Positions 1 to 64,000 of a stretch of 64,000 nucleotides of DNA are shown piece by piece; position 1 is the first letter of the stretch; every line of letters starts with the position of its first letter. The position numbers were made by a program, and so were the translations under genes. The DNA is from Hyaloperonospora brassicae. Lineage: Eukaryota > Oomycota > Peronosporomycetes > Peronosporales > Peronosporaceae. The stretch spans positions 310,001 to 374,000 of the forward strand of contig CANTFL010001475.1 of the NCBI GenBank assembly GCA_947650285.1, in the 5' to 3' direction. The notes under the pieces were generated by a model. That model was not told where the DNA came from. It worked only from the letters and a program-made list of their open reading frames with translations, and ran no database searches.

Positions 1-463
1 GTGCGTTTCGAGGCAATAGAGCAGCGATTTGGTTTCCATGACAGTGTCGGATGGTACACGTCACGTCTGCTGTTATACCAAGTGGCGCGAAGTGAGCTGG
101 TCGAATGTGCGACGCGGATACCTCAGACGGATTGACAATAGCTGCCTGTCTGAATGTACATTCTATCTCGAGCATGCAAGAAACGCCACGACGCGAGACG
201 TTCACATCCTCCACTGACTTGAGTGCCTGTGCCGGGTTTCAATCTATCCTCAATCCACGTTTTCGACCGACTACTTGCACCATAATCTCAGCCGACTGTT
301 GGGGATCCGACCAACCAAAGCAGTCAACAACATGCTTTCATCCATCAAGTAACTACTTCCAACGCTGGACTCCGACCCCCCTCGTCGCCCGTGTATTCGT
401 ATAGCGGTAAATTAACGTACGCAGCATAAAGGCAAAACAAACCACTATCCGAAAGCACTACCA
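1..463. other. Intergenic, no gene recognised
   Basis: Downstream flank of the minus-strand PH-domain gene. The open frames here are short, have no recognisable motif and look like chance frames. It probably contains the 3' UTR of the neighbouring gene, but no terminator or poly(A) signal was assigned. Confidence 0.5.
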
Positions 464-3400
464 CTACATCACGGTGCAGCATGGAGCACAGCCAGTGATC
501 GGAGCTCCTCCGCCAGCTATCTTTTCCTCCAAACGTTGGATCCGCTCGTCTTCGGCACGTAATTTGCGGTAGTAGTCTGCATCGGCAGTACTTAGTCCCA
601 TGTCTTCTTTCTCCTCATCTTCTTCGTCAAAGGTCAACTCACCCTTGAACGAGCGGGATGTGTTCGTCACGTCGTTGTTGCGAGCTTCCAGCAGCGTTGC
701 TTTTCCTTCTATATCGCATAGTCGCATGAACGTATCATTGCTGATTGCATCATTGAGGTAATCGCTCGGGTTGAATCGACTGAGTCGCCTTGTATCCCTT
801 ACACTATCGCCTTCTTCGTCAGAGTCGACCACGTCAGTGATCTCGCCGACGTCGGCTGTTTCGCTGCCGGAAAAACGGACTTTCGAAAACACTTGATACC
901 AGGCATTCATCGTCGCTTCACTCGCAGCAGTCACGCGCATTGTCTTGCCGCTACGGAACTCGATCACTAGAGTGTGAGGCCTAGAGCTGTCCTGGCAAGC
1001 ACCTTTCACCATACCATGCCCGCGTGCTGCGCCTCCGATCTCGGTGTAGTAGATTAAAGCACTGTTCTTTAACGTGAAGAAACGCTTCTTCCAAGTCTTG
1101 AATCGTTGACCCTCCTTCAGCAACCAACCACTGTGAGTGATCACCTCCTCACTTGGTGCATTTTCCATAAAATCATTCATCGATAGCGCCGTCGATACTG
1201 TCGACCTCCTGTCGTGTAATTTCGAGGCAGCTCTTTGAATCGCACTGAGCCATCGATCGGACTCGTCGTTTGTGTCAGCCTGGAGTATTAGCTTTCGACC
1301 ACCAATCGTAGATACTATCAGTCCATTAGACACGGACGGGTGCACAGCAACACCGACAACATTTACAGAGCGCAAAAGAGAACCCTTTTCACACTTGTAG
1401 TAGCTCAGCTTTGCTCCATACAATGTAAAGTATCGCCGTTTCCAGCTCTTGACATTCCCTCCCTCCTTCCTTAGCCATCCCACACAGCCAAGTGCTTTAT
1501 CCAAGGAGATGGGAGACACTTCGCTTACTTGAGGAACAATCTCAGCCTCATCAATTTCGTCACATTGATCAGAAGACGACGCGCTAAGTGCGTCGTACTC
1601 GGGCTGGTTATGCATAGCTGCAATCCACGCGGAAGCTCCTCCACCGTCACGTAGACTAACTTCGTACTCAGAGATGTCATCGGCGGTGAACTCCACACCC
1701 GCGTCATTCACGTTTTCATTCACTTCTACGTCATTGTCGAATTCTTCGCCAATAACAGCTAAGCCATTACTCTGCGATAAAAAGGACTCGGCCAGATTGG
1801 ACGCCTTCCGAAGCACATCGAGCCATTTCGCAAATGCTTCTTGAGTTGGCGCCACGACATGCAGCAGTCGACCATTCTGAAATCGAATGTTGAGACAAAA
1901 TGGACGAAGGTCTCCCACGTCTATCTCAAACACGACACCAGAGCCCAACACCTCACTACCGGCAGCTGCAGAATACGAGAGACGACTCCTCTCGAGCACG
2001 AAATACCGCCGTTTCCAGGTTTTAAAATTTTGCCCTTTCTTCAACAGCCACCCGCGGAAACTGTTGTCGTCGAAGAACTCCTCTGCTTCTTGATCGAGGA
2101 CTGCTTGGCTCTTTGCTGTTTCTTCTGCAAAGTCCCATACGGCATTGCAGAAAGCAGCATACCACGCAGTGGTGTCAGCTTTTGTTTCGCCGTAAACGTT
2201 AAGTGTGCGCCCGTCGTCAAATCGAACACAAATGGACCCTGCTGGCTCGATATTATGAGCGACGCTGGCCACATTTCCAAGCTTCTCAGACATCCCGTTC
2301 ATGTGCTCGTGTTGGACGAGAGTATTGTCGCTGAGCACAAAGTACCGCAACATCCACGACGCCGAACCGCTGCCTTGCCCATACAACCACCCCCGCTTCA
2401 CGTGATTACGACCTGCAGCACTCAGTGTCCTAGGTTTTGCCTCCAGCCCATCATTGCCGTTACGCATGGATACGTTTCTTGGAAAAGGCGGCAGCTGCAT
2501 CTTACTCGATCGACGCTTTCTCGCCAATGGAGACAACGATCGAGAACCTCCTGCAGTCCGCGGTTTTCCTACTGCGTCACACAGTGCGCGCATCCACTCG
2601 TCCAGCTCTCGAGTTGGCTCAACACGGATGCAAATCGTGTCTCTGTCACGAGGTGACTTTTCCGAGCCGAACTCAATCACAAGTGCATTCGAGTACCTCC
2701 TGCTGTAGCGAACACTTGTCACGCGCACTTCCGCCGACAACTGCTCCAGGGGACCCTTGCGGTACTCGAGCATCCCGTTTGCCAACGACATGTACCGTTT
2801 CTTCCACACTTTACTGCGCTGTCCAAGCTTCTCGACCCAGCCTTCACACACGGCAGTCGAGTCGATTTGACCCACACGCTCTGTATCGTCCATCGTCCCA
2901 TTGTCTTGGCGTCCTGCTTGTTCCATCAGCACCGACGGCAAACCCAGCGCCGCTGCGAGCGCGCGGTCCCAGTCTTCAATCTCTTTTCTCGACTCGGCGG
3001 CCACGTAAATCACTTTTCCTCGCTGCGCAATCAGTCGCAACGACAACGACCTGCTCGCGTCTGCTTCGACCTTTACGACCGTCTGGAAATCCACCAGCGC
3101 CGCCTTCGGAGCGGCATAAAACTCGATCGTCCGTCCACGCAGCACCACGTAGCAGCGCTGCCAATACGACATGGACGGCAACAACGACGACGACGATGGC
3201 GGCGGCAGGCCGTCTGTCTTTTGTAGCCATCCTTGCTTGTCAATCGAGCTGTCGAGCTGTTCGTGGCTCGTGGCCCGTCGGAAACTCGTCTCCTGTTCGC
3301 CAATCGCTTCTTTGATCTTGCGCAACAGCACGCGGCTCTCTTCAATGTTTGCAGTGGTCATCGTCAACTCTTTCTTTCGATCGGCTCCATAAATTAATAA

Positions 3401-3622
3401 TCCATTCTTCCGGTCGGGCGAGTACGCCACGTTCACGACCTTCAGACGCCCTCGCTCGTCCACGCCCTCGCCGCTGCCGTCGCTCTTGGCGCCCGCGTAG
3501 TAGACCAGCTCCCGGCCGCGGAGCACAAAGTACCGGTTCTTCCACGACCGCACTTTGCTGCCCCGCTTCGCGCCCCAGCCGCAGTAGTCGGGGGCGCTGC
3601 ACGGCATGATAAAGTCACGCAA
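464..3622 (-). CDS. Seven-PH-domain protein with C-terminal CaaX box
   Basis: A single uninterrupted frame of 1052 residues. Seven pleckstrin-homology repeats are visible from the recurring GWL-x-K ... W-K-x-R-Y-F-x-L opening and a closing W in the C-terminal helix, at roughly residues 14-108, 129-227, 259-352, 408-495, 522-608, 712-802 and 830-915. Linkers are acidic or Ser-rich. The C-terminus (about 1000-1040) is charged and probably helical, then ends CAPCCTVM. CTVM fits a CaaX prenylation box (Met at X favours farnesyl) and the upstream cysteines could be palmitoylated. PH domains bind phosphoinositides or proteins, so a membrane-attached scaffold is likely; no catalytic domain is present. 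The first Met is used; a second at residue 6 is also possible. Host gene, no intron seen. The specific partner is unknown. Confidence 0.88.
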   Translation of the reverse strand: MRDFIMPCSAPDYCGWGAKRGSKVRSWKNRYFVLRGRELVYYAGAKSDGSGEGVDERGRLKVVNVAYSPDRKNGLLIYGADRKKELTMTTANIEESRVLLRKIKEAIGEQETSFRRATSHEQLDSSIDKQGWLQKTDGLPPPSSSSLLPSMSYWQRCYVVLRGRTIEFYAAPKAALVDFQTVVKVEADASRSLSLRLIAQRGKVIYVAAESRKEIEDWDRALAAALGLPSVLMEQAGRQDNGTMDDTERVGQIDSTAVCEGWVEKLGQRSKVWKKRYMSLANGMLEYRKGPLEQLSAEVRVTSVRYSRRYSNALVIEFGSEKSPRDRDTICIRVEPTRELDEWMRALCDAVGKPRTAGGSRSLSPLARKRRSSKMQLPPFPRNVSMRNGNDGLEAKPRTLSAAGRNHVKRGWLYGQGSGSASWMLRYFVLSDNTLVQHEHMNGMSEKLGNVASVAHNIEPAGSICVRFDDGRTLNVYGETKADTTAWYAAFCNAVWDFAEETAKSQAVLDQEAEEFFDDNSFRGWLLKKGQNFKTWKRRYFVLERSRLSYSAAAGSEVLGSGVVFEIDVGDLRPFCLNIRFQNGRLLHVVAPTQEAFAKWLDVLRKASNLAESFLSQSNGLAVIGEEFDNDVEVNENVNDAGVEFTADDISEYEVSLRDGGGASAWIAAMHNQPEYDALSASSSDQCDEIDEAEIVPQVSEVSPISLDKALGCVGWLRKEGGNVKSWKRRYFTLYGAKLSYYKCEKGSLLRSVNVVGVAVHPSVSNGLIVSTIGGRKLILQADTNDESDRWLSAIQRAASKLHDRRSTVSTALSMNDFMENAPSEEVITHSGWLLKEGQRFKTWKKRFFTLKNSALIYYTEIGGAARGHGMVKGACQDSSRPHTLVIEFRSGKTMRVTAASEATMNAWYQVFSKVRFSGSETADVGEITDVVDSDEEGDSVRDTRRLSRFNPSDYLNDAISNDTFMRLCDIEGKATLLEARNNDVTNTSRSFKGELTFDEEDEEKEDMGLSTADADYYRKLRAEDERIQRLEEKIAGGGAPITGCAPCCTVM

Positions 3623-5604
3623 ACGACGGTCTACTTGTCATAGAGTGTGGCGATTGTTTTAGTTGAGACTGGCTATTGTTTGATTCATGTTATGGTAGTG
3701 GCAGCTGGTGGATGCTGTATCGAAGCAGGGTAAGGATCCAAGTAGCCGTATAGAAACGCGGGATAGAACGTGACTGCGGATTTGCAGTGGAGCCCGCCCG
3801 CCCGCCCTATCGACATTCATGCAGTGGATGGGGCAGAAAACACAGAAAACACAGGTTACCGGCCCCGCCATTCCAATTCAAAGCGTCACGTTGTAACAAC
3901 GAGCGACACCGCCAGCTGCTCACTGGGTACGTGTCCCACAACGCTGTGCCCAATTTGCTGCACACAGTGTGGCAAACACCGTTTACATACTCGGGCCTCT
4001 ATTATGTGTCGTGTTTGCGACGTTCGTGCTGACAAACACCTGATCCACTGCATTCTTTTGCCACGGGCTTCCATGCCCTCCTGCACTGGCGGTCACGACC
4101 GTTGCGTTTGTAGTCGGGGCTACACATGACTCGACATGCAAAGATACGGAGAAAAGCCGACTTGGCGAAGTGGGTAGTTGAGTGCCATGTGTGAATATTG
4201 TTGCACACGTGAGACACGTGAACAACAGCATCGGCACGTACAATGAAAGGGATACGTACGTACGTAGGAATGAACCGCTTATGTCGTTGACGTCGCGAGC
4301 TGTCAATGCTCTTTGTTTTCAGTCAGCTCAACGCAACCAGGTGCAAAAACAGTCGCGTCGCGAGAAGCTGTACTTATCGCTACAGACCTTACGAATCCAC
4401 AGTCTCCTGTACCTATAGCTGGATCGACTCGAATCAACAGTTTCTGGAGACGCTCCCAAATGTACGTCGGGTCACAACGATTGTCAGTTCAACGATAGAG
4501 CGCATAAGCGATCGATACAGTAGACGCAACGCTCTCGAGCTTTGTGCCAGCGCATAATAGGAAGTTGCGGGCGAAAGCGCAATGCACTCCCGATAAGAAG
4601 CCACGGTTGCACGAGTAGGACATGAAGCAGCCGCGGGTTCTGAAGCATCGCAGGTGCGAGGGAAGTGAGTGCGCGAGAAAAAGAGACGCGGTGTAACCAG
4701 AGCTGTGCACGCTGCAAGACATTGGAAGAGGAGGCAACTACGACTTTGCTGCAATGATCGAAATTCGATGAACGCAGATCGATCCGCTCGTGTTCTGCGT
4801 GTCACTTCTCCCAACGTCCTATGCGCGACGACAAGCGAAACTTTGTCGCGGGTCGATGTTGACGGCCAATGGACGTGATACCATTGGCTTGACACCGTCA
4901 CTTGGACGCCGTTTTGCAAAACGTAACATGTCATTACAGAACATCTGCCGTCACAAAGTAAGCCGTCAACGAGCGATTATCGTGGGCGTGCGGTCTTGTA
5001 CAGAGGTCTGACATCCAGTGGAACAGTCGTGAACACTGACTGACCTTATCGCTTGGAGGCAGAACTCGATACGTGACAAGTCAGCGGTCCAGTGTGCTCG
5101 ACGATAAGGCGGTGGGATCGATAAAGCATTCGTCACGATACATGACGACGCTAGAATACTGCAATGTGGAGACGTAGATGGCTGCGTGTACTGTACTTGG
5201 TACCACTTGACTCGACGATAGAGTGGGAAGGAGCAATAACGACGGGTCTTGCACTTGAGAACCCTAATCGAACCGCAACGTGACGATTGACCGGCGCTAT
5301 TTGTTTCGCATACACCATCTCGTGAGATCTTTTGAGGAAGAAACTGCCCAAAAACCAGACAGCTCTTGTCATTTTTCTTGTAGAAGCTGCCAACCAGTCT
5401 AAAGTGAGGCAAACTGCGACGTACAAGTTCACAATTGTGGCATGCAAAGCACTCATGAGCTTCGTTTCTTAAGTTATTGCATCGAAAACAAGGATAAATC
5501 GGTCGAGATTCAGGTGCTTGCGTATCGAACAGGTGGACACGACGTGAAGCACTCAATGCGGATACATTGTATTTGCCCAATTCCTACCTCTACGCCTCTG
5601 CGGT
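3623..5604. other. Intergenic, about 2 kb, no gene recognised
   Basis: Lies between the start of the PH-domain gene and the stop of the PX-like gene. It should contain the PH gene promoter on its left side and the PX-like 3' UTR on its right. Frames of 160-200 codons exist on the minus strand (4434-4934, 4966-5580), but they lack domains, low-complexity periodicity or splice support. I treat them as non-coding or decayed. Confidence 0.5.
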
Positions 5605-7256
5605 CTAATATTTGCGCTCCAACCAGTAGCTAAGCGCGCCAACAAGAATGTCGTAGCTCACAGCAATTGCCATGTACAGGACTACATCGCTGCCGCCACT
5701 CACATTCAGACGCTGCAGGTACTTGTAGCGTTCACACGGGACGCTCAGCGTGCTGCTGCATACTGAAGCAGGCGCTCGACCGGACACTTCGCTCATCGTC
5801 ATGTAATGGAAGTTCGGGTCCCCTTGCGGCGATTTCGGCTGCTGGATCGAGATCGACGTCGTGACTTTGCCCTGCGAGATGACCTCCGACATGAGCAGAC
5901 AGCGGTAGCCCTGGCGCTTTGATTTCTTCACAAAACATACATTCTCCTGCCGTAGACCGCCATGCTGCACGTCGGGCACCATGCGCTTTATTGCAACCAT
6001 GTGGTGCACGTCTCCGGCATATTTCGTCAGCGACAGCGTGAAGATCTCGCCGTAGTCCATGTGGCGCAACGACCATTGCTTGCGAGACGTCCGCACGATC
6101 TCGAAGAGTTTGCGACGACCAAAGCCGTACACAATGCACTGCTTGAGGCCATGCATGGGGCGAAACATGCGCTTGTCCAGAATGTAGATCGTGTCCGAGT
6201 AGTAGGAAAGCACACTACGAGACCTCATGAGCGTCTCACTCGCCACGGTAGAATGACGAATCTGCTTTGCTGTCTGTGCCTGCTGATGGAAGAAATCGCC
6301 GTATCGCTTGACAGATGCGTAGTACGCGTTGCACATACACGGTGTACCGGACACTAGTGTCTCGTCGTGCGACTCCAATAGCTTCTCAAGCTCACGCGAC
6401 AACATAGAGCCCTTCGTTGCTCCGACAAGATCCTGATACGTCGAGTTCATGAGCAAAGTGTCCATGTCCGAAATAGCGTCCAGGACGTCCCGTACTTCCG
6501 TAGACATCTTAACAGGCGACGTGCACATCCGCTTGAGCAGCCCGAGAATGCCGCCTTTCAGACAGTTTGTCTCAACAAACTGCAACTGGTCTGCACACGC
6601 CTTGTCTCGTGACAGCTTCCTGAATATCTTCAGTGTCTTCGACGGTGAGCACACAAACGTCTGGTGCGTACGTCCGAGCGCGATTTCGTACTGAAACACA
6701 TTGTTTCCAGACCTGTTGTCCAGTCCATTTCCAGCTTGGCATGGCCGTATGTCGACGCGATGGCACGGGATCTGCTCGGCTGCTCAGCAATGACAACACA
6801 AGGGGTGACACTCCATACACCTTAGCAGCTACGACAATCCACGACTCACGCACCGACAAGGACTGGCTTGGGGTCATGCAATGCACACACATACGTCGGT
6901 ATCACATCACTCTTCCCCTCTGCATCGTCGACGTCGTCGTCTTCCTCGTCCTCTGCTTGACCAACTTCCCTCTCGTCCTCAATACCCACGTCGGAGTCGG
7001 CCCGCGTCGACACGTCGTCTTCCTCTGTCCGCAGCGACCCCCCGTTCCCCGTCTCCGAGCTGTGGTCGGTCTCCGTCCTCGACACATTACACTCAGCTTC
7101 GTGGTCGGCCTCGTGCTTTGCTGTCGTCTCCAACTGAGCTCTTCGCTTGACAGCTGCGGCCCACTTCCGGGCCAGGAGGTCACTGGCAGGACAGGTGCCC
7201 CAACTGCTGCTACATGACGCAGTGGGCGTTAGGGTTATGTACAGGTCCGTGGCCAT
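5605..7256 (-). CDS. Two-exon PX-like hypothetical protein
   Basis: Proposed model: exon 1 7256-6854, intron 6853-6780 (74 bp, GTGCGT donor, GAGCAG acceptor), exon 2 6779-5605, giving about 525 residues. The junction is phase-consistent and bypasses the stop codons on both sides. The N-terminus is followed by a long acidic, low-complexity stretch (about residues 40-120). After it, about 140-260, comes a segment with the feel of a PX fold: basic and aromatic strands, then a helix ending near LLKRMCTSPVKMSTEVRDVL. This is a weak family call. The remainder is unrecognised and ends with a hydrophobic stretch followed by ERKY. If PX is right, the protein would bind phosphoinositides on endomembranes. 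Its upstream region is separated from older flanking DNA by the LINE insertion at 7602. Confidence 0.68.
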
Positions 7257-7601
7257 TGTCAAAGGGGCCACTGGCGCGAGAGGGCGCGGGAATAGCACTC
7301 TATGGACAAAGCGACTGCTGCTGCTGCTGCCGTCGTCGTCTCCTCTGACACACACACACACACAAACACGTCGCGAAGCTCAGCGGGTAAGTGGACCCCT
7401 AGCGCGAGGCGTGCGACAAGAGGCCGCTCAATCGCAGGATGGGAGCTCGGCGAGCCGGACGTTACCTGATCTTTTTGGCTGGGGACAAGAGCGGGGCGAA
7501 GACGCAGGAGCGAGCGCTTGTCTGCTTGAAGCTCAGCAGCACTTTGGGGTGCCGATGCACGTGCAAAAACAACGCACACGCGCACACACACACACAGTTG
7601 A
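7257..7601. promoter_or_regulatory. 5' flank of PX-like gene with CA and CT microsatellites
   Basis: The only proximal upstream sequence left to the PX-like gene before the LINE. It has two (CA)n runs (about 7341-7358 and 7584-7597). The left 16-bp target-site copy of the LINE ends at 7601. No core promoter motif is assigned with confidence. Confidence 0.4.
7586..7601. repeat. LINE target-site duplication, left copy
   Basis: ACACACACACAGTTGA, repeated at 11814-11829. The match includes six non-repetitive bases (AGTTGA) beyond the CA run, which makes chance less likely. Confidence 0.6.
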
Positions 7602-10600
7602 GAGAGAGAGAACAGATTGTCTATTTACTGGTTAGTGCAAGATCTCTGGTAGGTTGTTAACCACACTAGCAACGCTGGAGGGTCCAGGCATTGCCTACGG
7701 CTGGCAGCCTGGCTATGAAAGCCGGGCTGCCCTCTCGGTTCTGATATAAATATGTCGTAACATGCAGAAAGTTGGGCGCCACGCACGGCCGTGTCAGCCC
7801 TGCAATGGAGACGTTTGATGAGCGCCCGCAATTGAAGCTGAATCCTCCCCCAAATCATGGCTTCACTGGCTTGCATCGGGATTTTCGCATTGTGAAAAAC
7901 TCTGTCCACGCGGTGTTGCCAGAGCATTGTGATGATGACGGTCCCTGCGACCTCCCAGATCGTCCTCCAGGCCGTGGCGAATTGATCGATGTCGTCTGGG
8001 TATCTGACTAACAGCATTGCCGTGACCTGCGGCGAAATGCGTGGTACTCTACAGTTTGCGCAGTGCTCGAGCCAATCCAGTATATGGTGAGGCTTATGAG
8101 GTGTGCTCTCCCAATGACTGATGAGCCGTGCCCAGATTGCCTGTGCACGGGTACATTCCCAAAAGAGATGCTCCTGGGTCTCCTTCTGTCCGACACATTC
8201 TCGATACGTGCAAGACCCGTCCGGAGGCCGGTCCTGATACCAAAAGTTTAGCTGACCGGTAGCGTGGCGGTATCGTGTCCATAGCTGATATTCCGTCACC
8301 GCGTGTCCGTGACCCCATAGATGAGCCGGCGAGACATCGAGAGCTGCGCGTTGCCAACGGTTATGCTGGCTCTTGGTGCCCAGTCTATCAATGACCTGCT
8401 TCAGCGGTGTCGCAAGACACCGCTTAGCCGACTTGAAAGCTTGCCGTTTCAGGAACGAGAAGACGTGATGATTGGGAACCGTTAGCGGAGCGGACCATGG
8501 AAAGCGGTGGACCTGTGGGTTGAAAAAAAAGACGACCCCATTTCGGATGAGCCTGCATTCCGCGAGTTGGGTGATTTCCTGCGTTTTTCCTTGGACCCGC
8601 GGCGGTTCCCCGTCGAAAACCCATGAAATGCCATTCTGGCATTGAATGAGCTCCCAACGCTGAGGGTGAATAGAATTGTCCGAGCCAGAAGTGCCCCGAA
8701 CCCTACCCGGCCCGACCGGCACCCAAGTGATGGCTTGTGTGAAAGGGGGCTGATGCCTTAGCCGGAGTGGGGCCGGGGCCCCCACCGGATTTCCTACATC
8801 AAGTGACGGCGACGAGAGTAAGACGATGATCGCCCATTCTCGAAGTTTGGCATGGGAATGGCGGGGGGCGAGGAGGTCCGGGCAAATGCCGCCGAAGACA
8901 TATTCCTGGGGTCCTGTCCGCTGGATATGGAGTTGTTCAAAGGAGATATCGCCGATCCTGTCATACTTGGACCGGGACAACGCCGATGCCTGTGGGGTGA
9001 GAACCCAAGGGTTTCCACTCCACCGGAAAGTCAGCCAGAAGTCTTCGATCCCCTGGGGCCAAAACTCTACTGACTGAGGCCGACTGGGAAGGGGTTCAGA
9101 GAGATGCAGCACCCAGTCGTTTTCTTCCCACCAGCTCGTCGATGATGATCGAAGGGTCGGTAGATGGTCCTGTACCCGTGCGAGAATATCATCCGTTTGC
9201 GCGGGTGTCGGCGTCAATGTGCATCCGAGCTCATAAAGTACATCCAGATACCGCTCTGAAGACGGCGATACAATGTGTCGCACGCTCGGTCGATGCGGAC
9301 TGATGGCCGGGATGTGTGCACCATGCGTAACCCAGGACACCCACGCTGAGTGATAACCATCCTCTGGCCGAGTAAGTGCCAGTAGCGCGTGTTTTACCCG
9401 CTGGGTTTTGATGGCGACGGGGACCGAAACGAGGCCGATTCCGCCTGCCTTACGGGGAGCGTAAAGGAGGCCTGGAGCGACTTTGTGTCTCCCGGGTTCA
9501 ATCCTGTTGGACGTCTTCCAGAGGAACTGTTTGTAGAGATGATCCAGCTGTTTGAGCGCCCAACCGGGGGGCTCGAAGACCGCTGCCGTGAACAAAATCC
9601 CGGGTAGAACTATCGCATTGAGTATAAGAACTCGGTGCTCGAGGGTCGTCGAAACTCGCGTTGCAGTGAGGAGGCGACGCTGTGCATTTTTGATGCGGAG
9701 AGCCCAGTTAATGTTGCGTAACTTTCCTGTACCCACTTGATAGCCGAGATACCTCGTAGTTGTTGACGGAGCCACCACTGCGATTCCCTGATACGTAGGT
9801 TGCCGGATAGCCGTGTTTAAAAATATGAGGTGGCTTTTTGTCGGTTGCACCTGCAACCCCGAAAGCCGCCCAAACTCCATAATGATGTCCATAGCCGGTC
9901 GTAGTAGACTGGCTTCTTGTAGAAACAGGGTTGAGTCGTCGACAAACCCCGAAAATATATGGGGCTGTGTGTGTACTCCTGGAAGTGTGAGCCCGTGAAG
10001 TTGGGGCGACGTTTGTATTGCAACGGCCAGCACCTCGACTACCACCAGGAAAAGAAGAGGAGCGAGGGGACAGCCCTGCCGAATGCCAGACCGAACCGGC
10101 CGAATTGATGAAAGCTCACCGTTGACCGAAAAACGTGCCGTCGTGTTGGTATGTAGCCTCTGAATGAGCGCTAGAAAGTTCTCGGCAAACCCGAATAGCC
10201 GGAGCGCCTCTACTATGAAGTCGCGGTCGACCGTATCATAGGCCTTCCGAAAATCTAGTAAGACAACGACGCGGCTGGCGTCGGCGTCCAAAGTACACTC
10301 CTCACGTGCACTTTGGAGGTGAGCAAGCATCATTGAGACCGTCTTTTGCATTTGTCGTCCGTGAACAAAGCCTTGTTGAGAAGAACCGATGACATGTGGC
10401 AGACACTGCTGCATACGCGTCGCCAAGACCTTCGCAATTACCTTGTACCCCGTTTGCAACAGAGAGATCGGTCGATAGTCCATGGCGTCGTCGGAATCTC
10501 CTTTCTTACGTAGCGGGATGATGAGCGCCTCCATAAACGACTTGGGTGGTTGCGCACCTTGGATGATCTCGTTAGCTATCTCCACTAACGGCGGTACCAA

Positions 10601-11813
10601 CAGCGACTGAAGATCCTTGTAAAAATCGTTCCCTAAGCCGTCGGTGCCGGGGGCTTTATGCCTACTGAGGGCTCGGATTGCGAGTACCACCTCTGCCTCC
10701 GTTATATCTGCCGTCAGGGCTCGGTTTTCGGCGGTGGTGACTATGCGGTCAGAGGGGAGAGCGACAAAATGCCGCAGAGCCGTACGCAGTTCTGCGACTG
10801 GGACTATACGGTGGCTCTGCCCCAGCACATGATCCCATTCAGAACTGAACTTGTCGGCGACGCTACAACCTACTAGGAATGGATCACCGTGGAGTCTCCT
10901 GATGGCTGTAACACGTTGGTCACGCTCCCAGTCCGACACCCGTTTAAACTTCGCGCGAAGTTTCTCCGTTGTACGTTGGAGAACCAAGCCAACCCGACAG
11001 ATGTGAGCTTCCTGTTGATCCTCGGTTTGGGCGTGGTGCCAAGCCTGTCGGGTAAGCAGTGGCCGTCGTGATCGCCGTCTCAGCCTGTCGATGTACCGTG
11101 TCCGCCGTTGCCTTAGCCTGCGGGCGGTGGTTGTGATCCCCCGTCGGACGCGGCGAACGCCGTGATCCCAGGTCAAGACCGTGGATAACTCAGTAATGCC
11201 GCCGTTTGTGAGGCAATCGATGAGTTCAGCGACGGCGCCGGCCGGGTTCGCACAACGTATGGGGTACGCAACTTTACCGGGATGGCGATGCCTGTTCCGT
11301 TGCCCAGCCGAGATATGCAAGGTGACTTGCTGGTGATCAGAAGCCGATGGTGGAAGAATAGTTTCTAACCATTGCACTCGGTCCCCCCATGTGTGGGGTA
11401 CGTAAAAACGATCAAGTCTGCTGGCTGCTGACCCCGCCCAATACGTGAAGTGGGTAGATGGCTCCCACTCCAGGGCATCGTCCGGGTGAGGAACCAAATC
11501 CAGCGCATCAACTAGCTGACAAATGTCAGCGAGCAAATCCAAAGCTGGGCTTTCAGTGCGACTAGCCGAGCGTAACCCCAGCCGGTCGAGCGAGGGATGT
11601 TGGACACAATTAAAATCCCCGGTTAGAATGACTGGGGCAACGGACCGCTGCACCGCTTTCAGACCCTCGAAAAACAATTCCCTTGCCGACCGTTCGTTTG
11701 GTGCATAAATGTTAACGAGCAAGAAGTCGTCCTGGACAGATAACGCAATTTGTCTCGGCGTGGTCAGGAGGCCAGGCCATGGTTGTGCCGACTGGGCCAT
11801 GGCCGGTGTCAGA
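7602..11813 (-). mobile_element. 5'-truncated non-LTR retrotransposon (LINE)
   Basis: About 4.2 kb between two 16-bp direct repeats. On the minus strand the 5' end falls inside the endonuclease domain, so the copy is 5' truncated, as expected of target-primed reverse transcription. The 3' end follows the ORF stop by only about 23 bp and finishes in a (CT)n tail rather than poly(A). It sits about 345 bp upstream of the PX-like start codon. Confidence 0.75.
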
Positions 11814-11821
11814 ACACACAC
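7625..11821 (-). CDS. LINE ORF2: endonuclease (partial)-reverse transcriptase
   Basis: One open frame of up to 1398 residues; the first few codons lie in the flanking repeat, so the true N-terminus is missing. The C-terminal half of an APE-type endonuclease is present (GDFNC near residue 70, SDH near 159). The reverse transcriptase shows DYRPISLLQ, VVLLDFRKAYDTVD, SGIRQGCPLAPLLF and the catalytic box FVDD near residue 626 (F in place of the usual Y). A C-terminal cysteine/histidine knuckle follows near 1200 (CTYREC ... HLFWEC). No internal stop was seen, so this is a recent insertion. The lack of the endonuclease N-terminus means it cannot be an autonomous element as it stands. Confidence 0.9.
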   Translation of the reverse strand: MCVLTPAMAQSAQPWPGLLTTPRQIALSVQDDFLLVNIYAPNERSARELFFEGLKAVQRSVAPVILTGDFNCVQHPSLDRLGLRSASRTESPALDLLADICQLVDALDLVPHPDDALEWEPSTHFTYWAGSAASRLDRFYVPHTWGDRVQWLETILPPSASDHQQVTLHISAGQRNRHRHPGKVAYPIRCANPAGAVAELIDCLTNGGITELSTVLTWDHGVRRVRRGITTTARRLRQRRTRYIDRLRRRSRRPLLTRQAWHHAQTEDQQEAHICRVGLVLQRTTEKLRAKFKRVSDWERDQRVTAIRRLHGDPFLVGCSVADKFSSEWDHVLGQSHRIVPVAELRTALRHFVALPSDRIVTTAENRALTADITEAEVVLAIRALSRHKAPGTDGLGNDFYKDLQSLLVPPLVEIANEIIQGAQPPKSFMEALIIPLRKKGDSDDAMDYRPISLLQTGYKVIAKVLATRMQQCLPHVIGSSQQGFVHGRQMQKTVSMMLAHLQSAREECTLDADASRVVVLLDFRKAYDTVDRDFIVEALRLFGFAENFLALIQRLHTNTTARFSVNGELSSIRPVRSGIRQGCPLAPLLFLVVVEVLAVAIQTSPQLHGLTLPGVHTQPHIFSGFVDDSTLFLQEASLLRPAMDIIMEFGRLSGLQVQPTKSHLIFLNTAIRQPTYQGIAVVAPSTTTRYLGYQVGTGKLRNINWALRIKNAQRRLLTATRVSTTLEHRVLILNAIVLPGILFTAAVFEPPGWALKQLDHLYKQFLWKTSNRIEPGRHKVAPGLLYAPRKAGGIGLVSVPVAIKTQRVKHALLALTRPEDGYHSAWVSWVTHGAHIPAISPHRPSVRHIVSPSSERYLDVLYELGCTLTPTPAQTDDILARVQDHLPTLRSSSTSWWEENDWVLHLSEPLPSRPQSVEFWPQGIEDFWLTFRWSGNPWVLTPQASALSRSKYDRIGDISFEQLHIQRTGPQEYVFGGICPDLLAPRHSHAKLREWAIIVLLSSPSLDVGNPVGAPAPLRLRHQPPFTQAITWVPVGPGRVRGTSGSDNSIHPQRWELIQCQNGISWVFDGEPPRVQGKTQEITQLAECRLIRNGVVFFFNPQVHRFPWSAPLTVPNHHVFSFLKRQAFKSAKRCLATPLKQVIDRLGTKSQHNRWQRAALDVSPAHLWGHGHAVTEYQLWTRYRHATGQLNFWYQDRPPDGSCTYRECVGQKETQEHLFWECTRAQAIWARLISHWESTPHKPHHILDWLEHCANCRVPRISPQVTAMLLVRYPDDIDQFATAWRTIWEVAGTVIITMLWQHRVDRVFHNAKIPMQASEAMIWGRIQLQLRALIKRLHCRADTAVRGAQLSACYDIFISEPRGQPGFHSQAASRRQCLDPPALLVWLTTYQRSCTNQ

Positions 11822-11829
11822 ACAGTTGA
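11814..11829. repeat. LINE target-site duplication, right copy
   Basis: Direct repeat of 7586-7601, at the 5' (truncated) end of the LINE. Confidence 0.6.
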
Positions 11830-11987
11830 CGCACTCACTGTATCTGATGTCGTGTTTTTTTTCTCAGATGGTAAAAAATGGCTCGTGGGACGCGTTTTTC
11901 GGCTTTGAGGTTGGGATGTTGGACTTTCCAGATAGAGGAGGAGATGGAGCGACAGGCAGCACTATCCATCTGGCTACGTCTCTATTA

Positions 11988-12030
11988 GTGTCGATCTATC
12001 GATCTATCGATCTATCGATCGATCTATCTA
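11988..12030. repeat. ATCT/ATCG microsatellite
   Basis: A tetranucleotide run of GATCTATC-type units with interruptions. The surrounding 11830-12373 segment has no recognisable gene. Confidence 0.8.
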
Positions 12031-12373
12031 TCGATATTCGGTTCGCCGTCGGCATCAGTGTCGACTGCCTATCGAGCGGTTTAGGGCAAGTGGATGTGGG
12101 TGGTGGTGGTGGTGTCAAGTACGTCCATTATTATGATAACTAACGACTGATAAGTGTGACAAGAAGTACGGCCCGGGTATCGGGTCGACAACTAAAGGGC
12201 TCCGTAGAGCCAGGGGCGACGGCAACGAGGTCAGAGACCCTCCTACCGAAGCCAACTACGAGTCAATCATGACCGCTGGCGCGACCAAGTAGACTGGGGA
12301 CATGCGTACCGCCGGAGCGGCAGCACGTACAACGCGGGTATGCTGCCATATAAGGCAACAAACCCCTTTAGGA

Positions 12374-12770
12374 CCGCTTGCGCGGCCCCCGACGTGGAGT
12401 GCGAACACCGAAGTGACTGCGTGGCGTGGAGAACGCCAACTCGCCATATATCTCTCCGAGGAGCTCAACCATCTGCGATGGTGGCCCCCTTCAGCCGCTT
12501 GCGCGGCCCCCGACGTGGAGTGCGATCACCGAAGTGACTGCGTGGCGTGGAGAACGCCAACCCGCCATATATCTCTCCGAGGAGCTCAACCATCTGCGAT
12601 GGTGGTCCCCTTCAGCCGCTTGCGCGGCCCCCGACGTGGAGTGCGATCACCGAAGTGACTGCGTGGCGTGGAGAACGCCAACCCGCCATATATCTCTCCG
12701 AGGAGCTCAGCCATCTGCGATGGTGGCCCCCTTCAGCCGCTTGCGCGGCCCCTTGACGTGGAGTGTGCGC
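12374..12770. repeat. 121-bp tandem array (about 3.3 copies)
   Basis: Near-identical units begin at 12374, 12495, 12616 and 12737 (exact 121-bp spacing), each opening CCGCTTGCGCGGCCCC. The last is partial and diverges after about 30 bp; a degenerate related piece lies near 12834. Because 121 is not a multiple of three, the frames running through the array are repeat artefacts, not genes. The GC-rich flanks (12165-12990) look like part of a larger repeat, possibly the 5' region of another non-LTR element. Confidence 0.9.
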
Positions 12771-15208
12771 TCGCCGCAGCGGCGACACGTGGCGCGGGGT
12801 ACGCCTCCAGTCCGTAAAACACCCCTGCTAGGGCCGCTTGCGCGACCCGTCGGTCTCCTACGCCCACACCCGCGACTGCGAGTGCAGCGTGCCCGCGTCA
12901 GATCTTCGACCACGTCGGCTCCCCAAGGGGAGGATTCCCTCCGACGTGACTGCCCCGAAGGGAAAAAGACTGGCTTGAGCTGAACCGTGAAAATTTGGGA
13001 ATGAGGGGCAAGTGGATGTGGCTAACTGGGAGTTTGTAGGGTTTTCGGCCTGGTCGCATGAAGATCGATCGAGAGTGGAATGGCCACAACAAAAGCGAAT
13101 ACAGGCGCTTGAGGTGCAGGTAGGAGTTTTCTAGAGGGGGCTCGTAGACGTCAGGGACACAAGGGCGACAGCCACTAATGATCAAGAAACGCTCAGCTAG
13201 ACCGCTCACGGCACCATCCACAAGCCGTGCAGCGGATATACGACGACCCGGTCATGCTTGAGATTTAATTACAGCAATCTCTGAGCGAGGAAGTGGCAGC
13301 CAGACGAGCAAGACTAAACCCGTGCGATCTGATGCCGGAACTTGCTTGAGGGCTACTGGCACGTGCATATCTCGATCTCTAGCTAATGCTATTGAATAGC
13401 GCAACCTTGTATACCGCAACCTCGTGAGAGGCTAGACTTGCGTGGTGAATTGATCGCCATGGTTCTGCTGATACCAAAACATGCTCGATCTCACATGACA
13501 TTGCCGAATGGCAACCAACACATTGGCAGCTACCACGACGGTACAATACTCGCCGCAGTGCTCTACTCGTTGCCAAAGCCACGAAGTACCGTGTCTTTTG
13601 GTGTGCTGCTGGTACACGTGCACCCACTAGAGCGAAACACTGTCCTGCAGTGTCCCACGTTCGCTGCCGCACGCAGTCGCAAGAGAGACTGCTGTGGACA
13701 ACTCCATGTGCCTATTTGCGTGCGACACTTTCTTGATTGCGCATCGTGTGATTACTGACGAGAACACCAACGCATGGGACACATTTGAGCAAGCAGCGCG
13801 TCTCGTTTGCTGCTTCCGATTAGGCCCACCGAACAAAGGCGCGCTGCTCTCGTACTTAAGCGGAAACACAAACGTGGGACTTTTGGTGCGCCTCTTTTCA
13901 AAGAGCAAGTTTTATGCTGTTCGCGAAGCCCCCTACCCCGTGCTAATGCCAGGCTTGTTGTTGGTCGCGCCACTTGAAGTCTCGGGATAGCGCATCGTTT
14001 TTGTTGCTGAATCTTTTCGGCTCATTTTCAATGATCAGCGGATTGATTTGCTGCAAAGATTGACTCGCGAGATTCGCTTTGGCTGTGTAATCAAGCGCCT
14101 GTCGCTCGGCCGTGTAGTACTGCCGAGTTCGTCCTCATTGCATCAGGCAAAGTCGCTATCTTCATATACACGGGCCTTGTGTGACGCAGTCGTGGTATGA
14201 CGAGGTGGCGCGAGACCGCAATTTCGCAGCCTATTGTGGTGTGCCCAACGTTCGATGTCGACTTTGTGTCAACGAAAAATTGAATCTGACCGATGAAGCT
14301 CAGCTCGAGCGCGGCGGGTACGTGAGTGCTGCCACGAGGAAAGAGGCTGTGCCTTAACTTTGTATACCGGTCATCGGATCTCTTCGTCGACAACAAGCAG
14401 ACGTCTGCCGAACCTGCTTGACTGCAATTATGCTTCGTGATGACTCCGTGGCAACCGCCAACTGGGTGTAATCAGTCGAGTCAATGAGCTTTGAAACATC
14501 GTGTAGTACTGTGCAATGACGCTTTACCAATGTCACTGATAGGTTTGGGCAACAATGCGATGGTAGCCTTTATGACAAACGGTTTCTCATACCGCTGTAC
14601 CGTGTTGCGCCTGCCCGCGCAAAATGAAGGTTGACAGCGCACATTACTCACTTCTTGTCATGTGCTGCAAGAAGCAGTGCAAAAACGCCTCATGAGAAGA
14701 AACGCGGGTACGTGTCGGATGTTGCTGATTACTTTGAATCTGGATTCGTTCGGTAGCAAAACGAATGAACGGATTCGCCCAATTCGCGCGAAGCATAAGC
14801 CGTTCGATGTATGTATGTAGGTGAGCTGCTGAGACTCTTCTTTTCGTTGTGCCACCACCAAATTTGGAGGAGGCGTTTCATGATCGTCTATTTACATGTT
14901 GACAGGAGCAAGATGTCTGCAGGGTCTTGAGCAGGACACAAGCGCCTGTAAAGGTACCTTGTCTTGGCGAGTTTCGCATGCAGTTGAGTGCCGTGTGGGC
15001 TCGTGACTAAGTGACATGCTGCAAGCATGTAAACGCACTCCGGTGGTACGCAGTAAGCCTGTGTTACACGTCATTGCCACGAATGGTGGCAATAAAATGG
15101 CTTCTTGATCGAATTTTTCTTACAATATTACTCTTACGAGTCAGAATTATAGGAGTATTACCTTCGGAGGTAATGATAGGCACCGCCTCACTTTTTAATA
15201 GGCTATAG
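12771..15208. other. No gene recognised
   Basis: About 2.4 kb without a supportable gene. Frames such as 13694-13990 (+) and 13379-13672 (-) have no motif or splice context. A cysteine-rich stretch near 14240-14270 (+) could be a transposase relic, but this is too weak to name. Confidence 0.45.
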
Positions 15209-15281
15209 CCTACATATATATATAAACATATATATATGTATATGTATATATATATGAATATATATATGTATATGTAGATAA
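15209..15281. repeat. AT-rich TA/TATG microsatellite
   Basis: A run of ATATAT and TATG/TACA units of about 70 bp. The frames across it encode only Ile/Tyr repeats and are not genes. Confidence 0.85.
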
Positions 15282-15448
15282 TAAATGCCACTAATTGCTT
15301 CTAGACGCGTACGATGGAGTGTAAGTGAGGTTTTACAATGAAAACTTAGAGTTTATTATAGTTTAAGTAAGATACAGAATGTTTATCGAAGGGGCTTAAC
15401 GATATAAATTTACAGCTTTACTTCTCTCTCATTCTAAGCAAAAATGCT

Positions 15449-15833
15449 GTAACGGGGTTACACGTCGACTGGTAGTCGACAATAGGCGTGGTGCACCAAG
15501 TGATGGGAGCCTCTATAAAGTAATATATGAACACAGTATCAGTTGTTGAAGACTGATGTCTGTCAACCATTAATTACGAGATCTTTTAATAGGTTTATTT
15601 AGGACATTAGCGAGAAAGTTGAATACTTTGTTCTAAGGTGTTCTTTTAGGTTAAAAGAAGAAATAAAAATCAGTTCCCACTTTGATCAACAAAAGACACG
15701 TGCCTCTCTGAGGTATCTTGCGATCGTTAAGGAGGTAGCAACGCCTTGTTAAGGCAGCTACTCTTTGTGCACTTAGTGCGTTTGATTCTTAGAATCGTTT
15801 GGTCCCCCTGGAACAAGGACCGTAAGCTCTCTA
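15449..15833 (+). repeat. Possible truncated LTR relic next to Gypsy G1
   Basis: Starts TGTAACGGGG, the first ten bases of the Gypsy LTRs in this window. It is AT-rich with local hairpins (GTCGAC/GTCGAC at the start, GATTCT/AGAATC near 15782). It lacks the usual CCCCGTTACA end because G1 begins at 15834. A diverged related LTR cut by G1 is one reading; chance resemblance of the first ten bases is the other. Confidence 0.35.
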
Positions 15834-16228
15834 TGTAACGGGGCAGCCCGTTACATGGAAATTGTCATTTAAGAGATAATGACAATAAATAATATGAAGT
15901 TGGATATTATTTTAACAATATCACCAATGGTGGTGATATTGAAGGGTCGACCAAAGAGTCTGCTCATTCGTTGTATCTTGACGATATCAGCCCACCAATC
16001 GCCACAAGACGCGCGCAATGAGTGGTGAGCAGACGTCGTCATACACTCAGTTATATTGGTATAGTTAAGTTAAGTCAAACAGAGAGAGAGAGTAGTTAAA
16101 AGACTTAATTATATTAATATAACAGTTCTGCTTTTCCCTTATCTACGCTTCCTCGTTTGCCTCGTGTACGTCTGTCGGGCGCACCGATACCCTTGCGTTA
16201 AGTTCACGCAAGGGTGTGCCCCGTTACA
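15834..16228 (+). repeat. G1 5' LTR
   Basis: 395 bp, TGTAACGGGG ... CCCCGTTACA. Contains hairpins including TTGTCATT/AATGACAA (15862-15885). A possible promoter and poly(A) region cannot be resolved by eye. Confidence 0.92.
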
Positions 16229-16272
16229 CCTGGTAGCACTTTGTAGTCCTTCCAAGGACCACAGCATCCAAC

Positions 16273-17438
16273 ATGAACATGTTGGATGAAGAAGAAACCT
16301 TTCACGCCACGCGTGAAGGGTTTACCCATTTGATTGACATCGAATGGAGCGCGGTATAACGAATGAGTTCTACCGTAGTCGAGGTCGCCATTAGCGCCGT
16401 GTTGGAGTCTCTAGACAGAGACCAACAACATGCCGCTATAGCCAAGTTCATTCAAAATGAACTTGTCGACGAAAGGGAGAAAGTAGCCTTGCTTCAACAG
16501 CAAGGCTCTCAACAGTCCGAGCAGTTGAGAGAACTCGGTGCCCAACAGACAGAACTGTTGAGACAGCAGCAATTCCATGCTGCTGTGGGCGGGACGGCGC
16601 ATGCGCGTCGTCCCGAAGTCATGAAAATTGACATCTCCAAGTACAGTGGAGTCCCGGAGGACTCCCTGTTACTATGGCTTGTCGAACTCGACAGAGCCTT
16701 GAAGGCACGTCGCGTCGAAGATGAGCAAATGAAACTCACATTTGCTCAAACCCACTTGGCAGGGCGTGCCAAAACTTGGTCCCTGGGACTCGAGAGTAGC
16801 GACCCAAATGTGTTTTGGTCGCTAGATGACTTCAAGTCCCGGCTCAGACAAACGTTTGAGCCGCCACGGGCTGAGTTCAGGGCTCGTTCAGGGCTCGTTC
16901 AGAGCTCCTGAAACTCAAGCAGGGTAAGCGTGGTGTGCACGCTTACGCACAACATATACGACTCTTCGCGAGTAGTATAACTGCCAACCCAGTTCATGAA
17001 CACACGTTGATTACGGTGTTCATGCAAGGGCTCGCAGAAGGGCCCGTCAGGAGCCACCTGTTCCGCCTTGAGCTGAATACGCTGGAAGATGCGATATTAG
17101 CCGCGGAACAGGAAGACTTAAGCATGAGACAAGCTCATGCTAGCTCAAACTCTTATCGTCCACCGAGACGACAAGAGATCGGAGGTCCAGAACCAATGGA
17201 CCTCTGCTATGTTGAGAGCGAGAGACCTCGCTCTTCAAACAACAAGCGATTGCAGAAGTGCAATCGCTGTCAGAAGTTAGGGCACTACGCATACGAGTGT
17301 AGTGCTCCACGCCCAGTACCAAACAGTACTGAGCGAAATGGACGACCATTCGCCAGAAAGGGCAATGGGCGTGGGTCCAGCGCTGTTGCGAAGCCGCAAC
17401 AGCGAGACGGACCATCAAAAAATGGTCGGGGTCAGTAG
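16273..17438 (+). pseudogene. G1 gag (broken)
   Basis: Retrotransposon capsid protein ending in a CCHC knuckle (CNRCQKLGHYAYEC), which binds element RNA. Compared with the intact G2 gag it has an in-frame TAA at 16357. It also carries an 11-bp tandem duplication (GGCTCGTTCAG, near 16880-16900) that shifts the frame. Downstream of the shift the frame resumes from about 16935 to the stop at 17438. Two large open pieces remain, so decay is recent. Confidence 0.88.
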
Positions 17439-17488
17439 GGGCGGAGCGCCCTACTGATCGAGCAACCTCAAGAGAATTTGCAAATCTC

Positions 17489-18739
17489 TTGACGAAAGTT
17501 GCTCCAGATACACAATCATTGTGTGTCTCTGCACCTGGTGATGACGTTTCGCTCATCACCTTGAAGTTTGAAGCGACAAATGATTTGCCACTTCGTGCCC
17601 TAGTAGACTGTGGGGCGTCGAACAACTTTGTTCGTCGCCAGTCACTAGAGGGTCGTAGGCTCAAGTTCGTTGAGCGCGACATTCCCCTCACGAGGATGAC
17701 GGTGCGCCTTGCAACAGGCGCATCGATTACCGTTGAGAAATGTGTAGTAGGAATCCACTACACGTTAGAGGTCGAACAGTACGATGACGGCTTCATCGTA
17801 CTAGATCTGGATGACAAATTTGATGTCATCCTGGGATTACCTTGGCTCAGAAGGTACGAGCCAAGAGTGAGCTGGCAGCATCGATCCGTGAAGATGCCTG
17901 CCGCTTGTTCATCAGATGGCCATCTGATGAACATCGTGGAGCGTCCACAAGCGTGTGGATGTACTGCGAGTGAGTGCGATGACCTCACTTGCGGTACGGT
18001 CGTTAGCACGACTGCACAAGATCACAGTGTAGTTGATCACTACACTGTGGAGCAAGCTCCCGGCGGCTGTACAGAAGTACAGGCGGCGCCGAAGGTCCAC
18101 CACTCGAAGAAGTCGAGTGGACCGGGACATGGATGCATGCCTAGCGGGCAGCATCTTAGACGAAAGAAACATGTTGCCTTCAAAGGGCAACATGGACATC
18201 CTAGGTCGACTGGAGAGTCGACCGTAGAGGATCGGTACCTGACTGTGGTTGCACAGCCACAGTCGGAAGACGTCGAGGGAATAAGTCCCCACGTACTTGA
18301 GGAAGGAATTCCTCAAGAGTCACTTGCTGAGGGATCAGGCCCTCAGCAACCTGTGGAAGCAAGTTCCCAGGAAGAAACCGAGACGTTGAACGTCTTGGTT
18401 AATGACGGATCAAGTGTAGGCGCTTATACACTTGATCTGGTTGTGCCTCCGAAGTTAACTTCGGAGATAACTCAGTTGCCAACGCTAGAACCGAAACGGT
18501 TCTTTCGTGATCTGCGTAGTGGCAAAGTCAAGCAGATCTGCATACTCGTCACAGAGGATGAGTATGTGGCCGATATTCGGTCAGGCACAGTATTTGCTGA
18601 GAACGAACGGGTTCTCAGCAGCTCATCGATGGACGAAAGTGTCCTCGATAAGAAGACTCGGATTGAGCGATACACGTCTCAATCCTGGGAGTCACTTCTG
18701 GCAAATCCTTTGTATAAGGATTTGATCGAATTCAAATGA
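17489..18739 (+). pseudogene. G1 protease and linker part of pol
   Basis: A 416-codon open piece. The aspartic protease is near its start, with the active-site box LVDCGASNNF (DCGA in place of the common DSGA/DTGA) and a flap and second half ending near LGLPWLRRYEP. The following 250 residues are a hydrophilic linker without a known domain. The frame closes at IEFK-stop, where G2 has IEYRDVFPES, so the stop is a G1 mutation. It would cleave the Gag-Pol polyprotein. Confidence 0.82.
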
Positions 18740-20171
18740 CGTTTTACTGAATCCGTACCTTGCGAGTTGCCTAAGGACAAAGGCACTCGACACGAGATCG
18801 AGCTCAAACCGGGCTCGAAGTACTGTGTCATGAAGCAGTGGCTACTGCCTCGTGAACAAGTACTAGCGATCGACAAGTTCTTTGTCGATCGCTTAGCAGC
18901 GGGCCATGTGAGGGAATCAACATCCCCTCACAGCTCTCCGACGTTCTGTGTGCGAAAGACCACACGAGGATGGTGGATAGTGCACGCATTCAACAAATTG
19001 AATGCTGCAACGGTACCGGCTCAGACGCCGATACCGAGGAAGGACGTAATCATAGATGGTATGTCAAAGAGTACCATCTTTTCGTCCATGGATCTAATGG
19101 ATGGATTCTATCAGATCCTCATGCGTGAACAGGACATCCCGTACACAGCAGTGAGCACCCCAGCGGGATGCTGTGGGAGTGGCTAGTGATGCCACAGGGG
19201 CTGAGCAATGTCCCTGCAACGCTCAACAGATGTGTTACAAAACTTTTGAGACCGGTGCGTGATTTCGCACCGAGTTACTTCGACGATGTGTTCGTCCATA
19301 TTCGGGCTATGGACGGAAAGACGGACGTTGAAGTTCACAGAACTCACGTTCGTCAAGTCTTTCAACTTATGCGCAAGCACGAGTTGTACGCAAACCTCAA
19401 GAAGTGTATATTCGCGGCTAGCGAAATACCACTTCTTGGGTGCATCGTGGGTAAACACGGCGTACGCCCTGATCCCGAAAAGATCAAGGCGATCACCGAC
19501 TGGCCAGTGCCAGTCGATGTCAAGGGACTAAGGAAGTTCCTTGGGCTAGCGGCGTACTTGCACAAGTACTCGCGCAACTACGCCGAGATGACGGTACATC
19601 TTTCTTGCTTGCTCAAGAAAAATGTCAAGTGGTCATGGAACGCTGAGTGCCAGCGTTCCTTTGAGGGTATCAAGCGGAGCTTGATGCAGTCGCCGATCTT
19701 GGCGATTGCAGATCTGGACAGACCATTTCATGTGGTCTGTGACGCCAGCGATTTTGCGATCGGCTGTGCGTTAATGCAATTTGATGCAGATGGCGCAGAG
19801 CGCGTCATCTCTTATCAGTCGCGTCAGCTGCAGGCAGTTGAGCACAATTACCCAGTGCATGACATGAACTCCTTGCCATGAAGTATGCACTGGCTAAGTT
19901 CTGTGTCTATCTCTTGGGAGATAGACCGTTCATCGTCTATACGGACCATGCGTCGTTATGCACGGCCGTAAACAGCCCACATCTCTCGCAAAGGATGGCG
20001 AGGTGGTTTTCTTTTTTCGCGGAGTATAACTTCTCCGTGGAGTATAAACCAGGACGACTCAATGTCGTCGCTGATGCCCTTTCGCGCCGGCCCGATTTTG
20101 AGCCGGACGCACAAATCAACAGTGAGGATAAGCCCACTGTTGCGACACTGTCAGTCAGTGCCGTCGTCTAG
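18740..20171 (+). pseudogene. G1 reverse transcriptase-RNase H
   Basis: Reverse transcriptase with the palm catalytic box YFDD (SYFDDVFVH, near 19275), FCVRK and MDLMDGFYQI motifs. RNase H follows with the first catalytic Asp region (FHVVCDASDFAIGCAL) and ADALSRRPDF at its end. One missing C near 19159 (ACCCC against ACCCCC in G2) and one missing base near 19863 break the frame. At 19900 G1 has the continuous RNase H frame that G2 and G3 have lost. Confidence 0.88.
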
Positions 20172-22328
20172 CTTACTTGACGACGTACGAAAGGCATACG
20201 CAGAAGATAAGGATCTTTTGCGATTGATGGATCATCTGGTGAATCCATTCAGTAAATCCATGAGGGATTTACCGGCTTTTTACCGATCCTCCTCGGATCG
20301 GTATACGACACGCAACGGGTTGCTGTACTATACAGCTGTTGCCGACGACACGCCTCATGTCTTCGTACCCGCTCATGATGATTTGCGTTTACGCATCATG
20401 CATGAGTGTCACGATACCCCAACAAGCGGCCATAGTGGTAGAGAAACGACTTACCTCACGGTAAGTCGTGACTTTTACTGGCCCCGCCAGTATCAGTTTT
20501 TCCGCAAGTACATACGTGCTTGCGAGGTTTGTCAACGGGTGAAGCCTAGTCCTTCATCCCGTGCGCCATTGCAGCCTCTTCCTGTTCCGACAGAGTGCTG
20601 GCAGTCCGTTTCAATGGACTTCGTCTTCGGTTTTCCCGAAGACGCTCACAAGAATAATGGTATTCTTGTGTTTGTTGACCGATTCAGCAAGATGGTCCAT
20701 CTTGCTGCTGTCCCTGAGTCAATCAAGGCTCAAGGTTGTGCTCGTGTTTTTCTCGACACGGTCTTTAAACTCCACGGGTTACCCCGTGAACTCGTATCCG
20801 ACCGTGACCCTCGATTCACGGCGGAATTTTGGCAATCCGTGTTCCGTTCTCTCGGAACACGGTTGACGATGTCCACTTCTGACCATCCCGAGACAGATGG
20901 TCAGACGGAACGTGCGAACCGTATCCTTGAAGAGATTCTTCGAGGATACGTCCACTCGTTTTCGAGTTGGAGCGAATTCCTACCCATGGTGGAATTCGCC
21001 GTCAATAATTCGGTGCATGCTTCCACACAACACACACATTTTACATGAATGGTTTACGCCATCCACGTGTGCCCGCCCTTCTAGAGTGTAACTTTTGGAT
21101 AAGGAGGGGAGGGACTCGTTCGAGCAAAAACCGTTTTGGCTCTTGCTCATCACGTGTCGACGCTAACGTCGTCACGCATGATGCCGATGTCGATCAGGTC
21201 GACATCGATGAAGAAAATCACCATAATAATAGCGGCGATGCTATTACTGACTCGGATGGTGATGACGATGCTGGTATATTCAGCATCGTCAACGATTATG
21301 CCAGTGAGGAAGAAGACAGCCTCGCTGAAGAAGAGAGCAATCTCTTAGCAGTGCGCACGAAGCGCAATGAAAGACAAAACAAAGAGTCAGCAGAGAACTT
21401 CCTGCTGACTCGAGAGGCGGTAGTCCGTTTCGTTCAGGACTCCGTCGCAAATGCGGTGAACCGTCAGAAACGGAACGCAGACAAGAATGGAAGAGCAAAT
21501 GTTCTTTCATTTGAGGTTAATGACCTAGTACTACTTTCTACGGTAAACTTACCTGGACATGCATTCACTAGTGTCGGCAGTAGTAAACTACTGCCGAAGT
21601 ACATTGGGCCATTTCGAGTGGTGCATCGCAAGGGCAATGCATACACAATCGAATTGCCACGTAAGATGCGCACGCATCCTACGTTTTACGTGGGGAGGCT
21701 CAGGCCGTACTGTCAGTACGAGCCTTCTTCTTTCGATGAAGATAGCCCCCACGTTCAAGAACATCCATCAAGTTCTTGCGTTCGCGCTCCAGATGATCCG
21801 TCTGGTCGCGCAGATATGATACCTCGGAACTCAACCGAGAATTCTCACCGCGAGCTGTCGCCAGCTCGCCGAATAGGGAGCAGACATCCCCCTCGACCTG
21901 AAGCTGCGCTGTGGCATAATCGGCGCGATCGCTCGCCCGATCAGCCTCGTGATCCTTGCGATTCTTCCGCACGGTATCAGTCAAAGCGTAGCACCGGTCG
22001 CGCTCGTGCTTCAAGTCATCGCGCAATTCATCGATTGCGCGATCCATCTCGTAAGTGTCGAGATGGTTAACCGAATCATATGGAGGAGGTCTTTCCTCCT
22101 CCACCACATCCTTTGGTGGATTCTCACGGTGGTCAACGCTTTCTAGTGGAGCGTATCTTGAACCACCGTGACGATTCAGGATCAAGGACGAGCTACCTCG
22201 TCCAGTGGCAGGGGTATCCACCCTCTTGGAACAGCTGGGAGCCCCGCTCTCAGCTGTTGTTGGACGTTGAAGGTCTTGTCCGCCAGTATGACGAGACTCA
22301 TCCGATTGGTCCGAGGGACCATCGGTAA
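20172..22328 (+). pseudogene. G1 integrase with C-terminal chromodomain
   Basis: HHCC zinc motif (H-x-G-H ... CEVCQRVK, near 20410-20545). Catalytic D-D-E from SMDFVFGF, SDRDPRFTAEFW and the Glu in DGQTERANRILEE. An acidic insert (DANVVTHDADVDQVDIDEE region), a GPF/Y-type module (YIGPFRVVHRKGNAY) and a chromodomain (FLVERILNHRDDSG ... [17 protein letters not shown], 22140-22290) that usually guides integration to marked chromatin. Frame breaks occur near 21040, and a nonsense change (GAA to TAA) at about 22068 lies between the GPF/Y and chromodomain parts. The last 630 bp overlap the antisense gene. Confidence 0.87.
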
Positions 22329-23304
22329 ACACGCGCCCTAGGCGCTCGTAGACGGATTGCAAGTTTGCAACCGCGTCACGCATCTCAGCCGAGATGTGTG
22401 CCCTTCCCCAGGGCGAATTTAGGGAATACACATCCCTATGTGCACGCTGCGAGTTGTCAACACAACTCGCACAAGGATCTCCCCATGTGAGGCAAGGAAT
22501 GTCTGCCTCACTCGACAAACAGTGCAACAGGTACCTAGCACCGGGTGGCGTTCGCCTTTCGAACCTTAGACGTGTAGTCTCAAGTTTCTTGAGCCACCCT
22601 TCTCGTCCAAAATTCTTTACGTTTTGGACGAACGCGTTACACGCAGCCAAAAGTGAGGCCTTGTCACGCTTTTGGTTGCCGTTGTACCATCGATATCTAA
22701 GAAAGACATCGAGATAAAATTCTTCTTCAGTGCGAAATTTCTTCGCGCTAGAACTCAAGCCGTGAAGCCCAGTCGCATCGAATAAGGGTTTTCGATGGTG
22801 TTGGCTTGTCTCGTGAGACAAGCTATTGATGAGCCGTTCGAGCAAATGTCACGGCTTCAGCTCATCACGCTTCACAGCGGTACCCTTGTCGGTACCACGA
22901 TTGTCAGCATGACGATGGGTTGCACCATCGTCAAGTCGCCCGTGCGAAGGAGCACGAGCTGATTGCGGTGATGAGCAAACATACTCATCACCCGATTCGT
23001 CATCACTGCCGAACAGACTGTGTTGCAACTCACGAGTCCGTTCGTTTGGCATTGGCCTTGGCGAATACTGAGGCGTCGCCGGTGATCGAGACGCCCCTGG
23101 AATATTGCCCGAGTCAGACACGTCTGACTCGCCAGGGTAGATGACCTCAATGTCGGGTTCATCATGCGCACGCGGTGTTGTACCGCGTGCACCTGCAGCA
23201 CCTGTTGCTGCAGGCGAAGGAGGAGCAGCAGACGACGAATCGTCTGCCGCAGAGGCTGGCACAGCAGCGGGCTGCGCGGGTCTTGAGTCACCTCGCATAG
23301 ACAT
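21700..23304 (-). pseudogene. G1 antisense accessory gene (aORF), one nonsense change
   Basis: A frame of 535 codons on the strand opposite gag-pol, starting MSMRGDSRP about 130 bp from the 3' LTR and ending RTDSTA-stop inside pol. A single TGA (near 22846, where the other copies encode Trp) splits it into 151 and about 381 codons. The N-terminal 150 residues are acidic and Ser/Ala/Pro-rich. The middle part has a cysteine cluster C-x8-C-x6-C-x2-C (CLTWGDPCASC). The C-terminal 130 residues are Glu/Arg/Leu-rich with coiled-coil spacing. I do not recognise the family. Its position suggests transcription from the 3' LTR or the 130 bp beside it. Function unknown. Confidence 0.75.
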
Positions 23305-23435
23305 GTGAACTATGCGAGGTCAAGCGGAAAGTGAATGGAACGGACCCAACAAGTGCTCCCTGTCCCAATGGTGCCCAACGGGTGACCACCATATTTTCGA
23401 TAGTCACACGGTGACTATCAGTCAAGGGGGGGTGA

Positions 23436-23828
23436 TGTAACGGGGCAGCCCGTTACATGGAATTGTCACTTGAGAGATAATGACAATAAAGAATATTATG
23501 TTGAATATTCTTTGAACAATATCACCAATGGTGGTGATATTGAAGGGTCGACCAAAGAGTCTGTTCATTGGTTGATATCTTGATGATATCAACCCACCAA
23601 TCGCCGCAAGACGCGCGCAACGAGTGGTGAGTAGACGTCGTCATACACTCAGTTAGATTAGTATAATTAAGTTAAGTCAAACAGAGAGAGAGTAGTTAAA
23701 AGACTTAATTATATTAATACAACAGTTCTACTTTTTCCTTATCTACGCTTCCTCGTTTGCCTCGTGTACGTCTGTCGGGCGCACCGATACCCTTGCGTTA
23801 ATTTCACGCAAGGGTGTGCCCCGTTACA
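23436..23828 (+). repeat. G1 3' LTR
   Basis: 393 bp, preceded by the polypurine tract AAGGGGGGG. Very similar to the 5' LTR with scattered substitutions and small indels, including the TTGTCACT/AATGACAA stem (23463-23486), which carries a C-A mismatch. Confidence 0.92.
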
Positions 23829-23946
23829 GTCTAGGTGTTCTAACAATTCCTTCTTTGCCAGCCTCATCCTTGCGTTGAACTCCCATACGAAGTAGTTGTC
23901 TTCACGAAGGATGTCGCCCGCGTCCGGCGTGTTTGGGCTCATAACC
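23829..23946 (-). mobile_element. Copia gag N-terminus fragment cut by G1
   Basis: ATG at 23942 opens MSPNTPDAGDILREDNY, then VWEFNARMRLAKKELLEHL, the NYxxW...R pattern of Copia-type gag N-termini. It stops exactly at the G1 junction. The start codon sits in GGTTATGAGCCC (23935-23946), a Copia-type primer-binding site matching the initiator-tRNA anticodon arm; the same site occurs in the complete Copia element. An LTR could lie upstream (to about 24127, TGTAACGATGGG on the minus strand), but its edges are unclear. The sequence left of G1 does not obviously continue the gag. Confidence 0.6.
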
Positions 23947-26461
23947 TTTTAACCTTTGGCAGCAGCCAAGGACGATGTAGGGTAAAAACGCTAAGAAGAA
24001 GGTAAAATAGAAAGTGAATTATTATCTAGCTAGGTCCTTAGTTCGTCTCGTTATAAAACTCTAAGCCTATCGATAACGACTCTGCGTGTTAGTTGCAAAA
24101 CGATCAGCCGATCCCATCGTTACACTCAATCATGCAGCTTCGTCCTTGCTATGTGGTCACTAGTACCCCATACAACAACATTACCAATAAATGTACGGTT
24201 GTTTGGTAGTAAAGGGTACGGGCAACGTAGACAGTCCCGGACCTTTGAGTCGATTCATATTGCCTCCGGCAGGTCTACTCGACTACCACTTGTTCAAGGA
24301 TCCTGCACTATCGTTGTGCGGAAACATCGCTGGCCCTAGTACGATGTTTCGTGTCAGTGTGTCATGCGGTCCATCTGTAGCCATCATAAGGACAATCGGT
24401 TCTGTGACCCATCCGTTTGCCGTCGGATAGTGTACCCTTTTTTGGCTTTAGATGTAGTTATGCTACGCACTTTCGAGAACGTTCCGATCAGGCTCAGTCT
24501 TTCACAGAACCTGCTTTGCGCGACTCTCGCAGGCAGACGCCCTACAGTACATTGCGCATCGCATTGAGTTTGCCTCGACAAATCAGTGCTCGTTCTGCAT
24601 AGAGCAAACCTTTCTGTGCGGACCTTGCTTCGCGGCTTGTTCTTGAACGTATGTGCGTCACCTCGGTTCGCATCTGTACTAGTTACTGCCTGCGCTTGCC
24701 TTGCTCCTTATACAGTCTCATTTCCTATAAATGGTGATTACCCTGTGGCTAATAATTAGAAAGTCTCAGCCGTCAGCGCCTTCATACTACGCTGACTCCG
24801 TTCTCTTTGACCATGCCGCAACTTGAATCAGTTTTGCTCAGTACTTGATGCGAATAATTTCTCTTCTGATTGTACTTCACGACCCGATTGCGTATTCAAT
24901 GGTATAGTATCCTTCTCGATCCTTATGAAGGCATGCACGACGGCATGTGTAACGTACATCACTGCAAGAGCGATAGAAAAAGCAGCTGGTGAATCTTGGT
25001 CTGATCTGGCTAGATAAAGTCTCACCGCATCTGATGCTCTCTCCGAACTCGTTGCATTCAGATTTCAAAACTTTGTGGAGGGAAAGAAAGGAGGGGGTAC
25101 GTCGGCAGGATTATCATCGATAACGATTTAATTGACCGGTACGCGGATCGTAGCAAGCAAGAGGAATGTCACCACTTCAACATGACGAAACAACCACACC
25201 AAGACAAGATTCTACCCAAAGCTTCTTGCGCCCCCGCCCCGGCTGTCTACAAGGTACTTTAGCTGCTGACTTCTGATAGGTTCGTCTCGTGTCCGAAGGC
25301 ATGATACAGCTTTTCCTACGCTTTTCCATGTGGTTGGGGATTTGTGGCAGTTCAATCGTGCGCTGGATCAACGCTTCTACAATACAAATGGTCCGTCGCG
25401 CATGACGGTAGACATAAAGCATGCCTTTGTATTATCACAGCCTTCCTCGCCCCAAAAGTCGACCCGTACGATGGATGTCAGTGTCATCCCGATAGTTAAG
25501 GCGCGATACCGCCACTACCATTTCCGATGTGATCGGTTGTGACAAGAAAAGTCGTCCAAAACGCAACTGTCATGCGCTAGCCAGTAGCTGCTTCGATTCA
25601 GACCCCGTTCATTGTCGTTGTCGAACTCACTTGCACCGCATGCATCTGCTCCCCAAGCCTTCTTTCTCTTTATGCGACACGAAGATGGAGAGGGGCGACG
25701 ACGATCAACAGAGGCGAAGAATCAGCTGGAGCAGAATCGAGTAGCTGAGCGTAAGAAGCTGTGTTTGTACGCCCGAACGACTTTAATGCTTCCTGATCGC
25801 ATCGAAGAGGATGGCGTACTCAGTCGGTTGGCACTCGTCGCTAAAAGGCTCAGTAGAGCTGAGAGAGCACCTAACTGTGTGGTAGTTGCGGTTCCCTGCT
25901 TGATGAATACCAGAAATGTCATTGGGCTGCTAATGGAATCTGCGTCTCGACATTTGCACCGCACATAGCACCCTATCCCTTCTCAACTTGCGCCCGTAAT
26001 CTTTCCCCGATAGACGATGTTGTCAATGACAATAGTGTAGTACTTCTAGCAAGTACCCTTTTGTGCTGCTACGAGCTGTATTTGAAAGCATCTCCTCCCA
26101 ATCAGTTTCGCGTTCATTCTGGCTGTTACGAACAACTCGTAACTTGTGAGCGATAGCACGAGCCCAGTGGACGTCAAAGTTGGACAACTTATTGAAGGCT
26201 AAGAGCTACTGGAATACAGATGATCGAAGGGGAAGACTCACTACACTGCAAAGTTCAACATGGCAGAAAAAATCAGGGATCAGATGTGACACGGGCACCA
26301 GATGTGACAGGGGCACTAGATGTGACGCTGGACCCGGCGACCAGATTGTGATGTCAAGAGTATGGCCACTGCCTAGGGTGGCTTACACGCTGGGCCCGAA
26401 AGGCTTCGCCGCCGACGTCTCTCTCATTCCACAAGTTGTCCGGTAACTGTCAAGCACGATC
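23947..26461. other. Mostly no gene recognised
   Basis: Contains short frames (24191-24430, 25612-25968 on plus) without motifs. A short repeated block (CAGATGTGACACGGGCAC and variants) lies at 26281-26325. The upstream region of the effector candidate is at the right end. Confidence 0.45.
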
Positions 26462-26968
26462 ATGCAGCTACTGACGTGCACACTCACAGCCGTCGTCGTC
26501 ATCCTGTCGAGATCGGCTGGAGCGACGACACCAACGAGCGATGACGGAGTTACCGATCCTGCTTTTGACTCGCGTGGTGTTCCATCTCCTTCAGAGAGAA
26601 GTATGTCCGTCGGGTCGGTACATGCTGAGTCACATGACCGAGATATGGACACGAAGGACCTTGACTGGCAAGACGGCGATGAACGAGGAATCAGGCAAAT
26701 ATTTTGGAATATACTGGGCCGAGGGGAAGAAGCGCTGCCCAGGGTGTTCAAGGCGAATGGTGTTGATCCAGCAGTCTTGCCCGAGCAGCATTCCGGTCAG
26801 CTAGAGATGGTTCGTGGCATCCCTTCGCGGCTACGGAAGTGGGCCAACACTTTCCCAGCGAAGAAACAGCATGCTAACCTATACGCCGACGACGCTGAAG
26901 AAGCTAAAAGGTTGAATCTGATGGAAAGGGGTGAAGTGCAACCTGGTCAGCCATCGCCACCGAGGTAA
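26462..26968 (+). CDS. Secreted RxLR-effector-like protein (candidate)
   Basis: 168 residues in one exon. The N-terminus is a convincing signal peptide: MQLLTCTLTAVVVIL hydrophobic core, probable cleavage after SAGA (about residue 21). An acidic, Ser-rich stretch follows, then DGDERG, which resembles the dEER motif. A short helical C-terminal part follows (FWNILGRGEEALPRVFKANG, then PSRLRKWANTF). No canonical RxLR is present; SERSMS or SRLRK could be degenerate forms. This architecture and the isolation between transposons match oomycete host-targeted effectors. No introns are needed, although AGGTAAGC at the stop could act as a donor. Alternative: a chance ORF with a hydrophobic start. Target unknown. 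Confidence 0.55.
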   Translation: MQLLTCTLTAVVVILSRSAGATTPTSDDGVTDPAFDSRGVPSPSERSMSVGSVHAESHDRDMDTKDLDWQDGDERGIRQIFWNILGRGEEALPRVFKANGVDPAVLPEQHSGQLEMVRGIPSRLRKWANTFPAKKQHANLYADDAEEAKRLNLMERGEVQPGQPSPPR

Positions 26969-27970
26969 GCATCGGGTGGAGGTTACGGGACGCCGATCGC
27001 AGGGTACCTCGACCAGCGCAGTTGGTGTTGCAGGAGTGGTCGCCAAAGTTTTACGGGTGGCTCGATTCAAGACTAAGCCCTGTTCGAGTCCACCATGTGA
27101 GCCTATTGGCGTGGAAACAGAACCTTCAAGGAGCGCTACAAAAAAAATGATCCGGCCCCTCGACCATCGCTATCTGGTCACACGGCTTGCATGTGTCGTC
27201 ATGTGCAAGTCGAAGGATAAAGTCTTAAGCGGCGGGACAACGTTGTCTTTAGGTGTTAAGGAAGGATGCCTTTCAAAGAGAACAAACGAGCACATAACCC
27301 ACGCCATTTGTAGATCATTGATGCACCAGTGGCGCTCCATCTCGTGCGTTGAGCGTTTGCTTTACTTCACTTGACTGATTCAGGGAAAAAATCGTCTAAA
27401 AGATCAGGCATCTATCTCGCCGCCAAGCTGTGGACCAGTCTTCTTTGAGATGGCAACGGCATCTGATGGAAACAAAATGCACTTTCGTACTTCGCTGTTT
27501 CGACGTTCTGTGTGATATAGTAGAATGGAAACCAAGCGCGCAGCAAGAAAGGATCATCCGGGTAGGTCAAGTCTTCTTGAGATACATTGGGTATATTGTG
27601 GTCCCACGTAGCACTCGTAGACGACTCAAGACAGAGTGGATACACTGTCGTCCGAGGAAGCACTAATGTAGAACGTACTATTCACCAGCTGACAAACAAC
27701 GGAGCAACAACAATACGGTAATGTTGACTTGCATGACACTCACTTTCTTTCCGTGGTACTTGATCAAGCGAATGGCTCACAATGAACTAGCTTCGCTCGA
27801 CGGCAGAAAAAGCTCCTGGCTCTTCCCTTCGTCAAAATCCAATGACGTCGTCGATCGCGCTTTGTTGTTGTCGTGGAGAGGTAAGATCAGCCGACGTTGT
27901 CTGTTTCTCTTTCTTCTCTTATTTATCTCTCCGACATGCTAGCCACACGAACACGTTGCTTCGTCACACA
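26969..27970. other. No gene recognised
   Basis: Between the effector candidate and the Copia element. A minus frame at 27412-27663 and plus frames around 26931-27374 lack motifs. The left target-site copy of the Copia element (ACAGC) is at 27971-27975. Confidence 0.45.
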
Positions 27971-27975
27971 ACAGC

Positions 27976-28181
27976 TGTTGGAAGTGGAGGTCGAAGTTCG
28001 TGGTTTCGATTAGCGCCAGCCGTCATTCTAGTCAGAGATATTCAGAGCAAGATGGTAGTAGACAGTTTGTTCAGCAACCATCTGTCGTTGAGAACGAGTG
28101 GCTAGGAGGCAGACAAGAGAAAACTGGTAAGAAGGAACACAGAATCGAATTGTCCTTCTACTGCGCATACTACTTCCTACA
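27976..28181 (+). repeat. Copia 5' LTR
   Basis: 206 bp, TGTTGGAAGT ... ACTTCCTACA, with terminal inverted bases TGT/ACA. Confidence 0.95.
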
Positions 28182-28193
28182 GGTTATGAGCCC
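28182..28193 (+). other. Copia primer-binding site overlapping the gag start
   Basis: GGTTATGAGCCC begins directly after the LTR. It is complementary to the anticodon stem-loop of an initiator-Met tRNA (internal or half-tRNA priming, as known for Copia). The ATG inside it is the gag start codon. Confidence 0.7.
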
Positions 28194-29667
28194 AGTGGCT
28201 AGGGAAACTGAAGCGACCCCCGAGACACCAGAAGGTGTCGCGCGAGCTGCGCCAGGGCGTGTCTCTCCAGCGCGTGTGCCCTCGTCGGTGAACACGCCGG
28301 GAGCCTTCGAAGTACCGCCCGCTCGCGAAAGTAGCGAGGCAACAGACGACAAGATCCTCGCGGCCTTCGCCGCAGTGACCGACCGCCTGTCGAGGCTCGA
28401 GTCTTCGCAGCGCGTCCGGGACGAAGATGAGAGGATGCTTGGAGCTGTCGAGAGCGGCATGTTTGCATACAAGCTTGGAGCGAACATGCGTGGACGCCCC
28501 ATGACCATCGACGCGCTTAAGTTGCTGGAGGAGAAACCAGCAGCACCTCGCGCGCGCGAGCGCTGGCCAGATAACGGCGAGTCGATGTTCGCCTCTCTCG
28601 CGCCGCCGCGTGGACAGCCGTCCGCTCGGCATCGCATACCGGAACGATCGGCCGAGCCCATGGCCGCGCCGCGTCAAGAAGAGATGCCACCTGCGACACA
28701 CACGGCAGCAGCGATTGGAAACTACGGAATGCCGAGCGCTGGTCAGAGAAAGCTAAACATTCGCAAGTTCGATGGGATGGAGCTCTACAAAAGGCTCGGG
28801 AGCGATTTCTTTGACTGGGGACGCACCTTTATGCGCGCTGTGAGTCTCGCTGAGGCGTCTTGCGGCTTCTCGTTGACGGAGGATGTGAAGGTGGACCTAC
28901 TCGGGTATTTCTTGGCTGGTACGGCGGAGCGCTACTACCACAAACAGGTAGACACTTGGTGGGTGCAGCAGCCAAGACTCGAGCACGTCATGGAGCAGCT
29001 GCACCTGACGTTCAAGACGACCATCACGGCGGGTCAGGCCATGAAGCTATTCATGGCAAGGAAAGATGCGCGACGCACCTGGGCTGAGCACTTTCTTTAC
29101 ATGGTGTCTGTCAGCGACGCGCGCAGTGGCGCCGACTCGCTTGTGCTTGACAACATCGTCCATCACGCGTCGCCAGACCTGATGAATGTCATGCGCGCTA
29201 AGTACGATCCGACGCGATCCGACTACCTGCGCCACGCTGAGGAATTGGCGCCCTTTTTGCAGTCTATCGAGCTCGGCAGTGGCGCGGTTGGCCGCGAAGT
29301 CGTTGCGGCGCATGTCGAGACAAAGCGTCAAGACACGCGAACGTGTTTCCGCTGCGGCAGGGCAGGGCATGTCGTTTCAAAATGCAAGGCAAGAGTTGTG
29401 TTTGATGATGAGACGAGAAAGGCGAGTGGCAGCGGCGATAAGGTGCTTGCGCTCATGGAGAAAGGGTCAGCGGCTCCCACGATAGAAGCCAAAAGCAAGA
29501 AGAAAAAGAAATCGCAAGGGCAAGGTTTTCGTGCTAATAGAGTGCGAGCTGTGAACTACGCGGGCGAATTCGTGCTAGCTGCAAATGATGCGATTGGCAT
29601 CGATCGAGGCGACTGGATACTTGACAGTGGCGCGAGCAGGCACCTCGTGAATGATCGTCGCTGCTGA
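28186..29667 (+). CDS. Copia gag and protease start
   Basis: Open from the ATG within the primer-binding site for 493 codons. A Pro/Ala/Glu-rich N-terminus, capsid-like helical part (about 190-370), CCHC knuckle CFRCGRAGHVVSKC near residue 390, and the protease active site WILDSGASRH at the end. The frame then closes (NDRRC-stop) while the protease should continue, so a frameshift at about 29660 separates gag-protease from the rest. Confidence 0.88.
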   Translation: MSPVARETEATPETPEGVARAAPGRVSPARVPSSVNTPGAFEVPPARESSEATDDKILAAFAAVTDRLSRLESSQRVRDEDERMLGAVESGMFAYKLGANMRGRPMTIDALKLLEEKPAAPRARERWPDNGESMFASLAPPRGQPSARHRIPERSAEPMAAPRQEEMPPATHTAAAIGNYGMPSAGQRKLNIRKFDGMELYKRLGSDFFDWGRTFMRAVSLAEASCGFSLTEDVKVDLLGYFLAGTAERYYHKQVDTWWVQQPRLEHVMEQLHLTFKTTITAGQAMKLFMARKDARRTWAEHFLYMVSVSDARSGADSLVLDNIVHHASPDLMNVMRAKYDPTRSDYLRHAEELAPFLQSIELGSGAVGREVVAAHVETKRQDTRTCFRCGRAGHVVSKCKARVVFDDETRKASGSGDKVLALMEKGSAAPTIEAKSKKKKKSQGQGFRANRVRAVNYAGEFVLAANDAIGIDRGDWILDSGASRHLVNDRRC

Positions 29668-29669
29668 TC

Positions 29670-31731
29670 GACTCAACTGCCTGCGTCTACGAGATCGCCA
29701 TGGCAGATGGGAAGTCGCTGCGGCTGACACGTGTCGAGAGTGTGCGCCTTGAGGTCCTCGCGCGCGGTGTGAAGATGACTGTGACTCTGACAGAGGTCTA
29801 TCTCGCTCCACGTCTCGCGAAGATCATCGTCTCGTACGGGAAGCTGGAGAGCAAAGGGTCTGCCCTCGTGTACGACGGCAACAAACGAGCGCTAGCGCGG
29901 CGCAGCGACGGTACATTCGTGTTAGACATAGCGATCGACAGTAACGTGTTTTACGTTAAGACGACAGCGACACGCGGAAGGCACAGTGCTGGAGATGCGA
30001 TCATGGCTGCTCTCGAAGCGCGCGCGATGGATGGTGATGCGGACGACATGCACGAAGCCTCGCTGCTGCACTGGCACCAGAGACTTGGCCACCTCGCGTT
30101 TGATACGATCGAGCGTATGGCGCGCGATCCGTCATCGGGTAATCGAATGATTGACCAGAAACAAGCGCATGGCATGCGTATCATGCCTCGAGGGCAAACA
30201 GACGAGCAACACGCAGTCGCAACAAGACAGCGGCAACAACTCGCCAATCGACAGGATCGGCGGCGTCATCTGCTCGGACCTTAAAGGTCCCATGACACCG
30301 CAGGATCGCCTTGGAAGTCGATATATGGTCAACTTTATCGACCACAAATCGAATTATTGCCGAGTATTCCTTGCGCGCACGAAAGACGCGGCGGCGAAGC
30401 AGTTTGAAGCGTTCCTCTTCCACTTTGAGAAGCTCTTCGGCTTCAAGGTTAACGTTCTGCGGACGGACGAGGGAGGCGAGTATGCAAACGTCGACTTGTT
30501 CTGCAAGCGCACGGGTGTCGCACGCCAATTGTCGGAAGCTCGCAACCAGGCGTCGAACGGCAAAGCGGAGAGGATGCACCGCACGGTGCTAAACCTCGCA
30601 CGCAGCATGATGTTCGCGACCGCGCTACCGTTGCAGTTCTGGGGAGACGCTGTGCAGTACGCCGTCCACATCTTGAACCGCAGTCCGTCGCGAGCTAATG
30701 CCAAGAGAGCGTCGCCTATCGAGGTGCTGACGGGCAAGTCGCCGGATATGCGCAGCATCGTCGTCTTTGGGTCGTCGTGTAGCGTCTACCGCGACCCGCG
30801 CAAGAGCTGGCTACAACGGCGTTCTCAGACTGGCATCATCGTGGGCGTCAGCGAGGAGACAAAGGGGTACAAGGTCCTTCTCCAGCGAGAAAACAAGGTG
30901 GTTGTCACACAACACGTGAAGAATATCTCCACGCTCTCCGATGCGCAGAACGCGCAACTGCAGCGCGCAATGGAAGTAGGCGATCGAGCCGATGAAGAGG
31001 CAGAGGCTGTAGTGGCGACCCGCGATGACAATATACGAGCGCGAGAATATCGCGGTGCTCACGGGAAGAGTAAGAAGCTGTGGTCACGACAAGCGCACGG
31101 GACGCGCAGCGCATCGAAGCGCAAGCAAGCAACTGCGCGCCAGGAGGAGCGATCTGCAAGCGACGAAGTGGTCAACACAGCCTTCGAGCGCAACCCACGC
31201 AACTATGGCGAGGCCATGCGGAGCTCAAAGCGCGCGGAGTGGCAGACGGCGATGCAAGAAGAGATCGCCGCTCTGGAGAGTAACGACGTGAGGCGCGTGA
31301 CGAAGCGTAGCCCGGGCGTGAACGCTTTTCACTCCAAGTGGGTCTTTAAGACCAAGACAGGCGCTGATGGAGAGCTCGAGCGATATAAGGCGAGGCTTGT
31401 CGCGTGTGGTAATGAGCAAGTTCTCGGCGTCGATTACAATCTGACCTTTGCCGCCGTGATGGACAATTATACGGCAAAGGTAGTGCTGGCGCTAGCAGAA
31501 ACCTGGGGCGTGCCGGCCAAGCATGGAGACATCCCGAACGCGTACGTGCGTGCCGAGAAGGAAGCACATCTCGACATCTGCTTGCAGGCGCCACGCGGTA
31601 TGACTGTGTCGGAAAGCACTCTGCGGAAGGTCGGTGCTATACATCCAGGCGAGGTCGTCTTGGAGCTGCGGAGAAGCCTTAACGGGCTGAAGCAAGCCGG
31701 GCGCCTCTGGAGCCAGCTGCTCCATGCGTGA
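29670..31731 (+). pseudogene. Copia protease end, integrase and start of reverse transcriptase
   Basis: Two frames meet near 30160-30280. The first carries the gag-pre-integrase region with LLHWHQRLGHLAFDTI, where the integrase HHCC motif starts. The second has MACVSCLEGK, DLKGPM, DHKSNYCRVFLA, LRTDEGGEYANVDLFC and NGKAERMHRTVLNLARS, the integrase D-D-E core, then FHSKWVFKTKTGADG and DIPNAYVRAEKEA of the reverse transcriptase. An in-frame TGA at 31729 interrupts the polymerase; the same frame resumes immediately afterwards. Confidence 0.88.
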
Positions 31732-32798
31732 CTCAGCGATGCGAGGTACGTGCGCTGCGTGTCAGACATGTGTCTGTACCACAAGCGCGATGGCGAAGAG
31801 CTAGTCGTTGTTGGCGTCTACGTCGATGATTTGCTGGCGACGGGAACGAGCGTCGCGTCAGTCGAGAGCTTCTTCGCGAGCCTGGCGTCGCTATCAATCA
31901 AGGATCTCGGCCATGTCCACAAGTTTCTGGGAATGCGAGTGGAACTCGGAAGCGACGGCGCGTACCGCATCGACCAGGAGGAGGCCATCAAGGAGCTACT
32001 GCGTGCTCATGGGATGAGCGATCTGAATCCGACGAGGACGCCGATTGGAGATGACTGCTACGAGGTCCTAGGCGACGACGCCGCGCTTCTTGAAATGACG
32101 AGCACAAGCGGTGGTGCAACCATCAACGCGTTTCAGTATCTCGTCCGGAGCCTGCTGTGGGTCGCGCGGTGCTCAAGGCCTGACATAGCCTTTGCAGTGC
32201 ATAAAGCAGCTAGGCAGACACATGCGCCGCGGGTACTCGACTGGAAGCTGTCCAAGCGTGTTGCCCGGTACCTAAAGGGGACAGCAATGCTCAAGTTCGA
32301 GATGGCGCCAGCGCGAACGAGCCGAGACGCGCTGCAGCTCGAAGCCTATAGCGATGCCGACTTCGCGGCTGACAAAGTAGACCGGAAGTCACTAACCGGA
32401 GGCGTCGTGCTCCTAAATGGGATGGCGGTGTCATGGACCGCGAAGAAACAGGGCGGAGTGAGCTCTCGACGATGGAGGCCGATTTCGTCGCGGCGTCGGA
32501 GGTTGCGCGCGAGCTCATTGGCTTGCACCAGATGCTCGGAGATGTGGGCATGGTGCCGGTTGTCCCAATGCTGATGCACGTGGACAACCAGGAAGCCATC
32601 AGCTAGATCGAAGGCGAAGCCTCGTCGATCAAGGCCAAGCACATCGACGTGCGGCACAAGTATCTGCGCGACCTCCATCGTCGTGGCATCATCACGGCGC
32701 AACAAGTTCGATCCGAATTGATGATAGCGGATCTGATGACGAAGGCCGTCGATGCAACCAAGCTGGCGACGCTGCGTAGCCTGATGCGGCTCCAGTAA
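31732..32798 (+). pseudogene. Copia reverse transcriptase-RNase H, C-terminal part
   Basis: Catalytic box VYVDDLLATG near 31820, VHKFLGMRVE, and RNase H residues in EAYSDADFAADKVDRKS. A missing base near 32463 shifts the frame just before the usual STMEAEF-like motif. A TAG at about 32603 follows (AIS-stop-IEG). The homologous frame ends at RLQ-stop near 32798. At least four lesions in total, so this copy is not autonomous despite near-identical LTRs. Confidence 0.88.
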
Positions 32799-32966
32799 GA
32801 GCGCGATGCGGATGAAGAGCTGGATGGGCGAGTGGGCTGTGTCAGGGTACGGATGTGGTGGAGGAACGCGTGAGGAGCTTCAGGACGAAGCAGATCGAGT
32901 ATGGAGGAAAACGGAAGAGTCAAAGAGAGTGCGAGAGAGAAGAGCGGAGGCGTATTCGAGGAGGGG

Positions 32967-33172
32967 TGTTGGAAGTGGAGGTCGAAGTTCGTGGTTTCGA
33001 TTAGCGCCAGCCGTCAATCTAGTCAGAGATAGTCAGAGCAAGATGGTAGTAGACAGTTTGGTCAGCAACCATCTGTCGTTGAGAACGAGTGGCTAGGAGG
33101 CAGACAAGAGAAAACTGGTAAGAAGGAACACAGAATCGAATTGTCCTTCTACTGCGCATACTACTTCCTACA
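32967..33172 (+). repeat. Copia 3' LTR
   Basis: 206 bp, three substitutions relative to the 5' LTR. Confidence 0.95.
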
Positions 33173-33276
33173 ACAGCCACGACAACACTTTGGCTCGTAC
33201 GTCTCAAAAGTCACAGCCCGTGCATGCCCAGCTGCCAGCTCCTTTAATCCGAATTGAGTACGTAAACAGCCAATGC

Positions 33277-33719
33277 TATAACGGGGTAGCCTGTTACATG
33301 ATATTGTCATTGAGAAGAAAATGACAATAAAGCATATTACGTTGAATATTCTTATAACAACATCACAAAGCATGATGATATTGTTGAAGATGACCGAAGG
33401 GTCCAGTCATTGGTTGATATCATGATGATATCAACCCACCAATCGCTGCTAGACGCGCGCAATGGGTGGTGAGTTGACGTCATCATACGTTTAGTTAGAA
33501 TAATATATGTAAGTCAGGATGAAGAGAGACATAAGATTTGTAGGACTTTATTGTATTAAATAACAGTTTCACTTTAACCAGAGACTCGAGTGTTCACTTA
33601 GTCTCCTTTCCTTCCTCTGTGTTGGTGCAGCACTTAGCAGGGCACTGAATATCACTGTTTTCAGTGGAAGTGAGCTCCGTACCGGCAAACCAGCACGCAG
33701 TTAACGGTACCCCGTTACA
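33277..33719 (+). repeat. Solo LTR of the Gypsy family, diverged
   Basis: 443 bp, TATAACGGGG ... CCCCGTTACA. It shares the body landmarks of the G1/G2 LTRs (TTGTCATT/AATGACAA stem, GGTTGATATCATG/GATATCAACC stem, GACGCGCGCAA), but the right third differs and is longer. No internal region is adjacent. Flanking 5-mers (AATGC and GCAAA) do not match, so it is old or arose by recombination between elements. Confidence 0.85.
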
Positions 33720-34518
33720 GCAAAAGTCTACGATTTTCAAATCTGTCACACTAATCAAGGCATTGTACGAGAAATGCCTTCAGAGACTATTCCACGTGGG
33801 TTGTGCTGGCGTAACGCTGGTCAAGACGAAGAGATGTAATCTTCGAGGAGGTCGTATTGGGGCACTATGTGAGAATCGGCATCGAGGAGCGGGGAAGGAT
33901 TTGAGACGTTGAGCGATCAGTAAATGTGTAGGAATGGGGTGGACCCTGATTGGGGTCAGTGCCATTCATTTGGTAGGTGCTCTAGCGATATTATTCTAGT
34001 GGCCCGTATTTTGTTCAGTCTTCAATGTTTGTCTACAAATGGCTGAGGTCGCAGGATCTGACACAACTTGAACACCTATCAATAAAACTGGTCCTGGTCC
34101 ATAGTACCACAGAAGCTTTTAGAATCATATGCCACCGCGACGACGTTTGTCGCGACGTTTCGAACCAGTTGACGTCTCGTTGAGATTTTCAATGGCAATT
34201 ACTTTGCGTCATGTCGTCGCTGTGGAGTGTATTCGTCATTCGTGATACAATACAACGACGACTTTTTCATGCAAGTGCTAGCGCTGAAGGTGAACTAGTA
34301 GACGAGGGTATGCCAAATCGGATTGCGAAGACTTCCACCCGCCATTGTTTTCACTCAACGAATGCTAGCGCTGGACCGTCACGAATACCAATGTCGATTC
34401 TTATCAACCTGGACCATAACACTTCACCTGAATCGACCGTTTGAAGAGCGACTGAGAGACCACTTGTGCGAGAAGGCGAAATGTCGATGCAAAATCTGGA
34501 CACGATACAGCTGGTAAG
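33720..34518. other. No gene recognised
   Basis: Between the solo LTR and G2. Frames such as 34211-34444 (+) have no motif. Confidence 0.5.
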
Positions 34519-34907
34519 TGTAACGGAGCAGCCCGTTACATGGAATTGTCACTTTAAGGAAAGTGACAATAAAGAATATGAGGTTGAATATTCTTTGAAC
34601 AATATCACCAAAGTGGTGATATTGACGGGTCGACCAAAGAGTCTGTTCATTGGTTGATATCTTGATGAATCAACCCACCAATAGCCGCAAGACGCGCGCA
34701 AAGATGGTGACGAGACGTCACCATACACTCAGTTATATTAGCATAATTAAGTTAAGTCAAACGAAGAGACAGTAGTTAAAAGACTTAATTATATTAATAT
34801 AACAGTTCTGCTTTTACCCTATCTACGCTTCCTCGCTTGCCTTGTGTACGTCTGTCGGGGCACCGATACCCTTGCGTTAAGTTCACGCAAGGGTGTGCCC
34901 CGTTACA
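34519..34907 (+). repeat. G2 5' LTR
   Basis: 389 bp, starting TGTAACGGAG. Contains the stem TTGTCACTTT/AAAGTGACAA (34546-34569). Confidence 0.93.
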
Positions 34908-34951
34908 CCTGGTAGCACTTTGTAGTCCTTCCAAGGACCACAACATCCAAC

Positions 34952-36106
34952 ATGAACATGTTGGATGAAGAAGACACCTTTCACGCCACGCGTGAAGGGT
35001 TTACCCATTTGAGTGACATCGAATGGGGTGCGGTAGAACGAAAGAGTTCTACCGTAGGCGAGTTCGCTATTAGCGCCATGTTGAAGTCTCTAGACAGAGA
35101 CCAACAACATGCTGCTATAGCCAAGTTCATACACAATGAACTTGCTCTCGAGAGGGAGAAAGTAGCCTTGCTTCACCAGCAAGGCTCTCAACAGGCCGAG
35201 CAGTTGAGAGAACTCGGTGATCAACAGACAGAGCTGTTGAGACAGCAGCAATTCCATGCTCCTGTGGGCGGGACGGCACATGCGCGTCGTCCCGAGGTCA
35301 TGAAAGTTGACATCTCCAAGTACAGTGGAGTCCCGGAGGACTCCCTGTTACTATGGTTTGTCGAACTCGACAGAACTTTAAGGGCTCGTCGCGTCGAAGA
35401 TGATCAAATGAAACTCACATTTGCTCAGGCCCACTTGGCAGGGCGTGCCAAAACTTGGTCCCTGGGACTCGAGAGTAGCGACCCAAATGTGTTTAGGCCG
35501 CTAGATGACTTCAAGTCCCGGTTCAGACAAACGTTTGAGCCGCCACGGGCTGAGTTCAGGGCTCGTTCAGAGCTCCTGAAACTCAAGCAGGGTAAGCGTG
35601 ATGTGCACGCTTACGCACAACATATACGACTCCTAGCGAGTAGTATAACTGCTAACCCAGTCCATGAACACATGTTGATTACGGTGTTCATGCAAGGGCT
35701 CGCAGAAGGGCCCGTCAGGACCCATCTGTTCCGCCTTGAGCTGAATACGCTTGAAGAAGCGATATCAGCCGCGGAACAGGAAGACTTTAGCATGAGACAG
35801 GCTCATGCTAGCTCAAACTCTTACCGTCCACCGAGACGACAAGAGATCGGAGGTCCAGAACCAATGGACCTCTGCTATGTTGAGAGCGAGAGACCTCGCT
35901 CTTCAAACAACAAGCTATTGCAGAGGTGCAATCGCTGTCAGAAGTTAGGGCACTACGCATACGAGTGTAGTGCTCCACGCCCAGTACCAAACAGTACTGA
36001 GCGAAATGGACAACCATTTGCCAGAAAGGGCAATGGGCGTGGGTCCAGCGCTGTTGCGAAGCCGCAACAGCGAGACGGACCATCAAAAAATGGTCGGGGT
36101 CAGTAG
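34952..36106 (+). CDS. G2 gag, intact
   Basis: 384 codons without interruption, ending in a basic, Gln/Gly-rich tail after the CCHC knuckle CNRCQKLGHYAYEC. The N-terminal region (about 40-110) is Gln/Glu-rich and probably a coiled coil. The middle matches retrotransposon gag capsid (SLLLWFVELDRTL, LAGRAKTW, FKSRFRQTFEPP). It packages element RNA into virus-like particles. This is the best gag of the three copies and the only one that could act in trans. Confidence 0.93.
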   Translation: MNMLDEEDTFHATREGFTHLSDIEWGAVERKSSTVGEFAISAMLKSLDRDQQHAAIAKFIHNELALEREKVALLHQQGSQQAEQLRELGDQQTELLRQQQFHAPVGGTAHARRPEVMKVDISKYSGVPEDSLLLWFVELDRTLRARRVEDDQMKLTFAQAHLAGRAKTWSLGLESSDPNVFRPLDDFKSRFRQTFEPPRAEFRARSELLKLKQGKRDVHAYAQHIRLLASSITANPVHEHMLITVFMQGLAEGPVRTHLFRLELNTLEEAISAAEQEDFSMRQAHASSNSYRPPRRQEIGGPEPMDLCYVESERPRSSNNKLLQRCNRCQKLGHYAYECSAPRPVPNSTERNGQPFARKGNGRGSSAVAKPQQRDGPSKNGRGQ

Positions 36107-36156
36107 GGGCGGAGCGCCCTACTGATCCAGCAACCTCAAGAGAATTTGCAAATCTC

Positions 36157-37430
36157 TTGACGAAAGTTGCTCCAGACACACAATCATTGTGTGTCTCTAC
36201 ACCTGGTGATGACGTTTCGCTCATCACCTTGAAGTTGGAAGCGACAAATGACTTGTCGCTTCGTGCCCTAGTAGACTGTGGGGCGTCGAACAACTTTGTT
36301 CGTCGCCAGTCACTAGAGGGTCGTAGGCTCAAGTTCGTTGAGCGCGACATTCCCCTCACAAGGATGACGGTGCGCCTTGCAACAGGAGCATCGATTACCG
36401 TTGAGAAACGTGTAGTCGGAATCCACTACACGTTGGAGGGCGAACAGTACGATGATGACTTCATCGTACTAGATCTGGATGACAAATTTGATGTCATCCT
36501 GGGATTACCTTGGCTCAGAAAGTACGAGCCAAGGGTGAGATGGCAGCATCGATCCGTGAAGATGCCTGCCGCTTGTTCATCAGATGGCTATCTGATGAAC
36601 ATCTTGGAGCGTCCACAAGCGTGTGGATGTTCTGCGAGTTAGTGCGATAGCCTCACTTGCGGTACGGTCGTTAGCACGACTGCACAAGATCAAAGTGTAG
36701 TTGATCACTACACTGTGGAGCAAGCTCCCGGCGTCTGTACAGAAGTACAGGCTGCGCCGAAGGTCCACCACTCGAATAAGTCGAGTGGACCGGGACATGG
36801 ATGCATGCCTAGCGGGCAGCATCTTAGACGGAAGAAACCTGTTGCCCCAATGGTCAACATAGAAATCCTAGGTCGACTGGAGAGTCGACCGTAGAGGATC
36901 AGTCGCTGACTGTGGTTGCACAGCCACAGTCGGAAGACGTCGAGGGAATAAGTCCCCACGTGCTTGAGGAAGGAATTCCTCAAGAGTCACTTGCTGAAGG
37001 ATTAGGCCTTCAGCAACCTGTGGGAAGAAGTTCCCAGGAAGTGACCGAGACGTTGAACGTCTTGGTTAATGACGGATCAAGCGTAGGCGCTTATACGCTT
37101 GACCTGATTGTGCCTCCGAAGTTAACTTCGGAGATAACTCAGTTGCCAACGCTAGAACCGAAACGGTTCTTGCGTGATCTGCGTAGTGGCAAAGTCAAGC
37201 AGATCTGCATACTCGTCACAGAGGACGAGTATGTGACCGATATTCGGTCGGCGACATTATTTGCTGAGAACGAACGGGTTCTCAGCAGCTCATCGATGGA
37301 CGAAAGTGTCCTCGATGAGAAGAATCGGATTGAGCGATACACGTCTCAATCCTGGGAGTCACTTCAAGCAAATCCTTTGTATAAGGATTTGATCGAATAT
37401 AGGGATGTGTTCCCTGAATCCGTACCTTGA
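36157..37430 (+). pseudogene. G2 protease and linker part of pol
   Basis: Protease active site LVDCGASNNF as in G1. The frame closes with TAG after QACGCSAS (36640), a stop shared with G3 and absent from G1, where the frame reads on. The linker resumes at about 36912 and runs to ESVP-stop at 37430, directly before the reverse transcriptase. Confidence 0.82.
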
Positions 37431-38822
37431 GAGTTGCCTAAGGACAAAGGCACTCGACACGAGATCAAGCTCAAACCGGGCTCGAAGCACAGTGTCATGA
37501 AGCAGTGGCCACTGCCTCGTGAACAAGTACTAGCGATCGACAAGTTCTTTGACGATCCCTTAGCAGCGGGCCATGTGAGGGAATCGACATCCCCTCACAG
37601 CTCTCCGACCTTCTGTGTGCGAAAGGCCACAGGAGGGTGGCGGATAGTGCACGCATTCAACAAATTGAATGCTGCAACGGTACCGGCTCAGACGCCGATA
37701 CCGAGAAAGAACGTCATCATAGATGGTATGTCAAAGAGTACCATCTTTTCGTCCAAGGATCTGATGGATGGGTTCTATCAGATCCTCATGCGTGAACGGG
37801 ACATCCCGTTCACGGCAGCGAGTACCCCCAGCGGGATGCTGTGGGAGTGGCTAGTTATACCACAGGGGCTGAGCAATGTCCGTGCAACATTCAACAGATG
37901 TGTCACAAATCTGTTGAGACCGGTGCGAGACTTCGCACCGAGTTACTTCGACGATGTGTTCGTCCATAGCCGGGCTATGGACGGAAAGACGGACGTGGAA
38001 GTTCACAGAACTCACGTTCGTCAGGTTCTTCAACTTATGCGCAAGCATAAGTTGTACGCCAACCTCAAGAAGTGTATATTCGCGGCTAGCGAAATACCAC
38101 TTCTTGGGTGCATCGTGTGTAAACACGGCGTACGCCCTGATCCCGAAAAGATCAAGGCGATCACCGACTGGCCAGTGCCAGTCGATGTCAAGGGACTAAG
38201 GAAGTTCCTTGGTCTAGCGGCGTACTTGCACAAGTACTCGCGCAACAACGCCGAGATGACTGATCATCTTTCTTGATTTCTCAAGAAAAATGTCAAGTGG
38301 TCATGGAACGCTGAGTGCCAGCGTTCCTTTGAGGGTATCAAGCAAAGCTTGATGCAATCGCCGATCTTGGCGATTGCAGATCAGGACAGACCATTTCATG
38401 TGGTCTGTGACGCCAGCGATTTTGCAATCGGCTGTGCGTTAATGCAGTTCGACGCAGATGGCGCAGAGCGCGTCATCTCTTATCAGTCGCGTCAGCTGCA
38501 AGCAGCTGAGCGTAATTACCCAGTGCATGACAAGGAACTCCTTGCCATGAAGTACGCACTGGCTAAGTTTCGCGTCATCTCTTGGGAGATAGACCGTTCA
38601 TCGTCTACACGGACCATGCGTCATTACGCACGGCCGTAAACAGTCCACACCTCTCGCAAAGAATGGCGAGGTGGCTGTCTTTCTTCGCGGAGTATAACTT
38701 CTCCGTGGAGTATAAACCAGGAAGACTCAATGTCGTCGCTGATGCGCTTTCGCGCCGGCCCGATTTCGAGCCGGATGCGCAATCCAACAGTGAGGATAAG
38801 CCCACTGTTGCGACACTGTCAG
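37431..38822 (+). pseudogene. G2 reverse transcriptase-RNase H
   Basis: Reverse transcriptase open for 280 codons with SYFDDVFVH near 37945. A TGA at about 38274 (before FLKKNVKWSW) interrupts the same frame. RNase H follows (VVCDASDFAIGCAL). One base is missing at about 38570 (AAGTTTCGCGTCATC against G1 AAGTTCTGTGTCTATC), a deletion shared with G3, after which ADALSRRPDF continues in the new frame. Confidence 0.88.
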
Positions 38823-40998
38823 TCAGTGTCCCGTCGTCTAGCTTACTTGACGACGTACGAAACGCATACGCAGAAGATAAGTATCTTCTGCGATTGATGG
38901 ATCATCTGGTGAATCCATCCAGTAAATCCATGAGGTATTTGCCGGCTTTGTACCGATCCTCATCGGATCGGTATAGTACACGCAACGGATTGCTGTACTA
39001 TACAGCTGTTGCCGACGACACGCCTCGTGTCGTCGTACCCGCTCATCATTATTTGCGTTTACGTATCATGTATGAGTGTCACGATGTCCCAACAGGCGGT
39101 CATCGTGGTAGAGAAAAGACTTACCTCACGGTAAGTCGTGACTTTTACTGGCCTCGCCAGTATCAGTTTGTCCGCAAGTACATACGTGCTTGCGATGTTT
39201 GTCAACGGGTGAAGCCTAGTCCTTCATCCCGTGCGCCATCGCAGCCTCTGCCTGTTCCGACATAGTGCTGGCAGTCCGTTTCAATGGACTTCGTCTTCGG
39301 TTTTCACGAAGACGCTCACAAAAATAATGGTATTCTTGTGTTTGTTGACCGATTCAGTAAGATGGTGCATCGTGTTGCTGTACTTGAGTCGATCAAGGCT
39401 CAAGGTTGTGCTCGTGTCTTTCTAGACACGGTCTTTAGACTCCACGGGTTACCCCGTGAACTAGTATCCGACCGTGACCCTCGGTTCACGGCAAAATTTT
39501 GGCAATCCGTATTCCGTTCTTTCGGAACACGATTGAAGATGTCTACTTCTGACCATCCCGAAACAGATGGTCAGACGGAACGTGCGAAACGTGTCCTCGA
39601 AGAGATTCTTCGAGGATTTGTCCACTCGTTTCCGAGTTGGAGCGAATTCCTACCCATGGTGGAATTCGCCATTAATAATTCGGTGCATGCTTCCACCCAG
39701 CACACACCGTTTTACGTGAATGGCTTACGCCATCCACGTGTGCCCGCCCTATTAGAGTGTGACTCTTGGATAACGGGGGAGGGACTCGCTCGAGCAAAAA
39801 CCGTTTTGGCTCTTGCTCATCACGTGTCGACGCTAACGTCGTCACGTATGATGCCGATGTCGATCAAGTCGACATCGATGAAGAAGATCACCTCAATAAT
39901 AGCGGCAACATTAATATTGACTCGGATGATGATGACGATGCTGGTATATTCAGCATCGCCAACGATTATGCCAGAGAGGAAGAAGACAACCTCGCTGAAG
40001 AAGAGAACAATCTCTCAGCAGTGCGCACGAAGCGCACTGAAATACAAAGCAAAGAGTCATCAGAGAACTTCCTGCTGACTCGAGAAGCGGTAGTCCGTTT
40101 CGTTCAGGACTCCATCGAAAATGCGGTGGACCGTCAGAAGCGGAACGCAGACAAGAATAGAAGAGCAAATGTTCTTTCATTTAAAATCAACGACCTAGTA
40201 CTACTGTCTACGGCAAACTTACCTGGACACGCAGTCACTATTGTCGGCAGTAGTAAACTACTGCCGAAGTACATTGGGCCATTTCGAGTGTTGCATCGCA
40301 AGGGCAATGCATACAAAATCGAATTGCCACGTAAGATGCGCACGCATCCTACGTTTTACGTGGGGAGGTTCAGGCCGTACTGTCAGTACGAGCCTTCTTC
40401 TTCCGGTGAAGATAGCCCCCACGTTCAATAACATCCATCACGTTCTTGCGTTCGCGCTCCAGACGATCCGTCTGGTCGCGCAGATATGATACCTCGGTGC
40501 TTAACTGAGATATCTCCCCGCGAGCTGTCGCCAGCTCGCCAAATAGGGAGCGGACATCCCGCTCGACCTAAAGCTGCGCTATGGCATAATCGGCCCGATC
40601 CCTCGCCCGATCAGCCTCGTGATCCTTGCGGTTCTTCCGCACGGTATCAGTCAAAGCGTAGCGCCGGTCGCGCTCGTGCTTCAAGTCATCGCGCAATTCA
40701 TCGATTGCGTGATCCATCTCGTAAGGGTCGAGATGGTGAACCGAATCATCTGGAGGAGGTCTTTCCTCCTCCACCACATCCTTTGGTGGATGCTCACGGT
40801 GGTCAACGCTTTCTAGTGGAGCGTATCTTGAATCACCGTGACGTTTCAGGATCAAGGACGAGCTACCTCGTCCAGTGGCGGGGGTATCCACCCTCTTGGA
40901 ACAGCTGGGAGCCCCGCTCTCAGCTGTTGATGGATGTTGAAGGTCTCGTCCGCCAGTATGACGAGACCCATCCGGTGAGTCCTCGGGCCCATCGGTAA
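38823..40998 (+). pseudogene. G2 integrase with chromodomain
   Basis: HHCC motif, D-D-E core (SMDFVFGF, SDRDPRFTAKFW, DGQTERAKRVLEE), acidic insert, YIGPFRVLHRKGN module, chromodomain (FLVERILNHRDVSG ... [15 protein letters not shown] near 40820-40960). Lesions: TAG at about 39263, a frame change near 39770 shared with G3, and TAA after SPHVQ at about 40429. The chromodomain frame itself is open to 40998. Confidence 0.87.
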
Positions 40999-41977
40999 AC
41001 ACGCGCTTTTGGCGCTTGTAGACGGATTGCAAGTTTGCAATCGCGTCACGCATCTCAGCCGAGATGTGTGCCCTTCCCCAGGGCGAACTTGGGGAATACA
41101 CATCCCTATGTGCACGCTGCGAGTTGTAAACACAACTCGCACAAGGGTCTCCCCATGTGAGGCAAGGAATGCCTGCCTCACTCGACAAACAGTGCAACCG
41201 GTATCTGGCACCGGTTGGCGTTCGCTTTTCGAACCTGAGGCGTGTCGCCTCAAGTTTCTTGAGCCACCCTTCTCGTCCAAAATTCTTTACGTTTTGGACG
41301 AATGCGTTCCACGCAGCCAAAAGCGATGCTTTGTCACGCTTTTGGTTGCTGTTGTACCATCGATGTCTAAGAAAGACAATGAGATAAAAATCTTCTTCAG
41401 CGCGAAAGTTGCTCGCGCTGGAACTCAAGCCGTGAAGCTCAGTCGCATCGAATAAGGGTATTCGATGGTGTTGGCCTGTCTCATGAGACAAGCTATTGAT
41501 GAGCCGTTCGGGCAAACGCCACGGCTTCGGCTCATCACGCTTCACAGTGGTACCCTTGTCGGTACCACGGCTCCCAGATTGACGACGGTTCACGCCATCG
41601 TCATCACGCTCGTGCGAAGACACACGAGCCGGTGGTGGTAAGGAATAATATTCCTCACCGCCCTGATCATCGTCATCACTGCCGAACAGACTGTGTTGCA
41701 ACTCACGATTCCGTTCGTTCGGCAGTGGCCTTGACGAATACTGAGGCGTCGCCGGTGAGCGAGACGCCTCTGGAGCATTGCCCGAGTCAGACACGTCTGA
41801 CTCGCCAGAGTAGATGACCTCAATGTCGGGGTCATCATGCGCACGCGGTGAGGTGTCGCGTGCACCTGCAGCACCTGTTGCTGCAGGAAAAGAAGGAGCA
41901 GCAGACGACGAATCGTCTGCCGCAGAAGCTGGCACAGCACCAGGATGTGTGGGTCTTGAGTCACCCCGCATAGACAT
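40370..41977 (-). pseudogene. G2 antisense accessory gene (aORF), truncated by one nonsense change
   Basis: Open for 469 codons from MSMRGDSRP. A TAG at 40568 ends the frame where G1 and G3 continue (QL-stop against QLQVE); the homologous end is 40370. Same order as G1: acidic Ser/Asp-rich N-terminus (FGSDDDDQGGEEYY), conserved middle with the C-x8-C-x6-C-x2-C cluster, charged coiled-coil C-terminus. This is the longest uninterrupted version in the window. It starts 131 bp from the 3' LTR and overlaps the chromodomain frame on the other strand. Confidence 0.78.
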
Positions 41978-42108
41978 GTTAACTATGCGAGGTCAAGCGG
42001 AAAGTGAATGGAACAGACCCAACAAGTGCTCCCTGTCCCAATGGTGGCCAACGGGTGGCCGCCATATTTTCGATAGTCACACGGTGACTATCAGTTAAGG
42101 GGGGGTGA

Positions 42109-42512
42109 TGTAACGGGGCAGCCCGTTACATGGAATTGTCACTTTAAAGAAAGTGACAATAAAGAATATGAGGTTGAATATTCTTTGAACAATATCACCA
42201 AAGTGGTGATATTGAAGGGTCGACCAAAGAGTCTGTTCATTGGTTGATATCTTGATGATATCAACCCACCAATCGCCGCAAGACGCGCGCAATGATGGTG
42301 ACGAGACGTCACCATACACTCAGTTATATTAGCATAATTAAGTTAAGTCAAACAGAGAGACAGTGGTTAAAGACTTAATTATATCGATATAACAGTTCTG
42401 CTTTTACCTTACCTACGCTTCCTCGCTTGCCTTGTGTACAACTGTCGGGGCACCGATACCCTTGCGTGAAGCGACCTTGCGTGAAGTTCACGCAAGGGTG
42501 TACCCCGTTACA
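42109..42512 (+). repeat. G2 3' LTR
   Basis: 404 bp; longer than the 5' LTR because of a 15-bp local duplication (CTTGCGTGAAGCGAC) near its end at about 42463-42490. Confidence 0.93.
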
Positions 42513-44303
42513 GTTAGACCACTTCTGTTTCGGAACGGCCGAAGTGCGACCGCACAGTGTCGAGTTACTAGTAAGGTGTGTCGTGCTGACGGGTAATATT
42601 TGCGTGTTCGGCTTTGCCATTCGTTTGCGGCTATAGACGCAAACTCGAACGTGCTTGGAATCGAAGTGGCTCGAGTGACGCAACAGCTACTTTCTGCAAT
42701 AATGTCAAGTCAATTTTAGGTGCCAATTCCTCACAGCTTCAATCATTCGCCATCATTCAAGCAGCTACGATGATACAGAGCCGTCACATGATCATTGCGA
42801 ACGGATGACATCGAGGAACAGTCGAACTTGATACAGAGGCATGAAGCCCCCTTGTCAAACAAAAAAGAGCATCAGAGCAAGACAACTACTACTTCTGCAG
42901 ATCACATTCTACGTGGATATGCACCATTGTCGTCCACCCCGTGATGACACTCCGGCGAGTGCATACTTTGCTCTGGCAAGCGGTTATCTTGTCTGGTACG
43001 CACAATCAGGGGGTAAACATTTGCTCCCTGCTGGGCATATACAGCTGCAGTGATCGGGATAATGCACACACGCAACTAGCCATGTAAAAGACGCAGCAAT
43101 ACCGTGCATCACAAGTGGTGCGCTGCTTCTGGCAGTTCCCGCTTGGGTTACCTCACTGTCAATGTTGACGCAATGGTGTTGAAGTCTGCTGCATCACATG
43201 TGCTGCTGGACAAGGCGAGCCATTGTGCTTCTGGTCTGTCGGAAACTGATCGATCATGTCATATTCGCCGATTAGGTGAACGGCAAATGTCACTCGCTCA
43301 TGCACTCCATTCGTTCGCATGACTTTGCAGAGACCAGGATAGCTGGCTTGGTTGCCCATGTCGTCTACCATCCATAGCATTCTTCGCCAGCAAAGAAAAG
43401 TGACCTTATGGAACTGGGTAAGCTGCAATATCACACAACGGTAGTCAAACAACTGCTCATTCAGCAATGCAGCGCTGCCAGGTGCACTCACGTTCAACGG
43501 ACGGAAGAACGCGAACACGGCTTCATCTGCAGCGACATTGCCCCCATTCGATACGAGAACAGTGATGTTCACATCCACATCACGCGTCACGACTAGAGTT
43601 CGTTTGGGTCCGCCACATGGCTGTCGAGGTCGAGGGCTAAGGTGAATGTAGTGTAGCTTGGACCCCAGTTAAACGGAAAAACACGGGTACCTCTTTGTAC
43701 TAGCGGTGGCCGTGTTCCATTCGGCTAAGTCGCAATGTGACGAACAAGATGCGACGGTCGAAGACAGTTGACGTTGACGTTTTTGGTACGTGTCTACAGT
43801 CACTGACGAGTGAGACGGCGGCACGAGAACGTTTCGCTTTTTGGTTTGTTGTCGATTGTATAAGTGTCGATGAGGTGTGAGGGGACGACCAAAAGTGACC
43901 AGGCGAGAAACATTTGAGCCTACGTGTGCCTCATGACGTTTGGCAGCAGTATTGAGACTGTTCTCCTGTCACTAGATACGCTGGTACAAAAATGAAGAAA
44001 AACAAGTGATAGCGGACGGACACACACGTCTGAGTGCATCACGGCAAAGGCGACTGCGAAGCATCTGGAATCGTGTTGTGCAGCCACACAACCTGTAGAC
44101 CATCAACACTCAAAGCGCGCGTGCAAACGTGCTACTTACTTGTGCGCGGTGCATTGGAACGATGGCACGGCGAACGCAATAGCGCCTCGTTCATGCTCGC
44201 GCAATGTAAGTGGTGACACTCGATAAATATGATCACAAAGATCGTTTAACATGCGAGGCAGAGTGCTCCTGCTTCCATGGTCTTGGCTGACGTCAGACCC
44301 AGG
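42513..44303. other. No gene recognised
   Basis: Between G2 and the end of the E(z) gene. A 143-codon minus frame (43159-43590) has no motif I can name. The 3' UTR of E(z) should occupy the right end. Confidence 0.5.
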
Positions 44304-47300
44304 TCATGTACTCGGTGGCGGTCCGTCGTTCGACAGCTCACCATCGTACAGCTCCTTGTCGAAACCATGATCGAAGAAGAGCTTCAGAGTGACATAAGGT
44401 CAAACCCTTAGTGCGACAAGTTGACAATCTGAGAAGACACGGTAGGGCTGCTTGCGTACCTCCGTATGCGGTTGAATATCGTGAAGGGCATACAAACCGA
44501 TCCGGAAATCGCTCTGCACGTTCACGATCTTGCACACGCAATTCGGACTTGATGAAGAGTGGTTGATCAACTACACATCCAACGCACAAACATCGCGCCA
44601 TCAGAAATTGGTCAAGTGAATGCGATCAGCAAGGCCGATGCAACGTACCCTGGCCTTGTTGCCCTTTTGCGTCGAGTCCACCACAGTTTTGGTATCAAGT
44701 GTGATCAAATGCCTGGAAGGAAGGTCGAAACAGTGAGCACGCACCCAAGCAGGTCAACATGTCGGACAAACGAATCACTATCGTACCTGCTGCCTTCTTT
44801 GCCGTAGACAAGACGACGGTGATCAGCTTCTTCCTGTGACACCATCTCACCAATGTACTCAATGATGAATTCGTCCTTAGTGACGAAGTCGTCCACGAAT
44901 AGCCCCCAGTCCGCAACGCCAAGCTTCGACCGACCCATTCGCACGTGCTTCTGTTTGCCGAGTGCAATGCAGCGGTTTCGGCACCTTGTTTCACACTTGT
45001 CGTCCTTCTTCATCTTGCTTGCGTTGACGTCATACGGCTTCCCCATTTTGCGGGCGATTATCTCGTCTGCAGAGCACACTGTGCAAAGGTCGATGTCGCA
45101 CTCGCGACCAGCACGGATGCAGAGACACGCCTCCGTGCGGCAATCACCATGCTGGCATCTGCACCCTGGAAAGAAGACCTTGCACTCGTCATGGATGCAA
45201 TGGCAATGCTTTAAGCAAAATATGCCACTGTCGACGCAAGAACAGACGCCAGCCTCACATGGACCAATGTGGGAGCATGGCTCGATCCTAGGTATACGAC
45301 AGGCAAAGCAGTCACGTCGTTCAAAATGGTACGCTGACAAACCTGCCTACGAGTAGACGTACTTCATTTGAACAGTGTCCCTCACGCCATTTTGAGAGCC
45401 TGTTCAAGTCAGCAACGAACGAACGCATAGAATGAGGTGGACACATACAGTACATCAACAGCGCTATTTGTAGGTGCAGCCCAGCGTAAAGACCGATAGC
45501 CGTCATCGCTTGGGCCTAAGCAGATGCTGAGCGGGTGCCATACGAAATGTTCCTCTGCGTGGCCACATCGCTTTTGATCTCAAAGCACTCCAGCGTATCC
45601 AGGACAACGATATACGTGCAATCCTTGTAGAACATGCAGACGTACTTTGAAAGTGAGCAAGTGACATCCGCTTTTTTTGCCTTCCGCGAGCGTCGACTTT
45701 TGGACAAAGAGCGAGCCTGCAAGGTTAGCAACGTATCAACAGACTGTTTACACAGTTGACCGAGATTACGTTCCGCTTCACATGTACCTCGTTCGACAAA
45801 ATGCTGTCGTTGATGTTGCAGTAAGCACATATTTCAGCGACTTCCATGCAAGTAGTGTTGCCAACCATCTTCGCCATTTTACAAAAGTTGCCCGAGTATA
45901 TGGTGTAAGCGCGTGCACAAAGAATGCTCATCCGTTTGCTGCACGCAAGACCGGCAGAGCGAGCGCGAGACGTGGCAACACCGTTGCAGCTTGATAGACT
46001 CACTTGACCAAGAAAACAGTCATTTCCACAGTTCCGACCTGTGTTGACCAGTGTCTCCTTCGCCTTCGCATTCGATGCGGCAGCGTTTTGTTCCAAGATA
46101 CTCTATCGATCATTGCAAGAACGTCAGATTGATCACGCATTAACGTCAAAAAGGCTTGATATAGCGCACCAGGTTGGGTTGCTTAGTGCAGCCATGATAA
46201 TCACAGTCGTACACAAAACACCGACGACAGAAAAGGCCTACACACAAATTTGGCAGTCACGTTGCGAATGTGAGCTATCGACACACGTGCTATGCAATCG
46301 GAACGAGAGGGAGCGCGTACTCCGATATGAATCAGCTAATTTCTCGTAGAGCTGACAGTATTCCTTCATCGAAACTGTCTGATCAGCGCGATCTAGCAGG
46401 CCATACTTCGCCCTGTCCGCAGGTATATTTCTGCTTCGTTTATTGAAAGCGACCGATGCCTCTGTTCCACGTCTTTTCTTCGCTGTATGGCTTTCTGTAA
46501 AATGTAGATTCGTGTAGACTTCGACCAGCACCTACTTGCGACAAGATTAAAACAGCGTTAAAAAACAATGTATGACAAATGCCTTGCATGCGCTCAGGCG
46601 TACGTAACGAGCTCCTTCTGACCTCCTCTTTCACCATCATGACTTTTGAGACACGTGTGAGATCGCTTGGGGTAAGGTCCCACGTCGACTGAAGATTCCT
46701 TAGGACGTATTCACACAATTCGATTGTAAACTCCTCCTCAGATGCACTTGATCTTTGCTGCCTAATGGCAGTTTAACGACACAAAAGACACACAGCAAAC
46801 ACATCAGCAGTCAGAAACGGACCAGATCCGCTTTCACCAAGCATCACCGTAGACGTCTCTCACTTGACTTGCTCGAGCTCTGACACGGCGTTTCCCGTAT
46901 CAGTAGTATCATAGCAGGGTAGACATTTGCGCGTCGGTTCGTCCTCCACACCGTAATTTTTGGTCAGGGCCGTCCACATAGCGGTAGTCGGAAGTGGAGG
47001 CACCATTGGAAGCACCACGACGCGCTTGATGATAGATTGATTCGGATTGGTCAGCTGTATCTGCACCGTGCGCTTGACCTGCAACCCTCCACCGCGTCTC
47101 GGCAACTCGGATGCTTTTTGCGCCGTTACCAAGCACATGAACACATGAGCAAAGCACAAGTACAACAAAAAACGCCATCCACGCACACAAAAACAACAAA
47201 ATAACTTAGCATGCAAGTGACAAAGACAAGCGAGCACGCGTGTCTACGAGTTGCTGCTTCCCCACTCTGCACGCGAAAGCCCTGACACGCGTCGTACAAC

Positions 47301-47608
47301 ATCCAGTCGGCCAGGACCCGATGCTTTTTACGACGTCGCTGTTGCAGCATCACATCCAAAGAGCTCTTGAGTCGATTGCGGGCGATCTCCGTCTATCGTG
47401 ACAGTTCCACGACCAATGAAAAAAGATCAGTATCTACAAAGCAAACACAACGCACACGACGAGGCAACCGCCAAAGGACACAAAGAAAAAACACAGCAGT
47501 AGCAGCAGCAGCATGCGCCGCTCTATTGCGTACACTGGCCATGATGTGAAACGTGCGGATGAAGTGATTGAGCGCTTCGACCGCTTGCGCGCCGAGCTGC
47601 TCGTCCAT
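44304..47608 (-). CDS. E(z): Enhancer of zeste-like H3K27 methyltransferase (PRC2 catalytic subunit)
   Basis: Thirteen exons proposed from phase-consistent junctions: 47608-47534, 47392-47248, 47113-46864, 46761-46604, 46494-46321, 46237-46170, 46102-46004, 45938-45788, 45716-45646, about 45333-44787, 44712-44649, 44570-44460, 44381-44304 (about 660 residues). Diagnostic parts in order: an N-terminal VEDE segment (MWTALTKNYGVEDE), the E(z) cysteine motif LFCRRCFVYDC followed by NCGNDC, a SANT-like piece NFCKMAKMVGNTTC, the CXC region (about 45280-45050) and a SET domain with GLFVDDFVTKDEFIIEYIGE, GNKAR-LINHSSSSPNC and LFFDHGF. It should methylate H3K27 in the nucleus. Oddities: the final SET tyrosine motif FDYRY is FDHGF here. 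Exon 8 needs a frame change or unusual junction, and the exon 9-10 and 2-3 joins are tentative. Confidence 0.9.
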
Positions 47609-47903
47609 GTCGGTCTTCAACGCCTCGTCCAAGTGGAGCGACTTATTAGCCAATCACGTGAGGTCAAGTAAACCAAACCCAAGTGTCGAGCGCCGAGGGC
47701 AAGTGGCTGACATAACGCGCCCTCTTTGCAGTCACTACGGGTTACGAACGGTGAAGTTACGTTGGCCACCGGTCATAGTAACCACAGCGTTTGTAACCCA
47801 TCCGTCAGGTACGTCGGTGGTCGCTTTTCGCCCGGCCACTCGCCCACCAGCAGCCAATTGACCAATCGCATCGTTCCGTTTCGATTCGTGCGGCGCGTCC
47901 GGT
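47609..47903. promoter_or_regulatory. Shared 295-bp region between divergent E(z) and RPC82
   Basis: The two start codons face away from each other across 295 bp with no other gene, so both promoters must lie here. Repeated CCGTTACGAACG / GGTTACGAACGG-like bases near 47740 are visible. No TATA or Inr element is assigned. Confidence 0.65.
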
Positions 47904-50125
47904 ATGGCCAAGACGACGACGGCGGCGGCGGCGTTTGCGACGCGGTCCGAGCGCGCGCTGGTGCTCAACGTCGTGCGCGAAGACTTTGGCCACCTGACTG
48001 GACAAGTGGCCGAGACGCTGCTGCGCGCCGAGGGACTGCGACTGGCGGAGATCGCGTCAAAGCTGCAGCGACCGACAACGACGTCCCACGCGCCGCCGTC
48101 TTCGGTGCACCAGGTCCGTCCCGAGTCTGAAGAGGATCGGATGACCTATCAAAGAGCCTAACTGATGGACGTGCTGTGTGTGTGATAGATCACGGGGGCG
48201 CTGCTCAAGTTGCTGCAGCACAATCTGCTGGACGTGGCGCCCGTGGCCAGTCGAAGCGATGGCGTCCAGACCGTGACGTACAAGGTACGTCGCCTGTGCA
48301 AGAAATAAGACGGCGCAGCCGCTCGTTGTGGCCTGTCGTTGTGCTGCCGTGTTTTTGTTGTTGGGCAGTGTACCTGTGCTCGTAATGTCAAGGGTGGCTA
48401 AGACAATGGCAATGCTTTGAATGCGTTTGTTGGTAGCAGATGAACGTGCAGGAGGTGATGTACCGTCTGCGGTTTCCCAAGTTCATGGAGCAAGCAAGAG
48501 AAGCGTTTGGGTCAACGGGTCAAGTGATCATGGAGGAAGTGCTGCTGCAAGGCCGTATGCGCATCGACCAGTCGATCGAGACGATGGCGTACAACTTGGC
48601 CGACCATCGCCGTCTTGAGCGAAAGAACAAGCAGGCACAGGAGAATGGAGATGCGTCTAGTCGCGTGGCATCGAGAGAAAAAGGAGAGGAAGAGGAAGAA
48701 GATGTGGTGAGTGAGAACGAGCTGGACGAGTGTCGAGACCAAGTGCGAGAGGTGTTTGTCGAGATGGCCAAGAAACGCTACATCTCACGAGTACACCCGT
48801 TGGAGGTGAAGGTTGCGGAGTCGAAAGAAGTGTCAGACTTTCCAGCAAGTATAACGCGTGGACAGGAGATGAATGGTACAACCAACGAAAATGCCAGTGC
48901 AGCGACTGCTGCGGCAGATGCCGGCAAAAAACTGGGCAATGCTGCTGACGAGGACGGGCTGACGGTTCGAAAGAAGCGAAAGGCTCTATCTCAACAGTCA
49001 GGAAATGCTATCCCGGTAGAATTACAAATGATGCTGGACGCAGATGAGGCAGCTCGAAAGGATGATTCGGAAGCTGAGTGGGAGCCTAGTCCTGCATCGA
49101 CGTCTGCGTCTTCTGGTCGTGCGTCCAAGCGCACGAAATATGCAAAGCGTGCAAAGTTGCCTACGCGGGGTACAAGTTCTGGAAATGCTCCTTTTGGGGA
49201 CGAGACCAGCGGGGATAGCGCATGCGATGGTCCTGGAGCTCACACGGACGAGCGGTCGTTGGTGTGGCGTTTCGGTGCCACGCAGTTGCTGCGTGACTTG
49301 CGTCACAAGGCGTGCATTAGGTTTGCTACGGAGAATGTGAATGCTGTAGCCGGCGCTATTGTAGCCGCCATGCTTCAGCACTCGTCCCCACACGAACGCG
49401 AAAAGGACGAGCTGACTTCATTCCCGGTGTCGGCGCGTGATTTGTTCGGAATGGAAAGTGTAAAGAAAGCGCTCCCTTCCGAAGCTAACAATCCGTGGCG
49501 ACTACTACTGAACTACATGATGGTCATGTGCCGTGACAAGTCAGGTATGGTGATGAAAGTCGCACATGAGGCATTTGATTCCACTCAGGCTCGCGCAGGT
49601 GATGGTGGCCGGTATGTGGTACACATGCAGAAGATCGTAGAGCTTTTGCAACAGGCCACGACTCACGCGTACATCCAAGACAAGTACGGTGTTGCGAGCG
49701 CTCGCATCGTGCGTTTACTTTTGGAGAAGCGCCAATTGGAACAAAAGACGATCGGTGAACTGGCGCTGCTGCCGTCCAATGACGCAAGGCACCGGTTGTA
49801 TGAGATGTATACCGACAAGTTGCTGAAATTGCAGGAAATCTCGAAGCGTGCTGATCACAACCCAGCGTTTACGTTTTTCTGTTGGTCTGTGGATGTGCCG
49901 AAGATGCAGGGGCGTATCACCGATCGCGTGCAGGACTCGTTGTGTCGTCTCCGTCGTCGACGGAAGTTTGAAGCGGAGGAGAACAAGGAGCTGATTGCGC
50001 GGTCGGAACAGCTGGTAGAAGCCAACGATCTGGCCAAGTTTGACAAGCTCAGCCGTTCGTTGGACCGTCTTGATCGAGCCGTTATTCACTTGGACGGTAT
50101 GCTGATGCTTTACCGCGATTTCTAG
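47904..50125 (+). CDS. RPC82: RNA polymerase III subunit RPC82 (RPC3)
   Basis: Three exons, all phase 0: 47904-48113, 48189-48284, 48440-50125, about 663 residues (the yeast protein is about 650). The N-terminus has the winged-helix repeat typical of the subunit (ALVLNVVREDFG, VAETLL, LRLAEIASKLQ), joined by the first intron to ITGALLKLLQHNLLDV. Exon 3 opens MNVQEVMYRLRFPKFMEQA. Residues about 170-380 are an acidic, Lys-rich disordered insert. The C-terminal third has further winged helices (YGVASARIVRLLLEKRQLEQ) and a terminal coiled coil (RLDRAVIHLDGMLMLYRDF). The subunit forms the Pol III RPC82-RPC34-RPC31 initiation subcomplex in the nucleus. Donors are GTCCGT and GTACGT. An earlier ATG at 47849 is out of frame. 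Confidence 0.9.
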
Positions 50126-53100
50126 TGCGAACGGAAGAGGTGCGCGTACAAGTCTGACAAAGCGCAGGCAACGACTAGAGACTGTTGGCCGCAAGACGCT
50201 TTGCGGAAGTGGATACCGTGTGCAAACATGATGACGAGTGTGTGTCGTGCTCGTCGCAATGTTGTACCTGACTCTGGCGATTCGTACTGACATCACCGTT
50301 ACTTGCTGACCGGCTGGTAGCCGTCCAAGACTCTGCGAAGCTTCGCATGTGTGTGCGATGAACTATCATGACCTGTCGTAAGTTCTGTGAGACGCTTTTG
50401 ACTCGTCAGTGTTTAGAACACAAGAGTGTTGTATCGTCTGTTGGAAACGTGGCGTGTACCAGACTTGTGAGTGTGCTTTAGTACATACTACAGAGTTGCA
50501 ACAAATGGCATTGAGACTATAGAAGCTACAACGTTGGCAAACGCCGTGCTGCATTCTCGGGATGTTCTGTGTCTGTGACGTGTTGATGTATCCAGAATGC
50601 CACGCCATCTATGACTTGTAGGTGTCAGATAAGTGTTTAACCATGCAAACATCGTGCCATCTCATCTATGGAGTGGAAGACGTAGACGAATATACACAGT
50701 GCAACCTTTTTGCAATGACACCTGATAGATGAGGTAAGATCATTCACGTTCGCAGGAAACTGGGCTACAGCAGCAGCATTTTCTGCTTCACGTCGAGCTA
50801 CCGGAATGCAAACGTCAGCCTTCCCGGAACTGTATTACCGGTAGCCCTCTACGCACATTTATGTTTATTTCCACATTCAATCCGCAAGCTGCTGAAAACT
50901 CTCACAAGTGTTGGAGCCACAGGTGAATGTTGTGACGCCACCTTCGCGTGTGAATACCTATGGCAACTACATGGACCACATGCGGCTGAACGGTGACTAT
51001 GGTGCAAGCGGAAATGATAGGGTGCATTCGTCTTAATTGACAGTTTTTCATGACAACACCAAGATTGTTTACTTAAAAGTAGAGGTCGCACATGCTTCTT
51101 ACCACGTGCTTACCAGAACGTTTCTGTGAGTTAAAAGCAAGCAAGTACATAAGTTCGCTTCAAAGCGCCTTTATTGCGCAGAAAAGATGGGACAGGTATG
51201 GATATGTATGTAGCAAGAGTGTGAAGTAGAGCAACTTTGCTTGCAATATGAGTCTCCGTGCGCGAAATTGCCTATGCGCGCCACTATTTCTGCTTATGGG
51301 AAGGCCCACGACATCATGGGATGGAGCTTGTGGGTTGCCTGGCAACGACTGTCGACGCATAGTGAAGTACTAGCTTTTGAAGTCGGGGCTTGTCATGGTC
51401 CGCATCACAAGCTCGTGAACTTCGTCGATTCCATGTGACCGAGACCTGCTACGGTTCGAAAGCGAATGTACAAGGACAAAGTAGAATGAGGTTTACTAAT
51501 TTGTCGTAAAGGCGTTAATGTAATTGTAGCATGTTTTGCACTTCAATGGCATTCCACGTATTGAAATGCGCACTAAATGGGTTACGCGCAGCATATTCTG
51601 CACGTTTCTTTGCATACACAATGTACACGAAGTGTTTCGAGCACATCGAAGATCAACGTATGTCAACCATAATGCGCGCACAGGACTCCTGATCGATGTC
51701 GCTTTTGAATGCGACAGTTACGTTGCTGTCGATACTTGTTACACGGTTCGACTGATCGGGGCTGCTCTGTTGACGTCTTAGTGGATTGATGCTATCATCG
51801 GTCACAAAAATGGAACACAAATCCTTCATCAGAAGTGTTTGCGTACGTGGTTACAGGCACTCGGCTTTATGCGCGCCGGACTTCAAGTTTGCTCCATTCG
51901 TGCTCCTTTACTGCATTGACTTATTGCATTATACTAGCCGTATGCGCATGTTATGGTCCACGCGTAATTTATGACTGGCAATGATGGATGATGCTCTCGA
52001 TCCTGTCATACAAGTGGAAAAAAGGGCTACAAGCGAGACTTGTAGCTATACTTCGATGGAAACAGCGGCAAGTTGATGGAGAATCTGAGGGAAACCGGCA
52101 TGGAAAATCGAGCTATGAAGTCGAGGTAAAGGAGCTCAACTTTCTCATTTGTTTTAAAAAACATGCGCGTAAAGCTTAAAGACATTAGACGCATCATCGT
52201 TTGTTTGAAACAGCATGCGCGTAAAGCTAAAAAGCATCGAACGCATCATGATCACTCGAATGTATTATTGGGCGCGTGAGCTCATTCTCACCGAGTGTAC
52301 GGTCAACGTCAGACAGGTGTGGCCACGGGACCCCATATCATTCATTCCCAAATGTCGATATCCAAATCTGGTCAATTTATATGCGTAGAGTTGTGCGTTT
52401 CACGCTTGCTATCTCCTCTGCAGATTCTTGCTACCAAGTTGTATCTGCTGCTATCTCTAACCTCAGCATAGTCTTATCGTTTCCTCGTTTCCCTTACGTC
52501 GACACTAAACTCGCGGCCCTAGTGTAATTGCATGTTCTAAGCGAGTGAAAAGAGCTGCTTTGTCCACCACGAATCGGTTCTCCTCCATGACATTATCGCA
52601 TTTCTCTGACCGTAATCACAGCGATAGGAAGAGACGAATTCGCACAAATAGCTATCAGCTGGAAATCGAATGAGCTATTGCGACATCTACACATAGTTCA
52701 GCTTTCTGAGCTTTTTCAATACACGTTTGCTGTTGCGTGCACGAATGCTGCATCGTATTCTACTCGATAACAATGCGCGTCCAATGGCGACGTGCTCATC
52801 CGAACTTGCTTTGATAACTTGCATAAGCTTGGCAGTAGGGCGTCGTGGATAAAGCCGGCCTCTATATCTCTCTCTATTTTCGACCATATAGCCAACCTAT
52901 CTAGTGCAGGACGTACGGAATTGCTCTGCTGCAGTTTTACGCCTCGGTACGCCGTACTCTTTGTTCTTGCGAGTGTGCACTCGATGGATGAGCGCGTGAT
53001 AATCACAGTTTTGTCAAGCAACGAAGTTCTTCGATACCGACGCATCCTTTTCGATTTTAATCACTCGTTAGAGACGTCCCACGTTTTATATTCCCGAAAG

Positions 53101-53368
53101 TTATCTCGTGTGGCTGGACAAAACGACAGTGTTCGTATCTATTGGTAACCAGAAACGGAAATGCACGTCGTGACACTCTGCCTTAGCTCGATCCGGCGCG
53201 AACAACCGTCTAGTCGTTGAACGCAATTACAACGTCATACAAAGACCTCAGCGCTCTCGAGGAGTCCATTACATGAGCTCACTGCACAGTCACGCAAACG
53301 ACACCAAATAACAATCAAACAATCGATATGACCCCCACATCGCACAAAGCCGTCAGCAGTGTAACGTA
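50126..53368. other. Intergenic, 3.2 kb, no gene recognised
   Basis: Between the converging ends of RPC82 and the ETF-QO gene. Only short frames without motifs are present. A 25-30-bp direct repeat containing CATGCGCGTAAAGCTTAAA/CTAAA and CATCGAACGCATCAT/ACGCATCATC variants occurs at 52164-52200 and 52214-52246. Confidence 0.55.
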
Positions 53369-55467
53369 CTAAGCAGGGCCACCTCCGCCTTCAGGCACAG
53401 TCCACTTGATGTACTCCTTAGGCATTTTTATCGAGCAGCACTTGCAGTGGACGCAGTTCTGAGCGTTGATCACGAGTTGCGGGACACCGTTGGCCTCGCT
53501 ACCATCCGTGTATTCGTACACGCCAGCAGGACAAAAGCGCTGCTCCGGACCAGCGTACACAGGGAACGACTCAGTCGAAGGTACCTCCGCGAGCTCAGGC
53601 TTGATGCGTAGGTGTGAGGGCTGGTCGTGATTGTGGTTGGTGCCGCTGCGCTGTAGGTTCGAAAGCAAGTTGAACGTCAACTCACCGTCCGGTTTCGGGT
53701 ACTCAATGGGCGAGAACTCTTTGGCTGGGCGCGTTTTGGCCGAGTCTGCAATCTTATTCGGAATGGTCCAAGGTTCTTTTCCCCTCAAGACGTGTGTAGC
53801 CACACCAGCGTGTAGGAGGCCGGGCAAGAATCCCTTGTGGAAACCAGCATGCACATTGCGCACGGCCTTCAGCTCCTCAGCAATCCATGATGACTCTACC
53901 GCATCTTCGTAACTCGAGATATCGACAGCCGGCTCGTCCGGATTAATCTCCGCCGTTGCAGCCACGGGCTCCACGTCAGTGGCAATCAAAGCTTCGTATG
54001 CTGCCTCAGCAGCTAGCATGCCCGACTTCATCGCAGTATGCGTACCCTTGATCTTCACACCATTAAGGAACCCAGCCGAGCACCCAATCAGTCCGCCACC
54101 AGGGAACGTTAGCTTCGGAATCGCGTGGTAACCGCCTTCGTTCAGGCAGCGGGCACCATACTGCACGCACTCGCCTCCTTCCAAATACTTTCGGATCGCC
54201 GGGTGCGTTTTAAACCGCTGAAACTCTTCGTACGGATTGATGTAAGGGTTCTCGTAGTCCAACCCGACGACGAGCCCAATCTGGACAAGGTCGTCTTCCA
54301 TGTGGTACATAAACGAGCCACCAAACGTCTTGTCCATCAGTGATTGCTGCAGAGGCCAGCCCAGCGTGTGCTGCACGAGCCCAGGCTGGTGCTTTTCCTT
54401 TGGAATGCGCCACACCTCTTTCACACCAATTCCATACGTCTGGGGCTGGACACCGTCTCGCAGCTGATACTTCTCCATCACCTCCTCACTGCACGATCCC
54501 CGACAGCCTTCAGCAAAGAGCGTCTAACTCACACACAAAAGCAACACACAACACACACACAAGCATCAGTCCAACCTGCTCGTCACGACCGTTCGTCAAG
54601 CAGCAGCAACAACAGCAGCAGCAGTGCCCCAACCCAATGGACGCACCACACGCGCTCGGAGCTCCATGCCACGCGCAAAAGTGCTCTTGGGCGTCCCGTC
54701 CTTCCCAATCCCAACGTCGCGCGTTGCAATGCCCGCCACGGCTCCGTCTGCCCGGTACAGCACCTCCGAGGCCGAGAAGCCGGGGTAGATCTCGACCCCC
54801 ACCTCCTCCGCCTGCTCGCCCAACCAGCGCGCAAACTTACTCAGACTCATCACAAAGTTGCCGTCGTTGTGCTACCGCCACACACACACACACAACAGCC
54901 ACCACACGTTAGGCGCGCGTACAGACACACCACTACAAGTTGTGTACGCGCACGTACCTCCTCCCGGGGCAGCAGAAAGTGCGGCAGCGCCATTGACTGC
55001 GTCTCCGTGAGCAGCAGGAACTTGTCCTTCGTCACGGGCGTATCGAGCGGCGCGCCGCGGTCCTTCCAGTCCGGCAGCAGCTCGTTCAGCGCGCGCGGCT
55101 CCAGCACGTTGCCCGACACGAGGTGCGACCCGACCTCTGCGCCCTTCTCAACCACACACACCGACAGGTCAGTGCCCTTCTCGGCTGCGAGCTGCTTCAG
55201 GCGGATGGCCGCCGAGAGACCGGCGGGACCGGCGCCGACCTGGGCACACATACAGGAGTCAAGTTAGAACGGACTCGGACACATTGACCATCACTCTGCA
55301 CTTGGCCGTACCAGCACGACGTCGTAGTCCATTGCCTCGCGCGGTCCGTTCAACAGGTCGTTCTCCTCCTGTGTAAGCGCTCGAGACGACAGCCAACAGC
55401 GCTGCGGGCGCGTGGGTAGCGACTGGCGCTGGAGCGCCGACAGCTTTGCGAGGGATCGGCGCCACAT
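53369..55467 (-). CDS. ETFDH: Electron transfer flavoprotein-ubiquinone oxidoreductase (mitochondrial)
   Basis: Four exons, all phase 0: 55467-55312, 55239-54958, 54871-54647, 54523-53369, giving 605 residues. Exon 1 encodes a mitochondrial presequence (MWRRSLAKLSALQRQSLPTR, basic amphipathic). The first intron splits the FAD-binding sequence DYDVVL / VGAGPAGLSAA (GxGxxG). Later come PHFLLPREE / HNDGNFVMSLSKFARWLGEQ, TLFAEGCRGSCSEEV, GGGLIGCSAGFLNGVKIKG, and the C-terminal 4Fe-4S cluster cysteines (FCPAGVYEY and NAQNCVHCKCC). The enzyme passes electrons from ETF (fatty acid and amino acid oxidation) to ubiquinone at the inner mitochondrial membrane. It ends PEGGGGPA, a few residues shorter than animal forms. 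Donors GTACGG, GTACGT and GTGCGT are seen; introns contain CA runs. A housekeeping gene, apparently intact. Confidence 0.95.
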
Positions 55468-56741
55468 GTGCGTGCGGACAGTGTGTGCTTTTGATTGTTC
55501 CGTTTCACAAGTGCAACCTCGTGGAGGATTCGTTGCTTTTCGCGCGGTTGGGGGTCTCACGTCGATATTTCTAACCACGACGTTCGAGTTGTAGCCAATG
55601 GCACGCGCGGATGATCGATGGCGAATCAAGAAGAGCGAGTTGCGAATAGGTCGCACCAAACAGAGATGCAGCGAAAGATAGGGGCAGAATCCGCTAGGCC
55701 GTAAATTGGTCCCACGTGCGATTTGAAGGACTTGATGATAGTTAACTCTGATCGAGACTAGCATGCGCAATGATGACGTCTGGTTCTGTCGAGGCCGGTT
55801 GTGAGCTTTGAATGTCAATAGGCTTTTTGACTATGGACGTCGTGCATTGCGTTTGCATTCATTTGTTTACAAATGCAGCGACGAGGAGTGAATGTGTAGC
55901 TAAAATGCACGCGAGCAGCAGCATGTAATGTTACGCGCATGCCCTATCTATTCAACGGCGATATGGACAATGGAGAAGCTCCTTTATTTACATATGATCC
56001 CGTGCATGGAAAATTCGCTTGCGTTGCAAATGTTCTTGGTGCCTTCTTATGATGTCGTTATTCTTTATCCTTCTTTCTACCCATTCACCTTATCACGCAC
56101 TCTTGTCTTTGTAGTTATGTATCGCATGTTTTCGTCTCCCCTAACAACTTTTAAAAATCATTGAGGTTCGTAGACGCTCATCAGAATTACTCAGGATGAT
56201 TTAAATTCATTAAAAAATATGTTTTTACGGCAGAGTTAGATTTCAATCGTCATCTTAATGGCGTAAAGTTTGGTAATTTAATATTCATTGTTTTTTATTT
56301 TGCTAGTAATATCATTCGATCACATTCACAAAGTAAAGCACAGCAACGTCAACCGGAAAATGTAGACTGAAATGGCTGTACAACAGCACCAACTACGTAT
56401 GACTCGTGTTCGGTCTGTATTATTCATAATGTAGTTCAATATAATTTTGCAATAAAGACTAACGAGGGTTTGTTTACATTAAAATATTCGCTGTTTTGCT
56501 AGTGGAAATGTTAGCAGCTCAAAACTAATGCGAAGTAAACCTTATTGACATTCAATCTAATTTTTCCGACGCATAATATAATCGACTATTTTTTGGTTCT
56601 GAATTGTGACAGAAACTACAGTTTTCCCTATAACTACTATATCATGAAAATTTCGACCCTTTGACGCATCGTGCAAATAATTGATTAGGAGATTTATAGG
56701 TACACACCCACCTGATATAGAGGCCCCTCCTCAAGTACCGT
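55468..56741. other. Intergenic, AT-rich, no gene recognised
   Basis: Contains the ETF-QO upstream region on its left. From about 55920 it is AT-rich with no coding signal up to the Gypsy LTR. Confidence 0.55.
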
Positions 56742-57131
56742 TGTAACGGGGCACACCCTTGCGTGAACTTAACGCAAGGGTATCGGTGCCCCGACAGTTG
56801 TACACAAGGCAAGCGAGGAAGCGTAGGTAAGGTAAAAGCAGAACTGTTGTATTAATATAATTAAGTCTTTTAACTACTGTCTCTTTGTTTGACTTAACCT
56901 AATTATGCTAATATAACTGAGTGTATGGTGACGTCTCGTCACCATCATTGCGCGCGTCTTGCGGAGATTGGTGGGGTGATATCATCAAGATATCAACCAA
57001 TGAACAGACTCTTTGGTCGACCCTTCAATATCACCACTTTGGTGATATTGTTCAAAGAATATTCAACCTCATATTCTTTATTGTCACTTTCTTTAAAGTG
57101 ACAATTCCATGTAACGGGCTGCCCCGTTACA
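56742..57131 (-). repeat. G3 3' LTR
   Basis: 390 bp, on the plus strand reading TGTAACGGGG ... GCCCCGTTACA. Followed on the plus strand by TCACCCCCCTT, the complement of the polypurine tract. Confidence 0.93.
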
Positions 57132-57261
57132 TCACCCCCCTTAACTGATAGTCACCGTGTGACTATCGAAAATATGGCGGCCACCCGTTGGCCACCATTG
57201 GGACAGGGAGCACTTGTTGGGTCCGTTCCATTCACTTTCCGCTTGACCTCGCATAGTTAAC

Positions 57262-58868
57262 ATGTCTATGCGAGGTGACTCAAGACCCGCACAGCCCGGT
57301 CCTGTGCTAGCCTCTGCGGCAGACGATTCGTCGTCTGCTGCTCCTTCTTCGCCTGCAGCAATAGGTGCTGCAGGTGCACGCGACACCTCACCGCGTGCGC
57401 ATGATGACCCCGACATTGAGGTCATCTACTCTGGCGAGTCAGACGTGTCTGACTCGGGCAATGCTCCAGAGGCGTCTCGCTCACCGGTGACGCCTCAGTA
57501 TTCGCCAAGGCCACTGCCGAACGAACGGACTCGTGAGTTGCAACACAGTCTGTTCGGCAGTGATGACGATGATCAGGGCGGTGAGGAATATTATTCCTTA
57601 CCACCACCGGCTCGTGCGTCTTCGCACGAGCGTGATGACGATGGCGTGAGCCGTCGTCAATCTGGGAGCCGTGGTACCGACAAGGGTACCACTGTGAAGC
57701 GTGATGAGCCGAAGCCGTGGCGTTTGCCCGAACGGCTCATCAATAGCTTGTCTCACGAGACAAGCCAACACCATCGAATACCCTTATTCGATGCGACTGA
57801 GCTTCACGGCTTGAGTTCCAGCGCGAAGAACTTTCGCGCTGAAGAAGATTTTTATCTCGATGTCTTTCTTAGACATCGATGGTACAACAGCAACCAAAAG
57901 CGTGACAAAGCATCGCTTTTGGCTGCGTGGAACGCATTCGTCCAAAACGTAAAGAATTTTGGACGAGAAGGGTGGCTTAAGAAACTTGGGGCGACACGCC
58001 TCAGGTTCGAAAAGCGAACGCCAAGCAGTGCTAGGTACCGGTTGCAATGTTTGTCGAGTGAGGCAGACATTCCTTGCCTCACATGGGGAGACCCTTGTGC
58101 GAGTTGTGTTGACAACTCGCAGCGTGCACATAGGGATGTGTATTCCCTAATTTCGCCCTGGGGAAGGGCACACATCTCGGCTGAGATGCGTGACGCGATT
58201 GCAAACTTGCAATCCGTCTACAAGCGCCAGAAGCGCGTGTTTACCGATGGTCCCGAGAACTCACCGGATGGGTCTCGTCATTCTGGCGGAAGAAACCTTC
58301 AACATCCATCAACAGCTGAGAGTGGGGCTCCCAGCTGTTCCAAGAGGGTGGTACCCCCGCCACTGGACGAGGTAGCTCATCCTTGGTCCTGAATCGTCAC
58401 GGTGATTCAAGATACGCTCCACTAGAAAGCGTTGACCACCGTGAGCATTCACCAAAGGATGTGTTGGAGGAGGAAAACCCTCCTCTAGATGATTCGGTTC
58501 ACCATCTCGACCCTTACGAGATATATCGCTCAATCGATGAATTGCGCGATGACTTGAAGCACGAGCGCGACCGGCTCTACGCTTTGACTGATACCGTGCG
58601 GAAGAACCGCAAGGATCACGAGGCTGATCGGGCGAGGGATCGCGCCGATTATGCCACAGCGCAGCTTCAGGTCGAGCGGGATGTCCGCTCCCTATTCGGC
58701 GAGCTGTCGCCAGCTCGCGGGGCGATATCTCGGTTGAGTTCAGAGGTATCATATCTGCGCGACCAGACGGATCGTCTGGAGCGCGAACGCAAGAACTTGA
58801 TGGATGTTATTAAACGTGGGGGCTATCTTCATCGGAAGAAGAAGGCTCGTACTGACAGTACGGCCTGA
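57262..58868 (+). pseudogene. G3 antisense accessory gene (aORF), one frameshift
   Basis: Starts MSMRGDSRPAQPG and stays open for 376 codons. A single-base deletion near 58350 (GGGTGGTACC where G1 and G2 have GGGTGGATACC) shifts the frame. The rest (58383-58868) is open to RTDSTA-stop. Total 1607 bp, against 1605 in G1 and 1608 in G2. Contains the acidic N-terminus, FGSDDDDQGGEEYY, the C-x8-C-x6-C-x2-C cluster and the coiled-coil C-terminus (LQVERDVRSLFGEL, SYLRDQTDRLERERKNL). The same deletion breaks the chromodomain frame on the other strand. Confidence 0.78.
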
Positions 58869-60419
58869 GCCTCCCCACGTAAAACGTAGGATGCGTGCGC
58901 ATCTTACGTGGCAATTCGATCGTGTATGCATTGCCCTTGCGATGCAACACTCGAAACGGACCAACGTATTTCGGCAGTAGTTTACTACTGCCGACACTAG
59001 TGACTGCATGTCCAGGTAATTTTACCGTAGACAGTAGTACTAGGTCGTTAATTTTAAATGAAAGAACATTTGCTCTTCCATTCTTGTCTGCGTTCCGTTT
59101 CTGAAGGTCCACCGCATTTGCGATGGAGTCCTGAACGAAACGGACTATCGCTTCTCGAGTCAGCAGGAAGTTCTCTGCTGAATCTTTGCTTTGTATTTTA
59201 GTGCGCTTCGTGCGCACTGCTAAGAGATTGTTCTCTTCTTCAGCGAGGTTGTCTTCTTCCTCGCTGGAATAGTCGTTGACGATGCTGAGTATACCAGCAT
59301 CGTCATCATCATCCGAGTCAATAATATCGTCTTCGCTATTATTGAGGTGATCTTCTTCATCGATGTCGACTTGATCGACATCGGCATCATGCGTGGCGAC
59401 GTTAGCGTCGACACGTGATGAGCAAGAGCCAAAACGGTTTTTGCTCGAGCAAGTCCCTCCCCCGTTATCCAAGAGTCACACTCTAATAGGGCGGTTACAC
59501 TTGGATGGCGTAAGCCATTCACGTAAAATGGTGTGTGCTGGGTGGAAGCATGCACCGAATTATTGATGGCAAATTCCACCATGGGTAGGAATTCGCTCCA
59601 ACTCGGAAACGAGTGGACAAATCCTCGAAGGATCTCTTCGAGCACACGTTTTGCACGTTCCGTCTGGCCATCTGTTTTGGGATGGTCAGAAGTAGACATC
59701 TTCAATCGTGTTCCGAGAAACGGAACACGGTTTGCCAAAATCCCGCCGAGAATTGAGGGTCACGGTCGGATACTAGTTCACGGGGTAACCCGTGGAGTCT
59801 AAAGACCGTGTATAGAAAGACACGAGCACAACCTTGAGCCTTGATCGATTTAGAGACAGAGTCAAGATGGGCCATCTTGCTGAATCGGTCAACAAACACA
59901 AGAATGCCTCTATTCTTGTGAGCGTCTTCGGGAAAACCGAAGACGAAGTCTATTGAAACGGACTGCCAGCACTCTGTCGGAACAGGCAGAGGCTGCAATG
60001 GCGCACGGGATGTAGGACTAGGCTTCACCCATTGACAAACCTTGCAAGCACGTCTGTACTTGCGGAAAAAATGATACTGGCGAGGCCAGTAAAAGTCACG
60101 ACTTACCGTGAGGTAAGTCTTTTCTCTACCACGATGGCCGCCTGTTGGGGCATCGTGACACTCATACATGATGCGTAAACGCAAATCATGATGAGCGGGT
60201 ACGACGACACGAGGCGTGTCGTCGGCAACAGCTGTATTGTACAGCAATCCGTTGCGTGTACTGTACCGATCCGATGAGGATCGGTACAAAGCCGGTAAAT
60301 CCCTCATGGATTTACTGGATGGATTCACCAGATGATCCATCAATCGCAGAAGATACTTATCTTCTGCGTATGCGTTTCGTACGTCGTCAAGTAAGCTTGA
60401 CGACGGGACACTGACTGAC
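58309..60419 (-). pseudogene. G3 integrase with broken chromodomain
   Basis: HHCC region (HRGREKTYLTVSRDFYWP, CKVCQWVK), D-D-E core (IDFVFGFPED, SDRDPQFSAGFW, DGQTERAKRVLEE), acidic insert and GPF/Y module. The chromodomain starts FLVERILNHRDDSG but goes out of frame at RGYHPLG (where G1/G2 have RGYPPSW) because of the 58350 deletion. A frameshift near 59720 lies between the second Asp and the Glu. The frame change near 59460 is shared with G2. Confidence 0.86.
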
Positions 60420-61674
60420 AGTGTCGCATCAGTGGGCTTATCCTCACTGTTGAATTGTGCATCCGGCTCGAAATCGGGCCGGCGCGAAAGCGCATCAGCT
60501 ACGACATTGAGTCTTCCTGGTTTATACTCCACGGAGAAGTTATACTCCGCGAAGAAAGACAGCCACCTCACCATCCTTTGCGATAGGTGTGGACTGTTTA
60601 AGGCCGTGCGTAATGATGCATGGTCCGTGTAGACAATGAACGGTCTATCTCCCAAGAGATGACGCGAAACTTAGCCAGTGCGTACTTCATGGCAAGGAGT
60701 TCCTTGTCATGCACTGGGTAATTACGCTCAGCTGCTTGCAGCTGACGCGACTGATAACAGATGACTCGCTCCGCGCCATCTGCGTCGAACTGCATTAACG
60801 CACAGCCGATTGCAAAATCGCTGGCGTCACGGACCACATGAAATGGTCTGTCCTGATCTGCAATCGCCAAGATCAGCGATTGCATCAAGCTTTGCTTGAT
60901 ACCCTCAAAGGAACGCTGGCACTCAGCGTTCCATGACCACTTGACATTTTTCTTAAGCGAGCAAGAAAGATGAATAGTCATCTCGGCGTAGTTGCGCGAG
61001 TACTTGTGCAAGTACGCCGCTATACCAAGGAACTTCCGCAGTCCCTTGACATCGACTGACACTGGCCAGTCGGTGATCGCCTTGATTTTTTCGGGATCAG
61101 GGCGTACGCCGTGTTTACCCACGATGCACCCAAGAAGTGGTATTTCGCTAGCCGCGAATATACACTTCTTGAGGTTTGCGTTCAATTTAGGCCTGCGCAT
61201 AAGTTGAAGAACCTGACAAACGCGAGTTCTGTGAACTTCAACGTCCGTCTTTCCGTCCATAGCCCGGCTATGGACGAACACATCGTCGAAGTAACTCGGT
61301 GCGAAGTCTCGCACCGGTCTCAACAGATTTGTGACGCATCTGTTGAATGTTGCAGGGGCATTACTCAGCCCCTGTGGCATAACTAGCCACTCCCACAGCA
61401 TACCGCTGGGGGTGCTCACTGCCGTGAACGGGATGCCCCGTTCACGCATGAGAATCTGATAGAACCCATCCATCAGATCCATGGACGAAAAGATGGTACT
61501 CTTTGACATACCATCTATGATGACGTTCTTTCTCGGTATCGGCGTCTGAGCCGGTACCGTTGCAGCATTCAATTTGTTGAATGCGTGCACTATCCGCCAT
61601 CCTCCTGTGGCCTTTCGCACACAGAAGGTCGGAGAGCTGTGAGGGGATGTTGATTCCCTCACATGGCCCGCTGC
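60420..61674 (-). pseudogene. G3 reverse transcriptase-RNase H
   Basis: SYFDDVFVH and the RNase H motif VVRDASDFAIGCAL (CDAS changed to RDAS). The frame is open for 354 codons, then changes at about 60650 because of the same one-base deletion found in G2. It is preceded by a TAA (DR-stop-AAGHVREST) that separates it from the linker. Confidence 0.87.
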
Positions 61675-63082
61675 TTAGCGATCGGCAAAGAACTTGTCGA
61701 TAGCTTTAACTTGCTCACGAGGCAGTGGCCACTGCTTTATGACACAGTAATTCGAGCCCGGTCTGAGCTCGATCTCGTGTCTAGTGCCTTTGTCCTTAGG
61801 CAACTCGCAAGGTACGGATTCAGGGAGCACATCTATGAATTCAATCAAATCCCTATACAAAGAATTTGCCTGAAGTGACTCCCAGGATTGAGACGCGTAT
61901 CGCTCAATCCGATTCTTCTCATCGAGGACACTTTCGTCCATCGATGAGCTGCTGAGAACCCCTTCATTTTCAGCAAATACTGTGGCTGACCGAATATCGG
62001 CCACATACTCGTCCTCTGTGACGAGTATGCAGATCTGCTTGACTTTGCCACTACGCAGATCACGCAAGAACCGTTTCGGTTCTAGCGTTGGCAACTGAGT
62101 TATCTCCGAAGTTAACTTCGGAGGCACAATCAGATCAAGCGTATAAGCGCCTACGCTTGATCCGTCATTAACCAAGACGTTCAACGTCTCGGTCACTTCC
62201 TGGGAACTTCTTCCCACAGGTTGCTGAGGGCCTGATCCTTCAGCAAGTGACTCTTGAGGAATTCTTTCCTCAAGTACGTGGGGACTTACTCCCTCGACGT
62301 CTTCCGACTGTGGCTGTGCAACCACAGTCAGGCAACTGATCCTCTACGGTCGACTCTCCAGTCGACCTAGGATTTCTATGTTGCCCTTTGGGGCCAACAG
62401 GTTTCTTACTTTTAAGATGCTGCCCGCTAGGCATGCATCCATGTCCCGGTCCACTCGACTTATTCGAGTGGTGGACCTTCGGCGCAGCCTGTACTTCTGT
62501 ACAGCCGCCGGGAGCTTGCTCCACAGTGTAGTGATCAACTACACTTTGATCTTGTGCAGTCGTGCTAACGACCGTACCGCAAGTGAGGCTATCGCACTAA
62601 CTCGCAGAACATCCACACGCTTGTGGACGCTCCAAGATGTTCATCAGATGGCCATCTGATGAACAAGCGGCAGGCATCTTCACGGATCGATGCTGCCAGC
62701 CCATCCTTGGCTCGTACTTTCTGAGCCAAGGTAATCCCAGGATGACATCAAATTTGTCATCCAGATCCAGTACGATAAAGTCATCATCGTACTGTTCGCC
62801 CTCCAACGTGTAGTGGATTCCTACTACACGTTTCTCAACGGTAATTGATGCGCCTGTTTCAAGGCGCACCGTCATCCTCGTGAGGGGAATGTCGCGCTCA
62901 ACGAACTTGAGCCTACGACCCTCTAGTGACTGGCGACGAACAAAGTTGTTCGACGCCCCACAGTCTACTAGGGCACGAAGTGACAAATCATTTGTCGCTT
63001 TCAACTTCAAGGTTATGAGCGAAACGTCATCACCAGGTGCAGAGACACACAATGATTGTGTATCTGGAGCAACTTTCGTCAA
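61675..63082 (-). pseudogene. G3 protease and linker part of pol
   Basis: Protease 63082-62597 with LVDCGASNNF. It ends at the same QACGCSAS-stop as G2. The linker continues from about 62325 to 61675, ending one codon region before the reverse transcriptase. Confidence 0.82.
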
Positions 63083-63132
63083 GAGATTTGCAAATTCTCT
63101 TGAGGTTGCTGGATCAGTATGGCGCTCCGCCC

Positions 63133-64000
63133 CTACTGACTCCGACCATTTTTTGATGGTCCGTCTCGCTGTTGCGGCTTCGCAACAGCGCTGGACTCAC
63201 GCCCATTGCCCTTTCTGGCAAATGGTCGTCCATTTCGCTCAGTACTGTTTGGTACTGGGCGTGGAGCACTACACTCGTATGCGTAGTGCCCTAACTTCTG
63301 ACAGCGATTGCACCTCTGCAATCGCTTGTTGTTTGAAGAGCGAGGTCTCTCGTTCTCAACATAGCAGAGGTCCATTGGTTCTGGACCTCCGATCTCTTGT
63401 CGTCTTGGTGTACGATAAGAGTTTGAGCTAGCATGATCCTGTCTCATGCTAAAGTCTTCCTGTTCCGCGGCTGATATCGCATCTTCCAGCGTATTCAGCT
63501 CAAGGCGGAACAGGTGGGTCCTGACGGGCCCTTCTGCGAGCCCTTGCATGAACACCGTAATCAACGTGTGTTCATGGACTTGGTTAGCAGTTATACGACT
63601 CGCAAGGAGTCGTATATGTTGTGCGTAAGCGTGCACATCACGCTTACCCTGCTTGAGTTTCAGGAGCTCTGAACGATCCCTGAACTCAGCCCGTGGCGGC
63701 TCAAACGTTTGTCTGAGCCGGGACTTGAAGTCATCTAGCGACCTAAACACATGTGGGTCGCTACTCTCGAGCCCCAGGGACCAAGTTTTGGCACGTCCTG
63801 CCAAGTGGGCCTGAGCAAATGTGAGTTTCATTTGCTCATCTTCGACGCGACGAGCCCTTAAGGCTCTGTCGAGTTCGACAAACCATAGTAACAGGGAGTC
63901 TTCCGGAACTCCACTGTACTTGGAGATGTCAACTTTCATGACCTCGGGACGACGCGCATGTGCCGTCCCGCCCACAGCAGCATGGAATTGCTGCTGTCTC
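63133..64000 (-). CDS. G3 gag, partial at window edge
   Basis: Open from the window edge to its stop, ending in the same tail as G2 gag after the CCHC knuckle CNRCQKLGHYAYEC. The N-terminal part is outside the window. No lesion is seen in the visible portion. Confidence 0.88.
   Translation of the reverse strand, partial: RQQQFHAAVGGTAHARRPEVMKVDISKYSGVPEDSLLLWFVELDRALRARRVEDEQMKLTFAQAHLAGRAKTWSLGLESSDPHVFRSLDDFKSRLRQTFEPPRAEFRDRSELLKLKQGKRDVHAYAQHIRLLASRITANQVHEHTLITVFMQGLAEGPVRTHLFRLELNTLEDAISAAEQEDFSMRQDHASSNSYRTPRRQEIGGPEPMDLCYVENERPRSSNNKRLQRCNRCQKLGHYAYECSAPRPVPNSTERNGRPFARKGNGRESSAVAKPQQRDGPSKNGRSQ

Follow-up and report, generated by a model that had tools for sequence, protein, structure and literature searches.

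The 64,000-nt stretch of Hyaloperonospora brassicae DNA analysed here (the window) carries three copies, G1, G2 and G3, of a chromodomain-type Ty3/Gypsy LTR retrotransposon, and these are tiled with short perfect hairpins through coding frames and LTRs alike. Our best reading is that the whole length of the element is under selection in cis for local self-complementarity, largely through synonymous sites. In addition, a sister family, H, whose pol is about 60% identical, carries a tiling of its own, made of 5-bp hairpins that lie elsewhere along the element.

Hairpins fill the elements of family G

When perfect stems of at least 8 bp (loop 2-12) were counted per 2-kb window, we found 22, 21, 15 and 20 in G1, 16, 31, 18 and 19 in G2 and 20, 12, 17 and 24 in G3. 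Shuffle means for these 12 windows, which lie wholly or mostly inside the elements, were only 0.15-0.45 (observed 12-31), confirming the tiling reported in the preliminary description of this DNA. All 11 two-arm pairs quoted there match exactly, the stretch 57436-57455 reads as a hairpin and the bounds given for G1 (15834-23828) agree with its LTR ends. Among the 18 windows wholly outside G1-G3, 17 hold 0-1 such stems; the other, 32001-34000, holds three and contains a related LTR-like stretch. Of the two mixed windows, 14001-16000, with an AT repeat and the beginning of G1, holds 15, and 42001-44000, which takes in the last part of G2, holds 8. No match over the Rfam gathering score was found in 15000-43000.

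The coordinates are collected in Table 1. Pfam domains over cut-off in the frames of G1-G3 were gag, RVP_2, RVT_1, RNase H, H2C2, rve and SH3_Tf2-1, with gag followed by protease, RT, RNase H and integrase in this order; a candidate gag zinc knuckle (zf-CCHC_3) scored 22.0 and 22.9 bits, under the cut-off of 27. The LTRs start with TGTAACGGGGC and end with GCCCCGTTACA, which gives the TG...CA ends. A candidate primer binding site, TGGTAGCAC..., directly follows the 5′ LTR (by eye, without tRNA match) and a candidate polypurine tract, AAGGGGGG, precedes the 3′ LTR (by eye). The young copy E1, whose two LTRs are identical across 392 nt, has a chromodomain (PF00385) over cut-off at C40:1542705-1542857, within its ORF3 of 411 aa. 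Open frames with the length of the E1 pol (1339 aa) occur in 31 of the best 150 of 3511 candidate matches. In E1, the counterpart of the hairpin at 16265-16288 covers the ATG with which the gag frame first opens.

Table 1. Position of the family G copies, their parts and example hairpins in the window
Feature	Position	Strand	Remarks
G1, full-length Ty3/Gypsy, chromodomain-type, hairpin-tiled	15834-23828	+	82 perfect stems of at least 8 bp (loop 2-12); frames broken
G1 5′ LTR	15834-16228	+	four near-adjacent hairpins of 24-26 nt each at 15833-15941
G1 3′ LTR	23436-23828	+	93.5% identity to 5′ LTR over 397 columns
G1 pol (protease, RT, RNase H, integrase, SH3)	17333-21345	+	frames broken; Pfam, tblastn with E1 pol
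G1 antisense ORF, 381 aa	21700-22845	-	also hairpin-tiled; G2 copy has homologues
G2, full-length copy	34519-42512	+	92 stems of at least 8 bp; LTRs 34519-34907 and 42109-42512, 91.9% identical
G2 gag	34952-36106	+	Retrotrans_gag, Ty3_capsid; zinc-knuckle match below curated cut-off (Pfam)
G2 antisense ORF, 469 aa	40568-41977	-	homologues in H. arabidopsidis and Peronospora
G3, cut by window end	56742-64000	-	73 stems of at least 8 bp; LTR 56742-57132
G3 antisense ORF	57262-58392	+	Pfam scan of frames
Hairpin, 11-bp stem, 2-nt loop	16265-16288	.	read in sequence
Hairpin, 10-bp stem, 4-nt loop	17381-17404	.	read in sequence
Hairpin, 10-bp stem, 6-nt loop	20837-20862	.	read in sequence

Stems of family G typically measure 8-10 bp with loops of mostly 2-10 nt, and the hairpin span in E1 peaks at 23-24 nt. 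With loops of up to 60 nt allowed, E1 has 185 non-overlapping stems of at least 6 bp that cover 4578 of its 7980 bases. This is one per 43 nt, so the spacing of 25-35 nt claimed at first was too dense for perfect stems, also for the older G1 with its 82 stems of at least 8 bp. Each LTR of E1 holds seven stems of at least 8 bp.

Under codon-preserving shuffles (100 per E1 frame) the pol frame, with 54 stems of at least 8 bp, was compared to an expectation of 1.19 +/- 0.9 (maximum 4), gag with 16 to 0.46, ORF3 with 13 to 0.64 and the antisense ORF with 24 to 0.60. Dinucleotide shuffles were a separate set, and the excess holds under each of the two. Stems of the E1 pol are depleted in the register in which third codon positions face each other (7/54), whereas no clear depletion is seen in gag (4/16) or the antisense ORF (6/24); the statement that the hairpins ignore codon phase thus fails for pol. 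Amino-acid identity to H1 is alike in the arms (48/91 and 53/95) and outside them (391/697). In our reading, the pol stems are built largely via synonymous codon choice.

Folding energy and controls from the same genome

In 120-nt windows the folding z of E1 was -5.16 for the sense and -4.61 for the antisense strand, and that of G1 -3.65 and -3.88, compared to -0.26 for the window's Copia, -0.38 for the LINE and -0.27 and -0.65 for two host genes. With 350-nt windows and dinucleotide shuffles, the MFED reached 47.5% in E1 (mean z -10 per 350 nt) and 48.5% in a second G sequence, and 13.8% in one piece of H. Stems of at least 8 bp are at chance level in the Copia, the LINE and the host genes of the window, in agreement with the earlier impression that these are untiled, while the family members G2, G3 and E1 are tiled like G1. 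Thirteen Copia and RVT_3-matched loci showed no excess of 5-bp stems or of stems of at least 8 bp. Among 16 controls, a LINE-like element (C40:1514819-1518577) had somewhat more 5-bp stems than expected (29 vs 15.0, z 3.5), and one Copia (L045) had three 7-bp stems where 0.6 were expected. Mild excesses of stems of at least 6 bp were seen in a Tra1-like host frame (32 vs 20.0), the frame next to it (21 vs 11.3) and a carboxyl transferase frame (17 vs 8.9); none of these host frames had an excess of stems of at least 8 bp.

Chance, composition or coding bias was rejected on the codon and dinucleotide shuffles, the same-genome controls and the folding z, and we give it practically no weight. For stems of at least 8 bp nothing speaks in its favour. 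Simple repeats account for the stems, short or rich in AT, at 11991-12035, at 12374-12765 and in the AT run at 15214-15285; at 12001-14000, where stems of at least 6 bp are in excess, they coincide with no stem of at least 8 bp at all.

At stem mismatches of family G, G.U and A.C were about balanced (internal 9 vs 9, outer 21 vs 18, inner 12 vs 14), as were shared non-pairs (GT 20, AC 19). Overlapping windows of E1 gave a slight G.U lean (+62.1 vs +50.1 for A.C), and no preference for G.U was found among the unique stem mismatches of family G. The near-equal folding of sense and antisense, together with the lack of a G.U preference, suggests that pairing counts on either strand. The GC content of G stems is 53.3%, compared to 51.8% element-wide, and no closing-pair preference was found in them; for known structured RNAs, PMC2648742 gives 62.6% in paired and 38.7% in unpaired positions. 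Since the G stems are hardly GC-rich and lack a closing-pair preference, stability itself is not clearly the selected trait.

Transmitted variation is reduced in stems

Variants were counted in 13 young copies at 4465 sites covered by at least 5 of the 13; E1, E2, E3, L005, L044 and L033 were left out of these counts, and L001 is another name for G1. Singletons were equally frequent in stems (149/1372) and outside hairpins (298/2658), while shared variants were halved in stems (33/1372 vs 117/2658). The ratio of shared to single variants differed between stems and outside (Fisher, p 0.010; third codon positions, p 0.022); it did not differ significantly between stems and loops (p 0.14) or at non-coding sites (p 0.80). 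Between lineages, third positions differed at 40/360 sites in stems, 30/92 in loops and 127/596 outside. In the pol-dead copies E2 and E3, 5.7% and 6.1% of the stem sites were changed, compared to 11.9% (p 2e-6) and 10.0% (p 0.0015) outside. Private change was lower in stems too in copies of young or intermediate age, namely G1 (2.8 vs 3.9%), G2 (1.8 vs 3.4%) and L005 (7.2 vs 11.5%), so that the pol-dead lineage does not stand out in this respect. The comparisons of stems with outside sites are conditioned on the hairpins of E1, and local rate differences could contribute to them.

Many stem positions are kept between G and E2/E3. When E1 stem pairs were compared to the state common to E2 and E3, double changes kept pairing in 9 cases and did not in 4, against 4 and 7, 1 and 6, and 0 and 9 when the partners were slid by +1, -1 and +2 columns. 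This count left out 454 pairs where E2 and E3 disagree or have a gap, and 93 of the 106 changed pairs were changed on one side. An apparent increase in stems along the branch of E1 (129 pairs in E1 only, 31 in E2=E3 only) was discarded, being confounded by stem choice. An ordered structure on the scale of the whole element, one of the causes suggested at first, is supported as a selected feature by shuffles, folding, MFED, shared variants and the pol-dead lineage.

A sister family with its own, shorter hairpins

The hairpin sites of family H are non-homologous to those of G. In the H frame L029 we found 58 stems of 5 bp, 18 of 6 bp and none longer, and H hairpins span about 13-15 nt. The tiling of H is a second, independent one with its own shorter hairpins. 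The closing 5′ base is a pyrimidine in 70-79% (48% in shuffles) and the outer 5′ base is G in 34-49% (26%); in the window's Copia, which has 17 hairpins by chance, the closing base is a pyrimidine in 76% of them, as in H. These base preferences are those typical of stable hairpins. In window counts, the excess of single G.U pairs was larger than that of single A.C pairs, with +25.8 vs +1.7 in L029, +22.7 vs +0.8 in L032 and +55.0 vs +21.8 in H1; the unique 5-bp hairpins of H1 have outer G.U and A.C at 24 vs 21 and inner ones at 5 vs 1.

What the hairpins may be for

For the selection along the whole length we tentatively propose shielding from antisense or small RNA; to selection and shielding taken together we would give somewhat less than an even chance. 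The folded state would act in cis on the element's nucleic acid. The conserved antisense gene would yield a complement of the sense RNA and, as a guess from this anatomy, folding may stop the two from pairing with one another or with small RNAs, by which the element might escape silencing. The hairpins also cover parts of the element without the antisense gene. The fuller version, a second palindromic layer with a stem limit that differs by family, at 5 bp in H and 8-10 bp in G, and that leaves neither strand open to antisense or small RNA and counters silencing in cis, seems to us rather doubtful; we came across no described counterpart of such a mechanism in the open-licence literature. At an MFE of at most -3, the self-folded fraction of 21- and 25-nt windows is 0.37 and 0.59 in E1 and 0.36 and 0.60 in the window's GC-rich Copia; at -6 or below, 25-nt windows give 0.27 vs 0.19. 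Retrotransposons of Phytophthora infestans give rise mostly to small RNAs of 24-30 nt, and inverted repeats are the most potent small-RNA sources per Mb in that species, in the results given in PMC3804510; the latter points opposite to shielding, though for other repeats. As for the folding of guides, PMC2648742 found it to be without effect. A small-RNA ruler, with the span peak of E1 set against the 25/26-nt size given for oomycete small RNAs, was dropped because H hairpins are far shorter and folding at -3 is not distinctive in E1.

Alternatively, the hairpins could be dispersed packaging or condensation sites, with the Gag of each family binding stem-loops along the genomic RNA and setting their length, short in H (5 bp) and longer in G (8-10 bp). 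The family-specific geometry at non-homologous sites speaks for this, as does the G.U excess of H, expected of sense RNA, together with the slight lean in E1. Stems are also kept in the pol-dead lineage: the LTRs of E2 are 99.3% identical over 295 nt, so this copy was probably mobilised by helper proteins and would depend on packaging in cis. Inspection by eye, however, showed no loop motif in either family, and the missing G.U preference among unique mismatches of G and the nearly equal folding of the antisense strand also weigh against packaging, which we regard as unlikely. A function at the DNA level, with hairpins in single-stranded cDNA of either strand or cruciforms in the inserted element serving strand transfer, integration or chromatin, would fit the strand symmetry, the strict Watson-Crick pairing in G and the tiled LTRs. 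Yet H leans in its window counts toward the wobble of a sense RNA, and singletons are as frequent in stems as outside; since these mostly arise after insertion, the hairpins do not seem to be preserved once a copy is inserted, and we consider such a function improbable.

About equally improbable is a mutational drive in which the RT switches template within hairpins and copies arm onto arm without selection, as the preliminary description had also considered. It would explain the strict pairing without wobble preference, the near-neutral GC of G and the confinement of the tiling to a single RT clade within the sample. But no hairpin of at least 8 bp was gained by three or more pair changes in the 13 young copies, counted as gains relative to E1 (E1 stems lost in blocks lie outside this count), and double changes that paired, 11 distinct ones in 22 cells, and those that did not, in 3 cells, stand against 393 single-change cells. 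Transmitted change is lower in stems, where copying between arms would be expected to leave the per-site rate roughly unchanged. The base preferences and the sharp stem-length limit of H likewise disfavour template switching.

Two related families with different stem lengths and sites, beside untiled Copia and RVT_3 elements in one nucleus, provide a natural experiment on genome folding. If shielding is true, a mobile element could resist silencing by sequence alone; if packaging is true, the families show how Gag shapes a whole genome.

Comparison with known systems

In the open-licence literature we found no retrotransposon with element-wide hairpin tiling. Family G shares gag, protease, RT, RNase H, an H2C2 integrase, a chromodomain ORF and LTRs with the Ty3/Gypsy chromodomain elements of oomycetes, and close pol homologues come from Peronospora, Globisporangium and Phytophthora (best 120 of 1948 matches); it is apparently set apart by the tiling, and also by an antisense ORF with homologues. 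In two scans of viral contigs and one of genome contigs, DNA of relatives was confirmed in no other species. Foldback and MITE elements also have inverted repeats, long and terminal ones, whereas about 185 short independent hairpins fill E1. In the dispersed packaging-signal model of ssRNA virus assembly, many stem-loops across coding RNA could bind coat protein; the common loop motif is what G and H lack by eye. The RNA structure of leviviruses keeps plus and minus strands apart. Phage MS2, a levivirus, is likewise strongly structured through its coding sequence (MFED 29.5%, z -5.8, measured as for E1), but G clearly surpasses it in folding excess by this in-house measure, and MS2 has 0.56 perfect stems of at least 8 bp per kb compared to 14.0 in E1. 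As in GORS, the native folding energy lies well below that of order-shuffled controls along the whole G element; GORS is a feature of RNA virus genomes, however, and G, a retrotransposon of a cellular genome, would be GORS-like in working and is not filed as GORS. Structured virus genomes resemble G in their hundreds of stem-loops, spread diffusely across coding sequence, not tied to domain borders and at positions not common to distant relatives, as between G and H. The MFED values in PMC7642675 are about 7-9% for HCV, 15% for SARS-CoV-2 and 23.4% for the highest vertebrate virus, obtained with NDR shuffles, whereas those of G come from our own dinucleotide shuffles. Unlike these genomes, G has perfect local hairpins of a set size, no wobble preference and many stem positions in common with E2/E3.

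Hairpin tiling of family G

The three chromodomain-type Gypsy copies in the window (G1, G2 and G3) share 92.8-95.7% identity and constitute one family; the assembly containing them comprises 100.6 Mb. In 200 kb of another contig of the same genome, C40, the sole further full copy was E1, with LTRs that are identical over 392 nt. Its long frames, read from stop to stop, are gag (396 aa), pol (1339 aa), ORF3 (411 aa), in which the chromodomain is located, and an antisense frame (539 aa). The E1 LTR (C40:1536407-1536798) opens with a 10-bp hairpin, and pairing of its 5′ arm with the final LTR bases is also possible. With 13 homologues for its G2 copy, the antisense ORF is a member of a protein family; they include one from H. 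arabidopsidis (49%; UniRef name Core-binding (CB) domain protein) and two from Peronospora matthiolae (37% and 32%). Neither the G2 nor the G3 ORF matched a Pfam family, and the single match of the G1 ORF was below the cut-off.

Elements and antisense ORFs of families G and H (positions in the window unless C40 is given)
Feature	Position	Strand	Remark
G1	15834-23828	+	Gypsy copy
G2	34519-42512	+	Gypsy copy
G3	56742-64000	-	Gypsy copy, truncated by window end
Antisense ORF, G1	21700-22845	-	
Antisense ORF, G2	40568-41977	-	
Antisense ORF, G3	57262-58392	+	
E1	C40:1536407-1544386		Full G copy
E2	C40:1482965-1490568		G relative
E3	C40:1500101-1512681		G relative
H1	about C40:1548400-1556004	-	Sister family H; LTRs 98.6% identical over 487 columns

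The preliminary description proposed that G1 is tiled with short hairpins, and all 11 arm pairs that it listed were exact. The 12 windows of 2 kb that lie entirely or largely within G1-G3 each contained 12-31 perfect inverted repeats with arms of at least 8 bp (loops of 2-12 nt), against shuffle means of 0.15-0.45. Outside the elements, 17 of 18 windows contained 0-1 such stems (shuffle means about 0.1-0.6); the remaining one had three and contains a G-related LTR-like stretch (33279-33579). This lone stretch shows about 79% identity to the LTR of G1 and adjoins the window's Copia element. Each of the 12 element windows had 3-12 stems of at least 10 bp, for which the expectation is near zero. 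Stems of at least 8 bp were densest in E1 (14.0 per kb, compared to 11.5 in G2, 10.3 in G1 and 10.1 in G3), as expected if mutation erodes the hairpins of inserted copies. Within E1, their density per kb was 17.9 in the LTR, 14.3 in gag, 13.4 in pol alone, 13.1 in ORF3 alone, 19.1 in the antisense gene alone and 8.0 in the region coding on both strands (just 5 stems).

The proposed excess held against codon-preserving shuffles (n=100): E1 pol has 54 stems of at least 8 bp versus 1.19 ± 0.90 (shuffle maximum 4), gag 16 versus 0.46, ORF3 13 versus 0.64 and the antisense frame 24 versus 0.60. Several host frames tested in this way showed a mild excess of stems of at least 6 bp (e.g. 32 versus 20.0 in a Tra1-like frame) and no excess of the longer stems. 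Folding energies agreed, with a mean z per 120 nt of -5.16 (sense) and -4.61 (antisense) for E1 and -3.65 and -3.88 for G1. The folding-energy excess over shuffles (MFED, 350-nt windows) was 47.5% in E1, 48.5% in the further G piece L033, 13.8% in the H piece L029, 29.5% in phage MS2, -0.4% in Copia and 4.4% in the LINE. Published values in part of PMC7642675, obtained with a shuffling that differs from ours, are 7-9% for HCV, 15% for SARS-CoV-2 and 23.4% for the top vertebrate virus.

The adjacent Copia and LINE elements were described as untiled by eye. In 13 control pieces of the same genome and the window's Copia and LINE, z for 5-bp stems was -0.8 to 0.7, without an excess of stems of at least 8 bp. 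The control pieces comprise seven with a match to the Copia RT family and six with a match to RVT_3; in the latter group, RT, RNase H and RVT_3 are all present in L055-L057, the matches of L053 and L054 are to RVT_3 and RNase H only, and the tested frame of L052 had no Pfam matches. Elements of the L055-L057 type resemble the Chronos type. This type is named in a portion of PMC5348765. The Copia piece L045 has three 7-bp stems versus 0.6 expected, and a further LINE-like element (C40:1514819-1518577; 1253-aa frame, RVT_1) showed a mild 5-bp excess (29 versus 15.0, z 3.5). Short-stem excess was also observed in the LINE-G1 interval, at a TCGA-type repeat (11991-12035), a 121-bp tandem array (12374-12765) and an AT repeat (15214-15285).

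A sister family with shorter hairpins

Family H, with about 54-62% pol identity to G, is tiled differently. In H1, stems of at least 8 bp are almost absent, and two inner 2.5-kb windows contain 42 and 51 5-bp stems versus about 10. The 832-aa frame of L029 has 58 5-bp stems versus 19.2 ± 4.6, 18 6-bp stems versus 5.0 and none longer. Among 16 fetched element pieces (10 H, 6 G), all H pieces showed the 5-bp excess (z 8-16) and nine lacked stems of at least 8 bp (L037 has two), whereas long stems were present in all six G pieces. H loops are mostly 3-5 nt, with spans of about 13-15 nt, while G spans peak at 23-24 nt. The hairpin sites differ as well: of the 28-66 stems in each comparison, the other family has 0-4 intact, in alignments that are 56-60% identical and uncertain in places. 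Elsewhere on C40, the 2.5-kb window 1452501-1455000 has 20 5-bp stems versus 10.7 (z 4.3).

Codons, strands and selection

Third codon positions pair with each other in 7 of 54 stems in E1 pol, 4 of 16 in gag and 6 of 24 in the antisense gene; the sparseness of this register in pol indicates that pol hairpins exploit synonymous freedom. Amino-acid identity to H1 was 53% and 56% in the arms and 56% outside, so the arms have not displaced protein sequence.

G.U and A.C mismatches were balanced in E1 (internal 9 versus 9, outer 21 versus 18, inner 12 versus 14), in the pooled first mismatches of G1-G3 (80 versus 86, n=423) and in states common to at least three G copies (20 versus 19); overlapping-window counts in E1 lean slightly to G.U (excess 62 versus 50). 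G stems have 53.3% GC versus 51.8% in the element and lack a closing-pair preference. Either both strands need to pair, or the builder of the hairpins is strand-blind. H window counts favour G.U, H stems are GC-richer than H sequence and the closing 5′ pyrimidine reaches 70-79% in four H sequences versus 48% in shuffles, so that the H hairpins appear to be adapted to folding as sense RNA. However, a closing 5′ pyrimidine is also present in 76% of the chance hairpins (n=17) in the Copia element of the window.

Among 13 G copies, single-copy variants were equally frequent in E1-defined stems (149/1372) and outside hairpins (298/2658), whereas variants common to at least two copies were rarer in stems (33/1372 versus 117/2658). 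Fisher tests on the shared:single ratio gave p 0.010 for stems versus outside, 0.022 at third positions, 0.14 for stem versus loop and 0.80 in non-coding sequence (few sites). Compared with the state common to E2 and E3, the young copies differed at 40/360 third positions in stems, 30/92 in loops and 127/596 outside. Compensatory change is present yet modest: 9 double changes retained pairing and 4 did not, 93 further changes were one-sided and 503 pairs were unchanged. Relative to E1, no gains of hairpins of at least 8 bp by at least three pair changes were found in 13 young copies.

E2 and E3 are G relatives with identities of about 75-79%. Of the stops in their pol frames (12 and 13, respectively), 9 are common to both, suggesting that their ancestor was probably dead in pol; of the 5 and 6 stops in their gag frames, 1 is. 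E2 LTRs are 99.3% identical over 295 nt, and E2/E3 seem to be a pol-dead lineage with recent movement. Private changes, meaning differences from E1 and one other copy and thus including variants common to further copies, were fewer in stems than outside (E2 5.7% versus 11.9%; E3 6.1% versus 10.0%), suggesting that the stems act in cis. The contrast is not peculiar to the dead lineage, since G1 (2.8% versus 3.9%), G2 (1.8% versus 3.4%) and L005 (7.2% versus 11.5%) show it too. Beside E3, self-comparison revealed a tandem array (C40:1498058-1498801) with a period of 52 bases.

Possible function

We favour self-folding of both strands as a putative shield, in which the sense and antisense strands of the element would each fold on themselves. 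As the antisense gene has homologues in H. arabidopsidis and P. matthiolae, overlapping transcripts should arise in the last third of the element. In Phytophthora infestans, small RNAs of retrotransposons are mostly 24-30 nt, according to sections of PMC3804510; the same sections describe inverted repeats as strong small-RNA sources, which argues against shielding. Also against it, the hairpins reach far past the antisense gene and E1 is not clearly set apart by simple measures of small-RNA self-folding. The strongest rival to shielding is packaging.

No retrotransposon with element-wide hairpin tiling was found among the papers listed by searches of an open-licence library. We rate family G as a Ty3/Gypsy element with an extreme, GORS-like predicted structure.
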